From the NCBI RefSeq assembly GCF_003057885.1, contig NZ_QAGK01000007.1, forward strand, positions 124,001 through 188,000: DNA of 64,000 bases, in the 5' to 3' direction. The notes under the pieces are model-generated. The model did not search any database. It was not told where the DNA came from and saw only the letters and a list, made by a program, of their open reading frames with translations. This document shows positions 1 to 64,000 of this stretch, one piece after another. Position 1 is the stretch's first letter. Every line of letters begins with the position of its first letter. The position numbers were made by a program, and so were the translations under genes. Origin of the DNA: Oceaniglobus ichthyenteri (GTDB taxonomy: Bacteria; Pseudomonadota; Alphaproteobacteria; Rhodobacterales; Rhodobacteraceae).

Positions 1-1
1 G

Positions 2-256
2 GACAGCCGTTTGGGCGCCTGGGCCTCGAAACAATCCAGACCGTTGAAAAACCGTGCCGCGCTGATGGCCGAAGTGGCAGCCGCAGGTGTGCGGTTTGGC
101 ACAACCCCGCCCCGCCCGCCATTCTGGGGCGGCTTTCGGATCAAACCACTTGAGGTTGAATTTTGGGCCGATGGCGCATTCCGCTTGCATGATCGCGAAC
201 GCTGGCTACGTTCGGCGCTGGATCAGGAGTGGCAAAGAACCCGCCTTTATCCTTGA
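2..256 (+). CDS. pdxH: Pyridoxamine 5'-phosphate oxidase, C-terminal part
   Basis: This is the last 84 codons of a gene whose start lies before the window. The product would be the FMN enzyme that oxidises pyridoxamine or pyridoxine 5'-phosphate to pyridoxal 5'-phosphate in the cytoplasm. The visible part has the family's C-terminal signature in order: a segment like [12 protein letters not shown], then [17 protein letters not shown] and the substrate and FMN-contacting RLHDR, ending in a short tail RTRLYP. Reading starts in frame at base 2. Nothing suggests it is broken; it is only cut by the window edge. Confidence 0.93.
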
Positions 257-343
257 TCTGTGTTGGTTTCCCGGGTCACTTTGGTCTGGTATAGTTTTGT
301 AAGGTGTGGCCGCGTCTTGTTTTTGCGGGAAAGTCTGCCCCGC

Positions 344-922
344 GTGGCGGTATGTGAATTGGCCGAACCGGTCGCAAACGCGAGACCTGAAGTGCAAAAC
401 GACGGTGAACAGATAGCCGTGGAAGGCCACGTCAAATGGTTCGATCCCGGCAAGGGGTTTGGATTTGTCGTGTCTGCGGCGGTCAGCACCGATATCTTGT
501 TGCATGCAAATGTGTTGCGCAATTTTGGCCAGAGTTCGGTTCTGGATGGGGCGGCGATTCGACTGACCGTTCAAATCACCACCCGCGGTGCGCAGGCTGT
601 TGAAATACTGTCCATTGTCGCACCGGATCTTTCCCAATCCTCAGACCGCTTGCCAGAGGACATGCCATTTGACACCGAATTGATCGGTGGCCCGCTTGCG
701 CCCGCGCGTGTCAAATGGTTTGACCGGGGCAAAGGGTTTGGCTTTGCCAATGTTTTCGGCAATTCGGACGACGTATTCATCCATGTCGAGGTATTGCGCC
801 GCTCGGGTTTGGCCGATTTGCAACCGGGCGAAGCGGTGGGCCTGCGCGTGGCAGATGGCAAGCGCGGCAAACTGGCAACAGAGGTGACATCATGGGAATC
901 AGCATCGGAAAATTCGGACTAG
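344..922 (+). CDS. Double cold-shock-domain protein
   Basis: About 190 residues with two cold-shock domains joined by an acidic linker. Each domain has the nucleic-acid-binding sheet motifs: VKWFDPGKGFGFV and DILLHA in the first (about residues 28-92), VKWFDRGKGFGFA and DVFIHV in the second (about 120-185). Such proteins bind single-stranded RNA or DNA and act as RNA chaperones. Tandem-CSD proteins of this size are usual in Rhodobacteraceae. The start is uncertain: the frame is open back to 260; I chose the GTG at 344, which has a GGGA-containing stretch upstream, but a TTG at 359 is also possible. The 3' end overlaps the next gene by 31 bases, so the two are probably co-transcribed. Confidence 0.85.
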   Translation: MAVCELAEPVANARPEVQNDGEQIAVEGHVKWFDPGKGFGFVVSAAVSTDILLHANVLRNFGQSSVLDGAAIRLTVQITTRGAQAVEILSIVAPDLSQSSDRLPEDMPFDTELIGGPLAPARVKWFDRGKGFGFANVFGNSDDVFIHVEVLRRSGLADLQPGEAVGLRVADGKRGKLATEVTSWESASENSD

Positions 923-1377
923 CGGTTCTTTTCGTCGCGGCCCTTCCGGGGATCGTCAGCGCGGCTTGCACCCCGACGGTGGCGGATTTGCGCGGCGATT
1001 GGGGCCAGGCCCGGTTCACCGTTGAATTGGCCGATGATGCCAGTGAGCGGGCGGTCGGGCTGATGAACCGGCCGCAAATGGCCAAAAGCCGGGGCATGTT
1101 ATTTGTTTATGAACGGCCTCAGGCTGCGTCATTCTGGATGCGCAACACGCTGATTCCGCTTGATATGATCTTCATGGATGAAACCGGTACCGTCACCCGT
1201 ATTCATGAAAACGCGGTTCCTTTGGATGAAACCCCGATCCCTGGTGGAACGTCGGTTAAATTGGTGCTGGAAATCAACGGCGGGCTGTCCCGCGTCTTTG
1301 GCATCACCGTGGGCAGCACCCTGCGCCACCCTTCGGTTGCACAAAATCGCGCGGCGTGGCCCTGTTCGCCACCTTAG
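892..1377 (+). CDS. Secreted DUF192 family protein
   Basis: 161 residues. A hydrophobic signal peptide covers about residues 1-24 and ends IVSA, so the product is probably periplasmic. The rest is a DUF192 domain, recognised by RAVGLMNRPQMAKSRGMLFVY, FWMRNTLIPLDMIF and the ending LEINGG. The biochemical role of the family is not settled. The ATG at 892 has a good ribosome site (GAGGTGACATC) inside the end of the cold-shock gene, which points to translational coupling. tRNA-Pro follows 40 bases after the stop. Confidence 0.87.
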   Translation: MGISIGKFGLAVLFVAALPGIVSAACTPTVADLRGDWGQARFTVELADDASERAVGLMNRPQMAKSRGMLFVYERPQAASFWMRNTLIPLDMIFMDETGTVTRIHENAVPLDETPIPGGTSVKLVLEINGGLSRVFGITVGSTLRHPSVAQNRAAWPCSPP

Positions 1378-1417
1378 TGCTTTACGCCCGCGTTTCAGCC
1401 CGCTATGAGGGCCATGT

Positions 1418-1494
1418 CGGGGCGTAGCGCAGCCTGGTAGCGCATCTGTTTTGGGAACAGAGGGTCGTAGGTTCGAATCCTATCGCCCCGACCA
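1418..1494 (+). tRNA. tRNA-Pro (anticodon TGG)
   Basis: A full cloverleaf is visible. The acceptor stem CGGGGCG pairs with CGCCCCG at the end. The D-arm is GCGC...GCGC. The anticodon stem TCTGT/ACAGA holds loop TTTGGGA, with TGG at 1452-1454. The T-loop contains GTTCGAATC, and CCA is encoded at 1492-1494. Confidence 0.97.
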
Positions 1495-2060
1495 TTTACC
1501 ACCATCATTTATATTTAACGAACCGCTGATCGCCCTATGCGATTCGGCGGATTGTGCGGTTTTCGCCGCGGTTTGGGCGAAACTGCGCCGCGCGCTTGCG
1601 CACCCCTAGGGTTGTGAAAAATAGTTGTCTTGGGTCTGGCGCGGATGATCTCCACATCCCTGTTGCCGTCGCCATGTGCGTAACCCCGCTAAACCTGCTC
1701 GACTAAAAGGGAAATCCCGCAAAGGGCTGTGGCACAGCCTGTGGATAGTTTCGGGAGGAATCTAACGCCCCCCTGCGGCGACAGAATTTCGGGCAACGGT
1801 CAAGCCGTCAAAGCGCAAAATTATCGGTTGAGTCCGATGGCGAAATACGTCAGCTTGTACATGCCGCCGGGGACAACACCAGATATGGTGCAGGTTGAGC
1901 AAAGCGACATATCCAAGGTACGCCGGGTTTCCGGTGCTTCCCAGGGGCCAGAATGGCCCCTGTCGGAGACGTTTTGCGCGACCGCCCCCCATGAACGACC
2001 ACCGCCAGGGGCCTTCTGCAACGACAGGGGCGACCGATATCTTGAGGATAAAGGGCAGAT
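1495..2060 (+). promoter_or_regulatory. Long structured leader region upstream of nrdJ
   Basis: 566 bases without a convincing gene. The clearest element is a perfect 9-base inverted repeat CAGGGGCCA/TGGCCCCTG at 1942-1962 with loop GAA. The right arm region (GCCCCTGTCG, 1956-1965) can instead pair perfectly with CGACAGGGGC at 2022-2031, and partly with CCAGGGGCC at 2005-2013, so two mutually exclusive folds are possible before the nrdJ start. I do not see the conserved GCCACTG box of a cobalamin riboswitch. A GTG-started frame of 111 codons (1729-2064) overlaps the nrdJ start as ATGA, but its composition is not convincing. TGTGGATAG near 1739 resembles a DnaA box with one mismatch. Confidence 0.35.
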
Positions 2061-5000
2061 ATGAAAATCGAACGCACGTTCACCCGCGCCGGTTCAGACC
2101 CGTATGCAAAGCTTGAATTCACCACGGTGACAAGCGAGATTCGCAATCCAAACGGCACCATCGTTTTTCACAACGATCAGGTGGAAGTGCCCGGCACCTG
2201 GAGCCAGGTCGCCAGCGATGTCATTGCCCAGAAATATTTCCGCAAGGCCGGTGTGCCTGCGGTTCTGAAAAAAGTGCGCGAAAAGGATGTGCCGGAATTT
2301 TTATGGCGCTCGGTTCCCGACACCGATGCCTTGGCCAAATTGCCCGAGGCCGATCGTTTCGGCGGCGAAACCTCATCGAAACAGGTATTTGACCGTTTGG
2401 CCGGCGCCTGGGCCTATTGGGGTTGGAAAGGCGGCTATTTCAGCAGCGAAGCCGACGCCCAAGCCTATTTTGATGAAATGCGGTTCATGCTGGCCACGCA
2501 AAAGGCCGCCCCAAACAGCCCGCAGTGGTTTAACACCGGGTTGCATTGGGCCTATGGCATCGATGGCCCGGCGCAGGGGCATTACTATGTCGATTTCAAA
2601 ACCGCCAAGCTGACCAAATCGAAATCCAGCTATGAGCACCCCCAGCCCCACGCCTGTTTCATCCAATCGGTGGCCGATGATCTGGTCAACGATGGCGGGA
2701 TCATGGATTTGTGGGTGCGCGAGGCGCGTCTGTTCAAATACGGCTCGGGCACCGGCACCAACTTCAGCTCGCTGCGCGGTGAGGGCGAAAACCTGTCGGG
2801 CGGCGGTAAATCCAGCGGGCTCATGGGGTTTCTGAAAATCGGTGATCGTGCGGCGGGCGCAATCAAATCGGGCGGCACCACGCGCCGTGCGGCGAAAATG
2901 GTGATCGTCGATGCCGACCACCCGGATGTGGAAGATTTCATCAACTGGAAAGTGATCGAAGAACAAAAGGTTGCGTCGATCGTGGCCGGTTCCAAGATGC
3001 ACGAACAGAAATTGAACGCGCTGTTCGCCGCAATCAAGGCGTGGGATGGCAAGGCCATTGATGCCTATGATCCCAAGGTCAACGAGGCCCTGAAGGCCGC
3101 CGTGAAAGACGCCAAAAAGGTTGCGATTCCGGAAACGTATATCAAACGGGTTCTGGATTATGCCAAGCAGGGCCATACCAGCATCGAATTTCCCACGTAC
3201 GATACAGATTGGGATTCCGAGGCCTATTCATCGGTTTCGGGCCAGAATTCAAACAATTCGATCCGCGTGACCGACGCCTATCTTGAGGCGGTCAAGAATG
3301 ACAGCGATTGGGATTTGATCAACCGCAAAGACGGGCAGGTGGCCCGCACCATCAAAGCCCGCGATTTGTGGGATCAGGTGGGCCATGCCGCCTGGGCCTG
3401 TGCCGATCCGGGGATTCAGTTTCACGATACGGTCAATGATTGGCACACCTGCCCCGAAGACGGCGCGATCCGTGGATCGAACCCGTGCAGCGAATACATG
3501 TTTCTTGACGATACCGCCTGTAACCTGGCGTCGATGAACCTGTTGACCTTCCTGAAAAACGGGAAATTTCAGGTCGAAGAGTACATGCACGCCACCCGTC
3601 TGTGGACGCTGACCCTGGAAATTTCCGTGACCATGGCGCAGTTCCCATCAAAGGAAATCGCCCAACGCTCTTACGATTTCCGCACGCTTGGCCTGGGCTA
3701 TGCCAATATCGGCGGGCTGTTGATGAACATGGGGCATGGATACGACAGCAAAGAGGGCCGCGCCCTGTGCGGTGCCCTGACCGCGATCATGACCGGTGTG
3801 TCCTATGCCACCAGCGCCGAAATCGCCGGCGAGTTGGGCGCATTTCCGGGCTATGGGAAAAACGCAGAACACATGTTGCGCGTGATCCGCAATCACCGCA
3901 CTGCGGCCCATGGCCTGTCGGACGGATATGAAAAACTGGCCACAAAACCTGTGCCGCTGGACCATGCCAATTGCCCCGATGACCGGTTGGCGGACATCGC
4001 CAAGGGCGCCTGGGACAAGGCATTGGCCTTGGGCGAAAAGAACGGTTACCGCAACGCGCAGGTGTCGGTCATTGCGCCCACGGGCACCATCGGCCTTGTC
4101 ATGGATTGCGACACCACCGGGATCGAGCCTGACTTCGCCTTGGTCAAATTCAAGAAGCTGGCAGGCGGCGGATATTTCAAGATCATCAACCGTTCGGTGC
4201 CCGCAGCATTGGAGAATCTGGGCTATCGCAGCGCCGAGATTGAAGAAATCATCGCGTATGCCGTGGGCCATGGCAGCATTGGCAATGCCGCTGGAATCAA
4301 CAAGACCACGCTGATCGGCCATGGCTTTGGCCCCAAAGAGATCGAAAAGATCGAAGCCGCCCTGCCAAGCGCCTTTGACATTCGGTTTGTGTTCAACCAG
4401 TGGACGCTGGGCGAATCCTTCTGTCGCGAAACCCTGGGTATTCCGGCGGACAAACTGATCGATCCAACCTTTGATTTGCTGCGCCACCTGGGCTTTACCA
4501 AGCAGGATATCGATGCCGCCAATGACCATGTGTGTGGCACCATGACCCTGGAAGGCGCGCCGCACCTGAAAAAAGAGCACTATCACATCTTCGATTGCGC
4601 CAACCCTTGCGGCAAAACCGGCAAACGGTTTTTGTCGGTCGACAGCCATATCTATATGATGGCGGCGGCACAGTCGTTCATCAGCGGCGCGATTTCCAAA
4701 ACCATCAACATGCCCAACGATGCCACAATCGAAGATTGCCTGAAGGCCTATGAATTGTCGTGGTCCCTGGCGGTGAAGGCCAATGCGCTGTATCGCGATG
4801 GATCGAAATTGTCACAACCCCTGGCCGCGGCCCTTGTTGAGGACGACGATGAGGCGCAAGAGGTTCTGGCAACCGGTTCTGACCGCGAAAAGGCCATCGT
4901 GCTGGCCGAAAAGATCGTGGAAAAGGTGATCATCAAGGAAGTGGCCAAAGGGCGCGATAAAATGCCCGAACGCCGCCGGGGATATACCCAAAAGGCGCTG

Positions 5001-5702
5001 ATTGGTGGTCACAAGGTGTATTTGCGCACCGGTGAATACCGCGATGGCACCTTGGGCGAAATCTTTATCGACATGCATAAAGAGGGGGCCGGTTTCCGCG
5101 CGATGATGAACAATTTTGCCATCGCGGTGTCGGTTGGCCTGCAATACGGCGTGCCGCTGGAAGAGTTCGTCGATGCCTTTACCTTTACCAAATTCGAACC
5201 AGCCGGCATTGTACAGGGCAACGACAGCATCAAGAACGCCACCTCGATCCTTGATTATATCTTCCGCGAATTGGCAGTGTCGTATCTGGACCGGACCGAT
5301 CTGGCCCATGTCCAACCCACCGGGGCGTCGTTCGATGATATTGGGCGCGGATCGCAAGAGGGCGTGCGAAATTTCGAAAACGTGCCCGGATCAAACGGCA
5401 CATCGCCCTTGGATGTTTTGCGCCAAGTCGCCTCAACCGGGTTCATGCGCAACCGCGTGCCGTCGGAATTGCGGGTGTTGCAAGGCGGGCAATTGTCCGA
5501 TCCTGTCGCAACCCTCGACACCCTGGCGCCGGAAATCAAAACACCGACAACCGCCAAGGCGCCCGTGCTCGATTCACGCACCAAGGCCAAGATGCAGGGG
5601 TATGAGGGCGAGGCCTGCGGCGAATGCGGCAACTATACCCTGGTGCGCAACGGCACCTGCATGAAGTGTAACACCTGCGGCGGCACAAGCGGGTGTAGCT
5701 GA
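2061..5702 (+). CDS. nrdJ: Adenosylcobalamin-dependent (class II) ribonucleotide reductase
   Basis: 1213 residues. It reduces ribonucleotides to deoxyribonucleotides using a radical generated from adenosylcobalamin, so DNA precursor supply works with or without oxygen but needs B12. The core has HACFIQS and the radical-site motif NPCSEYMF (C476 and E478), followed by [11 protein letters not shown]; the cysteines in HACF and DTAC would be the redox pair. The long C-terminal extension ends in [20 protein letters not shown] and CNTCGG, a cysteine-rich tail that fits a zinc site or disulfide relay. The length matches the roughly 1200-residue form found in Rhodobacteraceae. The ATG at 2061 has AAGGGC just upstream. 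A strong terminator follows at 5769. Confidence 0.97.
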
Positions 5703-5768
5703 AAACAAGGTGCGCCGCCGGTGCGAAACTGACCGGCGGTTCACCAAAACGCTGATGATTTTACCCTT

Positions 5769-5795
5769 GGGGCGTCCGTGTGGCGCCCCTTTTTC
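5769..5795 (+). terminator. Intrinsic terminator after nrdJ
   Basis: Stem GGGGCG/CGCCCC with a 9-base loop, followed at once by TTTTT. It lies 67 bases after the nrdJ stop. A further GC-rich inverted repeat (CCGCCGGT...ACCGGCGG) sits between the stop and this terminator. Confidence 0.85.
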
Positions 5796-6010
5796 ATGGG
5801 GCGTGGGGACGACTTGGCCAAGGTGCGGTGGAATGGCCTCTACAACCCTACAACGTATTTTTGAATCACAACCCGGCGATAAGTTCCCGGATTATCAAAC
5901 AAAACTATGTGACTGCAGCGCGTTCGTTTGTTGGGAACGATCGGACAGATCGGCGCATTGTGTTTGGGAAGGCACAATGAAGTGTCACAATGACGATTTA
6001 GGAGTACAAT

Positions 6011-6634
6011 ATGAAACGTTTGATGATTGCCGCTACCGTAACCGCCATTTCAACCACCGCCGCATTTGCCGCAATGGAAATCGCGGATCTCGACACCGAC
6101 GGTGACCGCTTTGTTTCCAAAGAAGAGTTGATGGTGGCCTTGCCGAATTTTGACGCCACATTCTTTGATGAAATCGATACCAACGGTGACAACCGCATCA
6201 GCAGCGAAGAGTTTTACACCACCGAAGCCCAAGATATCATGGCCCGCGCAAGCTCTGCGGAAATGCAGTTGAAGGCAGACACAGATGGTGACGGATTTGT
6301 AAGCTATGAAGAGTTGAACGCGATGGTGCCGATGTTCGCACAGTCCGATTTCGATGAGATCGACACAAACAGCGACAATCGCCTGAGCGCGGATGAGCTG
6401 AATGCACCCGGTGCATGGTCGCTGATCCAAGGCGAAGCCGCTGCCGCAACCACGATGGACATCGCATCGATGGACACAAACAACGACAACTTTGTCACCT
6501 ATGACGAACTTGCCGTTGCCTTTCCGAAAGTGCCCGAAGCAACGTTCAATGATATCGACACCAACGATGACGGCCGCCTGAGCGCCAATGAATTGAACGC
6601 GCCAGACGCCCGGACCATGCTGAACGAATACTAA
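6011..6634 (+). CDS. Exported protein with six EF-hand loops
   Basis: 207 residues. Residues 1-20 form a signal peptide (MKRLMIAATVTAISTTAAFA), so the protein is periplasmic or secreted. Six 12-residue calcium-loop motifs follow: DTDGDRFVSKEE (28-39), DTNGDNRISSEE (56-67), DTDGDGFVSYEE (90-101), DTNSDNRLSADE (118-129), then DTNNDNFVTYDE and DTNDDGRLSANE. Each keeps Asp at positions 1 and 5 and Glu at 12. They are spaced about 28-35 residues apart in three pairs, as in calmodulin-like folds. A calcium-binding or calcium-sensing role is expected; no enzymatic domain is present. AGGAGT precedes the ATG by 5 bases, and a strong terminator follows the stop, so it is a single-gene unit. Confidence 0.88.
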   Translation: MKRLMIAATVTAISTTAAFAAMEIADLDTDGDRFVSKEELMVALPNFDATFFDEIDTNGDNRISSEEFYTTEAQDIMARASSAEMQLKADTDGDGFVSYEELNAMVPMFAQSDFDEIDTNSDNRLSADELNAPGAWSLIQGEAAAATTMDIASMDTNNDNFVTYDELAVAFPKVPEATFNDIDTNDDGRLSANELNAPDARTMLNEY

Positions 6635-6656
6635 GTTCAGATCAGTGTCAAATCAG

Positions 6657-6683
6657 GCCGCCAGCTTTGCTGGCGGCTTTTTT
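6657..6683 (+). terminator. Intrinsic terminator after the EF-hand gene
   Basis: Nine-base stem GCCGCCAGC/GCTGGCGGC with a 3-base loop, followed by six T (6678-6683). The convergent ilvH stop codon begins at 6683. Confidence 0.9.
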
Positions 6684-7255
6684 CATGCGTTGTCGACAGT
6701 GCCACGGCCCAGCGCCGCGATGCCCGTGCGCGCCACTTCGATCAATCCCAAGGGGCGCATCAATTCGGCGAAGGCATCAATTTTCTCCGGGGTTCCGGTG
6801 ATTTCAAAGACGAAACTGTTCAACGTCGAATCAACAACATTAGCCCGAAAAATATCGGCCAGGCGCAATGCCTCGACACGTTCATTGCCGCTTCCTCCGA
6901 CCTTGAACAGGCCCAGTTCGCGTTCAACTGTGGGGCCTTCGACCGTCAGATCGTGGACTTCGTAAACCGGTACGATCCGGCCCAACTGGGCCTTGATCTG
7001 TTCGATGACAGAAGGGGTGCCGCGGGTCACGATGGTAATGCGTGAGCGACGGCCGGTGTGATCGATTTCGGCCACTGTCAGGCTGTCGATATTGTATCCG
7101 CGCCCCGAAAACAGGCCGATCACCCGGGCCAGCACGCCGGCTTCATTGTCCACCACCACGGCCAATGTATGGCTTTCGATCACATCAGAGTTGGGGTCAC
7201 GCAAATCATAAGCTGAATGGCGGGACGTTCCTTTTTTGATCTTGAGGGCGGACAT
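6683..7255 (-). CDS. ilvH: Acetolactate synthase small (regulatory) subunit
   Basis: 190 residues. It is the ACT-domain subunit that activates acetolactate synthase and gives it valine feedback inhibition in branched-chain amino acid synthesis. HTLAVVVDNEAGVLARVIGLFSGRGYNIDSLTV near the start is the ACT fold signature. The C-terminal domain has ELGLFKV...DIFRANVVDST and ends in the usual RPLGLIEVARTGIAALGRG. I chose the ATG at 7255 because AGGAAG sits just upstream; the frame is open 14 codons further. Its catalytic partner ilvB is 2.4 kb away on the same strand, and an opposite-strand histidine kinase lies between them. Confidence 0.95.
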   Translation of the reverse strand: MSALKIKKGTSRHSAYDLRDPNSDVIESHTLAVVVDNEAGVLARVIGLFSGRGYNIDSLTVAEIDHTGRRSRITIVTRGTPSVIEQIKAQLGRIVPVYEVHDLTVEGPTVERELGLFKVGGSGNERVEALRLADIFRANVVDSTLNSFVFEITGTPEKIDAFAELMRPLGLIEVARTGIAALGRGTVDNA

Positions 7256-7346
7256 ACGCGCAACTTCCTTGTGTAAAATGAAAAATGGCCTTTGCACTGT
7301 CTTTAGCGCGGTTCACTTAAACATGTTTTGATCAAGACAGGCCAGA

Positions 7347-7487
7347 GTGAAGATCACATCGGCACGGGATGAGGCCCTGATCGCGAATGCCCTGTATCGC
7401 CAATGGATGGCAGGGGTTTCAGGGCTGCCTGACCGGCCCGAAAAACGGGGATGTGATGGCAATATCGGGGGCGGGTGGCGTCTGTGA
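7347..7487 (+). CDS. Possible small protein of 46 residues
   Basis: A GTG-started frame (MKITSARDEALIANALYRQW at the beginning, ending GGGWRL) lies in the otherwise empty 320-base stretch between ilvH and the histidine kinase. The first 30 residues look like an amphipathic helix and use codons like neighbouring genes. There is no strong ribosome site, no recognisable family, and the rest of the interval shows nothing clear. It could equally be a remnant or chance frame. Confidence 0.25.
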   Translation: MKITSARDEALIANALYRQWMAGVSGLPDRPEKRGCDGNIGGGWRL

Positions 7488-7576
7488 TCGGTCAGGCTTC
7501 AATTCGTTTTGCGCTACACGCTTTGTTAACCAAAGACGTACTAGGCTGGGCGCTGCCACGACGATCCTGTGAGGCT

Positions 7577-9616
7577 ATGATAAACGCTCATCCACCCTTG
7601 CCAGATGCCAATGATTTTGCGCGCCTTCCGCCTCATCTCAGGATGCAGGCCCTTATAGATACGCTGCCCTTGTTCACCTGGCAGATGGATCGCGATTGGC
7701 GCATTACAAAAGTAAGCGATGCAATATCCTGGGTGATGGGGCTGAATCCCGCCGATCTGATTGGTGTTCAGGTGATGGATGTCAATTTCGGCACTGCCGA
7801 GACCGAAGGCGGGCTGGCCCACTATTTCGACACGCTGCTATCTGAAAAAAGCTTTAGCAATCTGTGCTATGAACGCATTGCGCTGAATGGCACCCGATGC
7901 GTCCTGATGGACAGTGCAATACCGATTCTGGACGGGGCGGGCCGATTCGCCGGATATGAGGGCATAACATTTGAACTGAGCCGTACGATCCAGCAGGCCG
8001 AGGAAACCGCCAGTTTGGTGTATTCGTTGAAATCGCGTGCGGATCAGTTGGAAAAGGAACTGTCGGTTCGGAACAAAGAGTTGGAATCAACCAACCATCT
8101 GTTGACCGAAATCATCGAAGCGATGGGTGAGGGCCTTTTGGTGACCTCGGATCAGACGACGGATGATGGGCAGGATCGTATCGAATTCACCAACCAGGCG
8201 TTCCTGGATCAGTTCGATCTGACACCTGATCAGATCCGGTGTGGGATGCCCCAGTCAGACCTGTTGTCGATCATGGCGGCGCGCGGCGATATGGACTCTG
8301 TGGCAGATGAAATGGCCCAGATCATCAGGCAGTTGCGCGGCAAAGGCACGGCGATGATCCGGCTCAAACGCTCAGGGCGCAGCCTGTATTGCCGGGCGTC
8401 CACGCGCCCCTCGGGTGGGCGCGTCATGGTGCACACGGATGTGACCGAACTGGAGGCCCGCAGCGCCGCCTTGGGGCGCGCATTGGAACAGGCCGGGGCA
8501 GCCAGTGCCGCGAAATCAAATTTTCTGGCGACGATGAGCCATGAGTTTCGCACGCCTTTGAATGGCATTGTCGGATTGACGGATGTGTTGGCCGAAACCC
8601 CGCTGAATGCTGAACAAAAAGAGCTGGTGTCGACGATCCAAAGCTCGGCGGCGGCGCTGACCGGGCTGATCAATGACATATTGGATTTCTCGAAAATCGA
8701 GGCCGGGCATGGCGCGCTGGCGTCCGAGCCGGTATTTTTGGCAGACTTGGCGCGCGATGTTCTGGCTTTGGTGCGGCCGTTGGCGCAGGCAAAGGCGCTG
8801 AAGCTTGATCTGTCGATTGGCGCTGACGTGCCCGAAACCGTCTGTGGCGATCCCCTGCGCCTGCGTCAGGTTCTGTTGAATCTATTGGGAAATGCGGTGA
8901 AATTTACCGATCTGGGCACGGTGACCTTGGAAATCAGCGGGCCGGGGCCGATTGTTTTGACAGTGCGCGATACCGGAATCGGCATTCCCGAGCCCGAACT
9001 TGCCACACTTTATGAGCCATTTCGCCAAGTGCAATCCGGGCTTCAGCGACAGTTCGAAGGCACGGGACTGGGCCTCGCAATCACGCAGCGATTGATCGAA
9101 ATGATGGGTGGGGCAATGCATGTCACATCACAGGTCGGGGTGGGCAGTTGTTTTCGTCTAACGCTGCCGCTGAAATGTTGCGCGAAGGGCATCAAAACAG
9201 TCGACATGGCTCATGCGCCGCCTGTCGGATTGGCGGGGCTGCGGGTTTTGGTGGCCGAAGACAACCGTACCAATCAGATGGTCTTGCGAAAAATGTTGGA
9301 AAAAGCAGGCGCGCAGGTAACGATTGCCGCATCTGGCACCGAGGCATTCGAGGCGGCAAAATGTGTGAACGTCGATGTCATATTGATGGATGTCGCGATG
9401 CCCGGCATGAACGGGTTTGAAGCAAGCCGTGCCATTCGCGCATTTGAGGATAAAGTCGGCCTGCCGCGCCGCCCGATCATCGCCGTCACCGGCAACGCAT
9501 CTGATAAAGATCGCGCGATGGCAATGGAGGCGGGAATGGATGATTTTCTCGCCAAACCCGTGCGCCGGGATCAAATGCTGGCTTGTGTCGCAAATTTTCT
9601 GGTGGCCGAAACGTAA
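7577..9616 (+). CDS. PAS-containing hybrid histidine kinase with receiver domain
   Basis: 679 residues from the ATG at 7577. A PAS-like sensor occupies about residues 20-145 (WQMDRDWRITKVSDAISWVM), followed by a coiled coil (SLKSRADQLEKELSVRNKELE) and a second PAS-like region to about 300. The HisKA domain has SHEFRTPLNGIVGL with His322 as phospho-acceptor. The ATPase domain has NLLGNAVKFT, DTGIGIP and GTGLGLAIT. A C-terminal receiver (VLVAEDNRTNQMVL) carries Asp605 in ILMDVAMPGMNGFE. No membrane segment is evident, so it should sense a cytoplasmic or diffusible signal. The start is uncertain: the frame extends to a GTG at 7475. There is no partner regulator or phosphotransferase nearby. It converges with ilvB, 23 bases away. 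Confidence 0.9.
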   Translation: MINAHPPLPDANDFARLPPHLRMQALIDTLPLFTWQMDRDWRITKVSDAISWVMGLNPADLIGVQVMDVNFGTAETEGGLAHYFDTLLSEKSFSNLCYERIALNGTRCVLMDSAIPILDGAGRFAGYEGITFELSRTIQQAEETASLVYSLKSRADQLEKELSVRNKELESTNHLLTEIIEAMGEGLLVTSDQTTDDGQDRIEFTNQAFLDQFDLTPDQIRCGMPQSDLLSIMAARGDMDSVADEMAQIIRQLRGKGTAMIRLKRSGRSLYCRASTRPSGGRVMVHTDVTELEARSAALGRALEQAGAASAAKSNFLATMSHEFRTPLNGIVGLTDVLAETPLNAEQKELVSTIQSSAAALTGLINDILDFSKIEAGHGALASEPVFLADLARDVLALVRPLAQAKALKLDLSIGADVPETVCGDPLRLRQVLLNLLGNAVKFTDLGTVTLEISGPGPIVLTVRDTGIGIPEPELATLYEPFRQVQSGLQRQFEGTGLGLAITQRLIEMMGGAMHVTSQVGVGSCFRLTLPLKCCAKGIKTVDMAHAPPVGLAGLRVLVAEDNRTNQMVLRKMLEKAGAQVTIAASGTEAFEAAKCVNVDVILMDVAMPGMNGFEASRAIRAFEDKVGLPRRPIIAVTGNASDKDRAMAMEAGMDDFLAKPVRRDQMLACVANFLVAET

Positions 9617-9639
9617 TCGCCCGGCCACCGGAAAAGGGT

Positions 9640-11394
9640 TTAAACCATTACCGCGCCGGAACGACCGATGGCGTCTTTGGTGGACGCTTCGCCCAACAAC
9701 ATCTTGTTGTGTGCTTCGCCTGACGGGATCATCGGGAAGCAATTTTCGTGTTTTTCGACTAGACAATCAAACACGACTGGCCCGGCATGGGTGATCATCT
9801 CGATAATCGCATCGTCCAGGGTGTCAGGGTCATCACACCGGATTCCTTTGGCGCCAAAGCTTTCAGCCAATTTGACAAAATCAGGCAGGGATTCTGACCA
9901 GGAATGTGAATACCGCTCACCATGAAGCAATTCCTGCCATTGGCGCACCATGCCCAGGCGTTCGTTGTTCATGATGAACTGTTTGACCGGCAGGCGATAT
10001 TGCATCACCGTGCCCATTTCCTGCATGTTCATCAACCACGATGCCTCGCCCGCGACGTTGATCACCAAAGCATCGGGGTGGGCCATCTGCACGCCAACCG
10101 ACGCCGGGAAACCATACCCCATGGTGCCCAGTCCCCCCGATGTCATCCACCGGTTCGGGTCTTCAAAATCAAGGTATTGCGCCGCCCACATCTGATGCTG
10201 GCCCACCTCGGTGGTGATATAGCGATCATACTTTTTTGTCAGCTCTTCCAACCGCTTAAGCGCATACTGGGGTTTGATGATTTTCCCTTTTTGAGAGAAT
10301 TTCAGGCAATCAATGGCCCGCCACGCATCGATTTTTTTCCACCACTTTGCCAGGCCTTCGCGCTGGGGTTGCAAACCGCGCTCTTTCCAGACGGCGATCA
10401 GTTGTTCCAACACCTGGGTGACATCCCCGATGATCGGCATTTCAACGCGGATCACCTTGTTGATCGAACTGGGGTCGATATCGATATGGGCCTTGCGTGA
10501 ATTCGGGCTGAATTCTTCGACCCGCCCGGTGATCCGGTCATCAAACCGCGCGCCGATGTTGACCATCAGGTCACAGCCGTGCATGGCCATGTTCGCCTCG
10601 TAAAGTCCATGCATGCCCAACATGCCCAGCCATTGCTTGCCCGACGCCGGATAGGCCCCCAGACCCATCAATGTACTGGTGACAGGAAAACCGGTCAGTT
10701 CGGCCAGTTCGCGCAACAATTCTGACGCGCGCGGCCCGGAATTGATGACGCCGCCACCGGTGTACAGGATCGGGCGTTCGGATTTTGCCATCGCTTCGGC
10801 CAGTTCGGCGATTGTATCGGGGTTGCCCATGGTTTTTGGCTGATAATGGCTGACCTTGACCTTTTGTTTTGGGACATAGGTGCCATTGGCGAATTGTACG
10901 TCTTTCGGGATATCCACCAAAACCGGGCCGGGGCGGCCGGATGTGGCAACGTGAAACGCCTCGTGGATCGTGCCGGAAAGCTTGTCAGTCTCTTTCACCA
11001 GCCAGTTGTGTTTGGTGCAGGGGCGGGTGATGCCAACGGTGTCGGCCTCTTGAAACGCATCGTTGCCAATCATGAAGGTCGGAACCTGGCCGGTCAGAAC
11101 GACAATCGGGATCGAATCCATCAACGCATCGGTCAACCCGGTGACCGCATTGGTCGCGCCGGGGCCGGATGTCACAAGGCACACGCCGGGCTTGCCGGTG
11201 GCGCGGGCGTATCCTTCGGCGGCATGGGTGGCGGCCTGTTCGTGGCGCACCAGAACGTGGCGGATTTCGTTTTGCTGAAATATCTCGTCGTAAATCGGCA
11301 GAACGGCACCACCGGGGTACCCAAACACCACCTCAACCCCTTGATCCTTGAGCGCCTTTACCACCATGGCGGCCCCGGTCATCGTCTTTTTCAT
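9640..11394 (-). CDS. ilvB: Acetolactate synthase large (catalytic) subunit
   Basis: 584 residues. This thiamin-diphosphate enzyme condenses pyruvate with pyruvate or 2-oxobutyrate, the first common step of valine, leucine and isoleucine synthesis. The three domains are visible: the N-terminal pyrimidine-binding domain with FGYPGGAVLPIYDE and RHEQAATHAAEGYARA (catalytic Glu), a central FAD/DHS-like domain, and the C-terminal diphosphate-binding domain. In the latter the usual GDGS motif reads GEAS (NVAGEASWLMNMQEM); I recall this variant from other alphaproteobacterial IlvB proteins, so I do not read it as inactivation. GGAGAG precedes the ATG. Expression is probably controlled by the attenuator at 11438-11536. 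Confidence 0.96.
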   Translation of the reverse strand: MKKTMTGAAMVVKALKDQGVEVVFGYPGGAVLPIYDEIFQQNEIRHVLVRHEQAATHAAEGYARATGKPGVCLVTSGPGATNAVTGLTDALMDSIPIVVLTGQVPTFMIGNDAFQEADTVGITRPCTKHNWLVKETDKLSGTIHEAFHVATSGRPGPVLVDIPKDVQFANGTYVPKQKVKVSHYQPKTMGNPDTIAELAEAMAKSERPILYTGGGVINSGPRASELLRELAELTGFPVTSTLMGLGAYPASGKQWLGMLGMHGLYEANMAMHGCDLMVNIGARFDDRITGRVEEFSPNSRKAHIDIDPSSINKVIRVEMPIIGDVTQVLEQLIAVWKERGLQPQREGLAKWWKKIDAWRAIDCLKFSQKGKIIKPQYALKRLEELTKKYDRYITTEVGQHQMWAAQYLDFEDPNRWMTSGGLGTMGYGFPASVGVQMAHPDALVINVAGEASWLMNMQEMGTVMQYRLPVKQFIMNNERLGMVRQWQELLHGERYSHSWSESLPDFVKLAESFGAKGIRCDDPDTLDDAIIEMITHAGPVVFDCLVEKHENCFPMIPSGEAHNKMLLGEASTKDAIGRSGAVMV

Positions 11395-11437
11395 CACGTT
11401 CTCTCCGCATTTGCCAATTGGCCTGTCTTTCGGTCAT

Positions 11438-11462
11438 AAAAAAACCCCCGTTTGATCGGGGG
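11438..11462 (-). terminator. ilv attenuator terminator
   Basis: On the minus strand CCCCCG/CGGGGG forms the stem and TTTTTTT follows. It lies between the leader peptide and ilvB, 43 bases before the ilvB start. Its 5' arm abuts CCCCATGCGC, which can pair with GCGCATGGG near the end of the leader peptide, giving an alternative fold. Confidence 0.85.
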
Positions 11463-11488
11463 CGCATGGGGTACCTTTTGGGTGTCCG

Positions 11489-11536
11489 TTACCGGCCCAT
11501 GCGCGCGTATCTTACAATGACGACGATGACAGACAT
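11489..11536 (-). CDS. ilvB leader peptide (transcription attenuation)
   Basis: A 15-residue peptide, MSVIVVIVRYARMGR, with six Val/Ile codons within positions 3-8. AGGAG lies 9 bases before its ATG. It sits between a sigma70-like promoter and an intrinsic terminator upstream of acetolactate synthase. This is the classic arrangement of branched-chain attenuation: ribosome stalling at Val/Ile codons when charged tRNA is scarce lets the upstream RNA take up an antiterminating fold, so ilvB is read. The peptide is too short for most gene finders. Confidence 0.85.
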   Translation of the reverse strand: MSVIVVIVRYARMGR

Positions 11537-11565
11537 GCGCCTGGCTCCTATTTCGCTATTTTAGC

Positions 11566-11594
11566 AACTTAGAAGCGGCGCAGGGGGCCGTCAA
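11566..11594 (-). promoter_or_regulatory. Putative ilvB leader promoter
   Basis: On the minus strand TTGACG (11589-11594) is followed after 17 bases by TAAGTT (11566-11571). Transcription would begin near 11559, giving a leader of about 165 bases before ilvB. The -35 box is strong and the -10 box weak. Confidence 0.55.
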
Positions 11595-11769
11595 CCAGTC
11601 TTGAAATTAAAAGTGTCCCTGGGGTGTGGCATATTGTACTTTTCTTGCGCCAATCCGCTGTTTTGTCGGTGAATGCAAAAAGGCCGGGCGATTTTGCCAG
11701 TCTGACGCACCGCGAATGCCAAAATATTCATGCCCGAGGCCAAATGCATCCGGTTGGGATGCGCCCTGT

Positions 11770-12600
11770 TCACCGGGTGGGGCGGGTGTCGGGCAGGTTG
11801 ATCTGCGCCACCTGTTCGGCGATCGGATCGGTTGATTGTGGATTAAGAGCCGATGAATAGGCGGATTCCTCTTTCAACGGCTCCCATTGGCCACCTGTGT
11901 ACACCTCCAACCCGGAAAAACGGGCCTTATATCCCATCTTTGGGCTGCCGGGCACCCAATAGCCAAGGTAAACAAAAGGCAGATCCGCCTCGCGGGCGAT
12001 TTCGATGTGGTCCAATATCACGTGGGTGCCCAGACTTTCGGCCGGTGTTTCAGTGTCGTAAAACGAATAAACCATCGAAAGACCATCGGCCAGAACATCG
12101 GTCAGACACACAGCGGCCAGTTCGCGATTGCGCGGTGTCGGGCCGGGGCGGGAATATTCGATCACGCGACTGCGGATCGGTGTTTCCTCGATCATCGCGG
12201 CGAATTCGAAAATATCCATATCCGCCATCCCGCCGGTGGCATGGCGGCTTTCCAGATATCGGCGGAACAAGGCGAATTGATCTTCGGTGGCCCAGGGCGA
12301 ATTTGCCTGCCGCTCCAGATGGGTATTGCGGCGCAGGATTTTGCGCTGTGTGCGTGACGGTTTGAAATCGGCCACCCGCACCCGCGCCGACAGACAGGCC
12401 GAACATTCGGCGCAAGACGGACGGTAAAGCACATTTTGTGATCGGCGAAACCCCTGCTGAGACAGGCTATCGTTCAGCGTAGCGGCATATTCGCCCTGCA
12501 ACGCGGTAAACAGCTTTCGCTCCATCCGGCCCTCAAGATAGGGGCAGGGCTGTGGAGCCGTCACATAGAATTGTGGGGCGATAGGAAGAGTGTGGCGCAT
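11770..12600 (-). CDS. bpt: Aspartate/glutamate leucyltransferase (N-end rule)
   Basis: 276 residues from the ATG at 12600. It belongs to the bacterial Bpt/Ate family, which transfers leucine from leucyl-tRNA to proteins with N-terminal Asp or Glu, marking them for ClpAP degradation. The family signature is intact: [47 protein letters not shown] with its cysteine cluster, then RNTHLE, and C-terminally [22 protein letters not shown]. Length is normal (about 250-280). The frame is open 8 codons upstream, but [13 protein letters not shown] matches the usual start. The neighbours give no functional link. Confidence 0.93.
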
Positions 12601-12677
12601 GGCATCCCGGTGGTCTGGTCGCACTTGTACTTAAAGTAACAACCGTTTTCAATTTGGCCAAGCCCCATACTGCGCCT

Positions 12678-13151
12678 TTACGACGCAGCCCGGTTCAGCG
12701 CGGCCGTGCCCATGACGTAATCGGTCAACCCCTGTGCACGGGCCGAGGTCAGCATCAAAACGATGGAAATCAGTTGAACCGGGAAGAACGTGACCGACAC
12801 GGCATATCCCAATGTGTGCAAAAACGCCGCCATCAGATCAAATCGTGCGCCCTGTGAGGTACGCAGTTCGATCGCCATCAGGCGCATGCCCGGCGTGCCC
12901 GACCAATTGGCCAAAGATACGACACGGTACATGAAACTGATCACGCCAAACAGCATCGGCAGGAAAAACAGCCCGATAAAAAGGGTGAACGGCACCAGTA
13001 CCGCCGTAATCACGCCAATGATCACCACATCCACCACCCAGGCCAGCAACCGTTTGGATGGCACATTCTCGTAAAACCCAGACTGACGGTCAGGGTCAGG
13101 CAAACCCCAGTTTACGGGGGCAGTATCGGGGCGAATATCGTCAAAGCGCAT
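12678..13151 (-). CDS. RDD family membrane protein
   Basis: 157 residues from the ATG at 13151. An RDD domain (about residues 25-150) has three hydrophobic segments: VVDVVIIGVITAVLVPFTLF, LFFLPMLFGVISFMYRVV, and a C-terminal one around VSVTFFPVQLISIVLML. The conserved Arg and Asp are in KRLLAWVVD, and GTPGMRLMAIEL follows the second segment, as in the family. RDD proteins are of unclear role; some have been linked to ion transport. The frame continues upstream into the DUF2852 gene, so the start is a judgement based on where similarity begins. It is probably co-transcribed with the gene at 13219-13635. Confidence 0.85.
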   Translation of the reverse strand: MRFDDIRPDTAPVNWGLPDPDRQSGFYENVPSKRLLAWVVDVVIIGVITAVLVPFTLFIGLFFLPMLFGVISFMYRVVSLANWSGTPGMRLMAIELRTSQGARFDLMAAFLHTLGYAVSVTFFPVQLISIVLMLTSARAQGLTDYVMGTAALNRAAS

Positions 13152-13218
13152 GAATTTGTCCGGTTGGGTATAAGGTGTATATGGCCCGCCCGGTGGGGCA
13201 GGCCAAGGGGATTTGCGA

Positions 13219-13635
13219 TCAAACCTCGATCGGGGTGGCATCGCGTTTGTCATTGGTGCTGGCGCGGTCATCCATGAATTGGTCAAACTCGGCCTTGTCC
13301 TTGGCTTCGCGCAACCGCTCAAGAAACTCTTGAAATGCGGCTTGTTCGTCTTCCAAGCGGCGCAGGGTGTCGGCCTTGTAGGCATCGAATGCGGTGTTGC
13401 CGCTGCTGCGATAGGCGGCCATCGGCCCGCGCCGCGCCACGCTGCGGCAGGATTTGTTAAACATGCGTTTGCTCCAGATCATATAGGCCAACAGGGCCAG
13501 GCCCACGGGCCAGAAAACGATAAATCCAACGATCATCGCGGCAATCCACGCGCCTTTGCCTTTTTCATCAAGCCAGCTTTCGGAACGTGCAAACCACGAC
13601 ATACGGGTTTGGGGGGTGTCAGCAAAGGTGCTCAT
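13219..13635 (-). CDS. DUF2852 membrane protein
   Basis: 138 residues from the ATG at 13635, which has GGAGA upstream. A single strong membrane segment (WIAAMIVGFIVFWPVGLALL, about residues 32-52) is followed by WSKRMFNKS and a charged, helical cytoplasmic part rich in E, R and K (LRRLEDEQAAFQEFLERLRE). This matches DUF2852, a proteobacterial family of unknown function. It heads a probable two-gene unit with the RDD protein. Its promoter region contains two palindromic operator-like sites (13662-13678 and 13720-13736), so it is likely regulated. Confidence 0.85.
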   Translation of the reverse strand: MSTFADTPQTRMSWFARSESWLDEKGKGAWIAAMIVGFIVFWPVGLALLAYMIWSKRMFNKSCRSVARRGPMAAYRSSGNTAFDAYKADTLRRLEDEQAAFQEFLERLREAKDKAEFDQFMDDRASTNDKRDATPIEV

Positions 13636-13661
13636 GGTGTGTCTCCGTTTCGGGGGTTTAA

Positions 13662-13678
13662 TGTAAATCTCTTTCACA
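13662..13678. promoter_or_regulatory. Operator-like imperfect palindrome, DUF2852 leader side
   Basis: TGTAAATCTCTTTCACA, an imperfect copy of the perfect palindrome 58 bases away. It lies 27 bases upstream of the DUF2852 start codon, where a bound protein could block transcription. Confidence 0.5.
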
Positions 13679-13719
13679 TTGAAAAGATGTATATTGTGCC
13701 ACCATGGTTCAAGGGTGGA

Positions 13720-13736
13720 TGTAAATCTAATTTACA
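13720..13736. promoter_or_regulatory. Operator-like perfect palindrome TGTAAAT-CTA-ATTTACA
   Basis: A perfect 7+7 inverted repeat around CTA. Its right half supplies the TTTACA that could act as -35 box of a plus-strand promoter (TTTACA, 17 bases, TAAAAA). It also lies upstream of the DUF2852 promoter region on the other strand, so one protein could control both directions. I cannot assign the regulator. Confidence 0.55.
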
Positions 13737-13765
13737 TTATTTTTATTTACCAATAAAAACAGTGT

Positions 13766-13849
13766 CCTGGCGCATGTTACTGTTGGGTTGATGATGCAGG
13801 ATTGCGCCGTTGGGCAACCGGAAATGCCCGGTTGGTCGGCAGTTTTTTT
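13766..13849 (+). ncRNA. Candidate small RNA with own promoter and terminator
   Basis: A promoter-like TTTACA (13731-13736), 17-base spacer and TAAAAA (13754-13759) predicts a start near 13766. About 40 bases later comes a hairpin (GCCG...CAACCGG / CCGGTTG...CGGC, 13806-13840) followed by TTTTTTT (13843-13849), a plus-strand terminator. No plus-strand gene exists upstream for it to serve. The transcript would be about 84 bases. A 20-codon frame (MMQDCAVGQPEMPGWSAVFL) runs through the hairpin but ends inside the T-run, so it is unlikely to be the point. The remaining bases to 13938 hold only the DUF1428 upstream region. Confidence 0.35.
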
Positions 13850-13938
13850 ATGAAAAGCACCACGTTGGAAACAAATTGTTTGACCGACCAACACTATGCC
13901 GTACCCTGAACCGCACGCGTTCTCAGGGAGTTTGAACC

Positions 13939-14289
13939 ATGTTCATTGATGTAATGGTCGCGCCGGTCAAAACCGCGCGCAAGACCGCATATATCGAATT
14001 ATCCACGGAAATGTCGGCGCTGTTTCTGGATAATGGCGCGGTTGGCTATACCGAATGCTGGGGAAGCGATGTGCCACAGGGCGTGCGCACATCTTTTCCG
14101 CTCTCCGTTGAATTGGCCGAGGATGAAACCTGCGCGGTCTGCTTCATCACCTATCCCGACAAGGCCACGCGCGATGCCTGTATGGAGTTTGTGATGGCCG
14201 ATGAAACCGCCAACCAGATGATGCAAAAAATGCCGCTGGATGGCGAAAGAATGATTTTCGGCGGCTTTGAAACCATCGTCGCCCTTTAG
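13939..14289 (+). CDS. DUF1428 family protein (YbaA-like)
   Basis: 116 residues. The sequence fits DUF1428, a small cytoplasmic alpha/beta family of the dimeric alpha-beta barrel type (MFIDVMVAPV at the start, VGYTECWGSDVP, then MPLDGERMIFGGFETIV at the end). The family has no established reaction. GGGAG is placed well before the ATG. It faces away from DUF2852 and converges with the lyase at 14324, only 34 bases later. Confidence 0.87.
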   Translation: MFIDVMVAPVKTARKTAYIELSTEMSALFLDNGAVGYTECWGSDVPQGVRTSFPLSVELAEDETCAVCFITYPDKATRDACMEFVMADETANQMMQKMPLDGERMIFGGFETIVAL

Positions 14290-14323
14290 ACCAAAGGCCT
14301 ACATCACACTGCTAGCGAAACCT

Positions 14324-15352
14324 TTATGCCGGCCCTTCGCTTAAAATGCACATCACCCGCGATTGGCTGCCAAGGCCCAGTGTCTGCCGATGTTCGTCCG
14401 TCAACGACAGGACAGCCGCCAATCCCGCCCCGCCCGAGGGCGAGGTGGCCAAACCGGCCTCGGCCAAGTGCGGTAAAACGGCGGCCACTGCCTGATCCGA
14501 GATGGTCAGAAATGCGTCGGCGTCTTCGGTCAGCCCGGCGAGGGCGATCAACGACGCCTCTTTGCAATCCAGCCGCCCCATGTTTGATTCCGGGCCGGGT
14601 GCCGCCACCACAGCGCCCGCGCGCACCCCATTGCGCAGCGATGGTGCGCGGTCAGGTTCGACCACGACAATACACACACTATCGCCCCAGATTTCGCGCA
14701 TATGCGCCGCAACAGCCGCAGCCATGCCGCCGACACCGGCCTGTAAAAATACATGGGTGGGCGGGATCGGGGCCTGTGTCACCGCCTCATGGGCCATAAC
14801 CAGATATCCCTCCATCAACCGATGGGGCAGGTCGGTGTATCCGGGCCAGGAACTGTCCGAAAGCAGGGTCCAGCCCCGCGCATCGGCGGCTTTCGCGGCG
14901 GCGGCCATGCTGTCTTCGTAAACCGCCCCTTCGCGCACCACGTTGGCCCCCCACTGGCGCAGCCGGTCGGCGAACGCCTCGGGCACCGTATCGGCGATAT
15001 AAACCACGGCTTTGGCGCCAAACGCCTGCGCGCCGGCGGCCACTGACAACCCGTGATTTCCCGCGCTGGCGGTGACAAACACCCGGTCTTTCACGCCGTC
15101 CGTTTCGGCCAGATGCGCAATGACATAGGCGGCGCCCAAGGCTTTGAAACTGCCCAATCCCATGCGGGTGCGTTCGTCTTTCACCCAAAGTTCGGCGCAA
15201 CGGGCCGCCTGGGCCAAATTGGTGGCGTTGACCAATGGGGTCTGCATGGCCTTGGGGCACCGGCGCAACAGTGCCAGCGGCGCGTCGACATTGCGCGAAG
15301 GCAGCGGCGCGCCCGCCGTGATCCGACGTTCATGCAGATCAATCTCAATCAT
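14324..15352 (-). CDS. PLP-dependent diaminopropionate ammonia-lyase-like enzyme
   Basis: 342 residues. It is a fold-type II pyridoxal-phosphate enzyme: MGLGSFKALGAAY carries the probable PLP lysine K70, SAGNHGLSVA is the phosphate-proximal motif, and QAGVGGMAAAVA is the glycine loop. PESNMGRLDCKEAS is characteristic of diaminopropionate ammonia-lyases, which split 2,3-diaminopropionate into pyruvate and two ammonia. It is about 50 residues shorter than typical DpaL (around 400), so substrate assignment is tentative; a serine or threonine dehydratase activity is possible. The start overlaps the end of the Nit gene by 8 bases, so the two are co-transcribed. Confidence 0.8.
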   Translation of the reverse strand: MIEIDLHERRITAGAPLPSRNVDAPLALLRRCPKAMQTPLVNATNLAQAARCAELWVKDERTRMGLGSFKALGAAYVIAHLAETDGVKDRVFVTASAGNHGLSVAAGAQAFGAKAVVYIADTVPEAFADRLRQWGANVVREGAVYEDSMAAAAKAADARGWTLLSDSSWPGYTDLPHRLMEGYLVMAHEAVTQAPIPPTHVFLQAGVGGMAAAVAAHMREIWGDSVCIVVVEPDRAPSLRNGVRAGAVVAAPGPESNMGRLDCKEASLIALAGLTEDADAFLTISDQAVAAVLPHLAEAGLATSPSGGAGLAAVLSLTDEHRQTLGLGSQSRVMCILSEGPA

Positions 15353-16196
15353 TTTCGGCCCTCTCAGTCGTCACCATATCAAAAGTCCGGTCATGGCGCA
15401 GTGATGGAATTTGCCCGCGCACCTTGGCGACTTGTTCAAGGTCAAGATCGACAATCGCCGTGCCCGGCCCGTCATTGCCCATATCGCACATCACCTCGCC
15501 CCAGGGCGACACAACCAGGGAATGGCCAAAGGTGCGCCGCCCATCGGCGTGGTACCCCACCTGTGCCGGAGCGACGATGAAGCAGCCGTTTTCAATCGCC
15601 CGGGCGCGCAACAGAACATGCCAATGGGCCTCACCCGTGGCCACCATAAACGACGACGGAACAAAAATCACGTTCGCCCCCACCTGACCATAGGCGCGGT
15701 ACAGATGCGCAAAACGCAAATCGTAACAAATCGACAGGCCCATCGCGCCCCAGGGGGTGTTGGCGACCGTACCATGGGTGCCCGGCGCGAAGTGATCCGA
15801 TTCGCCTGACGGGCGCTTGCCCTTCAGAAATACGTCGAACAAATGAATTTTGTCATAACGCGCGGCAATCGCCCCGGTCGCATCAATCAGACAGCCGTGG
15901 TTCAAGAATTTGCCATCCTGCCCCAAAACTGGCGTCGAACCCGTGTTGATCCACAGCCCATGACGCGCCGCCGCATCACGACAGGCGGCGATGAACGGGT
16001 CATCCTGTGCGGCCACAACCTGTGTTTTTGCTGTGGCAAAATCACGGTTACATAGCCCCGCCATTTCGGGCAGGGCCAGTATATCGCACCCCGCATCACC
16101 CGCCCGGGCCGCCGCATCGCGCATGAATGCGATGTTGGGCGCGTGGCAGTTGGCCGAGGTCATTTGCGCCATGCACAATTTCAAAACCCCGGCCAC
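15345..16196 (-). CDS. Carbon-nitrogen hydrolase (Nit1/Nit2-like amidase)
   Basis: 283 residues from a GTG at 16196. The catalytic triad of the nitrilase superfamily is visible: E44 (LALPEMAG), K116 (YDKIHLFD) and C157 (GLSICYDLRF). The DVFLKG...ESDHFAPGT insert and CYDLRFAHLYRAY match the Nit subfamily, some members of which hydrolyse deaminated glutathione as a repair step. The protein is cytoplasmic. It starts 6 bases after the glcB stop and runs into the lyase gene, so glcB, this gene and the lyase probably form one transcript; the functional link between them is unclear. Confidence 0.88.
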   Translation of the reverse strand: MAGVLKLCMAQMTSANCHAPNIAFMRDAAARAGDAGCDILALPEMAGLCNRDFATAKTQVVAAQDDPFIAACRDAAARHGLWINTGSTPVLGQDGKFLNHGCLIDATGAIAARYDKIHLFDVFLKGKRPSGESDHFAPGTHGTVANTPWGAMGLSICYDLRFAHLYRAYGQVGANVIFVPSSFMVATGEAHWHVLLRARAIENGCFIVAPAQVGYHADGRRTFGHSLVVSPWGEVMCDMGNDGPGTAIVDLDLEQVAKVRGQIPSLRHDRTFDMVTTERAEND

Positions 16197-16202
16197 GGCG
16201 CG

Positions 16203-18341
16203 TTACCCTGCCTTCAGTTGCAAGCGTCGGGCGTGCAAAACCGGCTCGGTGTATCCCGAGGGCTGTTCGCGCCCCTTGAACACCAGATCGCAGGCGGCCT
16301 GATAGGCGATGCTGTTGTAATCGGGGGCCATCGGGCGATAGGCCGGATCGTCGGCGTTTTGCTGATCGACCACCGCGGCCATCTTTTCCATCGCGCCGCG
16401 CACCTGGTCTTCGGACACGACATCGTGGTGCAGCCAGTTGGCGATATGTTGCGCGGAAATCCGGCAGGTGGCGCGGTCTTCCATCAGGCCGACATCGTTC
16501 AGATCGGGCACTTTCGAACAACCGACCCCCTGATCGACCCAGCGCACGACATAGCCCAGGATGCCTTGGGCGTTGTTTTCAACCTCGCGCATCACCTGCG
16601 CTTCGCTCCATTTCTGGAAACTGGCGACAGGAATATCCAGAATCGTATCCACATGGGTGCGGCGCCCGCCTTTCAACAGTGCCGCCTGCACCGCAAACAC
16701 ATCCACCTGGTGGTAATGCAGCGCATGCAGGGTGGCGGCGGTGGGCGAAGGCACCCACGCGCAATTGGCGCCGGATTTGGGGTGGGCGATTTTCTGTTCC
16801 AGCATCGCCGCCATCATATCGGGCATGGCCCACATGCCCTTGCCGATTTGCGCACGCCCCGACAGCCCACATTCAAGGCCGATATCGACGTTGTTATCTT
16901 CATAACCGCCGATCCACGCCTTGCGCTTGATGAAATCCTTGCGCGAAAACGGCCCGGCCTCCATCGAGGTGTGAATCTCGTCGCCGGTGCGGTCCAGAAA
17001 ACCGGTGTTGATGAACGCCACCCGCGAACGTGCCGCGCGAATACATTGTTTCAGGTTGACCGAGGTGCGCCGTTCTTCATCCATGATGCCCAGTTTCACG
17101 GTGTTTTGCGGCAGGCCCAGGGCCTGTTCGACAAAATCAAAGGTTCTGACGGCAAAATCCACCTCGTCGGGGCCATGCATCTTGGGTTTGACCACATACA
17201 TTGATCCATGCACCGTATTGCCGCCTTCGCGTTGCAAATCATGCATGGCGATCAGGGTGGTGATCATGGCATCCATCAGCCCCTCGAACACCTCATTCCC
17301 GTCACGATCCAGAATGGCGGGGGTGGTCATCAGATGGCCGACATTGCGCACCAACATCAGTGCGCGGCCCTTCAGCACCACCTCACCACCACCGGGTGCG
17401 GTAAAGGTGCGGTCATCGGCCAGGCGGCGGGTGACAGGTTTGCCGCCCTTGTCAAAGGTTTCGGTCAAATCGCCCTTCATCAGGCCCAACCAGTTGGTAT
17501 AGGCCAAGGTCTTGTCTTCGCCATCGACACAGGCCACGGAATCTTCGCAATCCATGATCGCGGAAACCGCGCTTTCCAACCGCACATCGGCCAAACCGGC
17601 CTGATCGTGGCTGCCGATGAAATGGGTGCGGTCAAACACCAATTCCACATGCAACCCGTTGTTCACCAAAACCACCGCATCGGGGGCCTTGGGGTGACCG
17701 CGATAGCCGACGAACTTGGCCGGATCGGCCAGCGGCATATCATCAACCAACAGCGCGCCATTATGTACGTGATAGCGCCGGGCATCGGCATGGCTGCCCC
17801 CGGCAATCGGAAACGCCTGATCCAGGAACACCCGCGCGCGTGCCACAACCCGCGCCCCACGGCCCCGGTCATATCCACCCTTGGGTGGCAGGCTGCCCAT
17901 GGCATCGGTGCCATAAAAGCTGTCATACAAACTGCCCCAACGGGCATTGGCGGCGTTCAGCGCATAACGCGCATTGGTGATCGGCACCACCAACTGTGGC
18001 CCCGGCACATGGGCGATTTCCGGATCGACATTGGCGGTATCAATCTGAAAATCATCGCCTTCGGGCAAAAGATACCCGATTTCCTGCAGAAATGATTTAT
18101 AGGCGACGTGATCATGGGGCTGATTGCGCCGGGCCAGATGCCATTCATCAATCTGGCGCTGGATCTCTTCACGTTTGTTCAGGAATTCTTTGTTTTCCGG
18201 CCCGAACTCATGCAGCAGTTTCGACAGGGCCGACCAAAACGCATCCTGGCTGATTCCCGTTCCAGGCAAGGCTTGATCGTTGATAAAGGCGGCCAGGGTC
18301 GCATCCACTTGCAAACCATCGAGCGTTTCGCGCTGGGTCAT
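16203..18341 (-). CDS. glcB: Malate synthase G
   Basis: 712 residues, the normal length of the G isoform (about 720), a monomer unlike malate synthase A. It condenses glyoxylate with acetyl-CoA to malate in the glyoxylate cycle or glycolate use. Recognisable stretches include [69 protein letters not shown] with the catalytic region, and the C-terminal [20 protein letters not shown]. The ATG at 18341 has GAGATGAACG upstream. No isocitrate lyase or glycolate oxidase gene lies nearby. Confidence 0.96.
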
Positions 18342-18483
18342 CGTTCATCTCACTTTTTTGAATTATTTGACGCAAGGTACGAAAATCACCGCAAAAGAAC
18401 AATATGCGACGGCATACGATTGTATATGTTTCCGGGGCGCCCCCGCGAACCTGACTTAAAATCATCTTGTCCGAAATGGGCCG

Positions 18484-18509
18484 CGGGGGCCAAACGATGC
18501 TGGCCCCCG
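18484..18509 (-). terminator. Strong hairpin after mmsA
   Basis: Nine-base inverted repeat CGGGGGCCA/TGGCCCCCG just downstream of the mmsA stop. There is no T-run on the minus strand, so it may stabilise the mRNA end or act with Rho rather than being a full intrinsic terminator. Confidence 0.45.
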
Positions 18510-18518
18510 TGTTTGCGA

Positions 18519-20015
18519 TCAATCCATCGCCTTGAAGTTGAATTCGCCACCTTCCTTGATACCGCTGGGCCAACGGGCGGTCACGGTTTTGGTGCGGGTG
18601 TAAAATTTGAACGAATCCGGGCCATGCTGATTGAGATCGCCAAAGCCGGATTTTTTCCAACCGCCAAAGGTGTGATAGGCCAAAGGCACCGGAATTGGCA
18701 CGTTGATGCCGATCATGCCAACGTTGACGCGCGCCGCGAAATCGCGGGCTGTGTCGCCATCGCGGGTATAGATCGCGGTGCCGTTGCCATATTCGTGATC
18801 CATGGCGTATCCCAGCGCCTCTTCGTACGTCTTGGCGCGCACTTGGCTCAGGACCGGGCCAAAGATTTCCTTGCGGTAAATATCCATATCCGTGGTGACG
18901 TTATCAAACAGATGTGGCCCGACGAAAAAGCCGTCTTCGTACCCCTGCAATTTGAAATCGCGCCCGTCGACCACCAGTTTCGCGCCCTGATCAATGCCGG
19001 TTTGCACCAGACGGTGAATGTTTTCCTTGGCGGCGGCGGTCACCACCGGGCCATAATCCACATCATTGCCGCCGGTATAAGGCCCGACCTTCAGCTTTTC
19101 GATGCGCGGAATCAACCGTTCGATCAGGGCATCGGCGGTGGCGTCGCCCACGGGTACGGCCACCGAAATTGCCATGCACCGTTCACCGGCCGCGCCATAT
19201 CCGGCCCCGATCAGCGCATCGGCCGCCTGATCAAGATCGGCGTCAGGCATGATGATCATGTGGTTTTTCGCGCCGCCAAAACACTGCACCCGTTTGCCAT
19301 TGGCACAGCCGCGCGCATAGATATATTCGGCAATCGGGGTGGATCCGACAAAGCCGACGGCCTGAATCGTTTCGTTGTCAAGAATGGCGTCGACCGCCTC
19401 TTTGTCGCCATTGATCACTTGCAAAACGCCATCGGGCAATCCGGCCTCTTTCAGCAGTTCGGCCAACATCAAAGGCACCGACGGGTCACGTTCCGACGGT
19501 TTCAGGATAAAGGCGTTGCCACAGGTCAGGGCCGGGCCCATTTTCCACATCGGGATCATTGCGGGAAAGTTGAAAGGCGTGATTCCCGCCACAACACCAA
19601 GGGGTTGGCGCATGGAATACATGTCGATTCCCGGACCGGCGCTGTCGGTGAATTCACCCTTCAACAGGTGCGGCGCGCCGATGCAGAATTCGATCACCTC
19701 AAGGCCGCGCTGAACATCGCCTTTGGCATCGGGCAGGGTTTTGCCGTGTTCGCGCGACAGCGCCTCGGCCAGTTTATCCATGTCGCGGTTGAGCAGTTGA
19801 ACGAACTGCATCATCACCCGGGCGCGGCGCTGTGGGTTGGTCGCGGCCCAGGCCACCTGTGCCTTTGCGGCATCGGCCACGGCACTGTCCAATTCGGCGG
19901 CGCTGGCCAGGGGCACCTGGGCCTGTACTTCGCCGGTGGCGGGGTTGAACACATCGGCCGTGCGCCCCGTGCCTTTGACGTGCTGACCGTTGATCCAGTG
20001 TGACAGGGTTTCCAT
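18519..20015 (-). CDS. mmsA: CoA-acylating methylmalonate-semialdehyde dehydrogenase
   Basis: 498 residues from the ATG at 20015 (GGAGGA upstream). It converts methylmalonate or malonate semialdehyde to propionyl- or acetyl-CoA with NAD+ and CoA, in valine, beta-alanine and inositol breakdown. The aldehyde dehydrogenase fold shows GVVAGITPFNFPAMIPMW, FVGSTPIAEYIY, and the catalytic cysteine in GAAGERCMAISVAV. ETLSHWINGQHVKG at the start and NVPIPVPLAYHTFGGWKKSGFG near the end are typical of MmsA. It is divergently paired with a LysR regulator whose gene starts 108 bases away, probably its activator. Confidence 0.95.
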   Translation of the reverse strand: METLSHWINGQHVKGTGRTADVFNPATGEVQAQVPLASAAELDSAVADAAKAQVAWAATNPQRRARVMMQFVQLLNRDMDKLAEALSREHGKTLPDAKGDVQRGLEVIEFCIGAPHLLKGEFTDSAGPGIDMYSMRQPLGVVAGITPFNFPAMIPMWKMGPALTCGNAFILKPSERDPSVPLMLAELLKEAGLPDGVLQVINGDKEAVDAILDNETIQAVGFVGSTPIAEYIYARGCANGKRVQCFGGAKNHMIIMPDADLDQAADALIGAGYGAAGERCMAISVAVPVGDATADALIERLIPRIEKLKVGPYTGGNDVDYGPVVTAAAKENIHRLVQTGIDQGAKLVVDGRDFKLQGYEDGFFVGPHLFDNVTTDMDIYRKEIFGPVLSQVRAKTYEEALGYAMDHEYGNGTAIYTRDGDTARDFAARVNVGMIGINVPIPVPLAYHTFGGWKKSGFGDLNQHGPDSFKFYTRTKTVTARWPSGIKEGGEFNFKAMD

Positions 20016-20123
20016 AACATCCTCCGTTAAATTCGGTTGTGCCCACTCTAGGGTTGCAAACCGATTGCGCAAAGCGGCAGTTTGCCAAAAGGGCTTTGCA
20101 ATTTTAGGGGTACGGTTTGCAAT
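20016..20123. promoter_or_regulatory. mmsA-lysR divergent regulatory region
   Basis: This 108-base interval contains several related heptamers: TTGCAAA (20054-20060), GATTGCGCAAAG (20063-20074), GTTTGC (20080-20085), CTTTGCAA (20094-20101) and TTTGCAA (20115-20121). They are arranged partly as inverted pairs, as expected for LysR-type binding sites between a regulator and its target. Confidence 0.55.
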
Positions 20124-21014
20124 ATGCAGTGGGATGATATGCGAATTTTCCTGTCCGTGGCGCGCCAGGACAGCCTGTCGGGGGCGGCGCGGTTGTTGAA
20201 ACTGGACGCGGCAACAGTCGGGCGGCGCATTGCCCGGCTGGAAAACACCATCGGCGCGGTGCTGTTCACCAAATCACCCCAAGGTTATCAATTGAACGAG
20301 GCAGGACAGCGGTTTTTGCCCCATGCCGAACGTGCCGAACAAGCCCTTAGCGCGGCAGCCGATGAATTGCGCGGACAGGGTGACAGGCTGACCGGGCCGA
20401 TTCGGTTGGGCGCGCCGGATGGCTGTGCGAATTTCCTGTTGCCGCGGGTCTGTGCCGGGATCATCGCCGACAATCCCGGGCTTGAGGTGCAAATCGTCGC
20501 GCTGCCCCGGGTGATAAACCTGTCGCGCCGCGAGGCGGACATGGCCATCGGCGTATCGCCCCCCACGGGCGGGCGGCTGACCGTGCAAAAGATCGCCGAT
20601 TACCATCTGCATCTGGCGGCGCACCGCGATTATCTGGCCAATGCGCCAGGGTTGAGCGGGCTTGATGATCTGAAACATCACCGCATCATCGGTTATATCC
20701 CCGACATGATTTTCGACAAGGAACTGGATTACCTTGGTGAAATTGGCGTGCCCGGTGTTGCCCTGTCGTCAAATTCGGTTGCCGTTCAATTTCAATGGCT
20801 TGCCCAAGGGGCGGGCATTGGGGTGGTGCATGATTTCGCGCTGCCCCATGCGCCCGGTCTGCGCCGTGTTTTGATCGAGGATCTGTCGTTAAAGCGCACC
20901 TTCTGGTTGATCCGGCACGAAGATGACCGGCGGGTTGGCCGGTTGAACCGGTTTGCGCAGGCGTTGGGCACGGGCCTGCGCGCCGAAATTGCCCGACTCG
21001 AAGCGATCGCTTGA
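20124..21014 (+). CDS. LysR-family transcriptional regulator
   Basis: 296 residues from the ATG at 20124. The winged helix-turn-helix occupies residues 3-62 (MRIFLSVARQDSLSGAARLL, DAATVGRRIARLENTIGAVLF). The rest is the LysR substrate-binding domain (RLGAPDGCANFLLPRVC, SNSVAVQFQWLAQGAGIGVV). Its divergent position next to mmsA and the repeated TTTGCAA sites between them suggest it controls mmsA, perhaps in response to a valine-pathway intermediate. That link is inferred. The frame is open 14 codons upstream, but MQWDDMRIFL fits the family start. Confidence 0.9.
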   Translation: MQWDDMRIFLSVARQDSLSGAARLLKLDAATVGRRIARLENTIGAVLFTKSPQGYQLNEAGQRFLPHAERAEQALSAAADELRGQGDRLTGPIRLGAPDGCANFLLPRVCAGIIADNPGLEVQIVALPRVINLSRREADMAIGVSPPTGGRLTVQKIADYHLHLAAHRDYLANAPGLSGLDDLKHHRIIGYIPDMIFDKELDYLGEIGVPGVALSSNSVAVQFQWLAQGAGIGVVHDFALPHAPGLRRVLIEDLSLKRTFWLIRHEDDRRVGRLNRFAQALGTGLRAEIARLEAIA

Positions 21015-21074
21015 CACAGGGGCCACCCACGCGCCACCATTTCAAAGCGGTGAGGGATGAACAAAGGGCATGAC

Positions 21075-21506
21075 ATGACTGTACAGAAGATTTTGCAAGG
21101 CAAGCCTGAGGGCGACATCATTTCAATCGCACCGGATGCATCGGTGTCCGAGGCGGCAAGGCTGCTGTCGGAAAACAAGATTGGTGCCGTCATCGTGATG
21201 GATGGCCAAAAGGTTGTCGGAATTTTATCGGAACGCGATATCGTGCGCGAACTGGGGCGGCGCGGATCGGGGTGTCTGGATGATCTGGTCAGCAACCTGA
21301 TGACCAAAGCTCTGATATCCTGCACACGGGCAGATAAACCGATGCTGATGCTGGAAAAGATGAGCCAGGGCCGGTTTCGCCACATGCCTGTCATCGAAGA
21401 TGATGTGCTGGTCGGGTTGATTTCGATCGGGGACGTCGTCAATCACCGCCTTGCCGAATTGGCAATGGAGCGTGACGCGCTGGAATCCATGGTGATGGGC
21501 CACTAA
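21075..21506 (+). CDS. CBS-domain-pair protein
   Basis: 143 residues made of two CBS motifs (about 8-65 and 75-132): IAPDASVSEAARLLSENKIGAVIVM...VVGILSERDIVREL and ISCTRADKPMLMLEKMSQGRFRHMPVIED...LVGLISIGDVV. Such pairs bind adenine nucleotides and usually regulate a partner protein. No other domain is attached. The ATG at 21075 has AAAGGG at a good distance, better than the upstream ATG at 21057. coaD follows 63 bases later, a probable shared transcript. Confidence 0.88.
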   Translation: MTVQKILQGKPEGDIISIAPDASVSEAARLLSENKIGAVIVMDGQKVVGILSERDIVRELGRRGSGCLDDLVSNLMTKALISCTRADKPMLMLEKMSQGRFRHMPVIEDDVLVGLISIGDVVNHRLAELAMERDALESMVMGH

Positions 21507-21569
21507 TCCGCCTCTTGCACTTGTGCGCGTAATATTGTTGCTTGCACCAACACAAAGCGAGGCATCAAA

Positions 21570-22064
21570 ATGCGCATTGGCCTGTATCCCGGCACATTCG
21601 ACCCCATCACATTGGGGCATATTGATATAATACGCCGGGCCGCGCGATTGGTGGATCGTCTGGTGATCGGCGTTGCAATCAACCGGGACAAGGGGCCGAT
21701 GTTCACCCTGGAAGAACGCGTCGCCATGGTCGAAGCGGAATTTGCCACCCTGACCGCGCTTACCGGCTGCGAATTGGTCGTGCACCCGTTCGAAAACCTT
21801 TTGATTGACTGCGCCAGCGATGTTGGCGCCAGTGTGATCGTGCGGGGCCTGCGCGCGGTCGCTGATTTTGAATATGAATATCAGATGGTTGGCATGAACC
21901 GGGCGATGGATGATAGTGTTGAAACCGTCTTTTTGATGGCTGAGGCACGGCATCAGGCGATTGCCAGCAAACTGGTCAAGGAAATCGCGCGTCTGGGCGG
22001 CGATGTGTCAAAATTTGTAACCCCTGCAGTCAACGACGCGCTGCACCAGAAGATGGGCCGCTGA
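21570..22064 (+). CDS. coaD: Phosphopantetheine adenylyltransferase
   Basis: 164 residues, the standard length. It adenylates 4'-phosphopantetheine to dephospho-CoA, the penultimate step of coenzyme A synthesis. GTFDPITLGHIDII contains the nucleotidyltransferase TxGH motif. VIVRGLRAVADFEYEYQMVGMNR is the conserved pantetheine-binding segment, and ISS-type residues are replaced by ASKLVKEIARLGGDV near the end, as is common. It is cytoplasmic and hexameric in characterised examples. Confidence 0.96.
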   Translation: MRIGLYPGTFDPITLGHIDIIRRAARLVDRLVIGVAINRDKGPMFTLEERVAMVEAEFATLTALTGCELVVHPFENLLIDCASDVGASVIVRGLRAVADFEYEYQMVGMNRAMDDSVETVFLMAEARHQAIASKLVKEIARLGGDVSKFVTPAVNDALHQKMGR

Positions 22065-22068
22065 CCCT

Positions 22069-22094
22069 GGGGCATTGCCGTCGCGAAATGCCCC
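22069..22094 (+). terminator. Hairpin after coaD
   Basis: Perfect 8-base inverted repeat GGGGCATT/AATGCCCC with a 10-base loop, between the convergent coaD and hydrolase/OsmC genes. No T-run follows, so the terminator call is weak. Confidence 0.4.
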
Positions 22095-22108
22095 GTCACG
22101 GTGGGTAT

Positions 22109-23332
22109 CTAATCCCCGGAACTGACCAGTTTTGTAACCACCTGCGCGCTGCGCTCTAATGTGCGGTGCACCGGGCAACGGTCGGCGATTTCCAACAAGC
22201 GGGCGCGCTGGGTCTCGTCCAACGCGCCGGTAAAACGGATATCGCGGCGAAATTCATCAATCTTTTCATCGCTTTTGGCGCTGGCATCCTGTGCGTGCAC
22301 CTTGTTGTGGCTGACATCAACGCGCACATGATCAAGCGGCCATTTCTTGCGCCGGGCATACATGCGAATCGTCATCGATGTGCAGGCGCCCAGACCCGCG
22401 GCCATCAACCCATAGGGTGACAGCCCTTTGTTGGTGCCGCCATAGGCCTCGGGCTCATCAGCGAGGATATGGATATTCTGGCCCGACGTGACATCTTGTA
22501 AAAAACCATCGGCATCAGCCTCGGAAATGCGCACGATGCCTTCGGGCGCGCCGGGGGGCGGTGCGGGCGGGCGCAGATCAAGATACCGCGCCGACCATGC
22601 GGCAATGACTTCGGCGGCATATTCGGCATCGCCCGCCCGCGTGATCAGGTGATCGGCATCATCCAGGGTGACAAAGCTTTTGGGGTGTCTTGCGGCCTGA
22701 AAGATCTGCGTGGCGTTCTCGATGCCCACCGTCGCATCGCGCGGCGCGTGCATCACCAATAGGGCGCGTTTCAGGTTGCCAATAGCCGGGGCAAGGTTTT
22801 CGGCTGATACATCTTGCACAAAGGTCTGTGAAATTCGAAACGGCCGCCCGCCCAGCGATACGTCGGCGCTGCCCTGTTGCGCGATCGTATCAAGGGCGCC
22901 GGAAAAGTTGTTGGTGACATGGTGCGGATCGGCGGGGGCGCCGATGGTTACTACCGCCTTGGCCGATGCAATTTCGCCCGCGGCCTTCAATACCGCCGCA
23001 CCGCCCAACGAGTGGCCGATCAACAGGGCGGGAGCCATGCCGCGATCACGCAGATAATGCGCCGCTGCCACCAGATCAGACACGTTGGTTGTGAAGGTGG
23101 TGTTCTCGAACTCTCCTTCGGAATGGCCGAGGCCAGTGAAATCGAACCGTAAAACCGCCAACCCCATGGTCGCCAGACGGGCCGCGATCCGGCGCGCGGC
23201 CACGATATCCTTTGAACAGGTAAAACAATGCGCAAACAACGCTGTGCCCAAATGTGGCCCCTCGGGCAGATCCAGGCGCGCGGCCAGATTGTGGCCGCCG
23301 TGGCCGGTGAATGTAATGCGTTCCATGGGCAT
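22109..23332 (-). CDS. Bifunctional alpha/beta hydrolase/OsmC protein
   Basis: 407 residues. Residues 1-245 are an alpha/beta hydrolase with the nucleophile elbow GHSLGG and TIGAPADPHHV. Residues 265-407 are an OsmC domain with GACTSMTIRMYARRKKW and the second cysteine in DRCPVHRTLERSAQVVT, the peroxidatic pair of Ohr/OsmC proteins. The fusion is known in alphaproteobacteria and is presumably a thiol peroxidase linked to an esterase; the physiological substrate is unknown. The ATG at 23332 has GGAGCG upstream and matches the start of the hydrolase domain, although the frame is open for 100 more codons. Confidence 0.9.
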   Translation of the reverse strand: MPMERITFTGHGGHNLAARLDLPEGPHLGTALFAHCFTCSKDIVAARRIAARLATMGLAVLRFDFTGLGHSEGEFENTTFTTNVSDLVAAAHYLRDRGMAPALLIGHSLGGAAVLKAAGEIASAKAVVTIGAPADPHHVTNNFSGALDTIAQQGSADVSLGGRPFRISQTFVQDVSAENLAPAIGNLKRALLVMHAPRDATVGIENATQIFQAARHPKSFVTLDDADHLITRAGDAEYAAEVIAAWSARYLDLRPPAPPPGAPEGIVRISEADADGFLQDVTSGQNIHILADEPEAYGGTNKGLSPYGLMAAGLGACTSMTIRMYARRKKWPLDHVRVDVSHNKVHAQDASAKSDEKIDEFRRDIRFTGALDETQRARLLEIADRCPVHRTLERSAQVVTKLVSSGD

Positions 23333-23499
23333 GTTTGGCGCTCCGTCTGTGATTGGGGTCAGTGTGTGTGGTTTGGACGCGTTCAGCAACGGGTGTGACT
23401 GCACTGTCACGCTATGGTGACCTGTCTGCAACGGGTGCGGGTTTGACCAACGCATCAGCAGGTGATTGTGTGGGCTGACAAAAAACAGGGGCCGGACCG

Positions 23500-24426
23500 A
23501 TGGATATGACACAACGCAAACAGGCGGCCCTGATGGGGGCCTTGGTGGCCGATGCGGCGGCCTTGGGTGCCCACTGGATTTATGATCCTGACCGTATTGC
23601 GACCCTGCGCGCGCGATTTGGACGCGCCGCATTCATCCCGGTGGACCCGGCCCATTACGAAGGTGGCGTTGGATATTTCGCCCATGCCAGCCGGGAAACC
23701 GGAATGCCAACACAATACGGCGCGGTTCTGGCTCTTGCCATCGCTTCGATCCGGCGGGCCGGCGGGTTTGACAGGGCTGCGTATCAATCGGAATTTGCCG
23801 CGTTCTTCGGGGCAGGGGGCGCGTACCAAGGGTATATTGACCGGCCCACGCGCGGCGCATTGGCCAACATCGCCGCCGATCAGACCGATCCATCGGGAAT
23901 TGACGATGATCAACTCCCTGCCATCGCCACCTTGCCCGCGGTGATCGTGGCGCATTACGGCGAATCCGATTTATTGGGGCGGATCGAACAGGCCATATCC
24001 GTAACCAATGTTAATGACGTCGCCAGCGCCCATGGTGCCACATTTGCCCAGGTGTTATCGGCGGTAATTGGCGGGATGTCGTTGAACGATGCCCTGTCTC
24101 AACTCAGCGATCCTGCGTTGCGCGATGCCTTGAATACGGATGAAACCGATTCAACCGTGTATGGTGGTGTCACCGGTCGGGCCTGTCATCTGCCCATGGC
24201 AATGCCGCTTGCCATGCATATTCTGACCCATGCGACATCCTATCAGGACGCGGTTGAACGCAACATCGCCGCCGGGGGTGACAGTGCCGGTCGCGCGATC
24301 ATCATCGGGGCATTGGCGGGGGCGGCATTTGGCCTGTGTACCGAAAACGGTGTGCCGTTACAGTGGATATTACAGCTTAGGGATGGCGCGCCCCTGTGGG
24401 AAGATTGCCGCGCCTTGGCGGATTGA
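23500..24426 (+). CDS. ADP-ribosylglycohydrolase family protein
   Basis: 308 residues. The all-alpha ADP-ribosylglycohydrolase fold is indicated by AALMGALVADAAALGAHWIYD at the start and NIAAGGDSAGRAIIIGALAGAAFGL near the end, where the acidic residue binds magnesium in true hydrolases. The first motif lacks the usual GDA(L/M)G, reading VADAAALG, which resembles the J1-crystallin-like branch, so enzymatic removal of ADP-ribose is not certain. It is divergent from the hydrolase/OsmC gene with 167 bases between and converges with glnA over a shared terminator. Confidence 0.8.
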   Translation: MDMTQRKQAALMGALVADAAALGAHWIYDPDRIATLRARFGRAAFIPVDPAHYEGGVGYFAHASRETGMPTQYGAVLALAIASIRRAGGFDRAAYQSEFAAFFGAGGAYQGYIDRPTRGALANIAADQTDPSGIDDDQLPAIATLPAVIVAHYGESDLLGRIEQAISVTNVNDVASAHGATFAQVLSAVIGGMSLNDALSQLSDPALRDALNTDETDSTVYGGVTGRACHLPMAMPLAMHILTHATSYQDAVERNIAAGGDSAGRAIIIGALAGAAFGLCTENGVPLQWILQLRDGAPLWEDCRALAD

Positions 24427-24484
24427 CGGATTCGCCGTATGCCAATGCCCGGTTGAATTTCGCAAATTATTCCGGCATGAACAG

Positions 24485-24513
24485 AAAAAGGGCGCCCGAT
24501 CGGGTGCCCTTTG
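24485..24513. terminator. Bidirectional terminator between ADP-ribosylglycohydrolase gene and glnA
   Basis: GGGCGCCCG/CGGGTGCCC stem flanked by AAAAA on the left and TTTGTT on the right. Read on the minus strand it ends in TTTTT after glnA; on the plus strand the tail is TTTGTTATTTA. Confidence 0.8.
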
Positions 24514-24530
24514 TTATTTATTTCAGCCGT

Positions 24531-25937
24531 TTAGCAGCCATAATACATCTTGTATTCAATCGGGTGCGGGGTCTGTTCATAGGCATAGATTTCTTCCCAT
24601 TTCAGATCCATGTAACCCTTGATCTGATCCTTGGTGAACACGTCACCGGCGGTCAGGAAATCCATGTCCTTTTCCAACTCTTCCATCGCTTCGCGCAACG
24701 ACGAACACATGGTCGGAATATCGGCCAGCTCTTCGGGGGGCAGATCATACAGATCCTTGTCCATCGCTTCGCCGGGGTGGATTTTGTTCTTGATCCCGTC
24801 AATGCCGGCCATCAACAGCGCGGCAAAACACAGATAGGGGTTTGCCGCCGGATCGGGGAACCGGGCCTCGACGCGCTTGGCCTTGGGGGATTCCGACCAC
24901 GGAATGCGCACACAGCCCGACCGGTTGCGCGCGGAATAGGCGCGCAGAACTGGCGCCTCGAACCCGGGGATCAACCGTTTGTAGCTGTTGGTCGTGGGGT
25001 TGGTAAACGCGTTCAGGGCCTTGGCATGTTTCAGGATGCCACCGATGAAAAACAGCGCCTCGTCCGACAGATCGGCGTATTTGTCGCCGGCAAAAATCGG
25101 CTTGCCATCTTTCCAGATCGACATGTTCACATGCATGCCCGACCCGTTGTCGCCGCTGATCGGTTTGGGCATGAACGTGGCCGATTTGCCATAGGCATGG
25201 GCGACGTTCTGAATGATGTATTTGAACTTTTGCAGCTCATCGGCCTGTTTGGTCAGTGATCCGAAAATGAGGCCCAGTTCATGCTGGCACGATGCCACCT
25301 CGTGGTGGTGTTTATCCACCTTCATGCCGATGCGTTTCATCGTCGAGAGCATTTCCGAGCGGATATCCTGACCATCATCCACCGGATTCACCGGGAAATA
25401 GCCGCCCTTCAGGCCCGGGCGGTGGCCCATGTTGCCCATTTCGTATTCGGTGTCGGAATTCCACGATGCATCGTTGGCATCCACCTGAAACGATACCTTG
25501 TTGATTTCGACGGAAAACCGGACATCGTCAAACAGGAAAAACTCGGCCTCGGGGCCCATATACGCCACATCGCCGATGCCGGTTGATTTCAGATACGCTT
25601 CGGCGTTCTGGGCGGTGCCGCGCGGGTCGCGGTCGTACCGCTCCAGCGTGTCGGGTTCGCAAACGGTGCAATGCACGGCAAGGGTTTTTTCGGCATAAAA
25701 CGGATCGACATAGGCACTGTCGGTGTCCATCATCAATTTCATGTCTGATTGATCAATGGATTTCCAACCGGCAATCGATGATCCGTCAAACATGAACCCA
25801 TCTTCGATGAACCCTTCGTCCACCTGATCGGACATCACGGTGACGTGCTGCAATCTGCCGCGCGGATCGGTGAAGCGGATATCGACATATTCGATATCTT
25901 CGTCCTTGATTTTCTGCAGCATCTCAGAAATGCCCAT
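24531..25937 (-). CDS. glnA: Glutamine synthetase type I
   Basis: 468 residues, standard for the dodecameric bacterial enzyme that makes glutamine from glutamate, ammonia and ATP. Conserved motifs include FMFDGSSIAGW, GPEAEFFLFD, the metal and ATP segment NGSGMHVNMSIWKDG, and RNRSGCVRIP. KDLYDLPPEE places Y397 at the known adenylylation site, so activity is probably switched by GlnE. AGGAAA precedes the ATG. It lies 62 bases downstream of glnB in the usual alphaproteobacterial glnBA operon; a small hairpin (GCCGCC...GGCGGC) sits between the two genes. Confidence 0.98.
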   Translation of the reverse strand: MGISEMLQKIKDEDIEYVDIRFTDPRGRLQHVTVMSDQVDEGFIEDGFMFDGSSIAGWKSIDQSDMKLMMDTDSAYVDPFYAEKTLAVHCTVCEPDTLERYDRDPRGTAQNAEAYLKSTGIGDVAYMGPEAEFFLFDDVRFSVEINKVSFQVDANDASWNSDTEYEMGNMGHRPGLKGGYFPVNPVDDGQDIRSEMLSTMKRIGMKVDKHHHEVASCQHELGLIFGSLTKQADELQKFKYIIQNVAHAYGKSATFMPKPISGDNGSGMHVNMSIWKDGKPIFAGDKYADLSDEALFFIGGILKHAKALNAFTNPTTNSYKRLIPGFEAPVLRAYSARNRSGCVRIPWSESPKAKRVEARFPDPAANPYLCFAALLMAGIDGIKNKIHPGEAMDKDLYDLPPEELADIPTMCSSLREAMEELEKDMDFLTAGDVFTKDQIKGYMDLKWEEIYAYEQTPHPIEYKMYYGC

Positions 25938-25999
25938 GGTAATATTTCCTTTAATTTCGTTTTGTTAAGAGGTGCGCCGCCGGGGTGGCGGCATGAGGA

Positions 26000-26446
<447 letters not shown>

Positions 26447-26505
26447 CTAAATTTTAATCACAACGCCCAATATCTGGTCGTTCATGCAACGAAAATGGCA
26501 GCGCC

Positions 26506-28068
26506 ATGGCCGATCTGATCACCGCTGAACAGATGCGCAATCTTGAAACGCAAGAGATTTCAGCAGGGCGCGTCACCGGAGAAGAGTTGATGGAGCGCGC
26601 CGGGCAGGGCGTGGTTGACGCGATTTTTGCGCGCTGGCCCAATTTGGCGGATATTCCTGGTCGGGTCGCGGTGTATTGCGGGCCGGGTAACAATGGCGGC
26701 GACGGATATGTTGTTGCCCGGCTGTTGCATCGGTTGGGTTGGCAAGTGGCAGTATGGTCCATCTGTGATCCACATCATTTAAAGGGTGATGCGCGGGCGA
26801 ACTGGGTAAAGTGGACCGGCATATTGGGCCGTGTTTCGATTTTGGATGGCAAGGCAGAGCGTATTTTCCCCAGGTTTTGGGATGAACCGCCAGATCTGAT
26901 TATTGATGCGATTTTCGGCACCGGCTTGACCCGACCATTGACCTGGGAGATCGAGCAGCCAATTTCAGATATTCAAATGTATAAAGACCGCCGTATGGTA
27001 CAGCCACCAACGGTGGCGATTGATGTCCCATCGGGCCTGTGTGCAGACAGCGGGCGCAATATGGGAAATCGGTGCTTTTATGACCTTACGGTTACGTTTC
27101 ATGCCGCCAAACCGGGGCATTTTTTGGCCGAAGGCCCCGAGATTTGTGGGAGCCTGTCGGTGGTTGATATCGGGTTGCCACAGCCCAAAATATCCGCGCC
27201 TGTACCCGCCACGGTGATCAGGCAAATCACCAACGCCCAAGGCGTGGCAAAACAGGCGGGGCATAAGTTTGATCATGGTCACGCCCTTGTGTTGACCGGC
27301 GGGGCAGGGCGCACCGGTGCCGCTCGTTTGGCGGCGCGCGGCACGCAACGGGTGGGTGCCGGGTTGGTGACGCTGGGCGTTCCCCCCGCCGCGCAATTCG
27401 AGGTGGCGGCACAGATCACATCGGCCATGTTGATCCGGGTGGGCGATGACGCGGCGCTCAGTGAAATATTGAACGATCGCCGGATCAACGCGCTGTGCCT
27501 GGGGCCGGGATTGGGGTTAAACGCACGGGCCACAGATTTGATCGGCGCGGCGTTACAGGGGGCGCGGGCGACGGTGCTTGACGCCGATGCGCTCACCCTA
27601 CTGGCGCGGGATGAGGGGATGCGCGGCAAACTGCATGATGCCTGTGTGCTGACGCCCCATGCCGGCGAATTTGCCCGGCTGTTCCCCGATCTGGCCGATG
27701 CGCTTACGGGCACGCCGCAAACTGGCCCGGCTGTATCCAAGGTTGATGTGACCCGGCGCGCGGCGCGTCGCGCGAACTGTGTGGTCCTGTTCAAAGGCCC
27801 CGATACCGTGATCGCCGCCCCCGATGGGCGCGCCGCGATCCATGCCGCGGTTTACGAACGTGCGGCCCCTTGGCTGGCCACCGCAGGGGCGGGCGATGTG
27901 TTGGCCGGACTGATCGCCGGGCTGTTGGCGCGCGGGCTTTCGCCGTTTGAGGCGGCCTGTTCCGCGGCCTGGCTTCACGTGCAATGCGCGTTAAACTTCG
28001 GCCCCGGATTGATCGCCGAAGACCTGCCTGAAACCCTGCCCACAGTGCTGCGTGATCTCGGGGCCTAG
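26506..28068 (+). CDS. nnrD: Bifunctional NAD(P)H-hydrate epimerase and dehydratase
   Basis: 520 residues with two domains that together repair hydrated NAD(P)H. The N-terminal epimerase (YjeF_N, about 1-215) has [18 protein letters not shown] and [13 protein letters not shown]. The C-terminal ADP/ATP-dependent dehydratase (ribokinase-like, about 230-515) has [29 protein letters not shown] and the catalytic [17 protein letters not shown]. Length fits the fused bacterial form. The stop overlaps the convergent trpD stop by 4 bases. The gene is divergent from glnBA, a placement common in alphaproteobacteria. Confidence 0.95.
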
Positions 28069-29084
28069 GGTTTGGCCGAGGTCAGTTTGGCCAGCGCGGT
28101 GATTTTTTGTTTCGCCGCGCCGCTGTCGATACTTTCGCGCGCCATTTCAACGCCTTCGGGCAGGGTGTTCACCTTGTCAGCCACCACAAGTGCTGCCGCC
28201 GCGTTGAGCAGCACCGCATCGCGGTAGGCCCCCTGTGCCCCATCAAGCAGGGCGGCGAAGGCTTTGGCGTTGTCTTCGGGGCTGCCGCCCATGATCGCCT
28301 CGAACGGATGCACCGGCAGGCCGGCATCTTCGGGGGCGATTTCGGTTTCGCTGACCTGACCAGCGTCAAGCATCGCAATCTGGGTCGGGGCCGCGATGGA
28401 AACCTCATCGGTGCCATCACCACCATGCACCAACCATGCCTTTTCTGCGCCAAGCGCCAGCAGGGTTTCGGCCATCGGGCGAATCACATCGGCGGAAAAG
28501 GCACCGGTCAGTTGCCGTTTTACCCCGGCGGGGTTGGTCAGCGGGCCAAGGATGTTGAAAATCGTCCGGGTGCCCAATTCAGACCGGGTGGGCATGACAT
28601 GGGCCGTGGCCGGGTGGTGCATCGGGGCCATCATGAACCCGATGCCGATCTCACGCAGTGCCCGTTCCACCACATCGGCGCCCACCATCACGTTGATGCC
28701 CATTTGGCCCAAGGCATCGGCGGCGCCTGATTTGCTGGACAGGTTGCGGTTGCCGTGTTTGGCCACAACCACGCCGGCCCCCGCCACAACAAAGGCAGTG
28801 GCGGTGGAAATGTTCAACGTGCCTTTGCCATCGCCCCCGGTGCCAACAATATCAATCGCACCCTCGGGCGCGCGCACGGGGCGGCATTTGGCGCGCATCA
28901 CGGCGGCAGCGGCGGCATATTCATCGACCGTTTCGCCGCGCGTGCGCAGGGTCATCAGAAACCCGCCAATCTGGCTGGGCGTGGCATCGCCCGCGAACAG
29001 GATGCCAAAGGCGGTTTCCGCCTCGGCGCGGGTGAGGGGGCGTTCAACCGCGGCGGCGATCAGTGATTTAAGGTCGCGCATCAT
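28065..29084 (-). CDS. trpD: Anthranilate phosphoribosyltransferase
   Basis: 339 residues, family length. It joins anthranilate to phosphoribosyl pyrophosphate, the second step of tryptophan synthesis. The PRPP and metal sites are seen as [33 protein letters not shown] and [13 protein letters not shown]. The start overlaps the trpG stop in an ATGA arrangement, so they are translationally coupled. trpC, which usually follows, is absent: the gene instead meets nnrD tail to tail. Confidence 0.97.
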
Positions 29085-29662
29085 GCAGGCACCCCGGCTG
29101 TATCAAGGAAATTCTGAAGCAAGGCGTGACCATGTTCTGATTTAAGGGATTCGGGGTGAAATTGTACACCGTGAATTGGAAGGTCGCGGTGGGACAGGCC
29201 CATGATGGTGCCGTCTTCGATATCGGCAGTGATTTCCAGACAATCGGGCAGACCGTCGCGCGCAACCGTCAGGGAATGATACCGCGTTGCCGCAAAGGGC
29301 GAAGGCAGGCCGGCGAACACGCCGCGCCCCCGGTGGCGAATCGCGGCCAGTTTGCCATGCACAATTTCGCGCGCCGGCACGACCTGGCCGCCGAACGCCT
29401 GGCCAATCGCCTGATGGCCCAGACAGACCCCCAACAAAGGTGTGCGAGTTTGTGCCGCTGCGTCAATCAATCCCAGGCAAATCCCCGCCCGATCCGGATC
29501 ACACGGCCCCGGCGACAGCAATATTGCCGAAGGGCGCAGGGCCATTGCCTGCTCAACATTCAACGCGTCATTGCGGTGCACCTGCACATCTGCGCCTAAT
29601 TCGCCCAGGTAATGCACAAGGTTGTAGGTAAAGCTGTCGTAGTTATCGATCAACAGGAGCAA
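29081..29662 (-). CDS. trpG: Anthranilate synthase glutamine amidotransferase subunit
   Basis: 193 residues. It supplies ammonia from glutamine to Trp[21 protein letters not shown] starts the class I amidotransferase fold. [15 protein letters not shown] carries the nucleophilic cysteine, and GVQFHPES the catalytic histidine and glutamate. I chose a TTG start at 29662 because AGGA precedes it by 9 bases and it gives the family start; the frame is open 8 codons further. It overlaps trpD. trpE is not adjacent in this window. Confidence 0.94.
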
Positions 29663-29817
29663 GGCAGGGTTCCTTTGATGAGGCAAGAGGCGGCTGGACC
29701 GCAGGCGGTGGCGGTGGCAAGAGGGGGTGAACCTGCCGGTGTGTCGCGCTATACATGGCCGCAGGCACGCCCGAGGGTCAAGCGCCGTTGGCGCACGAAG
29801 AACGGAGTATTTGGATC

Positions 29818-31518
29818 GTGGTTCGCGGAATTCTTTCGGGTGGGGTGTTCGGGGTTGTTGTCTCGGGGCTGGCGCTGGTCATTATCAGCCAGCTGGCCGA
29901 GCGTCGGGTGTTGGCACCGGTTCCGCAGGCGCAGACCGAAACAATCGGCGATCTGAACCCCGAACAGGGAGATGAGGGCGATGCGCCCGATGCGCCGTTG
30001 TCCGAACCGCTGCAACCCGAAGCGTCAGAGCCGGTGACACCGCAACAGCCCGCGCCGGATATCATCGCACCAGATGAACCAATGCAGGGGTCTGCCGAAC
30101 CCACCCCCGCGCCCGATGTGATTGATATTCCATCGCAAAGCGCGCCATTGCCCGAAACAACGGCCGCGCCGAACGCTCCGGCGGTGGAAAACGCACCGGA
30201 TTTGGCCGATCCGACCGCCGCCCTGGCGCCGATATCGGACGCCGACGCGCCGCCCTCCATTGCACCGCCCGCCCCCGCCACCCCCGGTGTGGCCCCCGAA
30301 ACCAACAGCCGCGCGCCCGATGGGTTTGCGATGATCGGGGCCGGGGATGATGCCCCGCAAGCGCCCGCGCCCGAAAATACGCCCCGTTTGCCCGACGCGC
30401 CGGCCGGGCCTATGGGGCCGGGTCCGGTGGTGGTAACGGCATTGGCCGTGCCAAATTTACAACCATCTGGCGGTGCCGATACATCGCCCACCGCGCCAGA
30501 CGCGTCACAGCACGCCGTATTTTCACCCAGCGTACCCACACGGCCCGCGCCGATCATGGCCGAGGCTGATCTGCCGGAGCCGATTCCGGCTGCACCTTTG
30601 TCCGTTGCGGCAGGGGCGGCAGATATCGAGGCACCCGGCGCGCCCGATATCACCTCACCGCCAGAGGACGAAACGCCGGTAACCGTCGCCGCGCGTCCAC
30701 AACCGCCGGGCGGCGACACCGCGGCAAGCCCACTGCCCAATGCCGGCGCTGCGCCAGCACCGCGCGAGCCGGTGGTGATTACCAACCGTCTGCCGCGAAT
30801 CGGAGATGCCGTCCCGGAGGCTGAAATCGCGCAGGACGCGCCCGAAACGCCGCTGGCGCCCGATGCTTTGACGCGCAACGGTGAGCCGTTTGCAAACCCC
30901 GATAGCAGCCCGATTGTTGCCGTGGTTCTGTTGGATGAGGGCGGGCCAGAAATCACCCTTCCGATCCCGGTCAGCGTGGCGGTCAACGCCCGCGCCCCGG
31001 ATGCGGCCGAACGCATGGCGCGGTATCGCGCCGCCGGGATCGAAGTTTTGCTGACCCCGGATTTCCCCGCCGGCGCACAGCCCACCGATGTGGCCGTTTC
31101 GCTGCAGGATGCGTTCACCCGGTTGCCGGATGCAGTAGCGGTCATTGATACCCCCAGTGGGGATTTGTCAGGAAACCGCGACGTGTTGGCGCAGATGATC
31201 AGCGAACTGGCCGAAACAGGACATGGATTCTTGACCTTTCCCAAAGGGTTGAACACCGCCTTGCAGGTGGCCAACCGGGGTGGTGTGTCGGCGGCATTGG
31301 TGTTTCGTGAAATTGACAGCGCGGGGCAGGATCAGCGCGCGATCAAACGGTTTCTGGACCAGGCCGCATTTCGCGCGCGTCAGGAAAACGCAGTCATTCT
31401 GGTTGGCCGAAATCAGCCCGAAACCATTGCCGCCCTGGCCGAATGGGCCTTGGGTAATCGCGCGGCCAGCGTTGCCTTGGCGCCTGTTTCGGCGGCGTTG
31501 AACGCTTTGACAGACTAG
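29818..31518 (+). CDS. YibQ-like divergent polysaccharide deacetylase family protein
   Basis: 566 residues from a GTG at 29818 with GGAG upstream (an ATG at 29755 is possible). One membrane segment near the start (GGVFGVVVSGLALVIISQLA) anchors it, with the rest periplasmic. About residues 40-360 are a low-complexity linker very rich in Ala, Pro, Asp and Glu. The C-terminal 200 residues are the divergent deacetylase domain (PIPVSVAVNARAPDAAERMA, EVLLTPDFP, GFLTFPKGLNTA). The substrate of this family is not established; E. coli YibQ lies next to envC in a cell envelope context. The linker would let the domain reach far across the periplasm. Confidence 0.83.
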   Translation: MVRGILSGGVFGVVVSGLALVIISQLAERRVLAPVPQAQTETIGDLNPEQGDEGDAPDAPLSEPLQPEASEPVTPQQPAPDIIAPDEPMQGSAEPTPAPDVIDIPSQSAPLPETTAAPNAPAVENAPDLADPTAALAPISDADAPPSIAPPAPATPGVAPETNSRAPDGFAMIGAGDDAPQAPAPENTPRLPDAPAGPMGPGPVVVTALAVPNLQPSGGADTSPTAPDASQHAVFSPSVPTRPAPIMAEADLPEPIPAAPLSVAAGAADIEAPGAPDITSPPEDETPVTVAARPQPPGGDTAASPLPNAGAAPAPREPVVITNRLPRIGDAVPEAEIAQDAPETPLAPDALTRNGEPFANPDSSPIVAVVLLDEGGPEITLPIPVSVAVNARAPDAAERMARYRAAGIEVLLTPDFPAGAQPTDVAVSLQDAFTRLPDAVAVIDTPSGDLSGNRDVLAQMISELAETGHGFLTFPKGLNTALQVANRGGVSAALVFREIDSAGQDQRAIKRFLDQAAFRARQENAVILVGRNQPETIAALAEWALGNRAASVALAPVSAALNALTD

Positions 31519-31724
31519 CCGCAGCGCGCGCCGCGCCCGGACCGGGCGTTCTCAGCAAACAAGCGGCGCGCTGGAGTGAAAAAAATAGATCCCGCCTCTC
31601 GCCTTGCTGCTTTGGCTCTGCTAACAGGAAAAAATCAGGATGACCGCTGATTGTTCGGTTCGGCGTCGTTGGCGCCGGGGCTTTTACACAGATCGTAAGA
31701 GTGTGTGAAAAATGGTCTGACTGT

Positions 31725-31809
31725 GCCCGTGTGGCGGAATTGGTAGACGCGCTAGATTTAGGTTCTAGTTTCTTCGGGAGTGGGGGTTCAAGTCCCTCCA
31801 CGGGCACCA
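31725..31809 (+). tRNA. tRNA-Leu (anticodon TAG)
   Basis: 85 bases with a long variable arm, as expected for leucine. The acceptor GCCCGTG pairs with CACGGGC. The anticodon stem CTAGA/TCTAG surrounds TTTAGGT with anticodon TAG. The T-loop is GTTCAAGTC and CCA is encoded at 31807-31809. Confidence 0.96.
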
Positions 31810-31946
31810 CAGGATCAAGAGATTTGGCCGGAATGCAACCTGTCAGGTGGCGAACCGGCTGGCGGTTTGGGTCAGCCAATCGCACCGGTGCATCACCCCT
31901 TTTTCCAAAGCGGTGATGCGGGTTTTCAGTGGTCAAATCACAGGTG

Positions 31947-33065
31947 TTATATCTCATAGCGCAAAAGCGCGGCCAATGATCCGTCACCGGGAAGATCATC
32001 CTTACGGACCGCCAGAACCCGCGCCCCGGTGCGCATTGCGCGCCCGGCAATTTCATCGACCACACCGTAACTTGCCGCGCTTTGGGTGTCGGCAAAAGTG
32101 ACCGCGCCGGTTTCATCGTCAACCGTGCCCGGAACCACCGCATCAAAATCAACCAAAAGCGTTTCAATCCCGCCAAAGGTGGCGGCGCGGGCGGCATCCG
32201 AAATATCCGTGGTCACACGGCTTTGCCCGGTCAACCGGTCAAATTCTGCGCGGAAATCCTGGATCTGGGTGGCGTGATACGCATCAAGGATCGGACGCGC
32301 CGCAGTGGCCAATTCGGCGTCTGACAGATCATCGGGGCTGGTTTCGATGGTTTGATCCAAAAGAGGCACCGAAGAATGGGCGCGCACCAAGGCGGCAACC
32401 GGTTGGGTTGCGGCCAGAATGACCGGCATGTCCGATTGCGACAGAACCGGGCGCAGTGCTGCGTCGATCTGGCGGATATATTGCCCCAGACGTACCTTTT
32501 GCCCTTCGGACCCCTGAATACGGCCACTGGCCGAACGATCATTGATTGATGCCTTGCCCACGGCATTGGCGGCGTTGCGCGGCATGTCGGACACCCGCAC
32601 GGCGCGGGCGGGCAGATCGGCCGACACATCGACCAGACGCACGGCATTTTCCGAAACGGCCAGAACATGCGCGGCCTGTGGGAATGTGACGGCGCGCAAC
32701 AATGGCTTCAGGTGGAACCGATCCGACACTGCCACCATATCGGTCAGTTTGTTGGCCAGGCGATAGGTGATGATCCGGTCAGGCGTGGCCAGAATGCCAA
32801 GGCTGTGTGCCTGATGTGCCCAAAAATCGTCATCCTCCAACAAAACATCAAAATGTTGCGTCAAAAGCGCGGCGCGGCGTTTATCAAGACCCGCTGTTTC
32901 AATCTGCGCCATCGCAGTTTTAACGTGGTTTTGCAGGGTGATGCGGGTTTGGTCTGCTTTTTCGGAAAGCGGTGTCGTGCCAAGGTAAATCGACACACAG
33001 GCATCGGCGCGGTGCTGGTTCAGAGTGCCAAGCTCTTTGGCGGTTGGCATGTCAACGTATAACAA
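31947..33065 (-). CDS. baeRF family protein (bacterial eRF1-like)
   Basis: 372 residues. The C-terminal part (FGGIETLLVDFDAVVPGTV, YGVVDEIAGRAMRTGARVLAVRKDDLPGDGSLAALLRYEI region) and the middle RLVDVSADLPARAVRVSDMP match the bacterial family distantly related to archaeal release factor eRF1. A role in rescuing or modulating stalled ribosomes under stress has been proposed for these families, not shown. Cys-poor and without membrane segments, it should be cytoplasmic. A TTG at 33065 with AGGA 7 bases upstream gives the family-like start MLYVDMPT. It is divergent from the HdeD/ATPase block and is often found with stress genes. Confidence 0.78.
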   Translation of the reverse strand: MLYVDMPTAKELGTLNQHRADACVSIYLGTTPLSEKADQTRITLQNHVKTAMAQIETAGLDKRRAALLTQHFDVLLEDDDFWAHQAHSLGILATPDRIITYRLANKLTDMVAVSDRFHLKPLLRAVTFPQAAHVLAVSENAVRLVDVSADLPARAVRVSDMPRNAANAVGKASINDRSASGRIQGSEGQKVRLGQYIRQIDAALRPVLSQSDMPVILAATQPVAALVRAHSSVPLLDQTIETSPDDLSDAELATAARPILDAYHATQIQDFRAEFDRLTGQSRVTTDISDAARAATFGGIETLLVDFDAVVPGTVDDETGAVTFADTQSAASYGVVDEIAGRAMRTGARVLAVRKDDLPGDGSLAALLRYEI

Positions 33066-33128
33066 TTTGTTTTCCTTGCGATTAACGGGGTGTTTCCCCG
33101 ATGATAGCCGCGATCACCGCCGTTGGCA

Positions 33129-33142
33129 TTGATCCAGGTTAA
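33129..33142. promoter_or_regulatory. FNR-like box TTGATCCAGGTTAA
   Basis: It matches the FNR/FnrL consensus TTGAT-N4-ATCAA at 8 of 10 positions. It lies in the divergent interval between the baeRF gene (start 33065) and the 33235 gene that heads the HdeD/SDR/ATPase block, so it could control either direction. A Crp/Fnr regulator gene lies at the far end of the same block. Confidence 0.4.
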
Positions 33143-33234
33143 TGCGCGGTCTGCATAACCCGGATATCATGAACTCTGTCGGGTCGGGCCAACACTCACG
33201 ACCCGTACCCGTAACCGTCGAAAAGGAAGGTGCG

Positions 33235-33513
33235 ATGACATCTCAAGCCGATCCTGAACCGAAAAAGATCAAAGCGGCGCTGGCGTCAGGGTTGGGGAAG
33301 GTTTACACACGTCATGGTTTTGTTGCGCGCCTGTGTGGCGTCGCCGACAGGGATAATTCCCGCCGGAGCAATGAACCAAAGGCCGCCGCGCTTTTTGCGC
33401 GCGGCGGTGGAATGGCAGGAATGGGCCGGTTGGACCATGCCGCCGAAATATTGGCCGGCCGCGCCGGAACGCGCATCGCCGCCATGACATGGAGAGCGCC
33501 GACACATGCGTGA
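33235..33513 (+). CDS. Small unknown protein before HdeD-like gene
   Basis: 92 residues from an ATG with an excellent ribosome site (AAGGAAGGTGCG). The N-terminal part is charged (MTSQADPEPKKIKAALASGL) and the middle is rich in Arg, Gly and Ala. No family is recognised. Its end overlaps the HdeD-like start by 8 bases, which supports real translation and coupling. The composition of residues 40-92 is poor enough that it could be a shortened or decayed gene that now serves mainly as a leader. Confidence 0.45.
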   Translation: MTSQADPEPKKIKAALASGLGKVYTRHGFVARLCGVADRDNSRRSNEPKAAALFARGGGMAGMGRLDHAAEILAGRAGTRIAAMTWRAPTHA

Positions 33514-34066
33514 GTTGCATCCCAATCTGACACAAAACTGGCGGCTGTTCCTGTTGCGCGGCATTGTCGCCATCGGTTTTGGCCTTGTCACCTTCGCATG
33601 GCCGGGTCTGACTCTGGATGGTCTGGTGGTGCTGTTTGGCGCTTTTGTTCTGCTGGACGGGGTTCTTGCGCTGGCTCTGGCAACGCGTGATCGTCGCTGG
33701 CTTGGCATGTGGTGGGTCTGGGCGGTTGAGGGGGTTCTGGGGCTGGGGGTGTTTTTGCTGACGCTGTATGCGCCGGATGCCACGGCCTTTGCCTTGCGCA
33801 TCCTGATTGCCGTCTGGGCCATGCTTGACGGGTTGCTCAGGGTGGTGATCGCCATCCGTTTGCGCCGTGAAATTCCCGGCGAGCGGTTTCTGGTGCTGGG
33901 CGGGCTGTTATCGTTTTTGGCCGGTGTGGTGATGTTTGTTGTCCCGTTAGAGGGGGCGCTGGCGGTCATCTGGCTGATTGAACTGCACGCGCTCGGCGTT
34001 GGCGCGCTGTTTGTCGCGCTGGCGGAAAAGCTGCGGCGCAAATCCACAGGATCGGCCCCGGCGTGA
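33506..34066 (+). CDS. HdeD/DUF308 family membrane protein
   Basis: 186 residues with six membrane helices in three pairs, beginning LFLLRGIVAIGFGLVTFAWP and repeating the pattern R...G...G as in DUF308/HdeD proteins (WVWAVEGVLGLGVFLLTLY, FLVLGGLLSFLAGVVMFVVP). E. coli HdeD is linked to acid resistance at high cell density; the molecular role is unknown. It is an inner membrane protein. It stands in tandem with the SDR and ATPase genes, suggesting a role in ion or pH stress. Confidence 0.85.
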   Translation: MRELHPNLTQNWRLFLLRGIVAIGFGLVTFAWPGLTLDGLVVLFGAFVLLDGVLALALATRDRRWLGMWWVWAVEGVLGLGVFLLTLYAPDATAFALRILIAVWAMLDGLLRVVIAIRLRREIPGERFLVLGGLLSFLAGVVMFVVPLEGALAVIWLIELHALGVGALFVALAEKLRRKSTGSAPA

Positions 34067-34096
34067 TTGCGGGGCCCTATTATGAAAGGACATAAG

Positions 34097-34867
34097 ATGA
34101 AACGTTTGCAGGATAAGATTGCGTTGATCACCGGCGGTGCGGCCGGGATCGGGTTGGAAACAGCGCGGCTGTTTCTGGAACATGGCGCAAAGGTTGCCTT
34201 GATCGATCTGAAAGACGACGATCTGAGCGCCGCCGCCGATACGTTGAACGCGGGCGACGATGTGCTGTGTGTGGCCGCCGATGTATCTTCGGCCGAGGAT
34301 AGCGCGCGTTACGTCAAGGCGGTGCTGGATCGTTTTGGCCAGATCGACGTGTTTTTCAATAACGCCGGAATCGAGGGCAAGGTCGCGCCATTGGTCGATC
34401 AGAAGATCGAGGATTTTGACCGGGTCATGTCGGTCAACGTGCGCGGCGCCTTTCTGGGCTTGCAACATGTCATGCCCGCCATGATCGAACGCAAATCCGG
34501 CAGTATCATCAACATGTCATCCATCGCCGGGCTACAGGGCAGCGCCAATGTGGCCCCCTATATCACGTCAAAACACGCCATTGTCGGGCTGACCCGGGCC
34601 GCCGCAATCGAGGCGGCAGCGGCCAATGTGCGCGTGAACTCGGTGCATCCATCGCCGATCAACACCCGGATGATGCGGTCATTGGAAGAAGGGTTCAGCC
34701 CCGGCCATGGCGATGAGACGCAAAAACAACTGGCCGCGTCGATCCCGCTGGCGCGCTATGGTGAATCCATTGATGTGGCCAATCTGGTGCTGTTTCTGGC
34801 ATCGGATGAATCGGCGTTTATCACCGGGGGGCAGTATCCGGTTGATGGCGGTTTGGCGGCGGGTTGA
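34097..34867 (+). CDS. Short-chain dehydrogenase/reductase
   Basis: 256 residues from the ATG at 34097 (AAAGGA upstream). It is a classical SDR: TGGAAGIG (12-19) binds NAD(P), NNAGI stabilises the fold, and the catalytic set is Ser in NMSSIAG with Y155 and K159 in YITSK. An Asp after the second strand (LIDLKDDD) favours NAD+ over NADP+. The substrate is unknown. It ends 3 bases before atpD, so it is part of the N-ATPase transcript, an arrangement that suggests a redox step linked to ATPase use. Confidence 0.88.
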   Translation: MKRLQDKIALITGGAAGIGLETARLFLEHGAKVALIDLKDDDLSAAADTLNAGDDVLCVAADVSSAEDSARYVKAVLDRFGQIDVFFNNAGIEGKVAPLVDQKIEDFDRVMSVNVRGAFLGLQHVMPAMIERKSGSIINMSSIAGLQGSANVAPYITSKHAIVGLTRAAAIEAAAANVRVNSVHPSPINTRMMRSLEEGFSPGHGDETQKQLAASIPLARYGESIDVANLVLFLASDESAFITGGQYPVDGGLAAG

Positions 34868-36647
<1,780 letters not shown>

Positions 36648-36651
<4 letters not shown>

Positions 36652-36926
36652 GTGAGCACAAAAAGGCCAACCAGATCGGCCGCGACGCCGCGCGCAAAAA
36701 GGCCGCGCGCGACAATCCCGGCCCCAGCCCATTGCGCGGAATCGGCGTGTTTGGGATGATCGGCTGGGCCGTAGCGGTGCCAACCGTGGGGGGTGCGTTT
36801 TTGGGCCTGTGGTTAGATCGGATCGCGCCACAGGACTTTTCCTGGACCATCGCCCTGATCCTGGGCGGGGTGGCGATTGGCGGGTTTCTGGCCTGGCGAT
36901 GGATCGACAAAGAGAAAGGCGAGTGA
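36648..36926 (+). CDS. atpQ: N-type ATPase AtpQ subunit (AtpI-like)
   Basis: 92 residues with a basic N-terminal stretch (KKANQIGRDAARKKAARDNP) and two membrane helices (IGVFGMIGWAVAVPTVGGAFLGLWL and the pair after DFSWTIALILGGVAIGG). This is the AtpI/AtpQ type of accessory F0 protein, likely helping to assemble the c-ring. The position between atpC and atpR is diagnostic of N-ATPase operons. It overlaps both neighbours. Confidence 0.88.
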
Positions 36927-37225
36927 TGTTGGCCAGTTTTGATTTCCCGCTGTTCGGCTTTGGCCTTTTGGCCGGAGCATTGGCGGCGGCGTTGTTTTTT
37001 GCCGGGCTGGCCTGGGGCATGCGGCTGGCGCTGCGCGCGCCGCGTCCGGTTGCCGTGCTGCTGCCCAGTGCCGCCTTGCGCATTGCACTGTTGCTGGGCG
37101 CGGGGTGGTGGGTGGCCACATGGGGTGTGGCGGCGATACTGGGCTTTGCGCTGGCCTTCATGGTGGTGCGGCTGATTTTGCTGACCGCGCTGCAACCGAA
37201 AAAAGAGGCAACGCCATGGAAATGA
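36926..37225 (+). CDS. atpR: N-type ATPase AtpR subunit
   Basis: 99 residues and three hydrophobic helices (GFGLLAGALAAALFFAGLAWGM, LLLGAGWWVATWGVAAILG, ALAFMVVRLILLTAL). It contains two conserved-looking Arg residues near membrane ends (GMRLALRAP, AALRIALLLG). AtpR is specific to N-ATPases and has been proposed to interact with the second carboxylate of the c subunit. It begins on the atpQ stop (TGATG) and its end overlaps the atpB start by 10 bases. Confidence 0.85.
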   Translation: MLASFDFPLFGFGLLAGALAAALFFAGLAWGMRLALRAPRPVAVLLPSAALRIALLLGAGWWVATWGVAAILGFALAFMVVRLILLTALQPKKEATPWK

Positions 37226-37920
37226 CCCCCGATGAGATCACGGTGTTTACCGTCGGCGGTTTTACGGTAAATGCGACGATTGTTTTTACCTGGATCGTGA
37301 TGGCGATCCTGACCCTGACGTCAATCCTGATCACCCGCAATTTGCGCCCCGATGTGCCACCAAACCGTTGGCGCACCACGCTTGAGGCAGTGGTGCTGAC
37401 CATCCAAGGCCAGATCAATGAAATCAGCGCGCGGCCCGACCGGCGGGTGCTGTATTTTGCCGGAACGCTGTTTTTGTTTATTTTCGTATCAAATCTTCTG
37501 GCCATTGTGCCGGGTTGGCATGCGCCCACCGGATCACTTTCCACCACCGCGGCGCTGGCACTGGCGGTGCTGGTTGCGGTGCCGCTGTTTGGCATCGCAA
37601 GCCGCGGCATCGGGGGATATTTGCGCAGCTATATCGAACCCAACATCATCATGCTGCCATTCAACATCATCGGTGAATTTTCGCGCGGCGTCTCTTTGGC
37701 CATTCGCCTGTATGGCAACGTGATGAGCGGTGCTGTGATTGCCGCGATATTGCTGGGCGTTGCGCCGTTTTTCTTTCCGGTGATCATGGATGCGCTGGGC
37801 CTGCTGACCGGCGTGATTCAGGCGTATATCTTTGCCATCCTTGCCACCGTTTATATTTCGTCAGCCACCGAAGTGGCCGAAACCGAACCCAAAGCTGCCG
37901 TTACAAAGGACCAGACATGA
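37216..37920 (+). CDS. atpB: N-type ATPase subunit a
   Basis: 234 residues with five to six membrane helices. The essential stator arginine is R164 in SLAIRLYGNVMSG, within the helix that faces the c-ring, and NIIGEFSRG precedes it as in other a subunits. NLRPDVPPNRWRTTLEAVV at the cytoplasmic side is typical of the compact N-type form. The ATG at 37216 lies inside the end of atpR; the stop overlaps atpE by 4 bases. Confidence 0.93.
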   Translation: MEMTPDEITVFTVGGFTVNATIVFTWIVMAILTLTSILITRNLRPDVPPNRWRTTLEAVVLTIQGQINEISARPDRRVLYFAGTLFLFIFVSNLLAIVPGWHAPTGSLSTTAALALAVLVAVPLFGIASRGIGGYLRSYIEPNIIMLPFNIIGEFSRGVSLAIRLYGNVMSGAVIAAILLGVAPFFFPVIMDALGLLTGVIQAYIFAILATVYISSATEVAETEPKAAVTKDQT

Positions 37921-38207
37921 CCGATCTCGCCATCATTGCTGCAATTTCGATTTTCACCGCCGGGCTGACCGTGTCGTTTGGCGCGCTTGGCCCCGCCTTG
38001 GGTGAAGGGCGCGCAGCGGCCAGTGCGCTGTCGGCCATTGCCCAACAGCCCGATTCCGCCTCGACCTTGTCGCGCACCCTGTTTGTCAGCCTTGCGATGA
38101 TCGAATCCACCGCGATCTATTGTTTCGTGGTGGCGATGATCCTGTTGTTTGCCAACCCGTTCTGGAACGCAGCCGTTGAAGCGGCAAGTCAGGGCGCGGG
38201 TGGCTAA
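37917..38207 (+). CDS. atpE: N-type ATPase subunit c
   Basis: 96 residues, a hairpin of two membrane helices that oligomerises into the rotor ring. The second helix has IESTAIYCFVVAMILLFANP, with E63, S64, T65 and Y68 matching the ESTxxY set of sodium-binding c subunits such as that of Propionigenium modestum. In the first helix the glutamine ligand of those enzymes is E30 (ALGEGRAA), giving two carboxylates per subunit, as is typical of N-ATPases. Ion choice cannot be decided from sequence: the Burkholderia pseudomallei N-type ring was reported as proton-selective in spite of similar residues. Confidence 0.94.
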   Translation: MTDLAIIAAISIFTAGLTVSFGALGPALGEGRAAASALSAIAQQPDSASTLSRTLFVSLAMIESTAIYCFVVAMILLFANPFWNAAVEAASQGAGG

Positions 38208-38209
38208 CG

Positions 38210-38965
38210 ATGTCGATTGACTGGATCACCGTCGCGGCCCAACTGGTTAACTTTCTGGTGCTGGTATGGTTGTTGAAACGGTTCTTGTACCGCCCGATCC
38301 TGGATGGGATCGATGCGCGCGAACGCGAAATCTCCGACCGTATGGCCGAAGCGGCGCAGATCCGCGAGGCGGCCGAAACCGCCGCCGCAGAACACCATGC
38401 CGAAACCCAGCGCCTGAAAGCGGCGCGCGATGGCGCCCTGGAACAGGCCCGCGCCGAGGCCGCCGCCGAGCGGGATGAAATGCTGTCACAGGCGCGCGCG
38501 CGACTGAACCGCGAACAGGAATCCCGCGCCACCGAACGGGCGCAAGAGGCGCGCCAATACACCGAAAAGCTGCATCAAAAGGGGGCGGCAGCCTTGGTTT
38601 CGCTGACTCGCAAGGCGCTGAACGATCTGTCTGGCGAAACCTTGGAAGATCGCATCGTGGCGCGCGCCATATCGCGTCTGGGCGCCATGACCGACGATTT
38701 GAAGGCCGCAGTCGGCGACAGCCGCGCCGCCGTGGTGACCACGCGCACGCCGTTGCCCGATAATCTGCGCACGCAGATCGACACTGCGATTGCGGATGCA
38801 TTGCCCGGCACAAACGTGCGTTATGCCACCGACCCGGATCAATCGCCGGGCCTGTCCTTGCGGTTGGGCGGCGCGCAACTGGGCTGGACTGTCGATGGCT
38901 ATGTCGACGGATTGCAAGAAATCTTAAGCGATGCGGAACAAAAGAGGCGCTCTGATGCTGCATGA
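38210..38965 (+). CDS. atpF: N-type ATPase subunit b with extra C-terminal domain
   Basis: 251 residues, about 90 more than a standard b subunit. One membrane helix (residues 5-25, [23 protein letters not shown]) leads into a long charged coiled coil ([25 protein letters not shown] onward to about 145). The last ~85 residues are globular and end [26 protein letters not shown], which resembles the C-terminal part of delta subunits. N-ATPase operons lack atpH (delta); none is present here, so this extension may take over the delta function. It overlaps atpA by 11 bases. Confidence 0.88.
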
Positions 38966-40481
38966 TGCCCCCCGCGATGCCACCGATGATCTGCTTCAGG
39001 CGGTTCTGGATGCGCCACCGCCAAAACCGCACCTGAGCGAAATTGGCACAGTTGCCGAAATTGGCGACGGGATCGCCATTGTCACCGGTCTGGCGCGGGC
39101 GTTGGTGGATGAGGTGTTGGATTTTGGCGGCGGGCTGACCGGAATCGTGTTTGACCTGGAACTTGACCGGCTTGGCGTGGTGATGTTGGGGCCGGCCGGG
39201 TCGGTTGTGCCGGGGGCTGATGTGCGGCGCACCGGTCAGGTGATCAGCGTGCCGGTGGGGGCGGCATTGTTGGGGCGGGTCGTCAACGGGTTGGGACAGC
39301 CCCGTGATGGTGGCGGGCCAATCGCCACCGACCGGATGCGCCCGATTGAAATGCAGCCCCCCGGCATCCTTGATCGCCGCCCCGTGGCGCGGCCCCTGGC
39401 GACGGGCCTGAAGGCGGTGGATGCCGCTGTGCCGGTCGGGCTGGGTCAACGTGAGTTGATTATTGGGGATCGCCAGACCGGTAAAACATCCATCGCGGTC
39501 GATGCGATCTTGAACCAGAAAAATACCGGCGTGGCCTGTATTTATTGCGCCATCGGTCAACGCGGCGATGCGGTGGCAAAGGTGATTGGCGCTTTGCGCG
39601 ATGGCGGGGTGATGGACAACACCATCGTCATGTCGGCGGGTGATGAGGAAACGCCGGGTCAGTCCTATGTCGCGCCCTACGGGGCCATGTCGATGGCTGA
39701 ATCCTTGGCCGCCGAGGGACGCGATGTGTTGATCGTGTTCGATGATCTGACCCACCACGCCCATTCCTACCGCGAATTGTCGCTGTTGTTGCGCCGCCCA
39801 CCGGGGCGCGAGGCGTTTCCAGGCGATATCTTTTTCGTCCATGCGCGTCTGTTGGAACGGGCCGGGCAATTTGGCCCCGGTGTTGGCGGTGGCTCGATCA
39901 CCGCGCTGCCGGTGGTTGAAACCCAGGCGGAAAACCTGTCGGCCTATATTCCCACCAACCTGATTTCGATCACCGATGGGCAGATATATCTGTCGCCCCG
40001 TCTGGTGCGGCGCAATCAGTTTCCCGCCGTTGATCTGGGCGTGTCGGTATCGCGGGTGGGCGGCAAGGCGCAAGCGCCCGCGCTGCGCGATGTGGCGGGC
40101 AACCTGCGCGTGACTCTGTCGCAATTCGAAGAGCTTGAGGAATTCGCCCGTTTTGGCACCCGGCTTGATGATGAAACCCGCGCCCGGCTGTCACGCGGTG
40201 CGGCGGTGCGCGCCGCCCTGCGCCAGCCCGAGCGTGATCCGATGCCTGCCGATGAACAACTGGCGGTATTGATCGCCGCGATGGAGGGGCTGTTGGATGA
40301 TCTGAGCGAGCCGGACATGGCCACGGCCAGCGCTGCCATTCGCGCCGCCATTCGTGCCGGACAGGGCGAAACCCGCGCCCTTATTCAATCGGGCCAACGG
40401 TTGGGCAAAGACGGGCGCGCCCAGATCGTGGCGCTGGCGCGCGCGGCGGTGCAAGGGGGCGGCGATGGCACAAACCCTTGA
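38955..40481 (+). CDS. atpA: N-type ATPase alpha subunit
   Basis: 508 residues. The nucleotide-binding but non-catalytic subunit: the P-loop is GDRQTGKTS (from residue 171), and the arginine finger lies in [15 protein letters not shown]. The N-terminal part ([31 protein letters not shown]) is the beta-barrel crown. I chose the ATG at 38955 with AGAGG upstream; the frame is open 8 codons further. The end overlaps atpG by 17 bases. Confidence 0.95.
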
Positions 40482-41373
40482 ACGCCTCACCCGGCGCACC
40501 GACACGATGCAAAGCATCCGAGGCATCGTGCGCACGATGAAAACCATGGCGGCGATCAATGCCGCCCCCTATGAACAGGCCGCCCGCGCCATTGATGAAT
40601 GGCGTGATACGGTGCTGGATGGGCTGCAGGCGTTCCTGCATATCAACGGCCCCTTGGTGCAGGATGAACCGGCCGATGACCGCGCGGTGCTGGTTGTTCT
40701 GGGGTCGGATCACGGCCTGTGCGGTAATTACAACGAGGTGATCGCAGCCGAGGCCGCGCGTCATCGCGCCCCCGGATGCACCCTGCGCATTCTGTGTGTG
40801 GGCGCACAGATGGAGGATGCGTTGCACGGTGTCGGCATGGTGCCCGAAGTCACGCTGTTGCCCCCGGCCAATGTGGATGGGTTGAACCGCCTGGCCGGGG
40901 ATCTGGTGACGCGGCTTGAGGGATTGCGCGGCCACGGCCCGGTGACGTTGATTTACACCCACCGGATTGATCATGGCCGTCATGCCCCCATTTCGCAACG
41001 TTTGCTGCCGCTTGACCGCGATATGATGGTGGACTTGGCGGCGCGCCCCTGGGTGTCGCGCAGTTTGCCGCGCTTTACACTGTCGGCGTCTGATATGTTG
41101 GCGGCGCTGGTGCGCAACCTGTTGTTTGCCACCGTCCACCGCGCCGCCGCCGAGGCATTGGTGACAGAAAACGCAGCCCGGCTGGCGCGGATGCAGCAGG
41201 CCGAACAATCGGTGGACGAGCGGTTGGAAGATCTGAAATCGGAAACACGATCCGTACGGCAAAGCGAAATCACGACCGAACTGTTGGATGTGATCGTGGG
41301 GTTTGAGGCGCTGAAAGCGCGTGAGAAACGCAAGAACAGGTCAGAATCCCAATCCAGCGCGATACCCGACTGA
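40465..41373 (+). CDS. atpG: N-type ATPase gamma subunit
   Basis: 302 residues. The central rotor shaft: an N-terminal helix ([35 protein letters not shown]) and C-terminal helix ([42 protein letters not shown]) form the coiled coil, around a Rossmann-like middle with [14 protein letters not shown]. It is more divergent from housekeeping gamma than alpha and beta are, as is common in N-ATPases. It is the last gene of the set; the CBS gene starts 17 bases later. Confidence 0.92.
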
Positions 41374-41390
41374 TCGGGATGGAGGTGAAT

Positions 41391-41807
41391 ATGCGTGTGT
41401 CCAGAATTATGCAAAGGCAACCGTCCTGCGTGGGGCCGGGAACATCGATTCGCGCCGCAGCCGCGTTGATGAAGGACCGCGATATCGGGTTTTTACCGGT
41501 GGTCGAGGGCGGCGTTGCCATTGGTGTTTTGACGGACCGCGATCTTGTGCTGGGGTTGATGCCCAATGCCCGGTGGGGCCGGGATCAGCCGGTCAGCACC
41601 ATCATGACCCGTTATGTCAGCATCTGCCACGCCGATCACAGCGTAGTTGATGCGGCGCGAATGATGGGGGATCGGCGCATTCGCCGCCTGTTGGTAAACG
41701 ATCCCGACGGTCGGTTGTTGGGTATTGTATCGCTGGGCGATATTGCCCGCGACGCAAGCGAAGAACTCGCCGGTCAGACCTTGGGTGAGATTGTCGAATG
41801 CCGATGA
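41391..41807 (+). CDS. CBS-domain-pair protein after the ATPase operon
   Basis: 138 residues with two CBS motifs: TSIRAAAALMKDRDIGFLPVVEGGVAIGVLTDRDLV and HSVVDAARMMGDRRIRRLLVND...LLGIVSLGDIA. The DRD in the first repeat is a typical adenosyl-ligand contact. It has a strong ribosome site (GGAGGTGAAT) and sits 17 bases after atpG, so it is probably expressed with the ATPase. As an adenylate sensor it could report energy charge to a partner, but no partner is known. Confidence 0.87.
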   Translation: MRVSRIMQRQPSCVGPGTSIRAAAALMKDRDIGFLPVVEGGVAIGVLTDRDLVLGLMPNARWGRDQPVSTIMTRYVSICHADHSVVDAARMMGDRRIRRLLVNDPDGRLLGIVSLGDIARDASEELAGQTLGEIVECR

Positions 41808-41814
41808 TTGGCCG

Positions 41815-42549
41815 CTACACGGGCAAGGCGCGCATCAGGATTTCTTCTTTCAACAGGCCGATGTCGATATCGGCCAGTGCGCACAGGGTGGCCACGTCTT
41901 CCAGACAGATCGTGCCGCTGTCGGGGTGCGAAATCAGCCCCTCGCGTTCGAATCTGCGCAGGGTGCGGCAGACGTGAACATTGGTCAGGCCGGTAAATTC
42001 GCCCAGCTTTTGCTGGGTGATCGGAAATTCGAACCGGGTGCCTTGGGTGCGGCCCACATATTCCAGCCGGACGTAAAACTCCAACAGCGCATAGGCGATG
42101 CGGTTGGCGGCGTTGCCCCGCCCCAATCGCAGCAACAATTCCGACGTGCGCGATTGCGCCGTCAGGATCGACGCCGCCATCAGTTTGCGCAAACGGATAA
42201 AGGCGGCATCGGGGCCATTGGCGGCCATGGGGTGAACCACGATATATTCCACATCGCTCAGCGCTTCGACGCTACAGGCCGCGACGGGCACGATTTCGGT
42301 GCCGATCAGGGCGAAATCGCCCGGCAGCATCACATCAATGATTTGCCTGTCGCCCGAAATCAGCGTTTTGGACAGGCCGATCCAGCCCTTCAGCAGAAGA
42401 ATCGAGTGATCGGCAAAATCGCCCTCGTCAGCGATCAGCGTGCCTTGTTTGGCATGAACCGACGGAATGCGGCACTGCACCTGCAACGTTTGGGCCAAAT
42501 CCCCGGTTCTGTCGCCCGGAAGGCGGGCCAGGAGTGCCGATTTGCTCAT
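41815..42549 (-). CDS. Crp/Fnr-family transcriptional regulator
   Basis: 244 residues. An effector domain of the cyclic-nucleotide-binding type (about 20-135, LIADEGDFADHSILLLKGWIGL, IIDVMLPGDFALIGTE) is followed by a dimerisation helix and a winged helix-turn-helix (ITQQKLGEFTGLTNVHVCRTLRRFEREGLI). The N-terminal cysteine cluster of oxygen-sensing FNR is absent (only one Cys near residue 26), so it is not a classical Fe-S FNR. The long AAGGGGAACC ribosome site precedes the ATG. It converges with the CBS gene and may regulate the neighbouring ATPase and stress genes. Confidence 0.88.
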   Translation of the reverse strand: MSKSALLARLPGDRTGDLAQTLQVQCRIPSVHAKQGTLIADEGDFADHSILLLKGWIGLSKTLISGDRQIIDVMLPGDFALIGTEIVPVAACSVEALSDVEYIVVHPMAANGPDAAFIRLRKLMAASILTAQSRTSELLLRLGRGNAANRIAYALLEFYVRLEYVGRTQGTRFEFPITQQKLGEFTGLTNVHVCRTLRRFEREGLISHPDSGTICLEDVATLCALADIDIGLLKEEILMRALPV

Positions 42550-42710
42550 CAGTGGTTCCCCTTCATACGGGAATGGCGGTATGAGGCGACACTATACGCA
42601 TTCAACGTCAAAAGGCACCCGAATATGGCTGGCCCCGCACAGGCCGACCAAAACCGTGTCAAAGGCGCGATAAACAGGCAAAGGCACGGCATGAACACCG
42701 GAGGAAACAG

Positions 42711-43832
42711 GTGACCCAAGGCGGCAACGATACCCAAACCGACCCACCGCGCATTGCGGTGGACGAGGGGCGTGTTGTGCTGTCGGGTGATCTGCTGATC
42801 GATGGGGTCGCGGCGCTTAGCTGTGATGTTGATACCGCGCAAGGCGTTGATATCAAACAGGTGGGCCGGATGGACACGGCCGGCGCCTGGTTTGTTCTTG
42901 ATCTGGCGGGGCGGATTGGCGGGCAGGGGGGCACCGTGCCGATCACCGGTGCCAGCGATGTGCAACAGCTTTTGCTTGATACGGTCAGTGCCAATATGCC
43001 CGGCGGCGATGTGCCGCAGGCAAAACGCCAAAGCATCGCGGATGTGATTGAGGGTGTCGGGCAAAGTGTGCACGGCTCCTGGCGGTTGGTTATCGAAGTC
43101 ACCGGTTTTCTGGGTCAGGTGATGGCGGCGCTGGCGACCCTGGTCATTCACCCCCGGCGGCTGCGCCTGACGTCGCTGGTGCATCACATGCAGGAAGTGG
43201 GGTTAAAGGCCGTTCCCATCGTGACGCTGATGGCGTTTCTGATCGGTGTGGTTTTGGCGTTTCAGGGGTCGGTGCAGTTGCGCCAGTTCGGGGCCGAAGT
43301 GTTTGTGGTTGATCTGATCGCCATTGCGGTTCTGCGCGAATTGGGCATTTTGCTGACCGCGATCATCATTGCAGGGCGATCCGGGTCGGCATTTACCGCC
43401 GCGATCGGATCGATGAAAATGCGCGAGGAAGTGGACGCCATGCGCACCCTGGGGTTGGACCCGGTGCAAATACTGGTCGTGCCGCGCGTGTTGGCGTTGA
43501 TCATCACCTTGCCGATACTGGGGCTGATTGCCGATGTTTCGGGGTTGGTGGGCGGTGCCATGATGTCATGGATCGAACTGGGCGTATCGCCCAGCGTGTT
43601 TCAATCGCGCCTCGTGGCCAATATCAACCTCTGGCAGTTTTCGGTGGGGATCATCAAGGCGCCGTTCTTTGCGCTGATCATTGGCGTTATCGGGTGTTAC
43701 GAAGGGCTGAAGGTGGGCGGCAATGCCGAATCCCTTGGGCGGCTTACCTCGACCTCGGTCGTGGTTTCGATTTTTCTGGTCATTGTGGCCGATGCGATGT
43801 TTTCGATCTTTTTTGCCCTGGTGGGGGTGTGA
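42711..43832 (+). CDS. mlaE: Mla-type ABC permease with N-terminal STAS domain
   Basis: 373 residues from a GTG at 42711 (GGAGGAAACAG upstream). Residues 1-105 are STAS-like (VVLSGDLLIDGVAAL, VGRMDTAGAWFVLDLAG), equivalent to the separate MlaB protein in E. coli. Residues 150-373 are the MlaE permease (GLKAVPIVTLMAFLIGVVLAFQG, ELGILLTAIIIAGRSGSAFTAAIGSMK, EEVDAMRTLGLDPV) with about five membrane helices. The complex moves phospholipids between inner and outer membranes. It heads a four-gene operon with overlapping or touching ends. Confidence 0.92.
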   Translation: MTQGGNDTQTDPPRIAVDEGRVVLSGDLLIDGVAALSCDVDTAQGVDIKQVGRMDTAGAWFVLDLAGRIGGQGGTVPITGASDVQQLLLDTVSANMPGGDVPQAKRQSIADVIEGVGQSVHGSWRLVIEVTGFLGQVMAALATLVIHPRRLRLTSLVHHMQEVGLKAVPIVTLMAFLIGVVLAFQGSVQLRQFGAEVFVVDLIAIAVLRELGILLTAIIIAGRSGSAFTAAIGSMKMREEVDAMRTLGLDPVQILVVPRVLALIITLPILGLIADVSGLVGGAMMSWIELGVSPSVFQSRLVANINLWQFSVGIIKAPFFALIIGVIGCYEGLKVGGNAESLGRLTSTSVVVSIFLVIVADAMFSIFFALVGV

Positions 43833-44644
43833 TGCGCAATTCGCAAAACAGCGCGGCGGACGACAGCGATCCGATTATCCGGGTGCGCGGGCTGGTCAAG
43901 AAATTCGGCGATCATGTGGTGCATGATGGCGTCGATCTTGACGTGCGGCGCGGTGAAATCATTGGCATTGTCGGCGGATCGGGGACCGGCAAATCGGTGC
44001 TGTTGCATCAGATTGTCGGCCTGTTGAAACCCAACGCAGGCCAGATCGAGGTGTTCGGCAAAAGCGTGCGGGACACATCCGAGGAAGAATACCGCGCCAT
44101 TCGCCGCCGCTGGGGCGTGATGTTTCAGGATGGGGCGCTGTTTTCATCGCTGACCGTGCGCCAGAACGTCGAAGTGCCAATGCGCGAGCAGTTGGATATG
44201 CCCGACGACCTGCGCGAAACCCTGGCCGGAATCAAGGTGCGCATGGTCGGCCTGCCCGACAATGCCCAAGGCAAATATCCATCGGATCTGTCGGGCGGAA
44301 TGCGCAAACGGGCCGGATTTGCGCGCGCCATCTCATTGGACCCGGAAATCGTGTTTCTGGATGAACCCACCGCCGGGCTTGACCCGATTGGCGCCGCCGC
44401 GTTCGACACGCTGATCGGGCGGTTGCAGGCCGCGCTGGGCCTGACCGTGTTCATGGTCACCCACGATCTGGACTCTTTGCACGCAATCTGCGACCGGATT
44501 GCGGTGTTGGCCGAAAAAAAGGTGCTGGCGGTCGGCACAATGGCCGAAATGCTGGAAATCGATCACCCATGGGTGCGCGAATACTTCCACGGACCGCGTG
44601 CGCGCGCCGCCCTGAAAACCACCGACAATGATGAGGTGCGATAA
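43832..44644 (+). CDS. mlaF: Mla-type ABC transporter ATPase
   Basis: 270 residues. Walker A is GGSGTGKSVL, the signature LSGGMRKRAGFARAI, Walker B IVFLDEPTAGLDP, and the switch histidine MVTHD. LFSSLTVRQNVEVPM is typical of MlaF. It powers the permease from the cytoplasm. Start and stop codons overlap with mlaE (TGATG) and mlaD (TAATG). Confidence 0.95.
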   Translation: MRNSQNSAADDSDPIIRVRGLVKKFGDHVVHDGVDLDVRRGEIIGIVGGSGTGKSVLLHQIVGLLKPNAGQIEVFGKSVRDTSEEEYRAIRRRWGVMFQDGALFSSLTVRQNVEVPMREQLDMPDDLRETLAGIKVRMVGLPDNAQGKYPSDLSGGMRKRAGFARAISLDPEIVFLDEPTAGLDPIGAAAFDTLIGRLQAALGLTVFMVTHDLDSLHAICDRIAVLAEKKVLAVGTMAEMLEIDHPWVREYFHGPRARAALKTTDNDEVR

Positions 44645-46359
44645 TGGAAACCCGGGCGAATTTCATCCTGATCGGCGCCTTTACCCTGGCGGGCATTCTG
44701 GGGGCGCTGGGGTTCATGATCTGGCTGGCCAATGTTCAGCTTGACCGGCAATATGCCCAATATGCCATTCTGTTTGAGGATGTGTCGGGGCTGGATGGAT
44801 CGGGTGATGTTCTGTTCAACGGGATCAGCGTGGGCAAGGTGATTGAATTGCGCATTCACGCGCCCGATCCGTCGCAAATTTATGTGAAAATCGAAGTCGA
44901 CGCCACAACGCCGGTGCGCGAAGACACGGTTGCACAGCTGAATTCATCTGCGGTGACGGGGGTGTCTTATATTGCCCTGTCCAATCAGGGTGCCGTATCC
45001 GCGCCCCTGACCGCGCCCGCGGGTGAGGTACCGATCATCACCTCGAAACCTTCGACCCTGCAACAATTGGTCGACGGCGCGCCCAACCTGGTGGCCGAGG
45101 CGACACGTCTGTTGGAGCAATTTACCAAGATCGTCGGGCCGGAAAATCAGGAGAATGTAAGCGGCATCCTCAGCAATCTGAACACCGCCTCTGGCGGGTT
45201 GGAACAGGCACTGGTGGATTTTTCCGAAATCACCGCAACCGTGGCGGATGCAACGTCGCAAATCGCAGATTTCACCGATCGTTTGGGCGCTCTGAGCACA
45301 GCGGCAGAAACCACATTGGCCAATGTCGATACCGCGCTGGGGTCGGCGGCGGGGGCGTTTGATGCGGCCGAGGGCGCGATTTCATCGTCTACCGGTGCCA
45401 TCGACAGCGCCGCGGCGGCGTTTGCACAGGCCGAAACCCTGATGCAAAAGGATGTGCCGGTGATCGTCGCGCAAATCTCTGAAACAATGACCACGCTGAA
45501 CACGGCGATTGGCGATCTGTCCACCCGGTCGGGGGCCACATTGGACGGATTCACCGAAACCGCCGGTCTGTTGAATGCACGGCTGACCGAATTGGAAACC
45601 ACATTGACCGAGGCGGAAACCGCCTTTGCCGCCGTGACCGAAGCATCGGACAGTTTCGATGCGTTGGTGGATGGCGACGGCGCGCTGTTGGTGGCCGAAG
45701 CGCGGGTGGTTCTGGGCGATGCGGGCCGGGCCATTGCCACCATTGAAAGCGTGATCGACACCGACGTGCCGGCCGTGGTGGCCGACATCCGCACAGCCGT
45801 GGACAGTGCCGCGCGCGCGGTTGAACAGGTGGCGCAGGACATAACCGGCGCCACGGCGCAGCTTGACCCGATGGCAACCGATGCGCGTGCCGCCCTGTCG
45901 GCGGCGACACAGTTGTTTGACCGCGCACAGACCACATTGGTGTATCTGGACGGGGCGCTGGTGTCGGCAAACAGCACATTGGCCACGGCAGATACAACGT
46001 TTGAGGCCGCAACAGATGTTCTGTCGACCGATCTTGGACCCGTACTGGAGGATATCCGCGCCACATCGGCCCGCATCCGCAGTGCAACCGATCAGGTGGC
46101 CGATGATCTGCCCGCGATCACATCGGATCTTGACGCGCTGATTGTACGCGCCGACGATGTGGTGAAACAGGTACAGTCGACCCTGGCCGCCGCCGCGCCC
46201 GGCATCCGCACCTTTACCGGTTCGGGATTGGCAGAACTGACCGGCCTGAGCAGTGAGGCGCGCGGTTTGGTGCAATCGCTGACCCAACTTGTGCGACGGA
46301 TAGAACAGGACCCTGCCAGGTTCCTTCTTGATGATCGCGTACCCGAATACCGGAGATGA
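44644..46359 (+). CDS. mlaD: MCE-domain lipid-binding protein, unusually long
   Basis: 571 residues, three times the length of E. coli MlaD. A membrane anchor (ANFILIGAFTLAGILGALGFMIWL) is followed by one MCE domain (about 38-125, DVSGLDGSGDVLFNGISVGKV, LNSSAVTGVSYIALSN). The remaining ~430 residues are Ala/Thr/Asp-rich and low in aromatic and proline residues, predicted to be long helices with an irregular heptad-like pattern. They could form a needle or tube that bridges the periplasm, a job done by MlaC in E. coli, for which there is no gene here. Confidence 0.88.
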   Translation: METRANFILIGAFTLAGILGALGFMIWLANVQLDRQYAQYAILFEDVSGLDGSGDVLFNGISVGKVIELRIHAPDPSQIYVKIEVDATTPVREDTVAQLNSSAVTGVSYIALSNQGAVSAPLTAPAGEVPIITSKPSTLQQLVDGAPNLVAEATRLLEQFTKIVGPENQENVSGILSNLNTASGGLEQALVDFSEITATVADATSQIADFTDRLGALSTAAETTLANVDTALGSAAGAFDAAEGAISSSTGAIDSAAAAFAQAETLMQKDVPVIVAQISETMTTLNTAIGDLSTRSGATLDGFTETAGLLNARLTELETTLTEAETAFAAVTEASDSFDALVDGDGALLVAEARVVLGDAGRAIATIESVIDTDVPAVVADIRTAVDSAARAVEQVAQDITGATAQLDPMATDARAALSAATQLFDRAQTTLVYLDGALVSANSTLATADTTFEAATDVLSTDLGPVLEDIRATSARIRSATDQVADDLPAITSDLDALIVRADDVVKQVQSTLAAAAPGIRTFTGSGLAELTGLSSEARGLVQSLTQLVRRIEQDPARFLLDDRVPEYRR

Positions 46360-46360
46360 C

Positions 46361-46978
46361 ATGACCCAGACACTGATCCTGACCCGCCGCGCCGCTTTGA
46401 TCGGGGCGGCTGCATCCTTGGGGGGGTGCAGCGCGGTTTCATCGCTGAATTCGGCCGCGACGCCGCTGGACACCTTTGATCTGCGGCCGGTTCCGGGGGC
46501 AACCACGGGGCGGCGCACCGCGCGCACGATCCTGGTGGCGCGCCCCACCACACCAGCGGCGATTGCGACAGACCGCATCGTGGTAAAGCCCAACGCCCTG
46601 GCGGTCACATACCTGCCCGAAAGCCGGTGGGCCGATGACCTGCCGGCGGTCTTGCAATCGCTGATCGTGCGGTCGATCGCGGGAACGGGCCGGGTTGGAT
46701 ATGTCGGCCCGAACGAGGGCGGGCCGGTGCCCGATGTCGCGCTTTTGTCGCGCGTCGACGCGTTTCAGGTTGAGGCGACGAACCCGGGCTTTTCCGTTGT
46801 GATCGACATCAGTCTGACCCTGATGCGCGACCGTGATCAACAGGTGATCGCAACCCGCGTGTTCCGGCAACGCGCCACGGCGACAGACGATATTCCCAGT
46901 GTCCTGATCCCGGCGTTTCAGACGGTTCTGGATGGGCTGCTGCCCGATATCGCAAATTGGGTGGTGGCCACGGCGTGA
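46361..46978 (+). CDS. ABC-type transport auxiliary lipoprotein
   Basis: 205 residues. The start has GGAGATGAC upstream. An N-terminal signal ends in a lipobox (AASLGGCSA), so it is a lipoprotein, with RR in LTRRAALIGA before the hydrophobic core. The body fits the auxiliary lipoprotein family that includes PqiC (TFDLRP, DRIVVKPNALAVTYLPESRWADDLPAVLQSLIVR). It probably docks the lipid conduit to the outer membrane. It is the last gene of the Mla-like operon, starting 1 base after mlaD. Confidence 0.85.
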   Translation: MTQTLILTRRAALIGAAASLGGCSAVSSLNSAATPLDTFDLRPVPGATTGRRTARTILVARPTTPAAIATDRIVVKPNALAVTYLPESRWADDLPAVLQSLIVRSIAGTGRVGYVGPNEGGPVPDVALLSRVDAFQVEATNPGFSVVIDISLTLMRDRDQQVIATRVFRQRATATDDIPSVLIPAFQTVLDGLLPDIANWVVATA

Positions 46979-46983
46979 TGTCT

Positions 46984-47030
46984 GGACGGTGGGTGACGCT
47001 CGGCTTGCGCCATCGCCCCACCCGCCGTCC
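46984..47030. terminator. Hairpin between convergent lipoprotein and radical SAM genes
   Basis: A 12-base inverted repeat GGACGGTGGGTG/CACCCGCCGTCC with one G-T pair and a 23-base loop fills the gap between two convergent stop codons. There is no T-run, so termination in either direction is only plausible. Confidence 0.4.
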
Positions 47031-47036
47031 CGCAGG

Positions 47037-47987
47037 TCAGCCCGAACAACTGGCCCCGCCCAGAACGCAGAATTTCGCGCAATGGGGGTGGTTCAGCGAC
47101 ACATCGCGTTCGGCCTGTTCCAGGGTTTCGCCCAGTTCGAATTCGGGCGCATAGGGCAGCAGGGTACAGGCCAGAACGGCGGGTCTGTCGGCACCTTTGC
47201 GTTTGACCACCATGCGCGATGAGGCACACATCATCGCATCTGGCGAAATGTTCAGGATATTCCAACAGGCGGTGGTGATTTCGGGCACATCCACGCTGTC
47301 ATCCATTTCGGGAAACAGCACCGTCTGGGCCGGGTTCATTGCATCAATCGCAAACCCGTGTCTGGCAAACAGGGCCGCGTATCCGGCGCGCGACTGTTCT
47401 TCGGTTTCGCCCCAGATGGTACGTCCGGCCACAGCCATCGCAACGCCCGCATCGCGCAGCCATTCCATGCCGGTGATGGTTTTGGCAAAGGCGCCCTTGC
47501 CGCGTTCGACATCGTGCATTTCCTGCGAATGGTGATCGACGGAAATCCGCAACGTCAATTTTCCGGGGAAATCGGCGTGCAACGCGGCCAGACCGTCACG
47601 CACGGATTTGCGCATCATCGGGCGCATCGCATTGGTCAGCACCAGCACATCGTATCCGCGTTCAAGGGCGGCGCGGGTCATCGCGTTCATTTCGGGGTTC
47701 ATGTACGGTTCGCCCCCGGTAAAGGCGATTTCGCGCACGCCCCATTGGCGGGTTTGCAGTTGATCGAGATAATCGATCACCTCGGCCTGGGTAATATACA
47801 CCAAGGCATCGTTTTTGGGCGAGCTTAGGATATAGCAATTGGCGCATTCGATATTGCAAAGGGTGCCGGTATTAAACCACAGGGTCTGTGGAGTGTTCAG
47901 CGCAACACTGGCGCGCGGCTCGCCTTTGGCGGTGCGTACCGGATCGCGAAATTTCGCCGGATCCAGGGCATGCGTGTTGTCTTTCAT
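47037..47987 (-). CDS. Radical SAM protein with C-terminal Cys-rich region
   Basis: 316 residues. The cluster motif is CNIECANC (CxxxCxxC), followed by EIAFTGGEPYMNPEM, the SAM-binding GGE motif. The C-terminal 70 residues carry several further cysteines (ACWNILNISPDAMMCAS, VLACTLLPY, HPHCAKFCVLGGASCSG), which suggests a SPASM/Twitch-like auxiliary iron-sulfur cluster. Such enzymes often modify peptides, but no precursor peptide is evident and the substrate is unknown. I chose the ATG at 47987 with GGAGCG upstream. It is divergent from zwf across 217 bases. Confidence 0.87.
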   Translation of the reverse strand: MKDNTHALDPAKFRDPVRTAKGEPRASVALNTPQTLWFNTGTLCNIECANCYILSSPKNDALVYITQAEVIDYLDQLQTRQWGVREIAFTGGEPYMNPEMNAMTRAALERGYDVLVLTNAMRPMMRKSVRDGLAALHADFPGKLTLRISVDHHSQEMHDVERGKGAFAKTITGMEWLRDAGVAMAVAGRTIWGETEEQSRAGYAALFARHGFAIDAMNPAQTVLFPEMDDSVDVPEITTACWNILNISPDAMMCASSRMVVKRKGADRPAVLACTLLPYAPEFELGETLEQAERDVSLNHPHCAKFCVLGGASCSG

Positions 47988-48128
47988 CACTGCGCTCCGC
48001 ATAGTTTCAAGTGTCGTAACCTGTTGAGCCGTGGCGCGAAACCCTGTCAAATGACGCTGACGCAGTTGTGAACCTGCGCGCAACACTGGACTTGGCGTGG
48101 GGACGGGGGTATGAGGCGGGCAGAATTG

Positions 48129-48140
48129 GTTAGCGCTAAC
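48129..48140. promoter_or_regulatory. LacI-family-like operator GTTAGCGCTAAC upstream of zwf
   Basis: A perfect 12-base palindrome with central CG, the form recognised by LacI-family sugar repressors. It lies 64 bases upstream of zwf and within the interval shared with the radical SAM gene. Repression of zwf-pgl-pgi by a sugar regulator encoded elsewhere is the likely meaning. Confidence 0.6.
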
Positions 48141-48204
48141 AGCCGCGCAATGGCGGTGCAGCGCGAGAAAACTGGCCGCCGCGCGGCCAAGGATTGAGGG
48201 CACT

Positions 48205-49656
48205 ATGGTTTCACGGGTTATTCCGGTCGATCCATTCGATCTGGTGATTTTCGGCGGCACAGGTGATTTGGCCCGGCGCAAGATTTTGCCAGGATTGTAT
48301 CGCCGGTTCTGTTCCGGGCAAATGCCGCCCGAGGCCCGGGTGATCGGTGCGGCGCGCGCAGATCATGACGATCAGGGCTATCGCGATTTCGTGCGCGATT
48401 CGATTCTGGAATTCACCCCCGACGGGCGCGACGAGGACGGGCTTGAGCGTTTTCTGGAGCATCTGCACTATGTCGCCATCGACGCCACGGGTGATGGTGG
48501 TTGGGAGAAACTGGCCGAATTGGTGCGCGATGATGTGGTAAAGGCGTTCTATTTTTCAGTCGGGCCAAGCCTGTTTGGGGCATTGGCCGAACGGCTCTAT
48601 GCCCACGGGCTGGCCGATCGCGACAGCCGGATCGTGGTTGAAAAACCGTTTGGCCGCGATTTGGCCACGGCGCGGGATCTGAACGCGACGCTGGCGGAAC
48701 ATTTCGACGAAACTCAGATTTACCGGATCGATCATTATCTGGGCAAGGAAACTGTGCAAAACCTGATGGCGGTGCGGTTTGCCAACGTTTTGTTCGAACC
48801 GTTGTGGAATTCGCAATATGTGGATCACATTCAGATCACCGTTGCCGAAACCGTGGGTGTGGGCGGGCGCGGCGCCTATTATGACAAGGCCGGTGCCATG
48901 CGCGACATGGTGCAGAACCACCTGATGCAATTGCTGTGCCTGATCGCGATGGAGCCGCCGGCGCGGTTTTCCCCCGATTCGGTGCGCGATGAAAAACTGA
49001 AGGTGATCCGCGCGCTTGACCCGGTGGAACCCCACCATATCGTGCGTGGGCAGTATGACGGGGCCGAGGGCAAAAACAGCTATCGCGAAGATGCCGAAAA
49101 CCCGCGCAGCCTGACCGAGAGCTTTCTGGCGATGAAGATCAACGTGTCGAACTGGCGCTGGGCCGGGACGCCATTTTATTTGCGCACGGGCAAGCGGCTC
49201 AAGGCGCGCACCAGCGAAATCGCCGTGATATTCAAGGACGCGCCCCATTCGATTTTCGGCAGCGAAGCGGGCACCCATCGCAATATCCTGACCATCCGGT
49301 TGCAACCCAACGAAGGCATCACCCTGGGCGTGACAATCAAGGAGCCGGGGCAGGGCGGCATGCGCCTTGTCGATGTGCCGCTGGATATGTCGTTTGCCGA
49401 CGCACTTGGCCCCGATGCCGAAGACCCGCCCGAAGCCTATGAGCGGTTGATCATGGATGTGATCCGCGGCGATCAGACCCTGTTCATGCGCGGTGATGAG
49501 GTTGAGGCCGCCTGGGCCTGGACCGACCCGATCATCGAAGGCTGGACCACCCGGGGCGAGGCCCCGAAACTGTACGATTCGGGCAGTGCGGGGCCGGAAG
49601 ATGCGCAAATGCTGATGCACCGCGCCGGGCGGCGGTGGCGCGAAATCAAGGTGTGA
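48205..49656 (+). CDS. zwf: Glucose-6-phosphate 1-dehydrogenase
   Basis: 483 residues. It oxidises glucose-6-phosphate to 6-phosphogluconolactone with NADP+, feeding the Entner-Doudoroff and pentose phosphate routes. The coenzyme motif FGGTGDLARRKILPGLY lies near the start and the active site is RIDHYLGKETVQNL. GAGGGCACT precedes the ATG. It leads the operon zwf-pgl-pgi, which channels glucose-6-phosphate into the Entner-Doudoroff pathway, the usual glucose route in roseobacters. Confidence 0.97.
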   Translation: MVSRVIPVDPFDLVIFGGTGDLARRKILPGLYRRFCSGQMPPEARVIGAARADHDDQGYRDFVRDSILEFTPDGRDEDGLERFLEHLHYVAIDATGDGGWEKLAELVRDDVVKAFYFSVGPSLFGALAERLYAHGLADRDSRIVVEKPFGRDLATARDLNATLAEHFDETQIYRIDHYLGKETVQNLMAVRFANVLFEPLWNSQYVDHIQITVAETVGVGGRGAYYDKAGAMRDMVQNHLMQLLCLIAMEPPARFSPDSVRDEKLKVIRALDPVEPHHIVRGQYDGAEGKNSYREDAENPRSLTESFLAMKINVSNWRWAGTPFYLRTGKRLKARTSEIAVIFKDAPHSIFGSEAGTHRNILTIRLQPNEGITLGVTIKEPGQGGMRLVDVPLDMSFADALGPDAEDPPEAYERLIMDVIRGDQTLFMRGDEVEAAWAWTDPIIEGWTTRGEAPKLYDSGSAGPEDAQMLMHRAGRRWREIKV

Positions 49657-49713
49657 CCGGGCTTTCAGGATCGTGTATTCCCCCCTATCATACCGGATGC
49701 GTCAAAGGAGGCC

Positions 49714-50388
49714 GTGATGAAGATCAAAGAATACGCCGACCGTGAAATGATGATGATGCAACTGGCCGACAAAATCGCCGGAGAGTTGAACAGCACATTG
49801 ATGACCCACGACACCGCTTCGCTTGCGGTGCCGGGGGGCACAACGCCGGGCCCGATATTCGATTCGCTGTGCGGTATCGCGCTGGATTGGAGCAAGGTTT
49901 TCATCATGCTGACCGACGAACGCTGGGTGCCCGAAACGTCCGACCGGTCCAATACCCGGTTACTGCGCGAACGGCTGTTGGTGGATCGCGCTGCCGCCGC
50001 GCAATATCTGCCGCTCTATGGCGATGCGCCGATCCCCGAGGATCGGTTGGATGCATTGGGTGCGGCGATTGCGCCGCATTTGCCCCTGTCGGTGCTGTTG
50101 TTGGGCATGGGGGCCGATATGCACACGGCATCGTTGTTTCCCGGTGCCGACATGCTGGAAGACGCGCTGGACCAAAGTGCGCCGCCGTTGATGGCAATGC
50201 GCGCCCCCGGTGCGCCTGAACCGCGCATCACCCTGACCGCGCCGGTTTTGCGCGGCGCGATCAGCACCCATGTGGTGATCACCGGCGATGAAAAACGCAA
50301 GGCGCTGGAACGCGCACGCTCCCTTTCCCCGGCCGAGGCGCCGATTTCGGTGGTTTTGGGCGATGCAACGATACATTGGGCCGAATGA
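49714..50388 (+). CDS. pgl: 6-phosphogluconolactonase
   Basis: 224 residues of the DevB/SOL type, hydrolysing the product of Zwf. The fold is that of glucosamine-6-phosphate isomerases: [54 protein letters not shown] and the C-terminal [24 protein letters not shown] precedes the ATG. It overlaps pgi by 4 bases. Confidence 0.94.
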
Positions 50389-51995
50389 TGATTGATTGGA
50401 CGAAACTTTCCGCCGCCGCAGAAAAAACCGCAGACCGGTCGATCCTGTCGTTGTTTGATGACACCCGGGCAGGCGATTTTTCGGCCACCATGGGGGATCT
50501 GGTTTTTGATTACTCAAAGACCAACATTGATCGCGACGCGCGCGAATTGCTTTTGGCGCTGTGCGAACAGGCCGATCTGGCGGCCAAACGGGACGCGATG
50601 TTTGGCGGTGAACCGATCAACGATACCGAAGGGCGCGCCGTGCTGCACACGGCCCTGCGCAATCTGACCGGCACACCGGTTATGGTGGACGGGGCCGATG
50701 TGATGCCCGGTGTATTGGACACGCTGGCGCGGATGAACCGCTTTGCCGAAGATGTGCGCAGCGGCGTGTTTACCGGGCAGGGGGGCAAGATCACCGATGT
50801 GGTGAATATCGGCATTGGTGGGTCTGATCTGGGGCCGGTGATGGCCACACTCGCCCTGGCTCCGTATCATGACGGACCGGCAGTGCATTACGTTTCAAAC
50901 GTCGATGGCGCGCATATTGCCGATACGTTGCGCGGCCTGAACCCCGAAACCACCCTGGTGATCATTGCCAGCAAAACCTTTACCACCATCGAAACCATGA
51001 CCAATGCCGCCACTGCCAAGGCGTGGATGGGCGAAGTGGTGAAAGACCCCGGCGCACAGTTTGCCGCACTGTCGAGCGCCGCCGATAAAACCGCCGATTT
51101 CGGCATCGCCCCGGATCGCGTGTTTGGGTTTGAAGACTGGGTTGGCGGGCGCTATTCCCTGTGGGGGCCAATCGGGCTGCCGATCATGCTGGCCGTGGGG
51201 CCGGATGCGTTTCGCGCGATGCTGGCGGGCGCCGAGGCGATGGATCTGCATTTTCGCGCCGCCGCGCCGTTGGAAAACCTTCCAATCATGCTGGCCCTTG
51301 TGGGGATATGGCACAATCAGGGATGCGGATACGCCACCCGCGCTGTGCTGCCTTATGAACAAAGGCTGGTGCGCTTGCCCGCGTATCTGCAACAGCTTGA
51401 AATGGAAAGTAACGGCAAATCCGTGCAGATGGATGGGGACGATGCGCCGGTCAACACCGGGCCGGTTGTCTGGGGCGAACCGGGCACCAACGGCCAGCAC
51501 GCGTTTTACCAACTGATCCATCAAGGCACCCGCGTTGTCCCCTGTGAATTCATGGTCGGCGCCACCGGGTTTGAACCCGAACTGGCCCATCAGCACACGC
51601 TTTTGGTGGCCAACTGCCTGGCCCAGTCCGAGGCATTGATGCGCGGCCGATCCTTGGATCAGGCCCGCGAAATCATGGCCAAAAAGGGGTTTGAAGGTGC
51701 TGAACTAGAGCGTCAGGCGCGCCACCGCGTATTTCCGGGCAACCGACCGTCGACCACACTGCTGTATCCGCAATTAACGCCCTATGTCCTGGGTCAGATC
51801 ATCGCGCTGTATGAACATCGCGTGTTTGTGGAGGGGGTTCTGTTGGGCATCAATTCCTTTGATCAATGGGGCGTTGAATTGGGCAAGGAACTGGCACTTG
51901 CGTTGGAACCCGTGGTCAGTGGGCAGGCCGATGGTGCGGGCAAGGACGGATCAACCCTGGCTTTGGTGCGCTATATCCAGCGCCACGCCGAGTGA
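50385..51995 (+). CDS. pgi: Glucose-6-phosphate isomerase
   Basis: 536 residues. It interconverts glucose-6-phosphate and fructose-6-phosphate. Signature segments are [65 protein letters not shown] with the catalytic Glu, and [13 protein letters not shown]. The start ATGATG overlaps the pgl stop. The 260 bases after it, up to the kinase gene, show no gene or clear signal. Confidence 0.97.
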
Positions 51996-52256
51996 GAGCG
52001 TGGAATTTGGATATTTATAGCAAGAAAAAACCGACACCCGAGTGTGATATCTGAACGGTTGCACAGATCCGCGTCCGTTCGAAACGATGAAATAAGGCGC
52101 GGGTTCTGTTATCTGGCGGTTGATCCCTTTGGTGGGTGCGGCGCAGGCGCAAACCTGAAAGCGATCAACCGGCGACGATGGGGCGTATGTCTTTGACAGG
52201 GCATGTGCCGATATGGTTTGGGCGTTGAAGCAGAATCTCGCAAATGCAGACACTGC

Positions 52257-53585
52257 CTAGCGGGCCAGCACCAGATCAGCGCACAAACCACCCAATCGGG
52301 TGCTGGTATCAAGGCGCAGGGTGCCGCCGTGTTGGCGCGCGATATCCATGGCGATGGACAGGCCAAGGCCCACATTGCCGCCCCGGTTCTGCCCCCGTGC
52401 GGCATCAAGCCGGGTAAACGGTTTCAACGCCTCGTCGCGGACGGCCGGATCAATGCCTGGTCCGTCGTCTTCGACGCGAAACACCACCGCGCGTTCGCTG
52501 AGGATGCACGACAGTTCAACCCGCGTGCCATAGCGCACACCGTTGTTGATCAGGTTTTCCAGCGCGCGCCGCACCGCTGCCGGGCGCAACAGCACCGTTT
52601 CATTGGGCAAATCGCCGACCACCGACAAGGATTGCCCCGCCCGTTGCGCGCCCCGTGCCAGAGTTTCGATCAGATCGCCGGGCGACACCGGTTCCGGATC
52701 ATCCAGCGAATCAAGCTGCACGAAATCCAGGAACGACGCTAACATGGCCTCCATATCGCGGACATCGCCCAGTAATTCATCGGTGTCCGGTCCTTCGTCC
52801 ATCATTGACAGGCCCAGTTTCAGGCGCGTCAGGGGGGTGCGTAAATCATGGCTGACCCCTGATAGCAAAACAGTGCGCTGTTCGATCTGACGTTCGATAC
52901 GGTTGCGCATGTTCAAAAATGCCTGCCCGGCCGCGCGCACCTCGGTTGCGCCCGAGGGCCAATAGGGCACCACACGCCCCCGGCCAAACGCCTCGGCGGC
53001 GCGGGCCAAACGGCGGATCGGGCGCATCTGATTACGCAGAAACAAAAACGCAATCACCGTCATCAACAGGCTGACACCGGCCATCAGCACCAATAATTGG
53101 TGGGGGTTTGACGCCGAAACCCGAAACCGGGGCACATCAATGCGCACCGGCCCCGCCGTTGTTTCAAAATACAGGTGAACATGTTTGTCGGACCCGGTCA
53201 GATCGGTGCGTTCCAGCGTCGGTAAATCACCGCGCAGCGTCACGATGACAACCCGTCCGGACAGATCGTAAAACCGCCTTTTATCGCCCATGGGCGGCGA
53301 TTCATCGGGAAGGGTGATCACCAGATTCAGCGCTTTCGCCAATTCTGCAACCTGCATCAACCCGGCGGTGGCCGTCGGCGATATTTCGATTTGCCTCAGG
53401 ATATAGCCGAGCTCCAATGCGACAGACCGGCTCATCTGTTCGGTCACATCTTCGTAATGGCGCTGTATGAAAACGATGGCGACCACCAGTTGAATCACGA
53501 TCACCGGCGTCAGCAAAATAAGTGCGGCGCGCCCATAAAGCGACCGGGGGGCATAGCGTTTGAGCCAGGCAAATGTCATGGTCAT
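52257..53585 (-). CDS. EnvZ-like sensor histidine kinase
   Basis: 442 residues. Two membrane helices (about 18-40, ALILLTPVIVIQLVVAIVFIQ, and 165-185, LLVLMAGVSLLMTVIAFLFL) bracket a periplasmic sensor of about 120 residues. A HAMP region (RNQMRPIRRLARAAEAFGRG) leads to HisKA with phospho-acceptor H246 in SGVSHDLRTPLTRLKLGL, and the ATPase domain (ALENLINNGVRYG, VEDDGPGIDP, VGLGLSIAMDIARQHGG). This is the OmpR/EnvZ pattern. The usual response regulator gene beside it is missing: its upstream neighbour is a divergent hydrolase. Confidence 0.92.
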   Translation of the reverse strand: MTMTFAWLKRYAPRSLYGRAALILLTPVIVIQLVVAIVFIQRHYEDVTEQMSRSVALELGYILRQIEISPTATAGLMQVAELAKALNLVITLPDESPPMGDKRRFYDLSGRVVIVTLRGDLPTLERTDLTGSDKHVHLYFETTAGPVRIDVPRFRVSASNPHQLLVLMAGVSLLMTVIAFLFLRNQMRPIRRLARAAEAFGRGRVVPYWPSGATEVRAAGQAFLNMRNRIERQIEQRTVLLSGVSHDLRTPLTRLKLGLSMMDEGPDTDELLGDVRDMEAMLASFLDFVQLDSLDDPEPVSPGDLIETLARGAQRAGQSLSVVGDLPNETVLLRPAAVRRALENLINNGVRYGTRVELSCILSERAVVFRVEDDGPGIDPAVRDEALKPFTRLDAARGQNRGGNVGLGLSIAMDIARQHGGTLRLDTSTRLGGLCADLVLAR

Positions 53586-53622
53586 GTCGATACCTCAGAC
53601 AGCGCCGCCAAGGAAGGCATCA

Positions 53623-54531
53623 ATGTTCGATCATACCAGTTTCAACCCCGCACCCGGCGTGATCGAACAGATCCTGCCGGGGGTGCGCCGCATATTGGCG
53701 CGCAACCCCTCGCCGATGACATTTCGCGGCACCAACACTTATGTGGTGGGGCAGGGGCAGGTGGCAGTGATTGATCCCGGGCCAAAGGACGCCGCGCATC
53801 TTGCCGCGCTGCTGTCAGCTTTGGCAGGGGAAACGATAACACATATTCTGGTCACCCACGCCCATGTCGATCATTCGGCGCTGGCGCAGGATCTGTCAGA
53901 GCGCACAGGCGCGCCGATTTATGCGTTCGGCACCGCCGAAGCCGGCCGCAGCCCGGTGATGACCGAGCTGGCGCGACAAGGGCTGGCCCGCGGCGGTGAA
54001 GGGGTCGACACCGCCTTTGCCCCCGATCATCATTTGGTGGATGGAATGGATATCATCGGCAAAGACTGGCGGCTGACGGCCCACCATACGCCGGGTCACA
54101 TGGCCAATCACATGTGCTTTGCGCTGGGCGATACGGTGTTCAGCGGTGATCAGGTGATGGGTTGGTCCACCTCGATGGTGTCTCCGCCCGACGGGGATTT
54201 GTCGGCTTTCATGCACTCTTGCGAAAAAATGCGCCGATGGAACGCGCGTCTTTTGTTGCCAGGCCACGGCGCGCCCGTCACGGACCCGACCAGGCGCCTG
54301 ACCGACCTGATCGCACACCGAAACGCCCGCACAGCCCAGATCAAAGCAGCCTTGGGAGCGACCCCAGCCAGCATCGCCGCAATCACCCGCGCAATCTATC
54401 CCGAGCTACAGCCCAACATGCACCCGATCGCCGCGCGCAATGTCTTTGCCCATCTGATTGATCTGGTTTCCAAAAACCAGGCAAAAGCCGTGCCGCACCT
54501 GTCAGAAACGGCAGATTTCAAAAGACTTTAA
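53623..54531 (+). CDS. Metallo-beta-lactamase-fold hydrolase (LACTB2-like)
   Basis: 302 residues from the ATG at 53623 (AAGGAAGG upstream). The zinc motifs are THAHVDHSA (HxHxDH), TPGHMANHM (third His) and FSGDQVMG (bridging Asp), ending in LLPGHGAPV. After the MBL domain comes a C-terminal winged-helix-like segment (IKAALGATPASIAAITRAIYPELQPNMHPIAARNVFAHL), as in LACTB2-type proteins, some of which are RNases. The substrate is unknown. It is cytoplasmic. Only 37 bases separate it from the divergent kinase gene. Confidence 0.88.
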   Translation: MFDHTSFNPAPGVIEQILPGVRRILARNPSPMTFRGTNTYVVGQGQVAVIDPGPKDAAHLAALLSALAGETITHILVTHAHVDHSALAQDLSERTGAPIYAFGTAEAGRSPVMTELARQGLARGGEGVDTAFAPDHHLVDGMDIIGKDWRLTAHHTPGHMANHMCFALGDTVFSGDQVMGWSTSMVSPPDGDLSAFMHSCEKMRRWNARLLLPGHGAPVTDPTRRLTDLIAHRNARTAQIKAALGATPASIAAITRAIYPELQPNMHPIAARNVFAHLIDLVSKNQAKAVPHLSETADFKRL

Positions 54532-54589
54532 CTTTTCTGCAAAACCCCCTAGACGCCGCCAAAAGGTATTGCTATGACCCGCGCATTGG

Positions 54590-54664
54590 TCCGGCGTAGC
54601 TCAGCGGTAGAGCAGTTGACTGTTAATCAATTGGTCGTAGGTTCGATCCCTACCGCCGGAGCCA
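54590..54664 (+). tRNA. tRNA-Asn (anticodon GTT), integration site of the island
   Basis: Acceptor TCCGGCG/CGCCGGA, D-arm GCTC...GAGC, anticodon loop around GTT at 54622-54624 and T-loop GTTCGATCC; CCA is encoded at 54662-54664. Its 3' half (from 54617) is repeated exactly at 63072-63120, marking it as the attachment site. The gene remains whole after integration. Confidence 0.97.
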
Positions 54665-54665
54665 A
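54617..54665 (+). repeat. attL: 49-base direct repeat within tRNA-Asn
   Basis: Begins TGACTGTTAATCAATTGGTC and ends at GCCGGAGCCAA, identical to 63072-63120. It covers the anticodon arm to the CCA end of the tRNA plus one base. Confidence 0.95.
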
Positions 54666-54727
54666 AATTCTCAATAAAATCAGATAGCTACCCAGAACCC
54701 GCTTCGGTGGCCTTTCTGGTTTCGTAT

Positions 54728-54748
54728 TCTGGGGAACGCTGGGGGAAC
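54728..54748 (+). repeat. Left candidate integrase arm sites
   Basis: Two GGGGAAC cores, TCTGGGGAAC (54728-54737) and CTGGGGGAAC (54739-54748), 11 bases apart. The same core occurs five times at the right end (62891-62968) and they are probably integrase arm-type binding sites. Confidence 0.6.
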
Positions 54749-54876
54749 AGATCAGCTTTGTCGCGCATTTGCCAAAATGTCGCAGGCGGAATCAGCCCGC
54801 TATAGCCCAGAACAGCAAAAGGCCGGGACGCATCGCCTCCTGGCCCCCGTTGTTCTAATTGGCGAAACTCTCTGCG

Positions 54877-55338
54877 CTAAATCCTGTCCAGCGCCGCAAA
54901 CGGGTTTTCCTCGGCGGTCTTACCCGCGCTCACCTTGGATCGCGCTGCCGGTGTCAGTCCGAAGTCAGAAAGCAGGCTTTGCGCATGTCGCATCGCCTCG
55001 TTACGCATGGCAACTTCCGGACGCGCTCTAATCAGCTTGTCGCCGCTGGTCGCCGTGGTGGCATAGGTGCGGCCCGCATCCTCGATTACCGCCGTGCAGA
55101 TTTCGATTTCTTCCAGCCTGCTTGCAAGCATCGCCAGCGCCGCCTGGTCGTCCGGTGACGCAATGCCCATGCCCAGCAAGGTCGCGGATAGCTGCGTGAA
55201 GATTTCCGCCACGCGTTCACTCAGCCATTCCGGCGCGTTTGCCGTGCCGATGTTCGCGGGCGGCGCGTCCGGGTTCATGCGATCAGGCCGCGCCGTGCCT
55301 GCGATGATTTTCAGATGGTCCGGTGTTCGCTTTGCCAT
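54877..55338 (-). CDS. Phage terminase small subunit, P27 family
   Basis: 153 residues. The start MAKRTPDHLKIIAGTARPDRM and the segment PEWLSERVAEIFTQLSATL...DDQAALAMLASRLEEIE are characteristic of P27-type small terminases, which recognise the packaging site and load DNA onto the large terminase. A good GGAGG ribosome site precedes the ATG. No large terminase is encoded, so if functional it would have to work with a helper phage's motor, which is how PICI satellites redirect packaging. It is the last gene of the element on this strand. Confidence 0.86.
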   Translation of the reverse strand: MAKRTPDHLKIIAGTARPDRMNPDAPPANIGTANAPEWLSERVAEIFTQLSATLLGMGIASPDDQAALAMLASRLEEIEICTAVIEDAGRTYATTATSGDKLIRARPEVAMRNEAMRHAQSLLSDFGLTPAARSKVSAGKTAEENPFAALDRI

Positions 55339-55413
55339 AACGCAAAACCTCCTTCGATTTGACAGCGCGTAAGTTTGGCTGACCCGCCGGTCCCGCTGTG
55401 TGTCCGGTAGAGA

Positions 55414-55539
55414 TCAGAATACCCCCTCCCCATGCCAGATTAGCAGGGGGAGGGGTCGCACCTTGCCGGATTGAACGCACTGCGAGAGCATGGGCAACGC
55501 ATCCGGCTTTCCGTTATCGGGCTGGATCATCGCCCTCAT
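55414..55539 (-). CDS. Possible 41-residue protein between capsid and terminase genes
   Basis: A frame beginning MRAMIQPDNGKPDALPMLSQ and ending LIWHGEGVF lies in the 218-base gap. The codons look reasonable but the ribosome site is poor and its last third coincides with a GC-rich hairpin (CCCCTCCCC/GGGGAGGGG), which might instead be a terminator. No family is recognised. Confidence 0.25.
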   Translation of the reverse strand: MRAMIQPDNGKPDALPMLSQCVQSGKVRPLPLLIWHGEGVF

Positions 55540-55556
55540 AAAGATGCCCGTGCCTC

Positions 55557-56948
55557 TTACGCGCCCTTGCCAACGCCGGTCAGGGTGAAGAACGCCCCGG
55601 CATGAGCAACCGCCACATCCGCCCGCATATGCGCAAGGAAGGTGTATTGCAGGTTGCTGGCATAGGTCGAAGTTTTCAGCAGTTCGATGCGGATATCCTG
55701 CCGGATGCCAAGCATCAGGTGAGCGAAGTTGCCCGCAAAGATCGTGCTTTCGTCCGTCCCGGTGCCGCCATCAACGGGGATTGCCGTTGTGGTCAGGATC
55801 GGGATATCGGCCACTGCCTTCGGTGCCATCAGCGGTTGCCCTTGGCCGTCCGTCAGGTCGGTGAATGCGCCTTCATCGCGCGGGTGCATGATGTAGGCTG
55901 ATACCGGCCCGGCGTTTGCCGACAGAATGCCGGTGCGCGCCTTCGACAGGTTCGCATAGCTGGCAATCCCGGCATCCTGCGCAAAGGTGCCGATGCCGGA
56001 CGTATTGGCGAGGCCGCGCGGCTCCGGCGGCGTTCCCGTGCCAAGAAGGGCCACGCGGTCCAGTTCCAGCCCCATCGCAGCAGCCAGGACATTGGGCAAC
56101 GCGGTGCCGATGTTCAGGCTATCTTCGAGCAACTCCTGCGATACCTTGACTTGCACAGCCAAGGATTGCGGCGTCAGCGAAACGCGCCCGAATGTCGGAT
56201 CGCTCTCCGCAACCGCGCCAGCCTCATCGCGCCATGCGGGTGTCGGATCGGTCAGCAGTTTCGCATAATAGTTCTGGTCGCTGGTCAACGGCACCGTGAT
56301 CGCGCCCGCGCGGATTGCAACCGATTGCGCGCGCAGGCGGTCGATCAGTTGCGCGGAAAGGGCATCCGGCACGGTATATCCGCCCGCCCCGTCTGTGCCT
56401 TCCGACAATGCGCGGCGTTCCAGATCGGACTTGCCGCCCAGCACCATCGCGCGCAGATATTGCCCCAGCCCCAGGCCACGATATTCGCTGCCCGTGTCGC
56501 GCGCCTGCGCCCAGGCGGTGAAGCGTTGCTCGGGTGCCAGAGCGTAACTGGCTTCCGCCGCTTCGGCTTCCATCCCATCGGTGCGCACTTGGTCAACAGC
56601 ATCAATCCCCGGACGCTTTGCCAGCTGCTCGGAACGTTCGCGCCGCTCACGCGGTCCCTTGTTGCCGATGAAGGTGCGTTCGTCCTTCTCAGTGCGGATT
56701 TCGCCCAGCAGGTCGGAAAATGCGTCACAAGCTTCACTTGCGCTGTCCATCTGCTCGGATGTTCCGTTGCTTACGCGGTCGAGCATTTCGCTCGCTGCCT
56801 TGCGCGCTTCCTTCTCGATACCGTTCAGGTCGGTCCATGCCATCGTGTGCAGGGTCAGGTCATTGATGGATTTGATCTTGTTGCGGGTGTGAAAGTCGAT
56901 TGCTTCCTTGCGGGCTTTGATCGCTTTCGATTCATCTGTGATGAACAT
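55557..56948 (-). CDS. HK97-fold phage major capsid protein
   Basis: 463 residues. The first ~150 residues are charged and helical (ARKAASEMLDRV..., GPRERRERSEQLAKRPG), matching the scaffolding delta domain of HK97-type capsid precursors. The fold then follows with RALSEGTDGAGGYTVPDALSAQLID, VPLTSDQNYYAKLL, SQELLEDSLNIGTALPNVLAAAMGLELDRVALLGTG and the P-domain/A-domain end (GNFAHLMLGIRQDIRIELLKTSTYASNLQYTFLAHMRADVAV). AGGAAATCGG precedes the ATG. No maturation protease is encoded in the element, so cleavage, if it happens, would need a helper enzyme. It has its own promoter-like sequence (57088-57116). Confidence 0.92.
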   Translation of the reverse strand: MFITDESKAIKARKEAIDFHTRNKIKSINDLTLHTMAWTDLNGIEKEARKAASEMLDRVSNGTSEQMDSASEACDAFSDLLGEIRTEKDERTFIGNKGPRERRERSEQLAKRPGIDAVDQVRTDGMEAEAAEASYALAPEQRFTAWAQARDTGSEYRGLGLGQYLRAMVLGGKSDLERRALSEGTDGAGGYTVPDALSAQLIDRLRAQSVAIRAGAITVPLTSDQNYYAKLLTDPTPAWRDEAGAVAESDPTFGRVSLTPQSLAVQVKVSQELLEDSLNIGTALPNVLAAAMGLELDRVALLGTGTPPEPRGLANTSGIGTFAQDAGIASYANLSKARTGILSANAGPVSAYIMHPRDEGAFTDLTDGQGQPLMAPKAVADIPILTTTAIPVDGGTGTDESTIFAGNFAHLMLGIRQDIRIELLKTSTYASNLQYTFLAHMRADVAVAHAGAFFTLTGVGKGA

Positions 56949-56977
56949 TTCCGATTTCCTTTTTCAGAATGCCGGAT

Positions 56978-57022
56978 CGCGCGAAAGAACGCCCCCGGCT
57001 TGAGGTTCGTTTCTTTCGCGCG
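56978..57022. promoter_or_regulatory. Inverted repeat in the capsid gene leader
   Basis: A perfect 12-base inverted repeat CGCGCGAAAGAA/TTCTTTCGCGCG with a 21-base loop, between the capsid promoter and start codon. It could be an operator or an RNA hairpin that gates late expression. Confidence 0.5.
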
Positions 57023-57087
57023 CAGCCATCAGCGTTGCGGGAAAAGGTTTGTCAGGACGCGCCATCAGCGCCAATCCGTTGCAGGTA

Positions 57088-57116
57088 ATATAATACCTCA
57101 TCGGCCTGTCCGTCAA
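57088..57116 (-). promoter_or_regulatory. Strong promoter-like sequence for the capsid gene
   Basis: On the minus strand TTGACG (57111-57116), 17 bases, then TTATAT (57088-57093); TATTAT two bases earlier is an alternative -10. The predicted start lies about 130 bases before the capsid ATG. The -35 box overlaps the stop of the preceding gene. Confidence 0.6.
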
Positions 57117-57349
57117 CATGTTGTAACCGTGCCGCTGCGGGTCAGTTCGCGCACCCCTACCTTGGACAATGCGCGCGCGATGGTTTCCGGCCCCTCGATC
57201 TCGGCATGAAGCTGGATCGCGGCCACAAGGAACGCGGCATTGAAAAAGCGGATATCGCCGTTTTCGGCTTCGAGCGATTGAATCGCCTCTGCCAGCAGGT
57301 CAGAAACCCGCGCCCGTTCGATCTTCATCTTTTCTTCATCTGTAATCAT
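57113..57349 (-). CDS. Small unknown protein of the element
   Basis: 78 residues from an ATG with GAGGAACG upstream. It is mostly helical and acidic at the start (MITDEEKMKIERARVSDLLAEA) with a second helix around RFFNAAFLVAAIQLHAEI. It has no recognised domain and no membrane segment. It lies between the candidate origin and the capsid promoter, so it may belong to the replication or regulation part of the element. Confidence 0.65.
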   Translation of the reverse strand: MITDEEKMKIERARVSDLLAEAIQSLEAENGDIRFFNAAFLVAAIQLHAEIEGPETIARALSKVGVRELTRSGTVTTC

Positions 57350-57397
57350 TGATCGTTCCTCTTGTGGTGGTGGTTTTCCTGCCATTCGGGCGGCGAT

Positions 57398-57500
57398 ATG
57401 ACGCTTATGACGCTTCGTCCCATATCGGGCGTATTGCGCGCGCACGCGCGTATGTGCGCGCGTATACGGTGGATAAGGAGCAAAGCGTCATAAGCGTCAT
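57398..57500. other. Candidate replication origin: inverted pairs of tandem 9-mers
   Basis: ATGACGCTT occurs twice in tandem at 57398-57415 and its reverse complement AAGCGTCAT twice in tandem at 57483-57500, giving a perfect 18-base inverted repeat around 67 bases. The middle holds an alternating purine-pyrimidine run (GCGCGCGCACGCGCG and GTGCGCGCGTATAC). It lies just after the primase-helicase gene in a stretch without genes. Iterons beside a P4-like primase are the expected form of a satellite origin; a long-loop hairpin in the mRNA is the alternative. Confidence 0.55.
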
Positions 57501-57512
57501 GTCCGTAATTTT

Positions 57513-59846
57513 TCATCGCGTTTTCAGCCCTATGAAGCCCCGGCCATGCGGGCGGCGGTGATTCTGAAAGCCGCGTGATTTCAATTCCTTGCGCAACGTG
57601 TGCAGGGTCCAGGCATGTAGCCCTTGCCGCTCGCACCAGAATTTGAAACGGTCATGCAGATCGGTGGTGGTCACGAAACCTGCCGGATCGGTTACGGTTT
57701 CGTCGATCAGGAATTGCCCCAGCGTGTCCTCGTCATCCATGTATTCGGTGGATGCCGCCGCCACTCTGGCGGGCACGTCCAGGCCGCGCTCCTGCCATTG
57801 CAGCGTGCCCTCGATTGCCCATCGCAGGATTTCCGGCCCCTCTGCCCTCAACTTGTCGGCCAAGCCCTTGTCGCGCCGCTCAGGCGGTATGGTGACGGTG
57901 AAGGGCACCAACACCACGCGGGCACGGATCGCTTCATCGACGCCACGGAAAGACGGCTGATTATTCCCGGCAATCATCAGGGTCAGTTGCGGGTCGAAGT
58001 CGAAAAAATCGCCGCGCATGAAACGGGCGGTCATACGATCCCCGCCGGTCAAATCCTTGATAACGGATTCATCCCATGTCTTGCCGACTGGCAATTCGCT
58101 GCCCGCCACCAGCCGCGCGCCTTGCAGCCCGGCAAGCCCGGTTGAATGTTTTTCAACCGCGCTGTTGAGGAAGGTTTCAGCCGCCGCGCGCCGGGCATAA
58201 TCGGCCCAGATATGGGTCAAGGTGTTCAGGAAAACCGATTTCCCGTTTCTGCCCGTGCCGTAGAGAAAAAGCAGTTTGTGTTCCGTGGTCAGCCCGGTCA
58301 GCGCATAGCCTGCCGCGCGCTGCATGAAGGCCACCAGATCGGCGTCACCGTCGAATATCTCGTGCAGGAAGGTCAGCCATCGTTGTGGGCGCGATCCGGG
58401 CGCGGCAGGCGCGCAGGTGGTGGCCTTGGTTATCATGTCGCCCCGGTCGGCTGCGCGCAGCTGCCCGGTGCGCAGATCCACCGTGCCGCCGGGCGTTCCC
58501 AGCAGCAGGCGATTTTCGTCGAAGGCATCGGCCCGCGCCACGCTGGCCGGGTTCGATCTGGCCAGACTTTCGACGCTGGCAACCGTGATCTTGTTGCGCA
58601 ACCAGCGTGATTGATCCTTGGCCCAGGCGCGCAAGCGGTCGCTTTCCTTTTCTTCGAGCGTCCCGGCCTTGCGCTCGGCCCATCCGGTCAAATTCTCGGC
58701 CCGGTCACGCAGATAGGCGCGTGTGCGGGTCAGGTGGTCGAGCCTGTCGTCGATCTGCCAGCGGGTGCCCTCCCAGAAAAGCCATTTGCCCCAGGTGGCG
58801 ACGTGTCGCGCGTCAGCGTCAAAACTGCGCGCGCCCAGATCGGTTGCCAGTGCATCATGGCTAAGGTCGGTTTCGTCGGGCGTGTTCGGACGCGGCTGTC
58901 CATCGGCTGTTGCCGCGCGTGTGCCGGTCGCGCCATAACTGGCCCGCTCTTTCGGTTTTCGCGGCGTTTGCACGCCCGCCTGAAAGCCGCTTTCGATGGT
59001 CGCGGCAATTTCGCTCGCTTCCAGGCCGATGCCCGCACCAGCTGCCTGCAGCCGCGCCTTGACGGTTTCTTCTTGCAAGCCGCCCCCGGCCACGATCTGC
59101 GCCAGATTGAAGGCGCAGCTATTTAGCGTGCCGTTGCGCTTGCCCTCGGGCGCGGCCAACAGCTTTGCAAGTTCGTCCTGCATGGCCTTTTCAGCCCATG
59201 CCGTTGCACCGCCGGTGTCGATCTGGATGCGCGCACCGGGCATGGCACACTCGGAAAGTTTCGGCGCTTGCGCGGCGCGCAGCTTATCCAGCAGCCATTC
59301 CGGGCAATCGGCCAGTTCGAAGAAACCCGGCGGGTTCTTCCAGCGATACGCCTTGCCGGTGCCGGGTTTGATCGTCGGCGGTGCCAGCACCATGCCACCT
59401 TCGCCGCGCACATCTATGCCCGGTGCCAGCTTGCTTTCGCTGTTGCGGATTTCCAGATCGTCGGGCAGGCGGAAATAAACGTGCCAGCCTTCGCTTGGCG
59501 TCGTGCCCTCGATGGTATCAGGCAATGGCCCGTGTTCTTCGATCCAGCCGCGCAGGGTTCCCACGCCATCCTTGTCGTGGCCCTCGGGCGTGTCCGCGTC
59601 GATCACAAAGAAACCGCTATCGGTGCCGGTCGTGACTCCCAGCAGCGCGTCGGGAAATTCTTTCCAATAGTCGCGGATCGCGTCGGGGTCGGTGGTCGCG
59701 CCCCAGCGCGCGCCGCCATTGGCCTTGCCTGCTATGAAAGACCGTTTGCTGCCATCTTTGATGCGGGCAGGGAACACATGCCAGCCACGCGCGGCGCATT
59801 CCAGCGCGGCCTTGGCGACGGTCGGGAAGTTGTCCTGCATGTTCAT
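57513..59846 (-). CDS. Prim-Pol/D5-type primase-helicase
   Basis: 777 residues. The N-terminal half (about 5-190) is a bifunctional primase-polymerase domain (ALECAARGWHVFPARIKDG, GVTTGTDSGFFVIDADTPEG with the metal-binding Asp pair, GWHVYFRLPDD). The middle is a D5_N region (about 330-480). The C-terminal superfamily 3 helicase has Walker A GTGRNGKS (530-537), then GSELPVGKTWDESVIKDLTGGD and LMIAGNNQPSFRGVDEAIRARVVLVPF. Such proteins start and drive replication of P4-like satellites and plasmids. GGGGGG precedes the ATG at 59846, which overlaps the preceding tiny gene (TGATG). Confidence 0.92.
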   Translation of the reverse strand: MNMQDNFPTVAKAALECAARGWHVFPARIKDGSKRSFIAGKANGGARWGATTDPDAIRDYWKEFPDALLGVTTGTDSGFFVIDADTPEGHDKDGVGTLRGWIEEHGPLPDTIEGTTPSEGWHVYFRLPDDLEIRNSESKLAPGIDVRGEGGMVLAPPTIKPGTGKAYRWKNPPGFFELADCPEWLLDKLRAAQAPKLSECAMPGARIQIDTGGATAWAEKAMQDELAKLLAAPEGKRNGTLNSCAFNLAQIVAGGGLQEETVKARLQAAGAGIGLEASEIAATIESGFQAGVQTPRKPKERASYGATGTRAATADGQPRPNTPDETDLSHDALATDLGARSFDADARHVATWGKWLFWEGTRWQIDDRLDHLTRTRAYLRDRAENLTGWAERKAGTLEEKESDRLRAWAKDQSRWLRNKITVASVESLARSNPASVARADAFDENRLLLGTPGGTVDLRTGQLRAADRGDMITKATTCAPAAPGSRPQRWLTFLHEIFDGDADLVAFMQRAAGYALTGLTTEHKLLFLYGTGRNGKSVFLNTLTHIWADYARRAAAETFLNSAVEKHSTGLAGLQGARLVAGSELPVGKTWDESVIKDLTGGDRMTARFMRGDFFDFDPQLTLMIAGNNQPSFRGVDEAIRARVVLVPFTVTIPPERRDKGLADKLRAEGPEILRWAIEGTLQWQERGLDVPARVAAASTEYMDDEDTLGQFLIDETVTDPAGFVTTTDLHDRFKFWCERQGLHAWTLHTLRKELKSRGFQNHRRPHGRGFIGLKTR

Positions 59847-59941
59847 CAGTTCGCCCCCCAGATCAGCACGCAAAGCGCGGATGCCTGCGCCTCGGTCAGC
59901 CCGTGCAGGCGCATCAGAAACCGGATTTGAATCTGCCTCAT
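59846..59941 (-). CDS. 31-residue protein coupled to the primase gene
   Basis: MRQIQIRFLMRLHGLTEAQA followed by SALCVLIWGAN. The start overlaps the previous stop as ATGA and its stop overlaps the primase start as TGATG, so ribosomes could pass through all three frames. The sequence looks like a helix-loop-helix and begins with the DNA-binding-like FLMRLHGLTEAQA. The double overlap is the main reason to believe in it. Confidence 0.5.
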   Translation of the reverse strand: MRQIQIRFLMRLHGLTEAQASALCVLIWGAN

Positions 59942-60180
59942 ACCGCGCCCCCCAGCAGTTCCAGCGGGGCGTATTCGCCCGCGCCCTCGATACGCGCCAG
60001 CGTGCGGCCCCGGTCGTCCTTCAGGACGCGGTGCGGATCGCAGGTGCAAAGCCGCTGGCGCGTATAGATCGCGCAGCCCGGATCGTGCTGATATTCGACG
60101 TGGTAGAGATTGCCGCGCCTGATATGCTTGCGGCGCTCTGCGGCCCATGCTCGGCGGGCCTGCCGTTTCGATTTTGTCAT
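59938..60180 (-). CDS. Small basic Cys-containing unknown protein
   Basis: 80 residues. The N-terminus is very basic (TKSKRQARRAWAAERRKHIRRG) and the middle has YQHDPGCAIYTRQRLCTCDP, with Cys/His spacing that might bind a metal. No family is recognised. It is the first gene of the primase transcript. The candidate antisense RNA at 60235-60298 lies over its leader. Confidence 0.6.
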   Translation of the reverse strand: MTKSKRQARRAWAAERRKHIRRGNLYHVEYQHDPGCAIYTRQRLCTCDPHRVLKDDRGRTLARIEGAGEYAPLELLGGAV

Positions 60181-60234
60181 TTGCTCATTGCCTCGGCATT
60201 TGCCGAAAGCAACGGGCGGTGCTATATTCAGCTT

Positions 60235-60298
60235 TGAAGCCGTCCAAGCCTCAAGTTTTAGATAGCCCCCGCCGTCGCTTTCGGTGGGGGTTTCTATT
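60235..60298 (+). ncRNA. Candidate antisense RNA over the primase-operon leader
   Basis: A promoter-like TTGCCG (60200-60205), 17 bases, TATATT (60223-60228) predicts a plus-strand start near 60235. A hairpin CCCCCGCCG/CGGTGGGGG (60266-60290) followed by TTTCTATTT forms a plus-strand terminator. No plus-strand gene is nearby. The transcript of about 64 bases would be complementary to the mRNA between the gene ending at 60294 and the gene starting at 60180. P4 satellites control replication with a short RNA in a similar place, which makes this attractive but unproven. Confidence 0.45.
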
Positions 60299-60683
60299 TG
60301 CAGATTGCCGCGCGCAGGCTTCTGTTGGCCTCGCGGGTGTTGCTCATGCTGGCCTGTTGCGCGTTCACCGCTGCCCGCACGATCCGGTGCAGGTGGATCG
60401 CATCGGTGCTGTCGAAGTCGGGATTTGCCAAGGCGATGCTGGCGACTTCTAGGACGGATTCGACAAAGCCCTCGGCGTCGTCCACGTCGATCTTGTCATT
60501 GTTATTGATAAGGCAGGCATTTGCGCCCTTTGCCGCCTCAATTGGATCACTGGGCAATTTCGCCATATCTTCGGCGTCCTGCATTCGATGCGCATCAATC
60601 GCAAGCATCTCAAAGTCGCGCGGCGAAAGCTGTTTCAGCGTTTTGACGGCCTCGGCGGGAAGGTCGGAAAGGTTGATGCTCAT
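60294..60683 (-). CDS. Unknown protein downstream of AlpA
   Basis: 129 residues, acidic and helical (MSINLSDLPAEAVKTLKQLS, RDFEMLAIDAHRMQDAEDMA, FDSTDAIHLHRIVRAAVNAQQA). It has no membrane segment and no recognised domain. The start overlaps the AlpA stop by 4 bases, so it is coupled to that regulator and belongs to the early region of the element. Confidence 0.7.
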   Translation of the reverse strand: MSINLSDLPAEAVKTLKQLSPRDFEMLAIDAHRMQDAEDMAKLPSDPIEAAKGANACLINNNDKIDVDDAEGFVESVLEVASIALANPDFDSTDAIHLHRIVRAAVNAQQASMSNTREANRSLRAAICK

Positions 60684-60934
60684 GCCGCCACCTCGCGCGC
60701 TTCCAACCAGGCGACGATTTCGGCCTCTTTCCAATAGCGGCGGCGTCCGATGTAGATCGGGCGCGGAAAGTCCAGGTCGTGATTGTCCAGCCAGCGCCAC
60801 AGGGTCATGTCGCTGATACCGCCGCACATCTGGCGCACGGTCGCTGCCTGAATGCGGCGGTGGGGATTGCGGTCGTGTTCCGGGTCAAGCGCGCTCGTGG
60901 TGCGCGCAATCGGAGTTGCGGGTTGGGTGTTCAT
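60680..60934 (-). CDS. AlpA-family DNA-binding regulator
   Basis: 84 residues. A MerR/excisionase-like winged helix (about 26-78): RIQAATVRQMCGGISDMTLWRWLDN followed by the wing DFPRPIYIGRRRYWKEAEIVAWLE. AlpA proteins activate integrase or act as excisionases in P4-like elements. The start codon has AAAGGA upstream, placed in the loop of an inverted repeat (GGTGCCA/TGGCACC, 60935-60968) that could hide or expose it. Confidence 0.88.
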   Translation of the reverse strand: MNTQPATPIARTTSALDPEHDRNPHRRIQAATVRQMCGGISDMTLWRWLDNHDLDFPRPIYIGRRRYWKEAEIVAWLEAREVAA

Positions 60935-60968
60935 GGTGCCACGTCCTTTCGTGTTAGGTCATGGCACC
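60935..60968 (-). promoter_or_regulatory. Inverted repeat around the AlpA ribosome site
   Basis: GGTGCCA and TGGCACC, 20 bases apart, frame the AAAGGA ribosome site directly before the AlpA ATG. It could be an operator for AlpA itself or an RNA hairpin. Confidence 0.4.
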
Positions 60969-61011
60969 CCATTGAGGGCATTTTTCGCGCCTTGGATATT
61001 GCGAAACAATT

Positions 61012-61656
61012 TCAGAAATTAAATCGCAGTTCTTTTGCAGCCCTCAAGGTGTCGCGCGCGCCTTGCTCTGTTTGCGCCTTATATTTCAAAAATTTAGCGA
61101 TTTCCGAAAGAGATGCGCCACCCTCGGCTGCATCCAATACTCTAAGATATTCCGGCCATTTTGCAGGGTGGCGGCGTTTTTGTACCTTCCCGCCGCTCTC
61201 CTCAGTTTGAACTTCTACCAACCTCTTTTTCACATTTTCAATCTGGGGTGCGATAGGTGCGCTCAAGTCAAAATCGACTCGTAAAAAACCCGCTGGGGCC
61301 GTTTCCCGCGTGAATTCACGGATGGAAGTGTCAGTCCAACTCCAGCCAATGGCATTTTCTGGTTGATCTCCAATCTTCGGGTTTGGCATTTCCCACCACA
61401 ATATCCGAGAAAAAATAATGAAACCGGGATCTTCTGGACGCAATATACGCCCGCCTTCATGAGTTGGATGCTCAGCGTCCAGCCATTCCCTGAATTTGAG
61501 ATTGCTCTGATAGGTTTGGCTAGCGTATTCTTTAAATTCTTGGCGTAGATCTTCACGACGTCGGAGAAATTCCCATTTCCATCTGTTGCGTGACCAATCA
61601 CAAAAATCTCCGTAGGCGTCAGGATCGCGCCAATCTGGAATGCCCCATTCGTTCAT
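61012..61656 (-). CDS. Unknown protein with DUF6499-like N-terminus
   Basis: 214 residues. The start (WGIPDWRDPDAYGDFCDW, NRWKWEFLRRREDLRQEF) resembles the tryptophan-rich WRDxxAY...AWEFLRRNxxY motif of DUF6499/transcriptional regulator-like proteins found on alphaproteobacterial plasmids and islands. The C-terminal end (VLDAAEGGASLSEIAKFLKY, EQGARDTLRAAKEL) looks like a helix-turn-helix. Base composition is lower in GC than its neighbours, with several ATT, AAA and TTT codons. It overlaps the integrase stop by 4 bases. A regulatory role is likely but not shown. Confidence 0.68.
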   Translation of the reverse strand: MNEWGIPDWRDPDAYGDFCDWSRNRWKWEFLRRREDLRQEFKEYASQTYQSNLKFREWLDAEHPTHEGGRILRPEDPGFIIFSRILWWEMPNPKIGDQPENAIGWSWTDTSIREFTRETAPAGFLRVDFDLSAPIAPQIENVKKRLVEVQTEESGGKVQKRRHPAKWPEYLRVLDAAEGGASLSEIAKFLKYKAQTEQGARDTLRAAKELRFNF

Positions 61657-62885
61657 GCCTTGGCCTCGCCAATCCGCACTACGTTATCCGCCGTGCCTTC
61701 CACCAGATCGAAAACAAGACGCGCCCATGCGTCCAGCGCATCCCGCTTTTCGTCGGCATAATCGTGTCGCTGGTAAACGCTCACGATGCCCCCGGCGGTG
61801 CCGCTCACATGGTTCAGCACGGCCTCTGTCACTCTCACCGGAATGCCTAGCCGCGCCATGCCGGTTGCCGCCGTGCGGCGTAGATCGTGAAACGTCCAGT
61901 GCGAGATTTCCTGCCCGGCAATCTCTGCCATGCGTTCGGCAATGTGATTCCGGCCCTTGTGGTAGCCCTGTACCGCGCTTCTGCCGTTCGTGGTGAACAC
62001 ATACCCCGCATCGCTCTTGAGGCGCTCCACCGCCCCCAGAACGTCCAGTGCAGCCTGTGACAACGGCACATCATGCGCCCGCCCGTTCTTGGTGCGGTCG
62101 GCAGTCAGGTGCCATAGATCGTCGCTAACCTCTCGATCGGTCATGTTCACAACCTCGCCAAGCCGTTGCCCGGTCAGCAACAGCATTTTGCCAAGATGCC
62201 CCCACGGCTGGCCCTCAACCGTGCAGGCTTTCCAGAACAGTCTGATTTCGTCGTCGGTCAACACGCGGTCGCGGCTCTTTTCCTTCGCTGCCGGTTTGAC
62301 GCCCATCGCGGGCGACTGGTCGATTATATCGCGTTCCACACACCAGCTTAGGAATTTGTTCAGATACGCCCGCACCCGGTTGGCGGTCACAACCCGCCCG
62401 CTGTCGGCTATCCCGTCCAGTAGGTCGATCACGTCGCGCTTGGCGATATCGTGAATATCCCGCTCGCCCCAGACTGCGACCACATGCCGGTTCAACTCGC
62501 GCTTGACGGTTTCGCCGGATTTCAGGGTGGACAAGTGCCGCTTGCCGAATTGCTCCACAAGCGTCTTGATCTTGTCGCGGCCTGATTGGTCAACCTCGAC
62601 GCGTGCCGCCTTTTCGGCCTCTCTCTCGCCCGCCGGATCGCGCCCATCCTGCGCAGCAATCAAGGCTTCACTTGCCCGCGCTCGCGCGTCTGCAAGCGAA
62701 AGCAAAGGATATCTGCCTAATGTCATCCGGCGGTGCTTTTCCCCAAACCGATACCGAATTTGCCATGACTTTTTGCCGCTCGGCTGCACGATGAAATAAA
62801 GGCCCGTCATCAGGCTATCCGGCACCTCTTGCCTCTTGTCCGTCACCTTCCATTTGTCAACGCCGGTTGCCGTCAGCTTAGCCAT
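61653..62885 (-). CDS. Tyrosine integrase of the element
   Basis: 410 residues. An N-terminal arm-binding domain (DUF4102 type: GLYFIVQPSGKKSWQIRYRF, MTLGRYPLLSLADARARASE) is followed by a core-binding and a catalytic domain. The active residues are R241 (TGQRLGE), H333 and R336 (FHDLRRT) and the nucleophile Y371 (SVYQRHD). It recombines the tRNA-Asn site with the element. The ATG at 62885 has GAGGGGAACG upstream; this ribosome site contains one of the repeated GGGGAAC cores, so integrase binding could repress its own translation start region. A -10-like TATAAA lies at 62954-62959. Confidence 0.95.
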   Translation of the reverse strand: MAKLTATGVDKWKVTDKRQEVPDSLMTGLYFIVQPSGKKSWQIRYRFGEKHRRMTLGRYPLLSLADARARASEALIAAQDGRDPAGEREAEKAARVEVDQSGRDKIKTLVEQFGKRHLSTLKSGETVKRELNRHVVAVWGERDIHDIAKRDVIDLLDGIADSGRVVTANRVRAYLNKFLSWCVERDIIDQSPAMGVKPAAKEKSRDRVLTDDEIRLFWKACTVEGQPWGHLGKMLLLTGQRLGEVVNMTDREVSDDLWHLTADRTKNGRAHDVPLSQAALDVLGAVERLKSDAGYVFTTNGRSAVQGYHKGRNHIAERMAEIAGQEISHWTFHDLRRTAATGMARLGIPVRVTEAVLNHVSGTAGGIVSVYQRHDYADEKRDALDAWARLVFDLVEGTADNVVRIGEAKA

Positions 62886-62890
62886 GCTCG

Positions 62891-62968
62891 TTCCCCTCAA
62901 AATCTGTTCCCCAATCGGTTCTGGGGAACATTCTGGGGAACAGAAATGGTGTTTTATACTGTTCCCCA
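62891..62968. repeat. Right candidate integrase arm sites
   Basis: Five copies of GGGGAAC or its complement GTTCCCC at 62891-62897, 62907-62913, 62924-62930, 62936-62942 and 62962-62968. The two direct copies read TCTGGGGAAC, 12 bases apart, as at the left end. They lie between the integrase start and attR and overlap its promoter. Confidence 0.6.
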
Positions 62969-63071
62969 CGCAAGCAAACACTGCCGAACATATCGCGCAT
63001 ATGCAAGTAAAATAAAGGAAAAATCAGGGCCGATAGTTTTACATATTTAGGCCGCGTTACCCCCTAAATAG

Positions 63072-63120
63072 TGACTGTTAATCAATTGGTCGTAGGTTCG
63101 ATCCCTACCGCCGGAGCCAA
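63072..63120 (+). repeat. attR: 49-base copy of the tRNA-Asn 3' end
   Basis: Identical to 54617-54665. Only the 3' half of the tRNA is present, so this is the duplicated attachment core rather than a tRNA gene. Confidence 0.95.
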
Positions 63121-63144
63121 TTCTAAAAAAGTCAAGCGAAATCA

Positions 63145-63176
63145 ACGATTCTGACCGATAAATCGGTCAGGAGTCG
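63145..63176. repeat. Inverted repeat just outside attR
   Basis: CTGACCGAT/ATCGGTCAG with a 2-base loop (63151-63170), extended by ACGA/TCGT outside a two-base mismatch. It lies between attR and the next integrase-like gene and may be a binding site or terminator; no T-run follows. Confidence 0.45.
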
Positions 63177-63211
63177 TTGTGCGACACAAAAGTCGCAAAA
63201 GGGTCGCACAC

Positions 63212-64000
63212 ATGGCCGCACATCCGACCTATATCATTCGCAGGGGCACGACTCTGGTCTTTCGGCGCCGGGTCCCGGCGGTCGCGAAAAATTTCTACGC
63301 GAAATCGTTTTTTTGTTTTTCGCTTCGAACGCATTTCATTTCCGAGGCGCGGCGACGGGCTGCGATAGCAGCCCGCTTCATCGTCGATCTCATCGGAATG
63401 ATAGAGATGTGCGGAGCGGACATGCTCAATGAACAACAGCTGGATTCCATGGTCGATGACCTGATGCGCTTCGAGGTGGCAACCTCGGAAGCACTCCGCG
63501 AGACCTGTGGCCCGCGGGGCCCGGAGGCTGTGACCGCCGCAATCCGGCTGCATGAGGCGACTCGCGAGACGATGCGCGTCGCGCTGATCTATAATGACTA
63601 CGAGGCTGTCTCGGCGCCGCTCGAGCGAACACTTGGCCGACTCGGGGTCCCTGTTGAGCCAGGAAGCGAGGACTGGCTGCGCGGCTCGACGCGCCGCCCG
63701 GGCCCTGATCGAGGTCGCCGACGAGAATATCCACCGGGAACAGAGCATCTACCGCATGGATGATCGCCTTGTCTCGATGTCCCATCCCGCAAAGGCGCAA
63801 GCCGATCTGACCGCGATGATCGCGCTTCCGCCCGTGTTGCCGACACTACCGGCGCAGATGGCGGCGCATGCACCCCATGCCGAACCCGGTCCGATGCAGA
63901 GCCCACCGGAGACGTCGCCAATGCCGGCAGCACCACCTGTGCCAACGCTGGCCAAAGTCGCCCCTGATCTGACCTGCGCGCGGCAGCCTACACCCGCGAT
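63212..64000 (+). pseudogene. Frameshifted second integrase, N-terminal part
   Basis: The first ~155 codons match the start of Rhodobacteraceae integrases with DUF6538 (YIIRRGTTLVFRRRVPAVAK, FSLRTHFISEARRRAA). At about 63,665-63,695 the reading moves by one base: the original frame degenerates into GSTRRPGPDRGRR and stops at 63763, while the +1 frame continues sensibly as ARRAARALIEVADENIHREQ and then runs Pro/Ala-rich to the window end. The catalytic domain would lie outside. A sequencing error is possible. Start is uncertain (a GTG at 63179 is also in frame). Confidence 0.65.

Follow-up and report, generated by a model that had tools for sequence, protein, structure and literature searches.

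A capsid- and TerS-encoding element at a tRNA-Asn gene of Oceaniglobus ichthyenteri is probably a satellite organized like Gram-negative PICIs

Introduction

The 64,000-nucleotide stretch of the Oceaniglobus ichthyenteri genome that we analyzed (the window) contains an 8,504-bp element (54617-63120), integrated at tRNA-Asn, that encodes a major capsid protein (MCP) and a small terminase (TerS) and has no detectable large terminase (TerL), portal, or head protease. Is this an intact satellite or what is left of a prophage, and what would a satellite do with these two genes? A preliminary description proposed an undescribed alphaproteobacterial satellite lineage that kept only the capsid and packaging-recognition subunits, and so could impose both shell and DNA choice on a helper phage. 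We estimate a probability of roughly 78% that the element is an intact integrated satellite organized like a Gram-negative PICI, rather than a prophage remnant, with a mechanism that we infer from its genes.

Results and Discussion

Gene content and ends of the element

The element is bounded by two 49-bp att repeats (54617-54665 at the TerS end and 63072-63120 at the integrase end), which are 100% identical and 8,455 bp apart. ARAGORN places tRNA-Asn(gtt) at 54590-54664 (+ strand), so the first att copy corresponds to the 3' part of this gene. The matching att repeats of the preliminary description are thus confirmed. Other direct-repeat families (the 20 largest of at least 60) have units of 15-30 nt and 70-93% identity.

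All of the genes to which we could assign an identity lie on the minus strand. At the integrase end are a tyrosine integrase (61653-62981; PF13356, PF00589 at E = 1.1e-17, PF22022; phrog_1 at 1.2e-66) and the regulator-like orf214 (61012-61656; PF20109 at 23.7 bits, with a cut-off of 23.8), a homologue of which adjoins the integrase in a related locus, L014 (blastp, 39%). These are followed by an AlpA/HTH_17 excisionase-like regulator (60680-60934; PF05930 at 22.2 bits vs. a cut-off of 21; PF12728; phrog_66). The ORF listed next (60294-60827) overlaps AlpA; starting instead at an internal ATG yields a more plausible gene, orf129 (60294-60683), whose family matches are all sub-threshold. Beyond orf80 (59938-60180, no family match) is a 786-aa Prim-Pol/D5 primase-helicase (57513-59873) with Prim-Pol (8e-37), D5_N (9.8e-21), and P4-family primase C-terminal (2.3e-84) domains. 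Primase dN/dS (Nei-Gojobori) is low between the window and L137 (0.13) and higher between the window and L009 (0.29). Next is orf110 (57113-57445), which has no family match; its homologues lie upstream of the MCP gene in seven related loci (L008, L014, L015, L017, L025, L027, and L040; blastp, 34-71%). The last two genes encode the 463-aa HK97-fold MCP (55557-56948; PF05065 at 4e-39, TIGR01554 at 3e-52) and the 153-aa P27-family TerS (54877-55338; PF05119 at 8.4e-18, phrog_83 at 4.9e-26, TIGR01558 at 53.8 bits vs. a cut-off of 45.6). Thus, every gene in the originally claimed set has a family match. PADLOC, run on 7 element proteins, gave weak matches for AlpA and no other defence-gene match, and megablast found no plasmid copies of the element.

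The claimed lack of a motor, portal, and protease also held up in our searches. We compared every ORF of at least 50 aa in the element with local TerL, portal, and head-protease profiles and found no match. When run on 32 phage loci from our TerS scan, the same profiles recovered TerL in 32, the portal in 31, and the protease in 18, which makes the missing protease the least secure of these three results. For tape-measure proteins, tblastn with 21 sequences gave nothing in the element better than E = 0.04, and no remnant of such a gene was found in the window.

Related elements and the host genome

We assembled 13 att-bound, capsid-bearing elements, including the window's; they are 7.0-10.7 kb long and lie at several tRNAs. 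(All of these except the window's element and L189 were found by searching with the capsid.) Counting over all ORFs, TerL is present in 1 of the 13, portal in 2, protease in 1, TerS in 6, and a tape-measure protein in 2 (L020 from Silicibacter lacuscaerulensis ITI-1157 and L035 from Qipengyuania polymorpha 1NDH17). The only one with TerL or protease is L072, which also has a portal; it is cf-PICI-like, and its distant capsid branches elsewhere in the capsid tree. Among satellite-type loci, 0 of 41 have TerL, again over all ORFs; a second locus with a protease, L026, appeared in the all-ORF count. None of the 13 is a full-length prophage; the preliminary description had named such a prophage, between the same att sites, as what would refute its reading. 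With 12 of 13 att-bound capsid relatives lacking TerL, the satellite reading is reinforced.

Capsid relatives also occur in Rhodocyclales, Methylococcaceae, and sphingomonads. As an out-of-sample test, we searched 390 genomes of the order and found a capsid match in 7. Two of these (G000 and G255) were already known, four were fetched, and one (G414; partial, two stops) was left out. Two of the four are probably L025 and L020 again. One new locus, L217, encodes MCP and TerS without TerL or portal and has no convincing cos match; another, L218 (5 kb), has MCP only.

The host genome has no TerL of PF20441 or PF03354. Its sole PF04860 portal is inside a cluster that we take, from its gene order, to be GTA-like. 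We therefore rejected a resident helper phage; its lack counts against the satellite reading. The GTA was also rejected as the source of the capsid (31% identity over about 103 aa).

We obtained no exact empty site, and the right flank had no match in 5 further genomes from the same genus. In G298 and G296, the 12-14 kb retrieved contain a single copy of the exact att core; G295 has the core on both sides of another island, of 14.2 kb; and in G183 it was not found within 2.9 kb. (G297 was left out of the att-core search.)

A phage-type cos-like site next to TerS

The gap between the MCP and TerS genes contains a cos-like site (55345-55449, minus strand). We built a profile from 13 sequences upstream of TerS, all from TerL-bearing phages; these are among the 32 TerS-scan loci (L138-L169), all of which have a TerL match. 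With nhmmer, this phage-only profile has a single match in the whole window (E = 6.3e-6, 24.4 bits; aligned core 55414-55345, envelope 55449-55334), while the best score in 100 shuffled windows was 9.5 bits.

Nine of the contigs with these phage loci have an end no more than about 110 bases ahead of TerS. Of these nine, four (L140, L143, L144, and L146) start at profile position 73, three of them after extrapolation by 1-4 bases, and the other five end elsewhere. Because four phage contigs share one start position, the profiled site is probably cos, and by sequence similarity so, probably, is the site in the element. By a hand count on the printed alignment, the shared start corresponds to 55379 in the window.

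A cos match with E < 1e-3 is present in 7 of the 8 loci with a strong TerS (the window, L007, L016, L062, L137, L189, and L191; not L045), versus 2 of the 30 remaining targets (L033 and L040). For 22 of the 38 targets, there was no match better than E = 0.05, and L217, the extra genome, gave E = 0.28. The window's TerS is at most 76% identical to the TerS of TerL-bearing phages, whose capsids differ. TerS dN/dS is 0.06-0.07, with dS near saturation. Both cos and TerS match one phage group, which strengthens the earlier suggestion that the element would make its own choice of DNA. As cos adjoins TerS, this agreement may partly reflect a single inherited segment.

What might the capsid do?

The predicted MCP model (mean pLDDT 83.3, pTM 0.65) has a full HK97-type fold with an N-terminal helical, delta-like region, and it matches HK97-type capsids in the PDB. 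Compared with the capsids of the 32 TerS-scan phage loci, the window's MCP gives E < 1e-3 for only 20, at 24-34% identity over 154-373 aa. In the capsid tree it falls in a satellite clade of 32 rows (support 100/96), which has no locus with TerL and is apart from the capsids of the P27-TerS phages.

Several pairs of these capsids have low dN/dS by Nei-Gojobori (L035/L036, 0.07; L062/L045, 0.14; L010/L020, 0.14), and others are higher (L008/L015, 0.30; the L061 pair, 0.44). For the window's MCP against its relatives, dN/dS is 0.15-0.31, with dS near saturation. In the sister element L137, primase and TerS are 87% and 84% identical to the window's and the HK97 capsid is a different one, the pattern one would predict were a capsid both required and replaceable. 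In L189, too, the capsid was swapped, not lost.

We propose that the integrase, with AlpA, would excise the element from tRNA-Asn and that the Prim-Pol/D5 protein would replicate it. When a P27-type phage infects, TerS would recognize the element's own helper-type cos and pass the element on to that phage's TerL, so that it could be packaged and transferred. The helper would supply portal, protease, motor, tail, and lysis. The capsid subunit may join the head, most likely by co-assembling with helper subunits to give small heads, as for Ccm of SaPIbov5. This role in head size is the least certain step of our explanation, and we would put it only a little above even odds.

Another possibility, which we consider doubtful, is that the satellite, in the manner of cf-PICIs, uses no capsid protein but its own MCP for the shell and borrows portal, protease, and motor. 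The predicted fold and delta-like region would suit this, as would the distance from helper-type capsids, and the wider capsid group takes in L064-L076, which are cf-PICI-like and include TerL and portal genes. But no protease, portal, or TerL was found in the element, and Ccm, at 24% identity to its helper's capsid, is described as unable to form shells alone (PMC8569155).

It is unlikely that the capsid is non-structural (an interference protein, or a captured and dispensable late gene), with concatemers of the element filling full-size helper heads. There are precedents: concatemers of phage length are what is packaged of one E. coli PICI (PMC10111431), the same paper states, citing its reference 6, that PICIs can be transferred with a helper's assistance even without their capsid genes, and PICMIs, which have no capsid gene, are packaged as concatemers (PMC10803314). 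Nevertheless, all 13 att-bound elements have a capsid (the query for all except L189 and the window's own), dN/dS is low for several pairs of capsids, and L137 and L189 replaced the capsid instead of losing it.

It is very improbable that the element is what deletions of TerL, portal, protease, and tail left of a P27-type prophage. In favor of this reading, its TerS and cos are of phage type, and we found no further phage of this kind in the host genome. Against it, the ends are perfect and the frames open, the capsid belongs with satellites, and the TerL-less state is common to 12 of 13 elements at various tRNAs; one relative, L072, is fuller, but it has a distant capsid and is 10.7 kb. The element's order is MCP-cos-TerS-att, versus cos-TerS-TerL-portal-protease-MCP in the phages, so capture fits better than the loss implied by describing the two genes as "kept."

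Comparison with known satellites

The intact satellite that we favor resembles Gram-negative PICIs such as EcCICFT073 and PmCI172, as far as PMC10111431 describes them: a small att-bound element starts with integrase and AlpA, continues through a variable zone to the primase, and closes with a late zone in the same orientation, often with MCP and sometimes with terS. (The likeness meant here is one of gene organization.) TerL and portal were not found here. Of 29 reference Gram-negative PICIs, 21 have capsid genes, and terS is present in some PICIs (PMC10111431, PMC6092414). So although the element does look like a satellite, its kind is less new than first proposed: capsid plus TerS without a motor is already known in PICIs, which makes this an alphaproteobacterial variant. 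The PICI hosts named in the available part of PMC10803314 are Firmicutes and Gammaproteobacteria, and the combination of a PF05065 HK97 capsid with a P27 TerS and matching cos also sets this element apart. At 8.5 kb, it is below the 10-20 kb given for PICIs (PMC10111431), which is a minor difference, as the average in PMC10803314 is 9.5 kb.

SaPIbov5, which works with a capsid homologue (PMC8569155, in part), is likewise a cos-type satellite with a distant HK97-fold capsid (24% identical to its helper's; here 24-34% where alignable, with a presumed helper) and no protease of its own. SaPIbov5 is Gram-positive, and our element additionally carries TerS; the analogy would be one of mechanism, in which the capsid homologue changes capsid size by taking the place of pentamers. 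cf-PICIs and cf-PISP share an HK97 capsid and TerS, and the element's primase matches that of cf-PICI-like L220/L222 at 66% identity across about 450 aa, but a cf-PICI by definition has TerL, portal, protease, connectors, and HNH as well (PMC10690885); the first three were not found here. The PISP of Vibrio TG93 is also small, with a capsid and small terminase, and the available text of PMC13230959 mentions no TerL; unlike our element, it is a plasmid with a capsid of the protein E family and a protease, and no integrase was found. PICMIs lack capsid and packaging genes and lie beside fis, whereas this element has a capsid and TerS and lies at tRNA-Asn.

Implications

This element extends PICI-like satellites into the Alphaproteobacteria and offers a testable pairing of cos and TerS with a defined phage group. 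Its relatives have a modular late zone, in which the capsid is swapped and TerS, portal, protease, or tape measure is gained, and which raises the question of which virion parts a parasite must own. Speculatively, this could be a satellite lineage that rebuilds the virion with a minimal kit: its own shell subunit, TerS with cos, and, in the sisters L020 and L035, a tape measure. If so, the parasite would set head size, DNA choice, and tail length while borrowing the motor, portal, and tail proteins, and the window would hold a two-gene form of the kit. The most surprising point is the satellite-borne tape measure of the two sisters, which the window's element lacks; titles and abstract openings from the (mostly non-subscription) literature on satellites or PICIs and tape measures included no satellite-encoded one. 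Such a gene would place tail length, besides head size, under satellite control.

Anatomy of the element

The element spans 8,504 bp (54617-63120). It is bounded by a pair of identical 49-bp repeats, and one copy forms the 3' part of a tRNA-Asn gene (54590-54664). From the integrase end, it encodes integrase, orf214, AlpA, orf129, orf80, a Prim-Pol/D5 primase, orf110, an HK97 capsid protein, and a P27-type small terminase (TerS), with open frames and all in one direction. The preliminary description, which had placed integrase, AlpA, primase, capsid and TerS between matching att repeats, is borne out. It had also reported no large terminase (TerL), portal, or protease, and profiles built from loci fetched in this analysis found none of these three in the element. 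When run on all ORFs of 32 TerL-bearing phage loci with similar TerS (L138-L169), these profiles found TerL in 32, portal in 31, and protease in just 18; the protease profile therefore has the lowest sensitivity. An unknown gene, orf110 (57113-57445), is kept upstream of the capsid gene in several satellites, and is a candidate assembly or packaging accessory.

Probably a satellite rather than a remnant

The phages have the order cos-TerS-TerL-portal-protease-MCP (major capsid protein), while the element has MCP-cos-TerS-att. Deletion alone does not turn the phage order into that of the element, and this order and the open frames speak against a deletion remnant. We consider the element to be an integrated satellite (probability about 0.9). 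With synonymous sites not fully saturated, dN/dS is low for three capsid pairs (0.07-0.14) and for the primase compared to that of the sister element L137 (0.13). Values are higher for the primase against L009 (0.29), the L008/L015 capsids (0.30), and the two capsid copies of L061 (0.44).

Repeats at tRNA genes flank 12 other capsid-bearing elements, or 13 in all: L018, L020, L024, L025, L035, L036, L037, L041 (whose repeats have two mismatches in 38), L043, and L189, and L072 and L077 from viral contigs. The window's element and the first ten are 7,046-10,694 bp long; the two from viral contigs measure about 8.7 kb (L077) and about 10.7 kb (L072). Among those 11 (E ≤ 0.01), we found TerS in five (the window, L189, L018, L025, L020), a tape measure in two (L020, L035), portal in one (L025), and TerL or protease in none. 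All 11 have MCP, which is a selection effect except for the window, which was the starting point, and L189, which entered via TerS. Considering all ORFs, L077 has TerS, and neither TerL nor portal was found. L072 has capsid, portal, protease, and TerL (in two overlapping frames), and TerS was not found. Of the genes whose absence the preliminary description proposed to look for in related elements, TerL is thus missing from 12 of the 13 (the exception is L072) and portal from all but L072 and L025. L072, which is att-bound at tRNA-Leu on a 10.7-kb viral contig, is cf-PICI-like. L025 (L025:7428-8606) is att-bound at tRNA-Asn and has capsid, portal, and TerS without TerL. In another genome of the genus (G295), a different 14.2-kb island (L204, 1355-15520) lies between the same tRNA-Asn att cores, so more than one element uses this site.

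Relatives of the capsid

Within the family, 5 of the 295 genomes scanned have a capsid match at E ≤ 1e-20, and only G000 and G255 exceed 50% identity. The scan gave 46 loci from genome contigs and kept 80 of 215 from viral contigs. The detailed comparison covered 59 loci: L007-L010 (the last of which is a stretch of G255), L014-L046, and L060-L081. The more distant L047-L059 and L082-L136 were excluded from the synteny comparison. Across all ORFs of the 41 satellite-type loci (L007-L010, L014-L046, L060-L063; E ≤ 1e-3), we found MCP in 41, TerS in 12, tape measure in 10, protease in 2 (L026, L031), portal in 1 (L025), and TerL in none; absences are weaker for the 5 loci under 9 kb. In G255, the capsid relative and a divergent TerS lie beside tRNA-Asn, near what we take to be hydrolase and kinase genes resembling those by the window's tRNA; the left part presumably holds transposase-like genes.

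In a tree of 109 capsids, the window belongs to a set of 9 within a clade of 32 (support 100/96) from alphaproteobacterial, unnamed, and viral loci, in none of which we found TerL. This clade is nested in a group of 60 (99/93), which also includes loci of Rhodocyclales, Methylococcaceae, and sphingomonads, and viral contigs L064-L076. In most of the latter, TerL and portal adjoin the capsid gene (among the 15 loci L064-L078, 11 have TerL and 10 have portal). The capsids of the TerS-matched phages fall outside the group of 60; those of L144, L158, L160, L161, and L162 group with the gene transfer agent capsid and the alternative capsids found in L137 and L189 (11 rows, 99/97).

L137 has a primase and a TerS that are 87% and 84% identical to the window's and a capsid from another HK97 group, which is a cassette swap (L137:3837-5063), as in L189. 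The viral contig L061 has two capsid regions (2056-4949 and 8427-11294) that are 79% identical, 6.4 kb apart, and separated by tRNA-Asn; these are possibly tandem satellites. L073 is perhaps a small circular element: the contig is 8.7 kb long, has terminal repeats of 127 bp, and contains a capsid frame of 590 aa. L220 and L222 have a primase that is 66% identical to the window's, along with portal, protease, capsid, TerS, TerL, and a tape-measure profile match, and are either cf-PICI-like neighbours or phages that have the replication half in common. Among the matches listed, Clostridioides difficile plasmids of about 7.9-8.3 kb (for example, NC_008226.2) have an HK97 capsid gene 26-28% like the element's, which is possibly a parallel case.

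The AlphaFold2 model of the element's capsid (alignment of 24 capsid rows; pLDDT 83.3, pTM 0.65) is helical in its N-terminal region, which is followed by a disordered linker (109-134), a long helix (280-302), and C-terminal strands. Its top PDB matches by Foldseek are the phage R4C, gene transfer agent, and HK97 capsids.

Tape measures in some relatives

In nine relatives (L007, L019, L020, L023, L030, L031, L032, L035, L045), a tape-measure-like protein is encoded right behind the capsid gene or the next small gene. With L062, which has the start of such a gene, this makes 10 of the 41 satellite-type loci, as counted with a profile made partly from those loci. As evidence independent of that profile, Pfam matches L031 above the cut-off (TMP_3, 9.1e-48) and L020, L032, and L035 below the curated cut-off, and has no match for L019 or L045. 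The best E values against the tape-measure families of PHROGs are 2.9e-76 for L019, 2.9e-21 for L020, 3.7e-61 for L035, and 3.7e-59 for L045. In L020 (11816-13654) and L035 (11076-13697), these genes lie in att-bound elements where portal and TerL were not found. Complete tape measures have 601-894 aa in satellite-type loci. Only one of the TerS-scan phages, L139, has a complete copy (571 aa), so this comparison gives no sign of shorter tails. Tail remodelling by these relatives is a tentative idea. In a survey of Gram-negative PICIs, Phage_min_tail is reported in 0/203, 0/923, and 0/273 satellites and is treated as a prophage marker (PMC10111431).

TerS and a putative cos site

A scan with TerS identified 34 viral loci, including L007 and L137. 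Among L138-L169, TerS is 61-76% identical to the window's in 23 loci and 38-50% identical in eight (L158, L160, L161, L164-L168); L169 is partial. Named phages are more distant (top TerS 44.6%, Caulobacter phages). The window's capsid matches 20 of these 32 loci at E < 1e-3, with 24-34% identity over 154-373 aa.

In 13 of these TerS-scan phages, the 100-125 bases upstream of TerS contain a common G-rich box, GGACCGGCG, and a T-rich stretch. We built a profile from these 13 sequences alone, which are effectively fewer because L150, L152, and L153 are near-duplicates, and searched 1.34 Mb. The only match in the window below E = 1 is at 55414-55345, in the gap between MCP and TerS (E = 6.3e-6); when the window was resampled 100 times with a first-order Markov model, the top score was 9.5 bits. 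Nine of 38 targets match at E < 1e-3 (the window, L007, L016, L033, L040 (twice), L062, L137, L189, L191), seven match at E of 1e-3 to 0.05 (L010, L019, L020, L028, L029, L031, L032), and 22 have no match better than 0.05. Matches at E < 1e-3 were found in 7 of 8 targets with a strong TerS match, versus 2 of 30 others.

Nine phage contigs (L138, L140, L141, L143-L147, L150) end at most about 110 bases before TerS. L140, L143, L144, and L146 start at profile position 73, and four assemblies with the same first base are what a cos end would give. L141, L145, and L150 start at about positions 63, 53, and 25, and L138 and L147 have no profile match at E < 0.1. In G070, there are further TerS relatives (L190:9335-9859, L189:17676-18008), one of them truncated and beside a satellite, with no TerL in the fetched stretch.

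Helper phage and proposed mode of action

In the element's own genome, we did not find a TerL of PF20441 or PF03354, and the one PF04860 portal lies on another contig in cluster L012, so the helper must come from outside. From its gene order, we take L012 to be a Rhodobacter-type gene transfer agent. A 49-kb viral contig joins a satellite capsid and TerS (L062) to a P27-type phage (L139), but the two have exactly 127 bp in common where a tape-measure gene begins. This length could be that of an assembly k-mer, and the join could therefore be an artefact.

We compared the element to known satellites using accounts of PICI host range and sizes (PMC10803314), the cf-PICI gene set (PMC10690885), PISPs (PMC13230959), and capsid switchers (PMC12409344). 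The reported layout of Gram-negative PICIs comprises integration, dynamic, replication, and late zones, and 21 of the 29 reference elements have a capsid gene (PMC10111431); EcCICFT073 and PmCI172 carry genes for capsid homologues (PMC6092414). The SaPIbov5 capsid homologue, Ccm, is described as 24% identical to the helper capsid, as replacing pentamers, and as being cleaved, even though the SaPI has no known protease (PMC8569155).

Judging from its genes and these descriptions, the element resembles a PICI with a Ccm-type capsid in its mode of working. Because named PICIs were compared by description only, we consider it a new PICI-like variant rather than a proven PICI. Its TerS and cos site probably redirect the TerL of a P27-type helper, and we lean slightly towards its capsid either co-assembling with the helper's or forming its own shell, which would give small heads.
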